Source of the DNA: a virus | Virus record (IMG/VR): IMGVR_UViG_3300045125_000171 | Location: 1 to 29,544 of that record | DNA length: 29,544 nt | Reading direction: 5' to 3' (one strand) | Shown here: positions 1-29,544 of the stretch, piece by piece | Numbering within the stretch: the stretch's first letter is position 1 | How the letters are laid out: each line of letters opens with the position of its first letter | Translations under genes and position numbers: made by a program | The notes under the pieces: model-generated | Databases searched by the model: none | What the model saw: only the letters and a program-made list of their open reading frames with translations | What the model was told of the DNA's origin: nothing

Positions 1-792
1 ACCACGAGGGGTCAATGGAAATTTGCCATCCTTTGTGAGTGCCTCGCCAGGAATGGCTTTGAGCATATCATCGCTGGAAATGTCTTGAACATAAGGGTAG
101 AGATTGTTCAGGGTCTCAACGCAGGAAGCCGGAGATGAAAAGAGCCTCGGCTTGGCCTCAACCAGCGCATCGTGAAGGCCCTCTGCCACATAGAAGTTGT
201 CCAGCTCCTCGGCCCAATCAAGGCCATTCTGCTCAACGTGGGTACGAACCTGGGTCTCGATTCCTTCATTTTTGAGCCACATGACGAAGCGGGCCACCTG
301 GTATTGCTCGGGCAATCCGGCAGATTTGAAGATGATGCGCAGCAGGGCCAGTCGGACACTGCCACTTGCACCGGCGCCCAGCGTCCCGGATGCGGCGTGC
401 AGTCCGCCATGGCGCCGGGCCTCGATGCTCAGTTCCTTGAGGTTATCGCCGATGCTCTGTGGGAGGCTGGCTATGCCGCGAGCCGTGGCTCCATCCTCAA
501 AAATAGTATCGACCCAGAGCGCACGCAGCATTTTGACGAGGTGTGACTTTCCTGAACCGTAAAACCCACTGACCCAGACCGCTGGGCTGCTGTGCCTGAT
601 CGATGTTTTTCAGGTAGGTCTCGAGGATATGTGACATACCCTTTGCGTATTGGCCGTCGCAGACAAATGTCTCCAGCTCGTAACGGAGTACGGCGAGCGC
701 CTGACGGGTTCTCTCATCGTTAACGCTTGCCACACCCTCGTTGACGAGCCTTCGGGTGGCTGGGTCCTTTGGTAAATATCGCGATTATTCAT
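1..792 (-). CDS. brxC: BREX P-loop ATPase BrxC, N-terminal part (gene continues past left edge)
   Basis: BrxC is the large P-loop ATPase of BREX phage-defence systems. The composite protein starts MNNRDIYQ, continues with a conserved helical segment (LVNEGVASVNDERTR, then LRYELETF) and reaches a Walker A motif in GFYGSGKSHLVKML near 540-580, followed by LRALWVDTIFEDGATARG. This order is characteristic of BrxC. The start at 792 follows a good Shine-Dalgarno sequence (GGAGGG) placed 6 bases upstream. The reading frame breaks at least three times (about 765, 570 and 400), but similarity continues across each break, so I treat these as sequencing indels. Only about 260 of an expected 1,100-1,200 residues are in the window. 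It is the most downstream BREX gene visible, after brxA and brxB, separated from brxB by a GxxExxY gene. Confidence 0.85.
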
Positions 793-851
793 GTTTGCCC
801 TCCACGAAGAAATCAGTTGGTCCACGAAATTCACGAAAAGCACGAAAGGTT

Positions 852-1224
852 TCATAGAATAATTCTTTCGACAGTTGCTTTTGGGGCGGGAACCAAAATT
901 AACCAGCAGGCCGAGGCGCGCTCCCGTGGCTTTCATACAATTCAAAACCTGAGCTTTATCCTTCCCGGTGGTCGAGGAAAGAGCCTTCAGCACGAGCCCA
1001 AAGCAAACTAAATCTGGCTTGCAGGTCTGTTTCAGCGGTTCTCCTTTGTAAAACATTTTTAACTCTGTTGAGCGATAAAGTGGATTCCACGCCTGGTCAA
1101 CTCTTTCTTCAAACATTCCTGATACACCGCCTCCAAAAATCCACATCCTATCTCTCGTTACACTTCAAACACAGCAACTTGGATCTGATAGCACAGCCTC
1201 TTTGAATAAAATTATCTTATCCAT
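852..1224 (-). CDS. GxxExxY-family protein inserted between brxB and brxC
   Basis: The composite protein reads MDKIILFKE, then FEVYNEIGCGFLEAVYQE (the GxxExxY signature, here GCGFLEAVY), then YKGEPLKQ, PDLVCFG, ALSSTTGKDKAQVLN, MKATGARLGLLVNFGS and ends ERIIL. This is the GxxExxY family, a PDDEXK-nuclease-like group of about 120-130 residues whose function is not settled. The length here, about 124 codons, fits. At least three frame breaks are needed to read it. The flanking sequence contains runs such as TTTTCGTGCTTTTCGTGGA, which often surround these genes in genomes that carry them as scattered repeats. It is not a standard BREX component, so it is probably a mobile or repeat-associated insertion in the brxB-brxC interval. 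It lies on the same strand as its neighbours and could be co-transcribed. Confidence 0.8.
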
Positions 1225-1369
1225 TTTCGTGCTTTTCGTGTTTTTCGTGGACTAAAATTCCTTGTCCGCCACAGCAGCTTGGATCTGATAGCACAGCTCT
1301 TTGAATAAAATTACCTTATCCATTTTCGTACCTTTCGTGCTTTTCGTGGACTAAAATTCCTTGTCCGCG
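1171..1369. repeat. Tandem duplication, two units of about 100 bp
   Basis: Positions 1171-1270 and 1271-1369 are near-identical. On the minus strand each unit holds the last codons of brxB including its stop, the short intergenic stretch with ATG, and the first 16-18 codons of the GxxExxY gene. The upstream unit gives MDKVILFKELCYQIQ in clean frame; the downstream unit gives MDKIILFKE and leads into the rest of the gene. They differ by a handful of substitutions (for example TTATCTTATC against TTACCTTATC) and small indels, so the copy is not a perfect assembly stutter. Confidence 0.85.
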
Positions 1370-1903
1370 GTAATCGGGACGGCGAGATAGTTCCAGCCGT
1401 CGTAGCCATCCAGCAGCCGGTAGTTGTTGTTTTCAAAGCTGCCCGGGAAGAAGACCAGCAGCCGCCCTTTGACCAGCGGGGCCAGACGGTCGACAACCTC
1501 TTTGACTTTCAGAAATCCGAAGAGGGGAACCGACGCCTTTGATCGCCACGACAAAACCAGGGCCAATCTCGTTCTTATGCAGGAAGATCTCAAATTCACT
1601 GGCGATGAAGTCGAGGTATTTCGGCAGCAGGGTGGGGAGCAGGTGGGGCTTTTGGAAATAGCTTCGGGCATATTTTTGCGAGGCGAGCCAGATGGCAAAC
1701 GTATCCGTCAGGTCGAATATTGCCCATTCGTGGCCGGCCTGCCTGGTGACAATCTCAAATTCATCAATTTTAGCCCGGAGTCGACGTTCCTCATCTTCAT
1801 TGTAGACGCAGAAGATCACCCGTTGTGGCGCGGCGGCATCATCGCGCCAGGGAACAGAGATATATTTATTGTAGGACTGCAACAGTCGCTTAACCCTGCT
1901 CAC
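1351..1903 (-). CDS. brxB: BREX protein BrxB (DUF1788)
   Basis: BrxB is a small conserved component of type 1 BREX. The composite reads RVKRLLQSYNKYISVPWRDD, then VIFCVYNEDEERRLRAKIDEF, an acidic WAIFDLTDTFAIWLASQKYA segment, and the diagnostic tail LLVFFPGSFENNNYRLLDG, DGWNYLAVPI. That tail is typical of DUF1788. I place the start at a GTG at 1903, which overlaps the end of brxA, so the two are probably translationally coupled. One clear frame break lies near 1525, where the peptide runs from GFVVAIKGVGS into LFGFLKVKEVVDRL. The length of about 184 codons fits the family. The stop at 1351-1353 lies inside the tandem duplication. Confidence 0.9.
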
Positions 1904-2753
1904 GAAGCAACTCCATCTCTTTTTGATTGATCTGGTTTGGAAATAGCACCTCGATGACATCACCAACGCGCTTGAAGACGATCCAGCCCCGGCGCGAAGC
2001 CTCCTGCGCGAGTTCAATCCCGGTGTCGATTGAGCAATCGAGCAGCTTGAAGTATTCAGTTTGAAAAAGTGACGGCCCACGCTCACCGGTAAGATAAACT
2101 GAGGAGCAGGGCATAGGAGACACTCCCGGTGGTAGCTCTGGCACGGGAGCGTACCTTTCGCGCACGTCCATTGAGGTGGCCGGATTTGGTCAATGTCGAA
2201 TTGATATTCTGTGCGGTCGATTTCAGCGTCGCCTTGCTGAAACGACCGGGCTCCTGGTGGTCGATAAACTCCTCGACAGATTGACGTGTAATAACAGCGC
2301 CATCTCGGCAAATGTTCAGAATGAATGGTGTGGTCGCAGCGCAGGATGGGGTCTCGAGCGCACGCGCAGAGCAGTGCCAGCAATGGCTGTGCATTTATAT
2401 CACGATTCCAGAAATAGAGAAGGGCCCGGAAGATGACTTTGGCTGGGTCGAGCGAGTAGAGATCAACGAGGTGACGATAGGTAAGAATGCGTGTTTTACC
2501 TGAGCGCTTGCCAAGGCAGTTTTCGTCTTCAATTGCGTAAAGGTAGTCGCTCTTTACGGATTCGGGGCTGCGAGACAGAGTTTAACAAGCTCGCCAGTTC
2601 TTCAACCATCATGGTCCGGGAGGAATGGGCACCACCGCGTTCAAAGCTGAATCCGAACTGCGATATTTGTTGATTCTTTTGGTCATTCTTGCTGCTCTGG
2701 CTCAGCACTGCCTTGTCTTCAATCTGGCCTGCTACGCTCGCGGACCCACTCAT
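1890..2753 (-). CDS. brxA: BREX protein BrxA (DUF1819)
   Basis: BrxA is a small helical, DNA-binding BREX component. The composite contains GGAHSSRTMMVEELASLLNS, then KTRILTYRHLVDLYSLDP, LLALLCACARDPILR, FSKATLKSTAQNINSTLT, KSGHLNGRARKVR, and ends FKLLDCSIDTGIELAQEASR, GWIVFKRVGDVIEVLFP. The order and spacing of these blocks match DUF1819. About 288 codons, with four or more frame breaks (near 2560, 2400, 2330 and 2090). The ATG at 2753 is the first in frame; no strong Shine-Dalgarno sequence precedes it. It is the first gene of the visible leftward BREX operon and overlaps the start of brxB by 14 bases. Confidence 0.88.
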
Positions 2754-3164
2754 CGATCTGTCTCATGAATATCCAGAGATGACCAATCCATAGTCAGGCT
2801 CGCTAATTCACTGCTGACCCGGTCTCGCTTTATCCCGAGACCGGCTCAAATTTTATCCATGGATAGTGGTCCAGTCTTCGATTTTCCGTGGTGTTGTTCC
2901 TGGGGCTTGCCATTATCTCAAGAAGTACGAAGCCAGATTATCGAAAGAATTTAATGAATGTACAATTTATGCCCAAGAAGGCCAATTCCAACCATTTGAA
3001 ATTACGTTGGCTTCAGGCAACTGTCAAGGATATTGATGACATTCGTCAGCGATACTCCGAAGATCCATGTTTCGATCACGTATTTTCCCCGACCTCTCCT
3101 CCGAAAAAGAGGAAATTGTATAAATAAAAGAAAATACTGAAACTATCCCGCAGACTGAGCTGCC
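2754..3164. other. Divergent intergenic region, no gene assigned
   Basis: This stretch separates the leftward BREX genes from the rightward AlbA/RecG-like gene. An open stretch at 2888-3127 on the plus strand could belong to a degraded N-terminal part of the downstream gene, but I see no recognisable AlbA_2 motif in any frame. Promoters for both directions should lie here; I could not single out a convincing pair. Confidence 0.4.
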
Positions 3165-3820
3165 AATCTGAAGTTGCCGTTTGCCTACATTCCCAGTCCA
3201 CCAACTCTGTTCACCGATCCTGTGCGTTCTGGTCAGTCTCCGGTTCACGAAGCGATTCAGGAGGCGCTTGTGAACTCACTGATTCACTCTGACTACCGTG
3301 GGATGGGCGGGGTTGTCATTGAGAAGTTTATCGACCGGATTGAGCTTTCAAACCCCGGGACTCTCCTGGTTTCAATCGACCAACTTCGCCAGGGAGCAGT
3401 TAGTGAATGCCGTAACCCAAGTCTGCAACGAATGTTTCAGATGATCGGAGCGGGAGATAAGGCCGGATCGGGTATCGATAAGATTCGCCGGGGCTGGGAA
3501 ACACAGCAATGGCGCTCGCCTTCGGTCAGAGAAACGACGCAACCAGATCGGGTCAAGTTTGTATTGCCGATGGTCAGCCTGATTCCTCCAGAGTCGGAAG
3601 CCCGATTGCGCCACCTTTTCGGGGATGACTATGGAACGCTTACGCCTATCGAAGTTCAAACTCTGGTCACGGCTGATCTGGAAGGGAAGTGTCTAACAGT
3701 CGGCTCCAGTTGATTCGTGCTGAGCATCCGGTGGAACTCCACGAAGATGCTGCAAGGACTCAGCTTCCAGAGGATTCCTGGACCAGGTTGGCCAGAAGAG
3801 AGTGGTGCAGCTCAGCAGGC

Positions 3821-3881
3821 TTCCCTTTGCGTCGGGAGCTTCCCCCTTTGCGCCGGGAGCTACCCCCTTGCGGCTGGAGCC
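3821..3881 (+). repeat. Three degenerate 20-21 bp tandem units inside the AlbA/RecG-like gene
   Basis: Units at 3821-3840, 3841-3861 and 3862-3881 share the pattern TTCCCYYTTGCGYCGGGAGCT and encode a repeated leucine/arginine/proline-rich peptide (LRRELPP twice). Variable short repeats of this kind occur in the linker between the HATPase-like and winged-helix parts of related proteins. Confidence 0.6.
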
Positions 3882-4321
3882 TCCCTTGTGGCCTCAGGTT
3901 CCACGGATGCTGACGCCCGTCTGCTCGAAATCGCCAGGCCTGCTCGGGAGAAGAAAAAGCTGGCACCCGAACTGACGAAAAGTTGATTCGGCAACTCTGC
4001 TCTGACGATTTTCTGACCGCGGAGAGAATTGCCAAGCCTCATGGAGCGGCGAAAAGACAAATTGCAGGAGATTTATTTAGCAAAAATGGTTGCTAACGGT
4101 ATGGTGACTCCCCATTGTCAATACAAAAAATCGCCAAAATTAAGGTGCAATCCTGTCGCCACCAATTGACGTTCTGACCCAGGATAGACTGGAGTCAAGT
4201 CTTCCGTGAATGAAATGAACAGGAAGAGCGTCAGCTCTTCTTAACCAGACCAGAGCCGAAGCGAGGAGGCTGTCAATGGCGCCGCAGGCGCCGCCGGAGG
4301 CGGGCGAAGCCCATTGACTGC

Positions 4322-5226
4322 CTACGTAGCGAAGGCTATCCCGGATCCCATTCTGTGGACCGCTTCCGGCGTCTGATAGTCGAGCGACTGATGTGGACGC
4401 TCGCTATTGTAGTACCGAAAGTAGCGTTTCAGCCTGCTGATCGCCGGTGGGATTGTCTGATAGTCGTTCAGGTAGACCTCTTCATACTTGACCGAGCGCC
4501 AAAACCGCTCGATGAATACGTTGTCGAGGGCCCTGCCACGACCATCCATACTGATCGCCACCTGATGCTCTTTGAGAATGCCGGTAAACGCAAGGCTTGT
4601 AAACTGTGAGCCCTGGTCTGTATTGAAGATTTCCGGCTTCCCGTGGTCAAGCGCCCTCTCCAGGGCACTGATGCAAAAAGTCACTCTCGAGGCTGGTCGA
4701 GACCTCCCAGCTCAGGATCAAGCGCGAGAACCAGTCAATGACGGCTACCAGGTAAATGAACCCGGCACTGAGCCGAATGTAAGTGATGTCCGTGCTCCAC
4801 ACTTGGTTTGGACGGATAACCCTGATATTCTTCAACAGATACGGATATATTCTGTAGCCCTTCGCCAGGCACTGACAGGCGTGGCTTCGGGTAAACTGCC
4901 ATCAGACCCATCAGTCGCATCAACCGGCGGACACGCTTTGGATTGACCGGGCATCCCTTCTCTGAGCGGAGCCAGTGGGTCACCTTCTCCACTCCAAGGA
5001 AGGGATGGGTTTGTATACTTTTCATCGATCAATCGCATAAGTCTCAAGTTTTCACGGACTTTCCGGACGCGGGTCGTAATAATAACCTGGTACGTGACAA
5101 GCCGATCAGATCACACTGTCTGCTGATGCTGATTGAACTATTGTCCGGTTCGACCAGCAGCCGTTTCTGATCAGTTGTGTAGTCCAGATTTTTTGAGCCA
5201 GTCCAACTCGACTTTGAGCTGGCCAA
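4322..5226 (-). CDS. IS3-family transposase OrfB (DDE integrase), frame-broken
   Basis: OrfB is the catalytic rve-type domain. The composite shows LVEPDNSSISISRQCDLIGL at the start, MRLIDEKYT and GVEKVTHWLRSEKG, RVRRLMRLMGL, then the catalytic residues: the first Asp in VWSTDITYIRLSAGF, the second in FNTDQGSQFTS, and the Glu in FIERFWRSVKYEEVY, ending YNSERPHQSLDYQTPEAV. All three DDE residues are present. At least four frame breaks (near 5040, 4850, 4740 and 4665) split it. If these are sequencing errors the element could be active; if real, it is dead. Its beginning overlaps orfA in another frame, as usual for IS3. Confidence 0.85.
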
Positions 5227-5464
5227 TCTCCTGGTAGAGCCTTGATCTGAGCTCTTCCTCCCTTTCGACTTCGCGATCCCGCCTGGCAGAGAACGCCTCC
5301 GGGATATGGTCGATCGCTTGCCTTCTCCAAAGGTTCACCAGGTTGGGGTGGAGCCCATAGTGGCTCGCGATCTCATTGATGGTACGCTGCCACTTGATCG
5401 CCTCCATCGCGATCTTTGCCTTGAACTGCATGTTGTATGACTTTCGCTGTCTTTTTTCGCTCAT
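5171..5464 (-). CDS. IS3-family transposase OrfA (helix-turn-helix)
   Basis: The protein starts MSEKRQRKSYNMQFKAKIAM and contains ASHYGLHPNLVNLWRRQAI, the helix-turn-helix that binds the IS ends, followed by a leucine-rich coiled coil ending LKVELDWLKKSG. At 97 residues it has the usual OrfA length and is one of the few intact frames in this half of the window. It ends in a run of six A (CTC AAA AAA TCT), the kind of sequence where IS3 elements make the OrfAB fusion by programmed frameshifting. Confidence 0.9.
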   Translation of the reverse strand: MSEKRQRKSYNMQFKAKIAMEAIKWQRTINEIASHYGLHPNLVNLWRRQAIDHIPEAFSARRDREVEREEELRSRLYQEIGQLKVELDWLKKSGLHN

Positions 5465-5757
5465 CGCCCCCTTCAGCTGCCATTTTACACCTTAAGCAGC
5501 TGTCTTAATTTTGGGGAGTAGTATACGGAGAGCTGATACTGAAGTATCCTGAGCTGCCGACCCCATCCCGAACAGGCGTATCGAACAAATCCAGACCGGC
5601 GGTCAACATAAGCCAACTGATCAACTCATTTTGATTTGATCACGGACGTCTAAAATTGATGGCAGTGCTTCTGGCCACGCAAAATGATGCCCCTGGACTC
5701 AATTTATGATGCTCAACTGGAGAAAGTGAAAAATCCGTTCTCCGCCGAAAATTTCAG

Positions 5758-5786
5758 TTGAAATCGCTGCCGGCCTGACATAATAT
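5758..5786 (+). promoter_or_regulatory. Candidate sigma-70 promoter of the phage late operon
   Basis: TTGAAA at 5758-5763 is separated by exactly 17 bases from TAATAT at 5781-5786. Both hexamers are close to consensus. It points at the scaffold and capsid genes about 150 bp downstream and is followed at once by two hairpins. Confidence 0.6.
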
Positions 5787-5804
5787 CCACTCAACTTAAT
5801 TAAG

Positions 5805-5867
5805 AAAGCGCCTACGAGCCCGATCCGCCGTAGGCGCTTTACTCATTTTCCCGTGGTTACGCCACGG
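5805..5867 (+). promoter_or_regulatory. Structured leader: two perfect hairpins between promoter and first late gene
   Basis: A 12-bp perfect inverted repeat, AAAGCGCCTACG at 5805-5816 and CGTAGGCGCTTT at 5829-5840, is followed by a second hairpin, CCGTGG at 5851-5856 and CCACGG at 5862-5867. The first looks like an intrinsic terminator working in either direction, with a weak T-rich tail (ACTCATTTT). It could end host-side transcription, or form an attenuator within the late leader, since it lies only about 20 bp beyond the candidate promoter. Confidence 0.65.
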
Positions 5868-5881
5868 CTCAGTAACCTCCG

Positions 5882-5919
5882 GAGCCACGCCGAGGCCTAC
5901 TCCCAGAGCCACGCCGAGG
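5882..5919 (+). repeat. Direct repeat GAGCCACGCCGAGG, two copies
   Basis: The 14-mer occurs at 5882-5895 and 5906-5919, 24 bases apart start to start, just upstream of the scaffold gene ribosome binding site. It could be a protein-binding site or part of the leader RNA. A related GCCACGG occurs in the preceding hairpin. Confidence 0.6.
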
Positions 5920-5935
5920 GGGAAGAGGACAATCA

Positions 5936-6712
5936 ATGAAAATCATCCTTGAGTCACTCGATAACGTCGAGGAACAGGATCATCAATTCTTTGATGAGAC
6001 CGAAGACGGAAAATACGCCTTCAATCGCGGACGATTCGAGGAGATGGCCAAAGCCGGCCTTCTCAGGAAGAACAAGGAACTGGTGACGAAGTTGAAGGCC
6101 GCCGAGCCACTGGAGAAGTACAGGGATGTTGACGAACAGACCTGGCAGGCATTCCAGCAGTGGCGAGATGACCGTGGCGATGAACCGGAGGATAAGCTCG
6201 AGGAGCCTCAACCGGTCCAGAGCCAGCAACCGGAGAGACAGTTCGATTACAAGAAGCTGCTCAAACAGGAGATCGGCAAGGTCCAGGAGAGCTACGAGGC
6301 CCGGCTTCGCGAGAAGGCCGAGGAGCTCGGACTGTTGCAGGAGAAGTTTGATCGGTATGTCCTGGATCAGCAGTTGATGGCGCTGGCGCTGGAGGCCGGA
6401 GTCATCCCGGAGAGGCTCGATTCCTTCAAGCGGACGATCGGTGACCGTTTTGCGCTCCGGAACGGGAAGTTGATCTATCTCGAGGATGGAGATGAGTCGG
6501 AGACACCAGCCGACAAAGCCATTGGCGAGATCTTCCGCAAGGATCTGGACTGGTTCTTTGCCGCGCGAGAAGCGGGCGGAGGGAGCGGCCAGCAGAAGGT
6601 GTCACGAGCGATCGGCTCAAAGGAGCTGAACCGATCAAAGATGACGCCTAAGGAGAAGAGCGACTACATCCGGGAGTATGGAAATGACAAGTATCTGAAG
6701 CTTCCGATATGA
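5936..6712 (+). CDS. Phage capsid scaffolding protein (probable)
   Basis: The 258-residue protein is highly charged and helical with a long coiled coil in the middle (QFDYKKLLKQEIGKVQESYE, then EKAEELGLLQEKFDR) and ends MTPKEKSDYIREYGNDKYLK. Acidic N-terminal region, central coiled coil and a basic C-terminal capsid-binding tail are the layout of tailed-phage scaffolds, and its place directly before the major capsid gene supports this. It is an unbroken frame. Start ATG at 5936 follows GGGGAAGAGG about 8 bases upstream. In most phages terminase, portal and protease genes would precede it; none is present here. Confidence 0.7.
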   Translation: MKIILESLDNVEEQDHQFFDETEDGKYAFNRGRFEEMAKAGLLRKNKELVTKLKAAEPLEKYRDVDEQTWQAFQQWRDDRGDEPEDKLEEPQPVQSQQPERQFDYKKLLKQEIGKVQESYEARLREKAEELGLLQEKFDRYVLDQQLMALALEAGVIPERLDSFKRTIGDRFALRNGKLIYLEDGDESETPADKAIGEIFRKDLDWFFAAREAGGGSGQQKVSRAIGSKELNRSKMTPKEKSDYIREYGNDKYLKLPI

Positions 6713-6762
6713 AACAGATTGACCTGACGGTCCGGTCATAAATTGAAAGAGGAGAGAAGCAG

Positions 6763-7748
6763 ATGGCGACTTCCGTGGCAAGTGATTTCAAAGTCTACCA
6801 GCAGCAGTTCTTTGGAGGAATGACGGAGACGCTGCAGCAGGCGGTGGACGTTATGAATGCCTCGAGCAACGGGGCAATCGCAATGACGACGGAGCGGATG
6901 AGGGGGGATTTCTGAGTATGAATCCTTCTTTGAGAGCCTGGCGACGCTGGTGAGTCGACAGGACACGTCATCGACGAGCCCGGCAACGGCGGTGAAGCTG
7001 ACGCAGGACGAGATCGTGCGCGTCAAGCTGCACCGGAAGATCGGTCCGGTTGAGGTAACGCGGAAGGCGTTTCTGCAGATCGGGCAGGATCCGGAGCTGG
7101 CCTCGTTTATTCTCGGTCAGCAGACGGCGCAGGCCGTCGCCGAGAATATGCTGAACAGTGCACTGCTTGCGGCTCGCGTATCGTTGGCCAACACCGCGGC
7201 CGTGATGAATGACGTGACCGGAAGCTCAGTCAAACATACTACACACAAGAATCTGATCAACACATTACGGAAGTTCGGTGATAAACAGGGGAGGATCGTC
7301 GCCTGGGTCCTCCATTCTTCCAACTGGTTTGATCTGAGCGTGGACGGTGTCGAGAACCAGATCGACTCGATTGCCTCCGATATCATCCGCGTGCTGGAGG
7401 TGCCGGGAATGGGACGGCCCTTCATCGTCACCGATTCGCCAAGTCTGATCACGGCCGGATCGCCGGACTCCTACTACGTTCTTGGACTGACCTCGATGGG
7501 GATTCAGGCCGTTCTGACCGAGGATCAGTACATTACGACCGAGGAGGTGACGGGAGGCGAGCAGATCGTCAACCGGATCCAGAGGTGAGTATGCCTTCAA
7601 TCTTGGCGTGAAGGGCTACCGCTGGGATGTGACCAATGGGGGTGCCAATCCGGACGACTCCTCGCTTGGAACCGGTTCCAACTGGGATCGCGCTGCCACC
7701 TCGGACAAGGATCTCGCCGGTGTGGTCCTGAAGTGTCACATTGCGTGA
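6763..7748 (+). CDS. Phage major capsid protein
   Basis: The composite starts MATSVASDFKVYQQQFFGGM, continues NASSNGAIAMTTERMRGDF, ESFFESLATLVSRQD, LTQDEIVRVKLHRKIGPVEV, then VAWVLHSSNWFDL, GMGRPFIVTDSP and ends AFNLGVKGYRWDVTNGGANP, LGTGSNWDRAA. This matches a widespread major-coat-protein family from siphophages with HK97-like fold (gp13-like, PF20036 as I recall it). The order scaffold then coat agrees. Two one-base breaks, near 6912 (GGATTTCTGAGTATG, where dropping one base restores DFEYESFF) and near 7586, are needed. GGAGAG precedes the ATG by 6 bases. About 328 codons, a normal size. Confidence 0.85.
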
Positions 7749-7853
7749 GGACGGTGGCTGTCATTCGACCGGGAAGTGATGAGATCGGATCTCGGTCCGA
7801 CTCCTGAACCCGGCCAGAGTGGAGCCAATGAGTAGCCAGAGGGAGATTAAGCA

Positions 7854-8279
7854 ATGGCAACAAGAGATCGACGTCGTTATGCGGCGGCCGGTGGCAGCAC
7901 GACTGTCGCGGCGACCGGCAATACGGACGAGTATGTGATATCGCCAGTCAGCGGAATCCTCACCGAGGCGCTCCTTTCCGGCACTGACGCTTTGGCGACG
8001 AGCAATACGAACTACGTTACCTTCACGATCACCAATCTCGGTCCATTGGGTACAGGGACGAGGTCGATGCTTGCGGCCGTTGACGGGAATACCACCAAGG
8101 CGACCGGAGGTGCGGCGCTCGTGGCCGATACGCGGCGTGCTTTGACGATCAACAGTACGGCGGCCAATCTGCGAGTCTCGGTCGGTGACCGGATTCGTAT
8201 TCGCGCGGCTGTCACCGGAACGCTTGCCAACACGGTGACCGGAGCGGCGTGGCTGCTTGTCTTTAACAGGGAGCTCTGA
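7854..8279 (+). CDS. Phage head protein, possible capsid decoration protein
   Basis: The 141-residue product (MATRDRRRYAAAGGSTTVAA, TDEYVISPVSGILTEALLSG, then TFTITNLGPLGTGTRSM and GDRIRIRAAVTGTLANT) is rich in Thr, Ala and Gly and looks like a beta-sandwich. I do not recognise a named family with certainty. Position right after the coat protein and the composition suggest a head decoration or stabilisation protein. The frame is intact. The 105 bases between the coat stop and this start hold a weak short reading (VAVIRPGSDEIG, with a frame break) and a Shine-Dalgarno (GAGGGAG). The stop TGA overlaps the next start (TGATG). Confidence 0.5.
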   Translation: MATRDRRRYAAAGGSTTVAATGNTDEYVISPVSGILTEALLSGTDALATSNTNYVTFTITNLGPLGTGTRSMLAAVDGNTTKATGGAALVADTRRALTINSTAANLRVSVGDRIRIRAAVTGTLANTVTGAAWLLVFNREL

Positions 8280-8712
8280 TGCGAGTACTGATCTATGGCG
8301 AGAGGGCGAGGCGGCAATTGAGCGGCGCGATCAGTTGCGCCGTGCAAAGCATCACGCTTCGCTGCGCAATCCGGAGTTCTTCAATCCGGAGCAGTTTGAA
8401 CGAGCGGCCGATCTGGTGATCTCAGATGATGAAACGGTTCTGGAGGCCTACCAGAACCTTGGAATCAACACGCAGATCCTGACCATCCAGACCGAGACTT
8501 CAGCTACCAGATGAAGACTGGGCCGATGAGGAGCCGGGCAGTGATGAAGATCACGAGGAGACTGGTCCAGCCGAGGGGACAGCCGCAGCAATCGGCGGGA
8601 GCCGTCAAGGACTCCCGGTGTGACGGCCGTTGAGACTGGAGTAGCTGCAAGCCAACGGCTTACCGATGACGCTCCTGAGGGTGGGATTCGTCCCCGAAGG
8701 CGTCTCCGGTAG
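8279..8712 (+). CDS. Small acidic phage protein of unknown function, frame-broken
   Basis: I do not recognise this gene. The composite starts MRVLIYGER, continues IERRDQLRRAKHHASLRNPE, FFNPEQFERAADLVISDDET and EAYQNLGINTQIL, then an acidic linker LPDEDWADEEPGSDEDHEE and a basic end RPRRRLR. Three frame breaks (about 8305, 8505 and 8605) are required. It is joined to its neighbours by overlapping stop and start codons on both sides (TGATG before, TAGTG after), which argues that the whole span is one gene. A role in head assembly or the connector is inferred from position only. Confidence 0.5.
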
Positions 8713-9281
8713 TGGCCATCACACTGATTCCGGCACTGGACACGAACGCTGTCCTCGATCCGGCTGGCAACACCTATGTCACGCTCCTCGACGCACACGA
8801 CTATTTTGAGAGCCGGTTGAATGCCGATGACTGGGAGCGCGCACCACAGCCGCGACAGCAGCAGGCATTGCTGACGGCGATGCGGATCCTTGAGACGCTG
8901 CCGTGGATCGGGGCACCGCTGCTCGTCACACAGCCACTGGCCTGGCCACGCGTCGCGACGTGTCCGGCTGAACGAGAGAACCGGAAGCGGATCCAGACCG
9001 GGTACGAGACACCGACCGGGGCGACAAGAGGAATCTATGATCGCCGCGGCCGAGCCTGGACAGTCGCGGCCATTCCACTACCGATCTGCCACGCGCAGTG
9101 CGAGATTGCACTCGCCATGCTCCAGGATCAGTCCCTTAACGAGGGGCAGATGCGAAACATGCTCATTCGCACTTCAAATGCCGAGATCGACTACCGGCTC
9201 AAGGCTGGCAGTGCACCCGTGATGGCGATGGAATACCTGAACGGGTTTCTGCTGAACGGTACGGCAATTCTCCGAGCCTGA
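8712..9281 (+). CDS. Head-tail connector protein, DnaT-like family
   Basis: The 189-residue frame is intact and contains DAHDYFESRLNADDWERAPQ, RQQQALLTAMRILETLPWIG, QPLAWPRV, a variable stretch, then ICHAQCEIALAMLQDQSL. This is the pattern of the phage protein family labelled putative DnaT-like ssDNA-binding protein (PF20557 as I recall it), whose members lie between coat and tail genes and probably act as head-completion or adaptor proteins. The label DnaT-like is historical and does not mean replication. The GTG start at 8712 overlaps the previous stop. Confidence 0.75.
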   Translation: MAITLIPALDTNAVLDPAGNTYVTLLDAHDYFESRLNADDWERAPQPRQQQALLTAMRILETLPWIGAPLLVTQPLAWPRVATCPAERENRKRIQTGYETPTGATRGIYDRRGRAWTVAAIPLPICHAQCEIALAMLQDQSLNEGQMRNMLIRTSNAEIDYRLKAGSAPVMAMEYLNGFLLNGTAILRA

Positions 9282-9286
9282 GACTG

Positions 9287-9637
9287 ATGGATCTGACACG
9301 TGCCATGGAGGGAGCCTACAACCAGCTGCGTCGCGTCACGATGGGGCAGGAGACCACGCTCGCGCTCTTTGATGACAACGGGCAGCTCGTGATCGAGATC
9401 CGGTCCGGCTGGTATCCGGAGACGATCGAGGGGAACGAGACCGGACGCCAGGTCTCACAGGTCCGCGTGCTCCAGCTTGGTTCACCGATCGATCTCGAGC
9501 GCGTCACATTTCTGGAATTTGGCGGTGGACGGTACGAGCAGGAGGGCTTTCCCGATCCACCAACCGGTAATCCACGTGAGTACATCTGGCGGCTGCGGCC
9601 GGTTGGCGAGGTTGAGGAGCGATTATGGTTGACGTGA
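9287..9637 (+). CDS. Phage head-completion region protein of unknown function
   Basis: Intact 116-residue frame: MDLTRAMEGAYNQLRRVTMG, then LALFDDNGQLVIEIRSGWYP, LQLGSPIDLERVTFLEFGG and YIWRLRPVGEVEERLWLT. I do not recognise a named family. The mix of charged strands and its position between the connector and the tail-completion gene suggest a head-tail joining or stopper protein. It overlaps the next gene by 13 bases. Confidence 0.55.
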   Translation: MDLTRAMEGAYNQLRRVTMGQETTLALFDDNGQLVIEIRSGWYPETIEGNETGRQVSQVRVLQLGSPIDLERVTFLEFGGGRYEQEGFPDPPTGNPREYIWRLRPVGEVEERLWLT

Positions 9638-10098
9638 CCATTGAGGGAATCGACGACGTAGTGGCCTCACTGCAGGGAAAGGTGAAACGGCTGCGGAACC
9701 TGCGACCGGTCTGGAGATCGCTCCTGGCCTGGCTCCGTCAGGTGACGATCGATCAGTTCGCGACGGCCGGTGGACGATCACGTGACAAGTGGCAGCCGCT
9801 CTCGCCGGTCTATGGCGCACGGAAGTCACGTGTCTGGCCTGGCAAGCCGATCCTTCGGGCGAGTGATCGGCTCTTTCAATCTCTGACCGGCAGCAATCAG
9901 GACTCGATCGTCGAGATCGAGGCCGGATCATTCACCTGGGGCACGGCGACACCCTACGCGCGTTACCACCAGCGCGGAACCGCACGGATACCGCAGCGAA
10001 AGATCCTTGTTGTCACCAAAGCCGATCGCCGCCAGATCACCGCACTGGTCCGTGCGCATCTCGCCAATCAGGGCCAGGTGAGCGGCTATGGCGTTTGA
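9625..10098 (+). CDS. Phage virion morphogenesis / tail completion protein (gpS-like)
   Basis: The intact 157-residue protein contains VWRSLLAWLRQVTIDQFATA, GGRSRDKWQPLSPVYGARK, LRASDRLFQSLTGS, TWGTATPYARYHQRGTA and IPQRKILV. The series of W.PLs.vY..K, iL..sg.L..S and ya.yhQ.Gt...P.R is the signature of the phage virion morphogenesis family (PF05069, phage P2 gpS) and the HK97 gp10-like connectors. It acts in closing the tail or joining it to the head. It overlaps both neighbours by 11-13 bases. Confidence 0.8.
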   Translation: MVDVTIEGIDDVVASLQGKVKRLRNLRPVWRSLLAWLRQVTIDQFATAGGRSRDKWQPLSPVYGARKSRVWPGKPILRASDRLFQSLTGSNQDSIVEIEAGSFTWGTATPYARYHQRGTARIPQRKILVVTKADRRQITALVRAHLANQGQVSGYGV

Positions 10099-10617
10099 GC
10101 CGTTATTTGAAGACTGGGCCGGTATCCGGCCGCTGCTGAAGACGGCACGCACGATCATTGAGCGTGATATGGAGGCGGCTCTCATCTGGGCCTATGGCGA
10201 GAGCGAGCCGGGACCGGTCTATGCACGAATCCAGTACACGCAGCGCCACTCGCAGGCCTTTCCGCTGCTCGTCCTCCAGGCGGCCTCATCGACGCCGGAA
10301 CCGCTCTCGGGAGGTATTCTCCAGCGCCACGTCCTTGATTGCGAGATCTACCTGACGCGTGCCACGCAGACGGGTGAGGATATCGACACGCTTGCGCTCG
10401 ACCTGATCCGGTATCTGGATGCGACCGTGATGTGCTTCCTCTCGGCGCCAGCCGTCGACTGGACGGTGAGTTTCCGACGGGAGCCGATGCCGGAAAGATC
10501 CGCATCTGGTGCACGAACATCGTCTTCGGGCAGCTGCAGCAGGCTACGGAACGGAGCGGGCAGTATCTGCACTCGGTGGCATTTGAGCTGCAGATTGACC
10601 TGATCGAGAGCGAATGA
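10088..10617 (+). CDS. Tail terminator-like protein (probable)
   Basis: Composite: MAFEPLFEDWAGIRPLLKTA, RTIIERDMEAALIWAYGESE, FPLLVLQAASSTPEPLSG, HVLDCEIYLTRATQTGEDID, LALDLIRYLDATVM, then after a break near 10475 FPTGADAGKIRIWCTNIVFG and HSVAFELQIDLIESE. The alternating strands (measurement-like repeats VLDCEIYL, HSVAFELQIDL) and gene order fit the tail terminator / gpU fold. I do not recognise it at sequence level. The stop overlaps the next start as ATGA at 10614-10617. Confidence 0.55.
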
Positions 10618-11139
10618 TGCTGACGAGTGAGCAGATCAGACAGCGCCAGCGCTGGGTACTGACACATCCCTGTCGACGTGTTGAGGATTGCGGAATGCTC
10701 GGTTACCGGATCGATCTGCCGGCTGGTGGAGAGACGATCGCGACGATTCTGACGATCGACCTCTTCAGCTCACCCGTGGCCTGGCATTCGACAACGGCAC
10801 TGATCGGTCAGGATGGCGTCACTCTGCCCGTGACGGTTTGGCAGGCAAATGATCGCACCGGCACTGCTCCGGATCGCCGAGCAGATGATTGAGGGCGTCG
10901 GTCAGTCGATCTGTCGACACGAGGAGGACCAGCTCTCGATTGGCATTGCCAGACTTGTGACGACGGCCGAGGCCGAGATCATCTTTCGTGCCATCGGGCT
11001 TTGTCCTCCGAGGCCACGCGCGATTGGTGAGATCGCCATCTATGACTTTGCCGATCGCCGGACAGCGGCCGAACAGAACACGTTTCTTCCACAGGAGAGA
11101 AGGATTGTCTATGACAACTTACCGCAGATATCCAACTGA
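10614..11139 (+). CDS. Phage protein of unknown function, tail-proximal
   Basis: Composite: MMLTSEQIRQRQRWVLTHPC, DCGMLGYRIDLPAGGET, TILTIDLFSSPVAWHSTTAL, then after a break near 10860 LRIAEQMIEGVGQSICRHEE, LSIGIARLVTTAEAEI and GEIAIYDFADRRTAAEQN. I do not recognise the family. The start overlaps the preceding stop (ATGA) and the end overlaps the next gene by 29 bases, which may shrink if one more indel is present near the end. Confidence 0.5.
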
Positions 11140-11485
11140 TGGCGTGGTGGATGTCAACAATCTGCCGGAGCAGCCGTGGACGCAGGATCATCTTGGCGGA
11201 GAGCTCTTCAGCGCCATGGCGACGGCCTGTGGTGCCGGAGTCTCTGGATCGGCCGTAAGTCCAAGCCTGGACGCGCGAACCTGGGCCATCTGCCGAGCGC
11301 ACCGGATCATTGCCGATCAGGCTCTTTCGAGCGCTGAGGCCGAGATCGTAATGGCCGAGGCCAGAGAGCTGCAGGCTCAAATCAATGAAATGCTTGCGGA
11401 ACCAACTGGAACACCACGCGTAAGCTCTGCGCCGGAGCTGACCGGCTCGACGACCACGAGGAAGACCGGTCGTCGGTTTCTCTGA
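11111..11485 (+). CDS. Phage protein of unknown function
   Basis: Intact frame of 124 residues from ATG at 11111: MTTYRRYPTDGVVDVNNLPE, LGGELFSAMATACGAG, TWAICRAHRIIADQALSSAE, EIVMAEARELQAQINEMLAE and a basic end TTRKTGRRFL. The Shine-Dalgarno GGAGAGAAGG ends 5 bases upstream and decides this start over a more upstream in-frame start at 10988. The helical middle could form a coiled coil. No family recognised. Confidence 0.6.
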   Translation: MTTYRRYPTDGVVDVNNLPEQPWTQDHLGGELFSAMATACGAGVSGSAVSPSLDARTWAICRAHRIIADQALSSAEAEIVMAEARELQAQINEMLAEPTGTPRVSSAPELTGSTTTRKTGRRFL

Positions 11486-11507
11486 TCCGGGCAGGGGAAG
11501 GGGTCAT

Positions 11508-11837
11508 ATGCCAAAGTCAAAAGTACCACCCGTGGCAGTCCGGAAGACGGCGGCCAAGGCGCTGAAATGGCGCCGTGAACACAATCGCGGCGGAACGGAG
11601 ATAGGTGTTGCACGCGCGCGTGATCTCTCAAACGGAAAGGGGATACCGATCTCGACGATCCGGCGCATGAACAGCTACTTTGCGCGCCACGCCGTCGATC
11701 TCCAGGCCAAAGGCGCGAGACAAGGCCAGGCCGGCTATCCATCGGCCGGTCGCATTGCCCGGGACTTATGGGGAGGCGACGCTGGTCGCCGATGGGCAGC
11801 CGCTATGCTCAAACAAGAGAAACAACGTAAGTCCTGA
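11508..11837 (+). CDS. Conserved phage protein with the RRM.SYF.RH domain
   Basis: The intact 109-residue protein contains RKTAAKALKWRREHNRGGTE, VGVARARDLSNGKGIPISTI-like text (here IGVARARDLSNGKGI), RRMNSYFARHAVDLQAKG, AGYPSAGRIARDLWGGDAG. This block is common in tailed phages next to head genes, either alone or fused to protease or portal proteins; its biochemical role is not known to me. The strongly basic, helical nature suggests DNA or core binding. The start follows GGGGAAGGGG and the coat-tail gene order is kept. Confidence 0.7.
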   Translation: MPKSKVPPVAVRKTAAKALKWRREHNRGGTEIGVARARDLSNGKGIPISTIRRMNSYFARHAVDLQAKGARQGQAGYPSAGRIARDLWGGDAGRRWAAAMLKQEKQRKS

Positions 11838-11853
11838 AAGGAGATGTGCGCCT

Positions 11854-11898
11854 ATGGTATCGCGGTGGCTGAAACCAAGACCAAAACCACGTCCGTGA
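11854..11898 (+). CDS. Micro-ORF, 14-residue basic peptide
   Basis: MVSRWLKPRPKPRP preceded by AAAGGAG 9 bases upstream of ATG. The Shine-Dalgarno sequence is one of the best in the window. The peptide is half Arg, Lys and Pro. It may be a real micro-peptide, a leader peptide, or an accidental frame. Confidence 0.35.
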   Translation: MVSRWLKPRPKPRP

Positions 11899-11911
11899 GG
11901 GCGTTTGAGCA

Positions 11912-12092
11912 ATGAAGAATCTCTCTGGTGCAACAGCACCTGGCGTCAACTGCCGAGGATTACTCGGGAGCGATGAAGTCTCATCAGCGAAGGAGCAGAC
12001 CACAGAACTGCCGCGAAAGGTGGCTACAAGGGAAAGAACCCCTTGCCGTGAAAAGCAACCAGATGAAGGGCACTGCCAAGGCCGGTGGCTGA
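11912..12092 (+). CDS. Small lysine/glycine-rich phage protein, frame-broken
   Basis: From ATG at 11912 the reading is MKNLSGATAPGVNCRGLLG; frames then alternate to give KGGYKGKNPLP and VKSNQMKGTAKAGG with a stop at 12090-12092. An alternative start is the ATG at 11973 (MKSHQRRSRPQNCRERW), which keeps one frame to the same stop. Small Lys/Gly-rich peptides are common in phage head regions, where they may be packaged with DNA. Function is unknown. Confidence 0.35.
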
Positions 12093-12108
12093 GCAACGGA
12101 CATCCATG

Positions 12109-12294
12109 CCGCGATCGACCGGACAGCGGATGTCAAAGAAGAAGATGATCGCCAGCGGAAGGAGAACCATGCCGGGATATTCAATGAAGCGACCAGCCGG
12201 GAAAAAGAAGAATACGCTTTGTCAGCCAGCTCGATGGACGGCCAAAAAGCAGAAGCCGCCGAAGCAGTACAAGATGAAGGGCAAGCGCAAATAG
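12109..12294 (+). CDS. Small strongly basic phage protein
   Basis: One open frame encodes MPRSTGQRMSKKKMIASGRR, then MPGYSMKRPAGKKKNTLCQP and KQKPPKQYKMKGKRK. An internal ATG at 12169 has the better Shine-Dalgarno sequence (GGAAGGAGAACC) and gives a 41-residue protein with more than a third Lys and Arg. Possibly a DNA-condensing head protein. Another frame over the same bases encodes an acidic helical peptide (DVKEEDDRQRKENHAGIF onwards) but has no start codon. Confidence 0.45.
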   Translation, partial: PRSTGQRMSKKKMIASGRRTMPGYSMKRPAGKKKNTLCQPARWTAKKQKPPKQYKMKGKRK

Positions 12295-12353
12295 ACGCAT
12301 GAACTGCCCAACAAAAGCGCATAAATAGCGCACAGATCAAAGGGAGGTAAGCA

Positions 12354-12962
12354 ATGCCTCAGGAACAGCTAAAGGATATGCGTCGACATACACCGTGAGC
12401 GGACCGCTCGACATCTGGTTCAAGGCGGCCGTGCCAGGCAGCCAACGGAACACCGACGCTCCACACGGACGGCACGCCGGAGTCGGTCGGCCAATCCGAA
12501 CTGCGTCCACGCCGGAATGCTCAAGGGCGGTGGCGGATTCAACGTCAATGCCGAGCTGCAGGAGCGGACGTCGGACAACCTGGCGGCCCCCTATGAGGTG
12601 AAGCTGCTCTCGTCGTCGATGGCGCTGACCGGTGAGATGCTCGCAGTTCAATGCGGCACTGCTGCAGATCATCACGCCGGGAGCGTCGACACCGGCCACG
12701 GCGCCAACGGGAAAGACCGGTATCACGCTCGGCTCGATCTCGAACGTGGCGTCGACCTGCGTCCTCGGCATCTGGGAGCAGAAGACGACCGGCAAGTACT
12801 TCACCGTCGTCCTCTATGACGCCTACCAGGCTTCCGGTCTCGAGCTCGTCGCTCAACCGCAGCGAGGACTCGGCGGCCAACGTCGAGTTCCGCTCAAAAG
12901 CGGTCTCCTCGCGAGCGACGGCCGATCAGGTTGGCGCGATCTGGATCGACAACCTGACCTGA
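12354..12962 (+). CDS. Phage major tail tube protein
   Basis: The composite starts MASGTAKGYASTYTVSG (needs one base change of frame at the second codon), continues LDIWFKAAVPGS, GMLKGGGGFNVNAELQERTS, LSSSMALTGEML, FNAALLQIITPGA, GKTGITLGSISNVAST, then YFTVVLYDAYQASGLEL, SEDSAANVEFRSKAVSSRAT and ends VGAIWIDNLT. The YFTVVLYDAYQ and final vttR.vad..A.w.. elements are typical of siphophage tail tube proteins. AGGGAGG ends 7 bases before ATG at 12354. About four frame breaks. The two tail assembly chaperone genes and the tape measure follow, in standard order. Confidence 0.7.
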
Positions 12963-12970
12963 AGGTGGAT

Positions 12971-13039
12971 CCTGACCTGCTTACGGTCGCCGCGCGGTGA
13001 CCGGACACGACGTTTTTTCCTGGTACGTCGCAGGTCAGG
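12971..13039 (+). ncRNA. Intergenic three-way-junction RNA structure between tail tube and chaperone genes
   Basis: Outer stem CCTGACCTGC (12971-12980) pairs perfectly with GCAGGTCAGG (13030-13039). Inside it two hairpins can form: CGGTCGCC (12984-12991) with GGTGACCG (12996-13003), with one internal mismatch, and CGACGT (13008-13013) with ACGTCG (13025-13030), whose loop holds TTTTTTCC. The outermost G of the last hairpin is shared with the outer stem, so one pair gives way. The arrangement lies entirely in the 108-base gap. It may be a partial terminator that lowers expression below the abundant tail tube, or an mRNA-stabilising or regulatory element. Confidence 0.55.
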
Positions 13040-13070
13040 TTCCTTACCGGGACGGCATCAGGAGGCCGAG

Positions 13071-13566
13071 ATGAAGAATTCACGTGGTGTGCAGATTTGC
13101 GGCGCAGTTCAAAAGACGGATCGCCGCCGTTGCGCCTCCAACGACGATCGTCCACCTGCCGATTCCCTCGATCTCACCGGACTTCGTCTTTGAGTTCGAG
13201 GCCCGACGCATCTCGATCGAGGCCTGCTCTATTCCGGCGCACTGCCGGAGAAGCTCGCGCTGACACTGATCGGGAATCAGACGACGACGGCACCAGCCGA
13301 GCTGAGCGGAGCCGAACAGTTGCAGATCCTCGAGTTCCAGCGACGGATCGCCTGCGAGGTCTGCGTCTCACCACGACTGGTCTTCCGTGACGTGCATGGC
13401 GGATGACGAAATCGATCTGCGCAATGTTCCATACGCGGGCAGCATTATCGTCGCGCTCTTCCAGTACGCGATGAACCTGTCGCCTGACGTGCCAGTCTCG
13501 ACACAGAGCGGGGAGACGACGGTCGATGCCGTCGAGCCGATTTCGTGCGCAGTCCGCACTTTCTGA
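13071..13566 (+). CDS. Tail assembly chaperone, first part (gpG-like)
   Basis: Composite: start MKN after CAGGAGG, then TTIVHLPIPSISPDFVFEFE, ARRISIEAC, LYSGALPEKLALTLIGNQTT, LQILEFQRRIACEVCVSPRL, VFRDVH, DEIDLRNVPYAGSIIVALFQ. Position between tail tube and tape measure, and the helical C-terminal half, identify the chaperone that coats the tape measure protein. Frames change near 13125, 13225 and 13400. The frame ends in VEPISCAVRTF and stop at 13564-13566, while the second chaperone part starts in another frame upstream of that stop. Confidence 0.6.
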
Positions 13567-13781
13567 CGCTGGTGACGATGGCACACCGGTTCGGTCGACT
13601 GCCAAGTGAGCTGTTCCGGCTGAGGGATGAGACGATGGCCTGTGCCTTTGATGTTGCGGCGACGCTGGTCGTCCACCGGACGGAGATGGCGCAGGATGAG
13701 AATCGACAGGCATCACTGATTGGCGCTCTGGCCGGCTCGCCACCACCGCAGGTCGAGTGGGAGTCGGTTGAGGAGTTCTGA
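13545..13781 (+). CDS. Tail assembly chaperone, second part (gpT-like extension)
   Basis: The frame reads RSPHFLTLVTMAHRFGRLPS, ELFRLRDETMACAFDVAAT, then a helical end to VEWESVEEF. RFGRLPSEL followed by a short helix and aFDvA is typical of the downstream chaperone ORF in siphophages. It has no Shine-Dalgarno sequence and overlaps the first part by 22 bases in a different frame, as expected if it is made only as a frameshifted fusion (gpGT-like). It is followed after 20 bases by the tape measure gene. Confidence 0.6.
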   Translation: MRSPHFLTLVTMAHRFGRLPSELFRLRDETMACAFDVAATLVVHRTEMAQDENRQASLIGALAGSPPPQVEWESVEEF

Positions 13782-13801
13782 TAGGGTGAGCAGGAAGCCT
13801 T

Positions 13802-16800
13802 ATGGCAGCTGATGACCTGACAACAACGCTGCGCTTTACGGCCGATACCGGCAACGTGGAAGCGTCGACTGAAACGGATCGTCAGCAGCCTGCAGACGGT
13901 TGTCCGGATGGCCGCGGATGCTGGCGCGAGCATCGATTCAGCTGGCCGGAGCACAGGCAGTCAGATGCATCAAGCGCTGCATCAGGCGGCGACAAGCACC
14001 GTGCTGAACGACTCGCCCGGAGTCAGACCGCAGCGGCCGATGCTGACACTGCGTCAGGCGCAGGCTCTGGCACGTCTTCAGCAGATTCAGGGCGACTCAA
14101 CGAAGCCGCCATCCGGACTCTCCAGAATGCGCTGCAGGGCTTCACCGGATCGCAGCTTCAGGCCATTCGTGCACAGACTCAACTGGCAGCGCTGACCACC
14201 AACTACAGCAACTCACCGTTTATCTCGGCCATTCGGCGAGCAGACCAGATGCAATTACTCAGCTTTCGCACACGGCATTTCATCGGCAGCCTTGGCGATC
14301 CGCAGATCTCATTTGCCGTCAGCACGCTTGATTTCTGAGTCTGCAGAGCATCGCCGAGCAATGCCGGATCTTCAGCCGGTCCAATCGGCACACTGACTGT
14401 GGCCACGAAGCTCCTCGGCACCGGACTGGCAGTGACCGCAGCCGGTGCGCTCGCCGTAGTTCCAGTCCTGCAGCAGACTCGGATCGTCGGCCACCGGGTC
14501 GCAGCGGCAGCTCGAGCAGGCACGGATCGGTGATTGCCGAGCATCGTCGCTTCGGTCGCGCACGCTCAACCGCGACGGCGTCAGGCTCGAGGGCGTCGAC
14601 GCACTAAACGCCGCACTGCCGCTGGCCTCCGAGCAGATTGAGAAGATCCGGATCGACGCGCTCCAAACGGCACTGACCTTTGAGCAGATCTCGCAGGGCT
14701 TCCTTCAGGCCATTGGACCAGGTCTCTCCGCCGGACTCAATCTTGATCAGATCCGCAAGATCGTCGTCGATCTCTCGCAGCTCGTCGGGCCACTGACCGG
14801 CAGCGTCGCCACAGCGCTCGGACAAGAGCTCTCCGAGCCATCATCTCTGGCGACATCAATCAGGACACGCAGACGGCGAAGGCGCTCGGTATCACCCGGA
14901 GCAGATTCTGGCTGCGCGTGAGCAGAACCGGCTGGCCGATTTTCTGAACGAGAAGCTGAAGGTGGCTGCCGTCACCGGAAGGCTGGTCGGCCAGACCTTT
15001 GCTGCGGCAACGAGCAATCTTCGTGAGGCCGGGACGATTCTTGCCACACAGGTCACGGGAGGTCTCTTCGAGAGCCTTCGGCAGTCGTTCAACAGCGTCC
15101 TGCCGCGTCTCTTCACGATCGCTGGTGAGGCCTCGCTCCAGCCGGCCTTGAGAGGACTGGCTGTCACACTGCGCGAGATCTTTGATCGCGTCGGGACGGT
15201 GGTCAGTAAGGCCATCGACGGGATCCTGACGAGCCTTGAGAACCTCTCGCTCTTTCGCTCGGAACCGCGAGGAGCTCTCACGCCTTGCCGAGCTGGTCGG
15301 CAATCTCTTTGCCACGCTTGCTTCAGTCCTCGGAACGGTCCTCGGCTCACTCATCAAGCTCTCGGCCGAGCTCCTGGTTCTCGCCACTCGGTTTGCACCG
15401 GTGACGGTCGGTCTCGGGACACTTGCGGCGCTGATTGCCGCCTTCGGGCCAGGAGCTACCGCTGCGGCAACCGTCACCCAGGCGCTGACCACCGCCTTAA
15501 CCTCGCTCACGATCTGTCACTTGCCGCGACGAGCAGCCGCACTCATCAGCACCTCGACCTTCTCTTGACGACGCCATGCCGGCTGGGCCGCTCCTCGCCG
15601 CCTCGGTTGCTGCTGCTGGTCTGGCCTATGCCGCCTTCAACGACCGGCAGCAGGAGGTGATCGACCAGGCCGATCGTCTCCAGATCGATCAGATCACCGC
15701 TCAGTTTGCTCAGCTGAAGGCCGTCCAGAAGCCAGCTGGCCGAGCTCGACACCTTCACCAGCTCGCAGGCCGATCTGAATCGTGAGACCGAGCGGTACCG
15801 CGCCATCCTCTCGACACTTCCACCAGCGCAGCAGGTCGTCATCGGCGTCACTCACGACGCAGACAGAACGCGCGTCGAGGCACTGCGCGAGAGCACTCCG
15901 TGGATCGGCCGAGGAGCAGCTTGCCCAGGCTCGTGAACTGCAGACCGATCCTCCTGCAGAGGGAATCGCTGCCCGACAGGAGGAGATCGATCGGTGCACA
16001 ACGGCAGCAGATCTCGGCACCGTGAGGAGGAGATCCGGAGACCCGCGAACTGGCCAAGGTCAATGGCAACGGTCTCACGCAGAGCTCGTCGCTACGGGTG
16101 GAGAGGTGATCTGTGTCGAGCGTGATCTCGGAGCTGAACAGCTCCAAGGCGGCACAGGCCAACCTGAATGCTCGCTCAACTCTTGCCGATCTGACCAGGG
16201 CGCAGGAGTCGAATCTTTCCTCGCTGCGCAAACTGCTGCCTGGCTCTTGGGGATACCGAGCAGCAGCTTCTCACCGCCCAGGCCAGTCGGACCTCTGACG
16301 GCAGAGCAGTTGCCGCACTCAAAAAGGCGCTCGGATCTCGGTCGCCGTCGCGGGCTCCACAGACGGCCGGTGGCGTCGAGCTGGTCTCCGGAAAGGCTGC
16401 TGACCTGGCGAGGAAGGCCGAGGCGGCCAAAGAGGCGCTCAACGAGCTCTTCTCAACCGGTGACACGGCCAGGCTCCGGCGGCAGATCACCGGACGTTCG
16501 ACGAGATCACGGCCTCCGCTCTCCAGTCCGGAAAGGGCATCCGCGGCGCACAGAGTGCGCTCAGGACCGCGCTCAGTGATACGACCGATCCACTGGCGCA
16601 GCAGATCCGGACGCTCAAGGAGGCCGCAAGCGATCTCCAAGCCTGCAGTCCGTGGTCAGTCCGGAGAAGAAGAGTGGAGGCTCCAGCGCGCTGGCACATC
16701 TGAAGGCGCAACGCACCGCTGAGGCCGAATTCGATCTGCTCAAACTTCGTCAGCAGCGGACAGAGCGAACCGAGCAGCTGGTCACGGCCAATCTGGAAGC

Positions 16801-18357
16801 GGAGCTGCGTGATCGACTGATCTCACGGCGCAAGCTTACGCGTGACGTTATCGCTTCGGAGAGCGCATTCTCGAGATCAGAAAACAGATCTTTGCCGAGG
16901 AGCGGCGAGCAGCCAGGACAGAGCTGGAAGAATCCGGCACAGGAGCGGGCCGCCATCGAGGCGATCAATGAGCTGCGAGCTCCAGGCCGTGCAGGACTTC
17001 AATCTCCGCGTGCAGCGACTGCGAGATGAAGAGCGACAGGCCGACGCCAGGCAGAGGCCGAGCATCAGCAGCGGCTCCTCGATATTCGTGAGCGGTACGA
17101 GCGACAGACGGAGAGTCTGATCCGGTGATGCCGAGTCGGGGCCGGGTGCAGCGCAGGCGTCAGCGCAGCAGCTGACCGAGCTTGAGCGTGAGCGATAGGA
17201 GGAGCGAGGGCAATCCTTCGGGCCGATCTGACATGACGCCAGCCGATGCGACGGCACGACAGAAGTCCTCGGGACCAGCTCGCGCGCCCTCGGCTGCTGA
17301 ACGCGCCTTCATTTGAGCTCGAGGCCTCGGCCAGAATCCGTCAGGCACAGGCACAGGGAGACGGGCCGAGCCTGGGCAACTGATCGCGCGGCGGATTGAT
17401 GCACTGATCGATCTGCAGAAGGCGACAGGCTGCGCCGAGCCGCCGAGGTGCGCTCGGTCTCCAGCGTGGCACACTCAGCGCGAGAACCGCCGCTTTGGCC
17501 GAGACGACCAGCGTCGACAGCTGCCTTGATCTTGAGCTGACCGAGCGGGTCCGGCAGATCGGGCGCAGCAGCAGGCTGCAGGCACGCGAGGCGGCACGGG
17601 CTTGGACGCCACGCCGGTATCCTGCTCCAGATCGAGCAGACCAAAAATGACAGATTCGGCCGGAGGCGCGCGCGGCGGCCGAACAGCAGCAGCTCATCGA
17701 CCAGCAGGCCGCTCTCTGAGCGAGAACCAGACGGCAACGCTCCAGTCACTCTTCTCCGAGCGGTCCAGCTTCTCGCACAGAACGTCGGGCTCTTTCAGGC
17801 CTCGATCACCGGCGTGATGGAGTCGATCGAGGCGTCACCGATCCAGCCACTGGACGGCATCCTGACGCAGGCCATCAATGGCTTTGCCGAATCACTCGGC
17901 TCGCTGTCGAGCAGTACGTTCTGATGGGAAGACCGGACCGGCCGTCATCCGCAAGCTCCTTGCTGCACAGCTGGCCGCCAGTGCCAAAGAGGCAGCCGTC
18001 AATGCGATCAAACAGACGGCGCTCGGTTTCGCGCACTCCTTCACCAATCCGAGCTCGAGGCCGGCTCACACTTCGCCTCGGCCGCACAGTGGGCACTGCT
18101 GGCCGGGACGGCCGGAGCCACGTCGGACGCCATCGCCCCGGCGGCTCCTCGGGCGGCGAGCACCAGTAATCGCACCACCAGCCAGAACGCGGCCGATGGT
18201 CGAGATGCGCTCATCAATCAGGGTGGCGCCGCCGCGCCAGCCACAGGTTGTCGTCTATCCGTGCGAGTACCAGCCAGAATCATTGTCGAGCAGGTCGTCG
18301 ACAACTACCGCACCAATGGAGCGCTGCGTGAAACGCTCCGACGTGATCTTTTTGAGG
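13802..18357 (+). CDS. Tail tape measure protein, heavily frame-broken
   Basis: Starts MAADDLTTTLRFTADTGNVE after a Shine-Dalgarno-like GAGCAGGAAG. Over about 4.5 kb (roughly 1,500 codons) it reads as helical, Ala/Gln/Arg-rich sequence with hydrophobic segments: GTGLAVTAAGALAVVPVL near 14420, LLVLATRFAPVTVGLGTLAA near 15375 and LLAASVAAAGLAYAAF near 15595. Between 14600 and 15230 there is a long readable stretch (ALPLASEQIEKIRIDALQ, QILAAREQNRLADFLNEKLK, GQTFAAATSNLREAG). Coiled coils dominate 15650-17150. The end contains LLAAQLAASAKEAAVNAIKQ and RIIVEQVVDNYRTNGALRET. Length, helicity, hydrophobic patches and position after the chaperones identify the tape measure, which sets tail length. 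Dozens of frame breaks are present, so the exact length is uncertain. Confidence 0.75.
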
Positions 18358-18367
18358 GAGCAGAGCC

Positions 18368-18786
18368 ATGGCAAATCAGCTCTCCATCCGCTGGCCAAAA
18401 CGGCTTTGCTCACCCAATTCACCGGACCATCGATCTGGACTAATATCGATTGATCCGGGCTTCAACTCGTCACGGCCGGCTACACCTACTGTGCCACGCA
18501 CCAGTACATCACCTCGGTCTCATCGACTCACCGCGTGGCGACCGTCGCGCTCACCAGCAAGACGGTCGTCAGCGGGGTTCCCGGCTGCCGCCGATGCCAC
18601 CTTCACCAGCATCGCCCCGGCTCAGAAGTGACGCAGATCATCATCTGGCAGTGGAGCGGGAGCGAGGGGAGGCCCGCTCACGCATACTTCTGGCAATCAT
18701 CGACACGGCTTCGGGGCTGCCCAAGGTTCCCAACGGCGGCAGCATTATCGTCTCCTGGAATGCGGCAGGCATCTTTTGCGCTCTAA
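18368..18786 (+). CDS. Conserved phage tail-region protein
   Basis: Composite: MANQLSIRWPK, then TAGYTYCATHQYITSVSSTH, RVATVALTSKTVVSGV, DAADATFTSIAP, VTQIIIWQWSGS, LLAIIDTASGLPKVPNGGSI, IIVSWNAAGIFAL. The pattern Y...hq..ss....Rv....LtsktV..G..daaD.tFt...g..vtqliiy......pLiayidt..GLPvtPNGG.i.v.W...GIf.L is a widespread phage structural family often annotated hypothetical. The exact role is not known to me; it follows the tape measure and is probably a tail or fibre component. Three frame breaks. ATG at 18368 is preceded by GAGGGAG. Confidence 0.6.
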
Positions 18787-20531
18787 CCGTGGATAGAGTC
18801 ACCACATCGACCACCGGCGTGCCCTTTGATCCGGCCTGGTTCCGAGCGCTCACCGGTGAGTCCTCTGGCTGGCCAATCGATCTCTGCTGCGGTGGTGGTC
18901 CGCTGGGTCCCTCCGGATCCAGGACACGATCCGGCACCCAATAGAGAGATTCGGGCCAAGCGCCATCGTCTATGAGGATGAGCGCCAGCGGCGGGCCGAT
19001 CTTCCGGACGCACATCGACAAGTTCTCACAAACGGCTCTACGAGTGCTTTCCGGCCCGCTGGTGGTTGGCTGCTTCACTACTGGGATTGGCTGATTGCCG
19101 ACCGCTGGCTCCCGCAATGGAGCTAAAGCGGCTTCGGCTGACGCTGCAACGCTCTATCCATCACCTGGCAGCCGCAGCCGATCTCGACGGCTATCGACAG
19201 GGGTGTCGGAAGTCCGTGGTCAGCGGTCCCGGAACGTGGTGCCGAATCTGGTCTCGACACATAGACCCGGTCAGCCGCCTTGTCCTTGAATCGAGCTGGT
19301 ATACGGATGTCTCTGAAGGCGATGCTGCTGACCAGATGCTGGCTCCGTTTTAGCTTTACCAGCATCAATAACATTCTGGTCAATGCGACCATTCTGTGAC
19401 GCGGGAGGATTGAGCTTCGCCGATTTGCCCCTGCACCACCGATGATCCGAGCCGTACGGTCAGACGTCGCCTGGTTCTATTCCCTCAACTATTCCGCAGG
19501 GCGAGACGCAGCTCGACCCGGCCTACTGGTCAGCCTTTGGTGCTACGCAGGTTGCCACCAACGAGAACTTCAGCCTTTGGAACCAGCCGCCAACCAGCCA
19601 TGCCGGACGACGACTGACCCAGGCCGGACGTCAGTCCGTCAACGCGCGACCGGCATCACTAGCGGTTGCTCCATCCGCCGTAGGAGTGCCGATGTTCAAC
19701 TGGGTCAGACCCGGCCTCGGTCAGCCAGATGCAATGGCGGGCCGATCAGAGCGGAACGACCAATGATCCGCGTCACGGTCCTTACCTACGCGCCAGGCAG
19801 ATCGACCATCACCGCATCCTTCATTGCCGCGGCGGCTGCGGTCTCATGCACCCGCTCTCGGTAGAGCCGGCACCCGGTACTGTCCTTCACCGCCATTGAT
19901 CCACGGCCACGTCAGCCAGTGAACGTGCCAGCGAGTATCCCAGCCACCGGCGACCTCGCCACCTGTGATCGGCGTGGATCTCACGCGGTAGGTCTACGCC
20001 CGAGGCGACGGGAGGGTGACGGCCATCTACCCGTTTTTGATCGAGAATCGGTCCGAAAGCAGCGACTTGGTCTCTCACCGCGGTGCGGTCACACGGTCCA
20101 CAAGCCCGCTGATTTCGCCGTCATCTCGCGATCTTCAGTCCGACCGCCGTCCGGACCTGGACTCACCGTTGCGCCGTTTCCGGACGGGGGTCAGCGTCGC
20201 GGGACCAACGATTGCCCTCCTCGTCGAGCAGCCGCCTCGCCTTTGGGAGCCAGCCGCTTTGAGTACGAAGACGGCGGGCTTGACGTCAATCTGCAGCCAA
20301 ACGGTCAGCGCCGGCGGACGCCTGAGTACGCCCAGGTCTTTTTCGGCGGCAGGATCTCGATACGCTCCGCGCAATACTGGAATCTTCTGCCCGCAGGCAT
20401 CGCCGCAATTGGGGCTGTGATCGCCGGACCAGCTCTGACCTGGGAGCGGGTCAAGTACGAGTCCTTTCGGGTCGGCGCACACGTCAGGTACCGGTCTGTT
20501 CCGGCTAGACCATTGTCCCCGTGAGGGAATA
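18787..20531 (+). other. Tail-region coding DNA, genes not resolved
   Basis: GC-rich with coding character but no frame stays open long. One readable piece at about 19479-19772 gives IPSTIPQGETQLDPAYWSAF, GATQVATNENFSLWNQPPTS and a further 50 residues. Another at 20270-20515 gives FEYEDGGLDVNLQPNGQ and YWNLLPAGIAAIGAV. Neither is recognised. By position they should belong to tail-tip or fibre proteins. Exact gene borders cannot be set from this sequence. Confidence 0.4.
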
Positions 20532-21085
20532 ATGGCGATTATCGATGTTAGCCTGGACCAACCTGGTCAATACGGCAGTCGACTTCTACGGTGATCTGGA
20601 GAAGATCTCGGGCACCAGAATGACTGCAGGCAAACAAACGTTGCAGAGCAGCTTTCGCTGGTGATGCTGGCGCCTCGGTCGGCAGCAGACGATCACGGCT
20701 GCCGATGGTGACTGGGAGCTTCGCTGCACGCTTGGGCCAACCTCAAACTCCGGGCGGACCTTATTGGCCTGACCAGCAACCCCTTTCACTGACTTCGCCA
20801 CCCTGGGCCTCCTCGCCTCTACGTCAGTACGGTAGCCGTGAGCGGTCCGCCAGCGCATCCAGCCAATACGCCCAGATCTTTGAGGGGCGGCACCAGGCCT
20901 GATCGCCTTTGACGGTGTCTGGAATGAAGGGCGCCCTTGCGCTTCGTCTGCCGTAGTGGTCACCTGAGCTACTACCTCGGCAGTCAGCATCTTCTTCACC
21001 TCCGGCCAGGCACTGGTCTATCCGCTGCGCGCCATCACCTCGATCGCCTGTCTCAACAAGACGGTCCTTGACGCACAGATCCTGA
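20532..21085 (+). CDS. Tail protein with concanavalin-like beta-sandwich domain, frame-broken
   Basis: The composite reads MAIIDV, WTNLVNTAVD, KISGT, SSFAGDAGASVGS, ADGDWELRCTLGPT, RTLIGLTSNPFTDFATLGLL, IFEGGT, LIAFDGVWNEG, RFV, SGHLSYYLGSQ, YPLRAITSIACLNKTVLDAQ. The scheme W.n...v...g..l.Ktsg...dwnaga.S.q.i...dg.vef...................v.y..ng is the lectin/ConA-like domain seen in phage tail fibres and related surface proteins, where it may bind carbohydrate. At least eight frame breaks are required. Start ATG at 20532 is preceded by GAGGGAAT. The end may continue into the next gene. Confidence 0.5.
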
Positions 21086-21572
21086 CCGCTCGTGGCCAGA
21101 CCTCGCGGACCGGCGGTGCTTCAACTCCTGGACGATCTCCGACTCCCGCTGCGTACTGCCCTGGCATCGAGTGGCGGACCACGCACCTCTTTCGGGAGGC
21201 CGAAGCCGACTGGAACGAGAGATCCGGTTCAGAGTTCCGGACTGGTGGCAGCCTGCGCGAGAAGTCTCGCAGCTCGGCTCGGGTCCGGGTCTCCGAGATC
21301 CGCCGCGGATGGGCCGAGTGAGGCCGAGGCGCTTGTTCTCGATACTCACTGGCAGAGCACCTCCGGCGGGCTGCCCTTCACGCTCGTTCATCCACAGACC
21401 GGTGAGGTGATCACCGGTGTTCGCCACGATTGGCTATGCGCGGATGCAGCCATCAGCAGCGCGTCTGGTCTTCAGGAGCGCCTTCGGCTCGACCTCGTCA
21501 AACACACGAACTGTGGATGTGCAAAACTGCGGATCTGCGCTCCTTGCCCTCCTTGAGTCCTCGTCGGTGTGA
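21086..21572 (+). CDS. Phage minor tail protein with PFTLVHPQTGE motif, frame-broken
   Basis: Readable pieces are WNERSGSEFRTGGSL near 21210, SEAEALVLDTHWQSTSG, GLPFTLVHPQTGEVITGVR and, after a break near 21425, FATIGYARMQPSAARLVFRS. The combination eAeaL..f.....g..PFtlthP.TGe...vRFa recurs in phage minor tail proteins (lambda gpM-like or distal-tail proteins). The start cannot be fixed. The order relative to the tape measure is as expected for a distal tail component. Confidence 0.45.
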
Positions 21573-21960
21573 TCTGGCGCCGGTCGATCTCTATGAGTTC
21601 TATCACCCGGCTGAGACGCGGCTTGAGCCAGGGCCCATGCCGTCCGGCGCCAGCGCGCAGCACCATCTTCTGGCGCTGGCTGGGAACACGAGCGCCAGGC
21701 CTCTCAGTCGTGGTGATGTCAGCCGCTACATCGATGGCCGCTTCAATCACGTCAGCCAGGCCTTGACCAGCAATATCGACCGCTCGGTCTCAACCATGGC
21801 TCTCGACGACCGAGTCTCGGAGGGCTACCGGGTTCTAACTCGCCTCCCCGTCAGCCGCAGCATCGATAATGACTCGGTGGTCCTCTTCGTCGGTCGCCGC
21901 GGCTTCGCTCTATGATGCCGATAACAGACCGTGACGCTCAACGTGCGGCAGGATCTTATG
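21573..21960 (+). CDS. Phage tail protein, DUF2163/BR0599-like N-terminal region, frame-broken
   Basis: Pieces read in order are DLAPVDLYEFYHPAETRLEP, HHLLALAGNTSARPLSRGDV, SAATSMAASITS and LFVGRR. This resembles the start of the DUF2163/BR0599 family of phage tail proteins, with the scheme LYEf.hp..tr..ts.d....g..Y.p.al.R....sgdvs.at..v.v, which lies between the distal tail protein and the hub in many siphophages and gene-transfer agents. Evidence is pattern similarity over short pieces only. Confidence 0.4.
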
Positions 21961-23229
21961 CCTGATCGATAATGACGCGCTGCCGTGGAGCTTGCCAGTA
22001 TCAGCCCGGCTGTCCCGCTGCGCTTCAAAGGCTCGAACGTCTGGCCGGCCAGACGATCGAGCGAAGACACTGGCCTATCAGACGGCGACTGGCTGCAACA
22101 AATCCCGGGCGCAGTGTGCGCAGTATGGCAACCACGCTCGCCTTTCAGGGCTTTTTCGCTTGAACCAGATCTCGACCAACTCTTTTCAAGAAGCCGAAGA
22201 TCAACTGGTGGCTCGTTCTGGCCACCCCTCGCCGGGCTCATTGGCATTCTCCGCCGCCGGGCACGACAGGGCTACGGTCATCGCAGGATGAGACGCCTTA
22301 CCACGGCAGACCCGAGTGCCGATCGGAGCCGGGAGGACACGTCTCGCGCTCCAGCCAGTCAACGCCGCCGATACGGGCGAGTACCCCCGCGGGCCACTGG
22401 ATAGTTGGTGAGGCGCCGGATCTCGCGTCTCCTCAACGTTCCGGAATGTCTCGCCTGGCCGGGCCGACGTTGGCTTCAGGTCTACCATGAGCACTACGGT
22501 GGACCACGGCTGATAACGCCTCGCAGCAGACCTTCGCGCAGGTTTCTACGGCCGGCACTACCGCGACGCCCACGCCGAGGCTGACCATTCGCGGTGCACA
22601 ATCCGGAGACTGGCGATGCCCGCACCGAGCGCCTGCCGCACACAGTGCTCTGCAGACGGCAGATGCCGGCAGCGGGGACGATGGCTTTGATCCTCTGGCC
22701 TGGAGTGAGACAATCCGGTTGAGCAGCTGCGCCGGCCGCTGACCGAGGAGCCGCAGTCTGAACTATCATCCAGCCTGGATTGATACGATGAGGTGGCCAG
22801 CCGGCGTACGGCATCGCCACTGCAATGAACCGCCGATCGACCAGACGGGTGGTGAGGACGTCTCGGTTCTCGACCACGACCGGATCGCCAGGCACCGACT
22901 TCAAGCGCTACCGTTCGACGGGGCTCGTCGGATGTCCATTACTGGCGCAGCAGGCGTGGGCCGACTTCGTGCATCCGGCCGAGCAGGAGATCGTCTACCA
23001 GCTCTACTCACCGGCCACACCCCCTCGAACCCCGCACCGACCACCTGGCACCGGAAGCGCTGCACGGACTACACCGGCATCTGACGGATGCGCTCAAAGC
23101 GTCGGACTTCATCTTCAATCACTCCTGCCGTCCTGTCCCGCGGCCATTCGGCTGACCGGGGCCCGATGGACGACTCCAGATCCGCAGCCGTCGCCCGACC
23201 ATTACGGGCGACAATTCGAGCGATAATCT
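21961..23229 (+). other. Tail-tip coding DNA, genes not resolved
   Basis: Short readable pieces such as INWWLVLAT near 22200 and AQQAWADFVHPAEQEIVYQL near 22950 indicate coding in the plus direction. Frames change about every 100 bases and I cannot assign genes. The region should include the rest of the DUF2163-like protein and the N-terminal part of the tail hub. Confidence 0.35.
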
Positions 23230-24637
23230 CGCTCCCGGATGCGACGACAGATCGAGGCTGACGACGCGCGCTGGCCTGGCGCATATCTCGCTCTGCCGGC
23301 GACCTATGCGCTGATCGGAGCCGGGACGGCCTCGCGCGGGCACGGCGCGCGAGCGGCCGTCGGCTTCTCTGTCGCCGGTAGTTCCGATCACGCCTTCGTG
23401 GCCGCCGCAGGCGGAGCCATCCCGGCCACCGTCAGCGGACCGACGCCCAGCAGCGGCTCATCTGCACCTGGCAGGCGTCAGGTACCGTCACCTTCGGCGG
23501 CTCCGGAGCCAGTGCGACAGCGTCACGGGTCACGATCGATGGCCAGGCGCTCCACCTAGCTCGCCCGACGGTCGATCCCTGATAACAACCTCGATCGATA
23601 CTCCGGCGACGCGGTCGCGGCAGGCATCTCGACGATGATCAACGCCGATCCGGCGCTCAATCGGTACCTTGAGGCGCCATCTGGACCGCGATGATGCCAA
23701 ACCAGGGTGCTGCTACGCGGTCAAAGCTCGGCATACTCTCCATCGATCAACCGCTCGACTCGACGCACACGATGGCAGGCGAGCTAGCGTCGCGCACATC
23801 CATCTGCCTTTCTCCGATGCCGCCTTCGGAGCGCCTCAGCCGTGGCGGCAATATTCTCCGCGACTCCTTCCGCTGGCCACTCTCCGGCCGGCAGGGCTCC
23901 TTCAACCGGGTTCGCCACGATCGTCCACAACGATGCCGTGCCAGGGACTATCAGGCCACCGAGGTCCGCAGAACGACTACGCAGCATCAGAGCGGACCAA
24001 ATCGCGTCTCGAAGTATGAGATCTCCGGCTCCTGCGTCGACAACTACCACCAGGCAGACCGGCTGGTCCGTGCGGCACGCTACGAGATGAGGGAAGGGAA
24101 CTTCTTCTGCACGCTCAGTTCGACCGGTCTGGCACTGCTCCTCGAGGAGGCGACGTAATCTGCGTGACGCACAGCAATATGCCTGGCCGGCGCAATCTGA
24201 TGCTCCGCATCGAGGAGCTGCGCATCGCGCAGGATCACCAGGTGACGCTGACCGCAAGGCTCTATGCCGATGAGCAGTTTCCGCAATCGGCCACGGCACG
24301 GACGATCGTACTGACGGGTGGTGCCGGCTGGCTCGCTCAATCCACCTGGAGCGGTGACAAATCTCAGCCTGAGCATTCTGACTCCCGGAACTCTGCGTGG
24401 TGAGTCTCGAGTTCTCGGGCTATCTCGGCTCTTCAGGTGGCAAAGATCGAGGTGATGAGGGCAGGGGAGACCGGCTACTACGATACCGGACTGCGCGTCT
24501 CGCCGAACGAGTATGGACAGGGGATTTTTGAGATGCCGGGGCTCCCTGTAGGAATCAGCTACGCCAGGGTGACGGCGATTGCCTCAGGTGGCGGAGCGAG
24601 CGCTCCAACCGTCGAGTCGATTGAGTACGCGGCGTGA
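23230..24637 (+). CDS. Tail hub / tip protein C-terminal part with fibre-like and FN3-like domains, frame-broken
   Basis: Pieces in order are TVTFGGSGASATASRVTIDG (23480-23545), NLDRYSGDAVAAGISTMINA then DPALNRYLEA (23588-23678, the INADP-type domain of phage fibres), YEISGSCVDNYHQADRLVRA near 24015, FFCTLSSTGLALLLEEGDV, CVTHSNMPGRRNLML, RIEELRIAQDHQVTLTARLY and, after more breaks, AKIEVMRAGETGYYDTGLRV and RVTAIASGGGASAPTVESIE. The order qA.RL...R......lss.gl.l..GDvv.vths...w....RveE.....d..vtLt...Y matches tail hub proteins (lambda gpJ-like), and the last 65 residues look like a fibronectin type III domain. It is the last gene of the late operon. The stop is at 24635-24637; the start is not defined. 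Confidence 0.55.
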
Positions 24638-24837
24638 GTGGATAAGAGGTTGAAAAACAACGGGTTGGTAGAACGAGATGGAATGAACTGTATGATCTGG
24701 AGTTGTGATCGGCCAGGTCAACTTACTCGAAAAAAAATATTTTCTAAAATATGGCCTGATTTTGGTCTGTATTACGTTTAGTTGATTAGGTGAGGCAGTT
24801 ACATTTTGTTTAATAAAACTAAGTTCTCCTTGCTGCA
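24638..24837 (+). other. AT-rich spacer with a perfect AT palindrome
   Basis: Composition switches sharply from GC-rich to AT-rich at about 24640. No gene is seen. A run of A is followed by the palindrome ATATTTT-CT-AAAATAT (24737-24752), which might act as a weak terminator or a protein-binding site at the end of the late operon. Confidence 0.4.
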
Positions 24838-25005
24838 ATGCCCCGCCGAGACGACAATTCACGCCAAGTCATTAAGAGACACCTTCTTGGCTTGGTAGTC
24901 TATGGATTGATAACGAACTGTCAACCGGTTTTGGGATGCCTTATAGACAAAATGAAAGCTATCCCTTACCTGAATTTGTCTAATCGCGTGTCAAACAGGA
25001 CATGA
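24838..25005 (+). CDS. Small ORF of unknown function, 55 residues
   Basis: Open frame starting MPRRDDNSRQVIKRHLLGLV and ending LNLSNRVSNRT. Its stop TGA overlaps the start of the next gene as ATGA (25002-25005), a common sign of coupling. A competing frame over the second half reads IDNELSTGFGMPYRQNESYP and stops at 24982, so the true protein may switch frames. No Shine-Dalgarno sequence is evident. No family recognised. Confidence 0.3.
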   Translation: MPRRDDNSRQVIKRHLLGLVVYGLITNCQPVLGCLIDKMKAIPYLNLSNRVSNRT

Positions 25006-25568
25006 ATCTAAAAGACACCATATACCAACACCCTGTTGTTATATTTTCGATATTAGCAATTACCTGTTTCTGGCGGGGATAAAAGCATACATATTCATAA
25101 TGGAAACCGCTCACCCTAGAAACATTATCAAAATCAGAAACTGATGAATTTCGTAAAGCAAAGGCAGAACTAGATAAACTGAAAGCTGATAACGTTGGCA
25201 AAGAGAAACCAAATAACAAAATTGTTCCTAGTTCAGTGAAGACACTCGTCCACACTCGACCCTCTTGCCGTGAACTACCCAACCAAATTAGTAAGTCAAG
25301 TATCAAGTCCACAAAGAATCCCATAAAAAATTCAACAAACCGATTATCTGAGTCTTTTGTAGTAACAATAATTGTTCCCTCAGATATGGCAAATGCAAAT
25401 GTATATGTTGATGGAAAGCCAGTGACTGCAGAAAGAACCCACACAACAATTAAAATATACATTAAAAGGAAAAATAAAAGTAGTTTCATAAGATTAGCAG
25501 GAGAGAGAGAATGTGCAATTGAAAAATTGATTGATGCTGATCAACGAATACCATTAGAATGCCGGTAA
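25002..25568 (+). CDS. Membrane-anchored PEGA-like protein, frame-broken
   Basis: Starts MNLKDTIYQHPVVIFSILAI, a single N-terminal membrane segment that continues over a break near 25080 into KAYIFIM. A charged helix follows (SETDEFRKAKAELDKLKADN), then a low-complexity linker rich in Ser, Lys and Asn, and a C-terminal domain VTIIVPSDMANANVYVDGKP, VTAERTHTTIKIYI. The last part resembles the PEGA domain (pattern v.v..p..AnVyvdGkpv), an extracytoplasmic beta-domain. Predicted topology is inner membrane with the domain outside. It precedes a CsgG-like gene by 12 bases. Codon and base use are much richer in A and T than the phage genes. The PEGA call is by pattern only. Confidence 0.5.
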
Positions 25569-25580
25569 TAAGAGGTAGTT

Positions 25581-26239
25581 ATGAATATAACGCTCTGCGC
25601 TATTCTGTCTGTTTACGCTGTTTTTTAGTAATCACCAATGCAGGCTTTTTAGGACAAGAATCAAAAACACACGTTTATGTCTGGGAAGTTTTATGTTGAT
25701 GACCCAAAGTTGAATGAGAAAGCGGAAAAGTTGATTGAAGGAATTTGAGGAAAAGCTTGTGAAGTCGGGTTGTTATGCCGTTCTTGAGCGCAGAGACTTT
25801 GCTGCAATAGCAGCTCAGGAACAAAATAACAAATCTATCGAATCTGTAAGCCAGATGACTCCCAAGATAAGGCAAGAATTAGAGTTAATAAAGGCTCAAA
25901 TGGTTATTTTTGGCAAACTTAGTCATGGTGCCGCTGGCGGGAATATAGAGTAAGGGTTAAATTTCAGTATTTTGACTCTAAGACAGAAAAGATAGCTAGT
26001 GTTTCAATCACTCAAGGAAAAATTCGATGACGCAGCTAGTCGTGAAGAGGCAATGAGAAAACTGATGAATCAATTATGCAAAACTCAATTCATTTTATGG
26101 CAATAGCAAATCAACGCTCTACCACTTGCCTGAATGCCCAGGTTATGAAGACATTTCTGAGAAAAACCGTGTTTACTTTAACTCAGGAAACCGCAGCTAA
26201 GCGCAATGGATATGAAAAGCATCAAACTGCCCACGTTAG
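25581..26239 (+). CDS. Secreted CsgG-like protein with C-terminal Ada-type cysteine motif, frame-broken
   Basis: Starts MNITLCAILSVYAV, a signal-peptide-like stretch. The mature region reads FYVDDPKLNEKAEKLIEEFE, EKLVKSGCYAVLERRDFAAI, AAQEQNNKSIESVSQM, ELELIKAQMVIFGKLSH, then VRVKFQYFDSKTEKIASVSI. The LvksG.y.VleRrdf..i..Eq order, followed by a strand that yields iGkls, is the CsgG/LpoB-like fold used in outer-membrane lipoproteins. From about 26096 a different module follows: YGNSKSTLYHLPECPGYEDI, SEKNRVYFNSG, GYEKASNCPR and stop at 26237-26239. Its H.peCp.Y......n.v.F.s...A...Gy..a.nCp is an Ada-type metal-binding motif. Breaks near 25640, 25735, 25950, 26060 and 26200 mean that the fusion of the two modules is not proven. 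GAGGTAG precedes the ATG. Confidence 0.6.
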
Positions 26240-26378
26240 GAGATTATTTTCAATATACCTGTCATTACGTAGAGAAAGCTCGTTTCCAAGCACCTCCACC
26301 ACGGCCGGCTGGACTTCAATCGTTGGATCGTCGAGACCGATCTCCGAAACTTCCTCGGCGATAATTTCATTCTGCATT
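26222..26378 (-). CDS. Small phage protein of unknown function
   Basis: MQNEIIAEEVSEIGLDDPTI, EVQPAVVEVLGNELSLRNDR, then ENNLLTWAV. An acidic 51-residue peptide. CGAGGA precedes the ATG by 7 bases. The first 40 residues look like a phage gene, while the last 10 come from the AT-rich sequence of the cassette, so the gene may be truncated by the cassette junction near 26240-26275. It converges with the CsgG-like gene and overlaps it by 18 bases. Confidence 0.5.
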
Positions 26379-26438
26379 TTACATCCTCGATTCTTTTGAT
26401 ACAGAGACGGCCGGAGCCGTCATCCGAAGTGTCGATCA

Positions 26439-26754
26439 CTACTTCTGGTCATCGTTTCGACTCAGATACCGCAGCGTTCCGAGCTTCTCGCGGCGCATCT
26501 CCAGCCGGGTCAGCTCAAGCATTGCCTTCTGAGCGTTCGCTTCCGCGAATTGCGATCCAGCTGGTTGAAAATGGCTCGCCGGCCTTGGTTGCCCGGACAA
26601 ACTCTTCAGCCTCACGAGCGTGCCGGATCAGCTTGTCGGCAAGCTGCTGCAGGTTCTGTAATGACCACTCGATCTCGCGCTCTGCCTGTTCGACCGCCAT
26701 CGTCAACTTATCGACTGGGTTTACGGACGGCATAATCTGCTCATTCTTCTTCAT
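26439..26754 (-). CDS. Small coiled-coil phage protein, one frame break
   Basis: Start chosen at ATG 26754 (MKKNEQIMPSVNPVDKLTMA) because GGAGGAACACGTT precedes it; the ATG at 26769 contains that Shine-Dalgarno sequence inside its codons. The helical body reads VEQAEREIEWSLQNLQQLAD, KLIRHAREAEEFVRAT, then after a break near 26515 KAMLELTRLEMRREKLGTL and ends SRNDDQK. About 105 residues, a probable coiled coil with no recognised family. It is the first gene after leader repeat copy A. Confidence 0.6.
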
Positions 26755-26781
26755 AACGTGTTCCTCCATCTGCGTTTCAAT

Positions 26782-26831
26782 AAAAATCGATCCGGCCGAT
26801 CATCAGCCGGCAGCTCGCTTTTCCGCCGAGC
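26782..26831 (-). promoter_or_regulatory. Leader hairpins with U-run, copy A
   Basis: Downstream of the promoter, hairpin 1 pairs GCTCG with CGAGC (26827-26831 and 26813-26817). Hairpin 2 pairs CCGGC with GCCGG (26806-26810 and 26792-26796) and is followed by ATCGATTTTT. This could terminate transcription before the ribosome binding site unless relieved, or be the hairpin pair of an antitermination element. Confidence 0.5.
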
Positions 26832-27113
26832 GTGGTCGGACATTCGCTCTGGTCCATGCTCAAGTCAACTTAAAAAGAGTCCATTTTTGTGTGGTATTCG
26901 GATCTTCCAGGACGCGGCCGACGTTGGCTGACGTGCGGTTTTCCGGCCGGATGGCCATTGGTGCCGGTACCTCGACCGGAAAGCGCCACGTGAGCCAACG
27001 TCGCGCAAATTCGGCCGGATATTCCGGCTGGTCGAACCGGCTATTTGCCAGCCAATGCCGGTTGGAGCATTGTTTCACGTGTGCAACGTGATTTGAAGTG
27101 CGGTGCTCAAGCG
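26783..27113 (-). repeat. Long intergenic repeat, copy A (operon leader)
   Basis: About 330 bp, closely similar to 28815-29140. In the direction of transcription (minus) it holds a 28-base imperfect inverted repeat (arms 26976-27003 and 26919-26946, loop about 29 bases), a dyad AAAAA-N7-TTTTT at 26872-26888, a promoter, and two hairpins followed by five T. It ends 29 bases before the start codon of the coiled-coil gene. Blocks conserved between the copies include ACGTTGGCTGACGTGCGG and GCGCCACGTGAGCCAACGT. Confidence 0.8.
26840..26868 (-). promoter_or_regulatory. Candidate promoter in leader copy A
   Basis: On the minus strand TTGACT (26863-26868) and GAATGT (26840-26845) are separated by 17 bases. 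The -35 box is near consensus, the -10 box is weak. Spacing and both hexamers are kept in copy B. The dyad at 26872-26888 abuts the -35 box and could be an operator or UP element. Confidence 0.45.
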
Positions 27114-27305
27114 ATGAGGAAAATGCCGGCCGAATGCCGACCGGCTGAGTCTGGCAGTTGGTGATGGCGAGGGGGCATTTTCCGCAGTCTACTTCAGGTT
27201 GATCGTGTATCCAGGCCACTGGCTCTCGGGAGAGGAAGGATCGGAGCTCGACCATCCTGCCTGTGGAGGACTACGATCTCTACTCATCCATTCACCTCGC
27301 GTCTG
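27114..27305 (-). other. Spacer upstream of repeat copy A, possible short ORF
   Basis: A minus-strand frame from ATG at 27255 reads MVELRSFLSREPVAWIHDQP, then EVDCGKCPLAITNCQTQPVG, with a CxxC pair and a weak Shine-Dalgarno (CAGGCAGG). It then runs into the repeat, where codons are clearly not protein-like. It may be a short real gene with a lost stop, or nothing. Confidence 0.25.
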
Positions 27306-27724
27306 CTATGGTTGAGCAACGGCGACCTCGACCGGATCGGTTTGGGAGATATCAAAGACCGCGGCTGTCGCGAATCGAAGTTCGGTCGAGATCACTCCAT
27401 TATTTCTGGACGATTCCGATCCATCACCGCGATCTCTCTTCTCCTCGGAACAAAGATGTAGAGGCACTTTTCACCCTGGCGCACCTGCCGTCCTGTGCCA
27501 GCCACTGACGATATCCACCAATGACGGAGACCGTCTCGCTCTGATGCCAGAGCAGAATCGTGTTGGTGATCGAGCAGGGATGACCCTCGCAGGTGATCAC
27601 GGCGCCGAGACGCTTGAGCAGTGCGTCGCGTTCATCCTGTGACATGTTGGCGATCGCCTCCATGGCGGTCTTCAGTTTGGCCTTCTTCTCCTCGACGGCA
27701 GGATTGGCGGATCTATGTCGTCTC
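27306..27724 (-). CDS. ArdC-type N-terminal ssDNA-binding domain protein (antirestriction-like)
   Basis: Start ATG at 27724 after AAAGGAGGT, an ideal Shine-Dalgarno sequence. MRRHRSANPAVEEKKAKLKT, then MEAIANMSQDERDALLKRLG, then CSITNTILLWHQSETVSVIG, GYRQWLAQ, and after breaks near 27480 and 27410 GRQVRQGEKCLYIFVPR and TAAVFDISQTDPVEVA. The s..N.ill..Q...t.v.Gy.qW...GR.Vr.GEk...i..P and final vFDisQT match the ArdC N-terminal domain (PF08401), an ssDNA-binding module of antirestriction proteins from plasmids and phages. The ArdC metalloprotease domain is absent; about 139 residues in all. Inferred role is protection or processing of incoming phage DNA. Confidence 0.75.
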
Positions 27725-27828
27725 ATCTGAACCTCCTTTTTGATGGGTGAGGTGGTTACGGCCACCTCCTGATTGGTTAAGCCGGTGATCGCTGGCGGCC
27801 CGGATCTGGAATCCGTGTCGATGCATCC

Positions 27829-28098
27829 TCACTTACCGTTCGTTGGCAATTCAGGAGCCTTCCGGATAGTTGTAGTGAAAATGCACGAACCGGAAGAAGT
27901 CGATGCTGGTTTGCGCGCGCACTGCTTCACCCAGGCTTCGTGTTTCAGGCATCGGCTGCACTTTCCCTTGCCAAGGTACCGCTCGAGCGAGATCGGCGAC
28001 TTGCACCACACGCACAGCGTCGGTACGAAGTCCTCTCCATTTCCGACCTGCGATTTGCCCAGGGCAGCCGCCTCGTGGCGTTTGTATGCCTCATTCAT
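27829..28098 (-). CDS. Small zinc-ribbon phage protein
   Basis: MNEAYKRHEAAALGKSQVGN, then LCVWCKSPISLERYLGKGKC, SRCLKHEAWVKQCARKPAST and a variable end. The CxxC-(14)-CxxC spacing is a treble-clef or zinc-ribbon knuckle, so DNA, RNA or protein binding is likely. GGAGGTGGCAA precedes the ATG. 89 residues, intact, no family name recognised. Confidence 0.65.
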   Translation of the reverse strand: MNEAYKRHEAAALGKSQVGNGEDFVPTLCVWCKSPISLERYLGKGKCSRCLKHEAWVKQCARKPASTSSGSCIFTTTIRKAPELPTNGK

Positions 28099-28157
28099 TT
28101 GCCACCTCCGGAAGGCTGCTCAAGCCGGCAGCCGTAGTTTGGAAGAAGACGTGCCAT

Positions 28158-28343
28158 CTACCCCGCTGCACCCTTCTCCAGGTTGGCTTTCAGGAAATCT
28201 CCGACACGATCACCGAAAATCCTCTTCTCGTAGCAATGAGCCAGGAGCACTGCTGTTTCAGGTGAATCGGCCTGATAGGTTCCGGCGGCGACGATTTCGC
28301 CGTCATCCTGTATTACCGACACGTCAAAGAATTCAGGTTTCAC
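28158..28343 (-). CDS. Small phage protein of unknown function
   Basis: Start GTG at 28343 chosen because GAGGAGGCGATC precedes it. Sequence: MKPEFFDVSVIQDDGEIVAA, GTYQADSPETAVLLAHCYEK, then RIFGDRVGDFLKANLEKGAA. About 61 residues, alpha/beta, no family recognised. It overlaps the end of the upstream gene by 11 bases. Confidence 0.55.
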   Translation of the reverse strand: MKPEFFDVSVIQDDGEIVAAGTYQADSPETAVLLAHCYEKRIFGDRVGDFLKANLEKGAAG

Positions 28344-28524
28344 GATCGCCTCCTCGTGATGGAACATATGGTGAGTTTGAAGAGAACACCCGGGCAGTCG
28401 CTTTGAAGATCCGCAGCCATTCATCGGCCGTCGCCATTTCGCATCGCCGTTCGTGCACCCAATATCCGGTGATTCGGTTGTATCGCCACAAATGCGTGAA
28501 GCGTCTCTTTGAGCTGGTTTTCAA
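28333..28524 (-). CDS. Small phage protein of unknown function, TTG start
   Basis: MKTSSKRRFTHLWRYNRITG, YWVHERRCEMATADEWLRIF, then KATARVFSSNSP. The TTG start is supported by a strong Shine-Dalgarno (GGAAGGAGGCAGC) and overlaps the previous stop (TTGA). The C-terminal 20 residues may be out of frame. Confidence 0.55.
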   Translation of the reverse strand: MKTSSKRRFTHLWRYNRITGYWVHERRCEMATADEWLRIFKATARVFSSNSPYVPSRGGDRET

Positions 28525-28789
28525 GCTGCCTCCTTCCAGTCATCACTCGATTGATCTGCCAATCCAGCCATCGCCGTCTCCCTGGTCTCTGCCTGCCTGA
28601 TGACGGCAGGACCTCCGGTGACTATCGTCGATCCGCTCGGCATCGGTCACGAACCAGCAGACACTGCTCGCCGCGAGTGTGTACCGCAAAGACCGCGTAC
28701 CGGTTGAACTCTCCGAAGAGCTCTTTCCTGGTCGCCATTTGACCGGCTTTCCGGGGATCGTTGAGAATCTGAGTTACTGCTTTGGCCAT
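28522..28789 (-). CDS. Small phage protein of unknown function, first gene of operon B
   Basis: ATG at 28789 follows AAGGAGGCTCT. Composite: MAKAVTQILNDPRKAGQMAT, RKELFGEFNRYAVFAVHTR, then after breaks near 28655 and 28622 FVTDAERIDD, VTGGPAVIRQAETRETAMAG and LADQSSDDWKEAA. About 89 residues. The last stop overlaps the TTG of the next gene, which supports the composite reading. Family unknown. Confidence 0.55.
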
Positions 28790-28814
28790 AGAGCCTCCTT
28801 GTTTTGGTTTCCGC

Positions 28815-28864
28815 AAAAATCAGCCTGGCCGATCGCCGGCCGGCAGCTCGGTCTTCCGCCGAGC
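28815..28864 (-). promoter_or_regulatory. Leader hairpins with U-run, copy B
   Basis: Hairpin 1 pairs GCTCGG with CCGAGC (28859-28864 and 28846-28851), one pair longer than in copy A. Hairpin 2 pairs GGCC with GGCC (28838-28841 and 28827-28830), followed by GCTGATTTTTG. Order and spacing match copy A. Confidence 0.5.
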
Positions 28865-28873
28865 GTGGTCAGG

Positions 28874-28902
28874 ACATTTGCTCTGGTCCATGACGAAGTC
28901 AA
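28874..28902 (-). promoter_or_regulatory. Candidate promoter in leader copy B
   Basis: TTGACT (28897-28902) and AAATGT (28874-28879) with 17 bases between them on the minus strand. Position relative to the dyad, hairpins and start codon is the same as in copy A. An additional short palindrome GTATAAAAATCATAC lies just upstream (28923-28937). Confidence 0.45.
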
Positions 28903-29197
28903 CTTGAAAAGGTGCACTTTTCGTATGATTTTTATACTTTCCACGACGTGGCCGACGTTGGCTGACGTGCGGCTTTTCCGGCCGGATGGCTGCTGGTGCC
29001 GGCCTGGCGACCGGAAAGCGCCACGTGAGCCAACGTCGCGCGAATTCAGCCAAAATCCAGCCGGTTGATCTGGCCATTTGCCGGCCAATTCCGGATGGTC
29101 CGTTGTTCTACGTGCGGAATGGTAATTTGAAGGAGGTGCTGCTTCTCGTTGTCAGGATCAGCTTCTGGAAGGATCACAATTGCCAGGCTGGATACAG

Positions 29198-29227
29198 AAA
29201 AAGTCTGGGGCAGAATGAATCTGCCCC
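29198..29227 (-). terminator. Intrinsic terminator
   Basis: On the minus strand GGGGCAGA (29220-29227) and TCTGCCCC (29207-29214) form a perfect 8-bp stem with a 5-base loop, followed by AGACTTTTTCTG. It lies 75 bases after the stop of the gene at 29303-29544 and separates it from leader copy B. Confidence 0.75.
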
Positions 29228-29302
29228 GCTCAATGGTCATCCGGACGGCGATCACCAAACCGGATCGTCTTGCCGTTCCTCTGCGTTACTCTCAGCGTCA
29301 AA

Positions 29303-29544
29303 TCAACAAATGTCGGGCTGCGAAGATTTGAACTCCTTGAGGATGAGTAAAATGTCACGATACTTATCGAGTTGGGAGAGGGTTTGTTCGATATTGTAGA
29401 TGTCGGTGGTCACAAATACTGTCCAGCTCGTATCGTACGGAGGCGTTCCTCGTAATCTTTGAGCATCTTCTCGGCCTCAGATGCGTGGGTGAGAAGCTGC
29501 TTTACCCGGCTTTGTAATAGCTTCCAGGTATCATCGATGACCAT
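29303..29544 (-). CDS. Small coiled-coil phage protein, one frame break, at right edge
   Basis: MVIDDTWKLLQSRVKQLLTH, ASEAEKMLKDYEERLRTIRA, then after a break near 29415 TTDIYNIEQTLSQLDKYRDI, LLILKEFKSSQP. Helical, about 80 residues. The first ATG lies on the last three bases of the window, so the true start may be further out. No family recognised. Confidence 0.5.

Follow-up and report, generated by a model that had tools for sequence, protein, structure and literature searches.

The window analysed here is the whole of one virus record (IMGVR_UViG_3300045125_000171; 29,544 bases). Its late genes lie on the plus strand, with the scaffold, major capsid, head-tail adaptor and tail completion genes identified at 5936-10095, and the tail region is ordered, by gene arrangement, as tail tube, an intergenic gap, two overlapping tail assembly chaperone ORFs and tape measure (intact in the relative L088). 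The names of the tube and chaperone genes in the window are based on gene order; the tube protein of the relatives matches phrog_2175 (labelled 'protein with Ig domain'), the chaperones gave no match against PHROG, and structure prediction for the tail tube was uninformative (pLDDT 38.9). Most of 5900-24500 carries many frameshifts (in the capsid, tail tube, chaperone and other genes), as from an indel-prone long read, and the reading frames there are short with a jumping coding phase, while the corresponding genes of relatives are intact (tail tube: L088 2492-3097, L087 6001-6603 and L085 5429-6022; chaperone: L088 3204-3740 and L087 from 6716). Despite the many indels, the stems of the element described below agree with those of the intact relatives. 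Further downstream, at 24600-26100, the G+C content drops from ~60% to ~35-40% across some 1.5 kb.

Between the stop codon of the tail tube gene (TGA) and the ATG of the chaperone gene lie 108 nt (12963-13070), which fold as a three-way junction made up of a closing stem (P1; 10 bp) and two hairpins (P2 and P3; Table 1). The perfect 10-bp outer stem described in the sequence-only reading of this DNA is present, and two hairpins do lie inside it; they stand, however, side by side within one closing stem and do not form the 'three nested stems' of that reading. Past one T-T mismatch, P1 can be extended to 12967/13043 (14 nt, 93%). The P1 5′ arm occurs a second time in the final codons of the tail tube gene (12951-12961), and this copy could rival it for the P1 3′ arm (13031-13041); the alternative pairing was found in the window and L088 and is absent from L087, and it was not retained as a general feature.

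Table 1. Features at the junction of the tail tube and tail assembly chaperone genes (positions in the window)
Feature	Position	Strand	Basis or remark
Major tail (tube) protein gene	12354..12962	+	Reading frames and start; broken by indels here; stop TGA at 12960-12962
RNA element as modelled (P1 with flanks, P2, P3)	12967..13043	+	Covariance models R1 (92.5 bits) and R2 (79 bits); the window is a training sequence
P1 5′ arm	12971..12980	+	Extends to 12967-12969 beyond the T-T mismatch
P1/P2 junction, UUA	12981..12983	+	U invariant; A aligned in 5 of 7 members; shorter (UA) in L122 and L123
Hairpin P2, 8 bp, loop GCGC	12984..13003	+	Arms 12984-12991/12996-13003; four basal pairs also in L087
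P2/P3 junction, GACAC	13004..13008	+	ACA invariant, preceded by G in 6 of 7 members and by U in L088
Hairpin P3, 5 bp, U-rich loop with invariant CCUG	13009..13029	+	Arms 13009-13013/13025-13029
Pseudoknot loop strand (proposed)	13018..13025	+	UCCUGGUA; final base shared with the end of P3
P1 3′ arm	13030..13039	+	Extends to 13041-13043
Pseudoknot 3′ strand (proposed)	13045..13052	+	UACCGGGA
Shine-Dalgarno site AGGAGG of the chaperone gene	13060..13065	+	Alternative partner for the P3 loop
Tail assembly chaperone gene, first of two overlapping ORFs	13071..13609	+	Broken by indels; end set by L088

The folding energy of the gap is −52.4 kcal mol−1, and the comparison with shuffled controls that had been suggested placed it outside the shuffled range: 1 of 200 shuffles folded equally well in the first run (z −3.49) and 0 of 1000 in the second (z −3.97). 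Moreover, a perfect helix of at least 10 bp arose in 1 of 300 shuffles of the gap. In a scan of the plus strand of the record by 1473 windows of 90 nt (40 shuffles each), the one starting at 12961 ranked fourth (z −4.75); those ranking higher include two hairpins ahead of the scaffold gene as well as parts of coding regions, and stability alone therefore proves little. The former, at 5804-5870, consists of a strong hairpin (GAAAGCGCC...GGCGCTTT) and a second hairpin before the scaffold gene and had the lowest z of the scan, with z −3.73 for the fold of 5781-5900; before the corresponding gene of L084 there are other, weaker hairpins (z −1.10).

The same gap was compared across eight tail-tube loci, namely the window, L083 (MW202444), L085, L087 and L088 (the last three from tail tube protein searches), and L093, L097 and L098 (from profile searches of acidobacterial genomes). 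A stem of 10, 10 and 11 bp encloses 49, 48 and 49 nt in the window, L088 and L087, respectively, with the whole-gap fold of L087 being weaker (z −2.34 and −2.37). The gap of L085 (6023-6178; a 57% relative) takes a different branched fold (z −3.61), whose 9-bp branch-closing stem was equalled or exceeded in 16 of 300 shuffles; it was matched by no covariance model and is not counted as a member. Within that gap, an inner UCCUAUG matches CAUAGGA at the Shine-Dalgarno site, and elsewhere on the same contig (L102, 8521-8681) there is a branched, terminator-like structure in which a long closing stem is followed by TTTTT. One plain hairpin each, of 9 and 13 bp, occupies the gaps of L093 and L097, while the gaps of L098 and L083 (26 and 5 nt) are without structure. 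The branched element is present in three of the eight tail-tube loci and is therefore no fixed part of this tail operon.

Further tail relatives were sought by several routes. DNA and protein searches of phage and plasmid collections with the tube and chaperone queries returned MW202444 alone; a chaperone-only search and a two-sequence chaperone profile gave no matches, a three-sequence profile gave two already known contigs only, and a further tail tube search added no contig. An exact-pattern search of viral contigs for the P1 arms yielded at least 80 stretches, which were rejected as tail relatives: those examined showed no tail tube at E≤1, and chaperone matches among these loci were confined to L083 and, weakly, L075 (E 0.04). 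Many of them carry another palindrome family, a recurring sequence of ~44 nt (CTCTGACCTGC...GCAGGTCAGAG) that has an inverted repeat inside it and is present in 1-3 copies per stretch in viral contigs (L010, L029, L033, L048, L049, L076 and others from this search); it does not look related to the element in the window.

Covariation in relatives, named in the sequence-only reading as a check on the structure, was found in the form of compensatory changes, both among the window, L088 and L087 and in an alignment of all seven members accepted below. Between the window and L088, all 25 comparable pairs are kept (the 26th is gapped in L088), with one G-C changed to A-U on both sides and one G-U changed to A-U; partners slid along the alignment pair in 29-41% of cells, and the pair shuffle control for these two sequences alone was uninformative (253/500). 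When L087 was added and the three sequences were trimmed at the element ends, the alignment was almost gap-free, and 8 of 22 pairs had changed on both sides, a number that 0 of 500 shuffles reached, the count for slid partners being 0 or 1; further pair types were no more numerous than in the shuffles (316/500). RNAalifold on these three sequences returned the same structure with one extra pair. Furthermore, 68 of the 70 P1 cells of the seven-member alignment are paired, three of them by G-U and none by A-C, which points to an RNA of the sense strand. Unpaired residues are also fixed in all seven members, namely the U after P1, the ACA of the second junction and the CCUG of the P3 loop. In several members, broken pairs occur in distal P2 (A-C among them) and at some positions of P3. 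At the level of sequence comparison, the alignments establish a homologous, conserved three-way-junction RNA of ~75 nt, in which the stems covary and certain unpaired residues are fixed.

The seven accepted members are the window, L088, L087, L120, L121, L122 and L123, representing about four lineages; in the phage contigs (the first three) the element precedes the tail chaperone gene, and in the other four it precedes unrelated genes. A covariance model (R1) built from the window, L088 and L087 was scanned against 162 genomes of the acidobacterial class of L088. It found two copies in genome G405 (L120, 42.1 bits; L121, 41.6 bits) and two in G505 (L122, 25.5 bits; L123, 22.9 bits), the latter pair scoring within the chance range, as chance matches in GC-rich stretches reached 30.5 bits with R1 and 29.5 bits with R2. 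A third model (R3), trained without the G505 copies, ranked these two first (35.9 and 33.5 bits, vs 25.3 for the best other) in a set of 756,551 bases, chance hits among them, a hold-out that mainly tests sequence because the structure line of R3 is partly wrong (one P1 pair and P3). L122 and L123 were accepted on the grounds of this hold-out, of their place before a start codon and of the local identity between L122 and L087 (83% over 41 nt at the element).

Model matches at E≤0.1 occurred in 17 of the 162 genomes, with those in G001, G405 and G505 being accepted; two other, overlapping genome sets gave matches in 6 of 396 and 25 of 317 genomes, with only G001 accepted in either. Among the rejected matches, 22 of the 23 checked are entirely contained in an ORF of 100 aa or longer, and the remaining rejects were judged on score alone. 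One intergenic match (L113, the same as L125) was rejected as weak and having no ORF start nearby, and some of the rejected matches (L127, L130 and L135) do contain GGACA and UCCUG. When six accepted members were checked likewise, four were outside ORFs of at least 100 aa, and L120 and L087 were overlapped by an opposite-strand ORF only.

The position of the element relative to the next gene is shared by all members. In seven of seven, a Shine-Dalgarno-like site and a start codon lie 27-36 nt downstream in the same orientation (for L123 the start is an ATG inside the listed ORF, 29 nt after the element). L120 and L121 are 89.7% alike over 203 nt, including ~110 nt upstream of the element, and share shorter stretches elsewhere too; L122 and L123 are 87.5% alike over 104 nt beginning with the element. 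In both pairs the similarity ends before the start codon, and the downstream proteins within each pair showed no significant similarity (best E 0.22). Homology thus spans the element and stops short of unrelated proteins, so that it is the leader and not the gene that has been kept, and the element looks like a portable 5′ leader in these comparisons.

The genes around the four non-phage copies point to mobile DNA. An integrase gene is found in the L120 contig, a primase gene in that of L121, and a D5-type primase plus an excisionase-like gene in that of L122, and the element of L123 lies directly 3′ of an integrase gene; none of the four contigs showed a tail gene. From this gene content they look like integrating or satellite-like elements. 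The first downstream genes (418, 285, 487 and 236 aa as listed) had no family match in NCBIfam, three of the four had none in Pfam, and a weak PHROG match was obtained for the 487-aa gene only; they point to no ligand or partner. A TATAAT is present 17 nt upstream of the element in both L120 and L121, which suggests that transcription may start just ahead of the element there; promoter scans of these two contigs returned nothing at the consensus threshold.

In all seven members, the P3 loop can pair with a segment 5-10 nt after P1. The core of this pairing comprises nine perfect pairs in both L120 and L121 (a U-A in one of them being an A-U in the other), eight (one of them G-U) in the window and L088, and six in L087, L122 and L123 (one of them G-U in L123). 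When the helix was placed freely in the tail, L120 and L121 alone stood out (9 and 4 of 5000 shuffles, respectively); the other five members gave p values of 0.09-0.38, and the best partner in the window was its Shine-Dalgarno site, not 13045-13052. A test anchored on CCUG and on position, designed post hoc, gave p values of 0.0003-0.08 per member and 3e-5 combined over four lineages. In a swap control, the U-rich P3 loop of the window paired equally well with the tails of other members. A pseudoknot between the P3 loop and the 3′ flank is no more than moderately supported by these sequence tests, five of the seven members having failed under free placement. That the same P3 loop is also able to pair with the Shine-Dalgarno site suggests a switch.

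Known RNA families were then compared. The whole window gave 0 matches in Rfam 15 at the gathering cut-off, and at E up to 5 there was none at the element in L081, L087, L088, L108, L109, L110 and L121. The glnA and Downstream-peptide (glutamine) riboswitch motifs are three-way junctions in 5′ leaders, in which a hairpin loop pairs with the 3′ flank of P1. They (RF01739 and RF01704, respectively) offer a precedent for the shape, with a pseudoknot like the one proposed here, and differ in that the element has no Rfam match. As described in PMC2864571, the two motifs are alike and are listed for cyanobacteria and marine DNA, where they are followed by nitrogen genes or by short ORFs, the Downstream-peptide motif lying in potential 5′ UTRs and the glnA RNAs being presumably gene-regulating. 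The STAXI motif in the same account is likewise an RNA motif near integrase and other mobile-element genes, but it consists of tandemly repeated pseudoknots (PMC2864571), whereas the element is a single three-way junction without an Rfam match. A stem at the same place in a tail operon is reported in PMC4351075; that one is a single 12-bp stem with a T-run, called a terminator there, whereas the structure in the window is branched, has conserved unpaired residues and lacks a T-run. No description of the element appeared in the titles and abstract openings of open-licence PMC papers, among the matches listed.

We consider it most probable (about 0.58) that the element is a cis-acting structured 5′-leader RNA, by which translation initiation of the next gene would be controlled. 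Among the functions that the sequence-only reading had offered, 'regulatory RNA' is the one that a conserved, covarying putative leader before the start codons of different genes fits best. Its suggestion that the structure sets the tube-to-chaperone ratio may hold in the phages; this cannot be the general function, because unrelated genes follow the element in the four other contigs. In a compact state, the P3 loop (CCUG) and the segment just 3′ of P1 would form the pseudoknot and leave the Shine-Dalgarno site free, and in a hidden state the CCUG would pair with the Shine-Dalgarno site itself, the choice between the two being made by a ligand, a protein or a passing ribosome. In this phage, the output of chaperone and tape measure would in this way be set apart from that of the abundant tail tube protein.

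It is doubtful that the element instead acts on transcription, as an attenuator or weak terminator after the abundant tail tube gene that cuts the output of chaperone and tape measure. Late gene clusters of SPP1 are bounded by potential stem-loop terminators in the account of PMC6316719, the distant relatives L093 and L097 have their plain hairpins in the same gap, and L087 has UUUU 3 nt past P1. However, no other member has a U-run of at least four just past P1, the gap in the window lacks the G+C-rich hairpin followed at once by a U-run that defines an intrinsic terminator, and 0 terminator-like sites were found in the window at 12500-13500 and none around the elements of L120 and L121. Moreover, a terminator has no need of fixed junction and loop residues, and the element precedes a different gene in four contigs. 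Neither a plain terminator nor a device dedicated to tube and chaperone is a good fit.

Processing or stability of the mRNA, where an RNase III cut or a shielded transcript end would give tube and chaperone mRNAs differing lifetimes, appears quite unlikely: a long stem between highly used and rarely used structural genes and the plain hairpins at the same place in L093 and L097 would suit it, but it does not account for the fixed ACA and CCUG, for the narrow range of distances to the start codon or for the leader position in other contigs, and the 'RNA processing site' proposed earlier is without direct support. A DNA-level site moving with integrative elements (such as a recombination, replication or packaging signal that folds as ssDNA) would agree with the integrase genes in the L120 and L123 contigs (directly before the element in the latter) and the excisionase-like gene in that of L122, but is very unlikely given the common orientation of all seven members, their similar distance to a start codon preceded by a Shine-Dalgarno site, and the G-U but no A-C pairs of P1 that point to sense-strand RNA.

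Within the reading as a cis-acting leader, a bolder and rather improbable version is that of a portable switch common to acidobacterial phages and integrating elements (perhaps satellites), with one trans-acting signal controlling both. The same leader would then stand before the tail chaperone gene of the phage and before unrelated key genes of the elements, and the signal could be, say, a phage protein or an infection-dependent metabolite.

The element, which has no Rfam 15 match, is a candidate RNA family located among the late tail genes of a group of phages. As the module stands before unrelated genes, its trigger is testable: the tail operon and those elements should respond to one signal. 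In siphophages, the high level of tube and the low levels of chaperone and tape measure are usually explained by frameshifting and terminators, to which a structured leader would add another means.

Follow-up and report, generated by a model that had tools for sequence, protein, structure and literature searches.

A Duplicated Non-Coding Element with a Sequence-Constrained Inverted Repeat Precedes Two Leftward Gene Units in a Damaged Phage Fragment

Analyses of the IMG/VR record IMGVR_UViG_3300045125_000171 identified two copies of a 334-nt non-coding element, each placed directly before the first gene of a small leftward unit. The studied stretch, referred to here as the window, spans the entire 29,544-bp record. 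A long inverted repeat is the only structure of the element that clearly exceeds chance, and its arms are constrained in sequence beyond pairing. Our preferred reading, which we hold tentatively, takes the element as a promoter-operator control region that occurs twice and co-controls two small leftward operons. An earlier reading of this DNA, made from its sequence only, had proposed a duplicated structured leader that might act by antitermination or attenuation. Our analyses supported its view that a cis-acting, non-coding control region is duplicated ahead of two leftward units, but not its leader-RNA mechanism.

Results and Discussion

Gene Context of the Element

The record is a damaged phage fragment that ends at position 29544. 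Late genes of a tailed phage run rightward in it and code for scaffold, a Gp13-like major capsid and connectors such as head-tail adaptor and neck, while small leftward genes extend from its right end. The prophage or contig is disrupted at an IS3-family element. Single-base indels are widespread in the record and break conserved genes; the capsid gene (6763-7736), for example, has two frameshifts relative to an intact relative (L005), with the protein still approximately 80% identical to that of L005. This pattern looks like that of an uncorrected long-read assembly, and since the record is so rich in indels, the single-base gaps between the element copies are not to be over-read. The left end of the record has a tandem duplication of approximately 100 bp (1170-1368) whose copies are 94% identical.

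In related phages the leftward early or replication genes come after the rightward late genes, which makes phage early operons a plausible identity for the leftward units of the window. The sequence-only reading had called them two phage operons. The late genes in the record agree with a phage origin, but, with the IS3 interruption, the end of the record at 29544 and the indels, the identity of the operons is plausible rather than proven.

The two element copies are 80.3% identical (E about 7e-77) and are the only copies in the record. Each ends 17–19 nt short of a start codon, and a Shine-Dalgarno sequence lies within this interval, so that the earlier description of two copies directly before a ribosome-binding site and ATG was confirmed, and each is flanked on its other side by a terminator-like hairpin of the preceding unit (Table 1). 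Neither of the first genes has an assigned function. The unit between the copies, which follows copy B, includes an ArdC-N-like gene that matches PF08401 at E = 1.2e-7, only if it is read across a frameshift. ArdC-N is an anti-restriction domain that binds single-stranded DNA. Paralogy of the genes near the element was considered and not adopted, as the similarity was 36% over 42 aa of helical, low-information sequence.

Two readings of the duplication that do not involve gene control were weighed. A protein-coding repeat, which the sequence-only reading had itself named as a potential refutation, was rejected: gaps of 2, 1 and 1 nt put the copies out of frame with one another, and their mismatches had no significant or consistent phase bias, including at third positions. 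A mobile repeat, or a DNA recombination or replication site that chances to precede genes, would account for a duplicated element that has a long inverted repeat and is an orphan in the databases. We consider it very doubtful, as the element has neither terminal inverted repeats nor a target duplication, was found in no other record searched, and occurs in exactly two copies that both have the above spacing from a start codon with the ribosome-binding site in between.

Table 1. Positions of the element copies, their parts and neighbors, and of repeated elements in two other phages.
Feature	Sequence	Position	Strand	Remarks
Putative control region, copy A	Window	26774..27107	minus	334 nt
Putative control region, copy B	Window	28807..29140	minus	334 nt, 80.3% identical to A
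Terminator-like hairpin + ATTTT closing unit before copy A	Window	27125..27145	minus	~9 nt from copy A
Terminator-like hairpin + TTTTT closing unit before copy B	Window	29207..29227	minus	Terminator scan
First gene after copy A, MKKNEQIM...	Window	26515..26754	minus	Frame broken near 3' part
First gene after copy B, MAKAVTQIL...	Window	28622..28789	minus	Frame broken
ArdC-N-like gene, unit between copies	Window	27395..27726	minus	Frameshifted; PF08401
Long inverted repeat, 5' arm, copy A	Window	26973..27003	minus	31 nt, identical to copy B
Long inverted repeat, 3' arm, copy A	Window	26919..26949	minus	One indel vs copy B
Long inverted repeat, 5' arm, copy B	Window	29008..29038	minus	
Long inverted repeat, 3' arm, copy B	Window	28953..28984	minus	
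Small hairpin TGGCTG-loop-TAGCCG, copy A	Window	27038..27054	minus	Upstream of long repeat; one compensatory pair vs B
Small hairpin TGGCCG-loop-TGGCCA, copy B	Window	29071..29087	minus	
Weak promoter-like site TTGACT-17-GAATGT, copy A	Window	26840..26868	minus	Last 13–14 spacer bases conserved
Weak promoter-like site TTGACT-17-AAATGT, copy B	Window	28874..28902	minus	
AT-rich dyad, UP-element-like, copy A	Window	26872..26888	minus	Structure not significant
AT-rich dyad, copy B	Window	28906..28922	minus	Structure not significant
Leader hairpin 1, copy A	Window	26813..26831	minus	5 bp; no conserved-structure signal
Leader hairpin 1, copy B	Window	28846..28864	minus	6 bp; no conserved-structure signal
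Leader hairpin 2 + T5, copy A	Window	26782..26810	minus	Weak terminator-like; T run 4–5 nt past stem
Hairpin 2 region + T5, copy B	Window	28815..28843	minus	One C.A mismatch breaks the stem of A
IS3-family element, in frameshifted pieces	Window	4322-5464		Position of terminase + portal in intact relative L005
Twister-P5 ribozymes of Tunturi_4	L141	8349-8409, 9934-9991, 12165-12226, 13092-13149	minus	
Repeated element of RcThunderbird	L138	35053-35155, 36300-36404, 37090-37188, 41753-41846		

Sequence Constraint in the Long Inverted Repeat

The long inverted repeat is imperfect, comprises 31 bp with a 23-nt loop, and lies upstream of the putative promoter in both copies. Its fold had z-scores of -5.1 and -6.0 in the two copies, and none of 300 shuffles was as stable, which upheld the earlier claim of a large inverted repeat. 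The differences between copies A and B were distributed very unevenly along the alignment. There were 31 in the first 100 columns, 8 in the 23-nt loop of the inverted repeat, 15 in the 39 columns of the AT-rich stretch and 11 in the last 46 columns. The arms of the inverted repeat had a single difference in 63 columns versus 74 in the 273 columns elsewhere (Fisher p = 5e-7). A second conserved block, which begins with the -35-like box and extends ~45 nt beyond it, had 6 differences over its 52 columns. Constraint on the arms acts on their sequence and not on pairing alone, because a helix kept only for its pairing should have gathered compensatory changes at such divergence. The structure under clear constraint is the upstream inverted repeat, and not the leader hairpins or the AT-rich dyad on which the sequence-only reading had placed its emphasis.

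The Promoter-Like Site and the Sequence Downstream of It

The only conserved promoter-like site in the element is TTGACT-17-(G/A)AATGT, located behind the AT-rich stretch. The two boxes match the sigma-70 consensus at 5/6 and 2/6 positions (7/12 in total), although that consensus may not be the one of the host. The promoter proposed earlier was found in its stated place, but it is weak, and a sigma-70 scan (at least 9/12 matches, spacing of 16–18 nt) did not list it.

The structures around this site were assessed by alifold, whose z-scores are approximate since the column-shuffled controls do not keep dinucleotide content; all statements on covariation rest on the two copies. The symmetry of the AT-rich dyad had been ascribed to paired base changes. 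We found only one compensatory pair (alifold z +0.6). The two hairpins between the promoter and the gene were not conserved as structures: columns 252-334 and 276-334 gave alifold z-scores of -0.6 and -1.4, no better than the column-shuffled controls, and a C.A mismatch in copy B disrupts hairpin 2. The TTTTT before the Shine-Dalgarno sequence is present as described.

These findings bear directly on antitermination. The put RNA of phage HK022 suppresses termination via the zinc-binding domain of the RNA polymerase beta' subunit. It is ~70 nt in length and has two stem-loops (PMC9378689). We compared put by its published description, as putL and putR were not located in HK022 by self-comparison. 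Like putL and putR, the element occurs as two copies before two phage units, with hairpins between promoter and genes. In put, however, the conserved two-stem RNA is downstream of the promoter, whereas the conserved structure of the element is upstream. In a put-type antiterminator the two hairpins past the promoter would bind RNA polymerase and cause terminators to be ignored. The layout of a promoter and two hairpins, repeated for two units, is what speaks for such a mechanism here, and we regard it as the least likely reading and highly improbable. The hairpins are not conserved as structures, the sole structure under clear constraint precedes the promoter, terminator-like hairpins close each preceding unit right before the element, and there was no Rfam match. 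More generally, antitermination or attenuation by a leader RNA was unsupported, as the constrained inverted repeat, being upstream of the only promoter-like site, would be absent from the transcript and the presumptive leader has no conserved fold.

In a rival reading, the entire 334 nt would be transcribed as a structured leader RNA (an attenuator or an RNA-based switch, with an EGeRS1-like block of read-through), from a start at or before the 5' edge of the element. Several observations are consistent with such a transcript. Both the hairpin and columns 1-100 beat shuffles by alifold, and the conserved fold signal of columns 1-100 (z -3.7 to -3.9) was stronger on the sense than on the antisense strand. 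The full-length alifold included 5 compensatory and 7 one-sided pairs, no pair was broken, and one long-range pairing would compete with hairpin 2. In addition, the EGeRS1 region of conjugative plasmids has ~325 nt of conserved structure directly before the ribosome-binding site and blocks upstream transcription (PMC8708921). Against this, the terminator-like hairpin ~9 nt before copy A leaves no room for a promoter upstream, columns 200-336 have no conserved fold (alifold z -1.2), columns 1-100 of copy B alone folded no better than shuffles (z -0.05), and the arms of the inverted repeat are frozen in sequence rather than covarying. Based on these data, we consider a full-length leader RNA unlikely, though the second most likely reading.

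A Candidate Promoter-Operator Region

A terminator-like hairpin ends so close to copy A that the start of transcription for the next unit is most likely within the element. The inverted repeat is then upstream of this putative start, where an operator or activator site would be placed. The promoter-operator reading is favored by the sequence constraint of the arms, the second conserved block at the -35-like box, the lack of conserved structure past the promoter and the ArdC-N gene in the unit between the copies. It is also favored by known arrangements, since EGeRS regions share the arrangement of the element and Rhodobacter phage RcThunderbird repeats promoter elements with inverted repeats before several genes.

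Based on this reading, we propose that the terminator of the preceding unit would insulate each copy from that unit, and that the long inverted repeat may be the sequence-specific recognition site of an element-encoded regulator. The weak promoter behind the UP-like AT-rich stretch would start the small leftward operon of each copy, and with two copies a single regulator would be able to switch a pair of early or establishment operons in concert. The ArdC-N-like gene of anti-restriction type belongs to one of these operons.

Several points weaken the promoter-operator reading. The promoter is poor, no regulator gene was identified in the truncated contig, a simple operator would usually have arms shorter than 31 nt, and the conserved fold of columns 1-100 is not needed by an operator model. 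There are also only two copies, without relatives, in a sequence prone to indels. We think it rather improbable that the element represents a class of its own, controlling early genes in a structure-dependent manner and without relation to put, Frpo, EGeRS or any family in Rfam. In such a new class, a long sequence-fixed hairpin in DNA or RNA would recur before each early or anti-defense operon of a phage-like element.

Invading elements must switch several counter-defense units on together and briefly. If the long repeat truly co-controls early anti-defense operons, it would be another independent solution to this problem. Occurrence of the same region before further genes would then provide a marker by which new anti-defense genes of uncultured phages could be recognized, in the way that EGeRS served for the pLS20-family plasmids.

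Comparison with Establishment-Gene Control Regions

The best reading of our comparisons is that the element would work like the control regions of establishment genes (EGeRS and Frpo), with EGeRS as its closest analogue by design. In conjugative plasmids of the pLS20 family, EGeRS control regions recur ahead of ardC and further operons for establishment (PMC8708921). Copies of EGeRS1 are 62–95% identical, 420–751 bp in length and have multiple inverted repeats, and the tested copy had no constitutive promoter, while EGeRS2 combines promoter and operator and has two short inverted repeats within its leader (PMC8708921). The window element is likewise repeated directly before the ribosome-binding sites of operons, one of them with an anti-restriction (ArdC-N) gene. 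It differs in sequence: a member would be expected to have a similarity above 60% to the pLS20 or p576 elements, and blastn against 72,556 plasmids, pLS20 among them, gave no significant match.

The F plasmid has near-identical hairpin regions, Frpo1 and Frpo2, before two leading operons kilobases apart (PMC9849209). By analogy with these and the ssi of ColIb-P9, the element could be a single-strand DNA promoter or entry element whose hairpin on incoming single-stranded DNA recruits RNA polymerase for early anti-defense genes. The layout of two hairpin-forming copies before operons with anti-restriction type genes is shared, including the ArdC-N gene, and the single-strand fold of the element was far more stable than shuffles (z -3.7). 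As a yardstick, the promoter-like boxes of F Frpo2 are within stems, with a pairing probability of at least 0.97. The boxes of the element, however, do not lie in the long stem and are mostly unpaired (mean pairing of about 0.35/0.31 in copy A and 0.6/0.2 in copy B), and no box pair was embedded in a stem in both copies. The contig also has phage late genes, and a scan of its ends, in a sequence that is truncated and frameshifted, revealed no conjugation gene. A function of the Frpo type is therefore quite unlikely.

Searches for Relatives of the Element

No Rfam family matched within the window at its gathering score; the best E was about 0.65 and all the families were implausible (Twister-P5 was included in the test). 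There was no significant blastn match to the element among phages or in PLSDB, whose 72,556 plasmids include pLS20, and no homolog in 26 records of capsid-related viruses. Exact arm patterns were not found in viral and species genomes, and a two-arm pattern had no match in 257 Gb of species genomes. Degenerate arm and promoter-block patterns gave no real match in viral_contigs, where, among the matches listed, those that were read were coding or chance. Two candidates were rejected: a pattern match in L031 was a coding coincidence with the HELAH zinc motif of an ArdC gene, and a weak nhmmer match in Variovorax phage VCLv21 was in sequence that looks coding and is without the hairpin. The reconstructed early proteins had no relatives in viral or species genomes, phages or plasmids with the exception of ArdC-N.

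Repeated Structured Elements in Capsid-Related Phages

RcThunderbird and the cultured Tunturiibacter phage Tunturi_4 (PP885687.1) are related to the phage of the window by capsid protein (33–35% identical) and also have structured elements repeated before several genes. These elements differ from that of the window in being only 60–110 nt and unrelated in sequence, and those of Tunturi_4 are self-cleaving ribozymes by Rfam, which the window element is not.

In Tunturi_4, four Twister-P5 ribozymes are directly upstream of the leftward genes gp78, gp80, gp86 and gp87 (Table 1). A larger array is present in a capsid-related phage contig (IMGVR_UViG_3300027896_000024, 20000-39999), in which 15 Twister-P5 matches, 12 of them above the Rfam gathering score, are all on the plus strand within 9.4 kb (1419-10802 of the locus). 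For 14 of the 15 matches, the start of an ORF (50 codons or more) follows 17–85 nt downstream, and the array suggests gene-by-gene ribozyme processing of the phage mRNA. A literature search turned up no report of repeated Twister-P5 before phage genes, which is not proof of novelty. Tunturi_4 also has a permuted tmRNA (RF04321; L136 43532-43941, minus strand) that is flush with a gene whose annotation is RF-1 domain peptide chain release factor (43946-44293).

The repeated element of RcThunderbird, ~100 nt in length, is before rightward genes and has TTGAC-17-TATxTT boxes, an inverted repeat that surrounds the -35 box, and a second hairpin at the start of the leader. Its copies differ in sequence with the pairing kept. 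A weak match to BjrC68, described as a Bradyrhizobiaceae sRNA, overlaps this leader element, and VCLv21 has an above-cutoff match to the same family (L139 42402-42493, minus strand). Based on these two matches, BjrC68 may be a phage leader rather than an sRNA.
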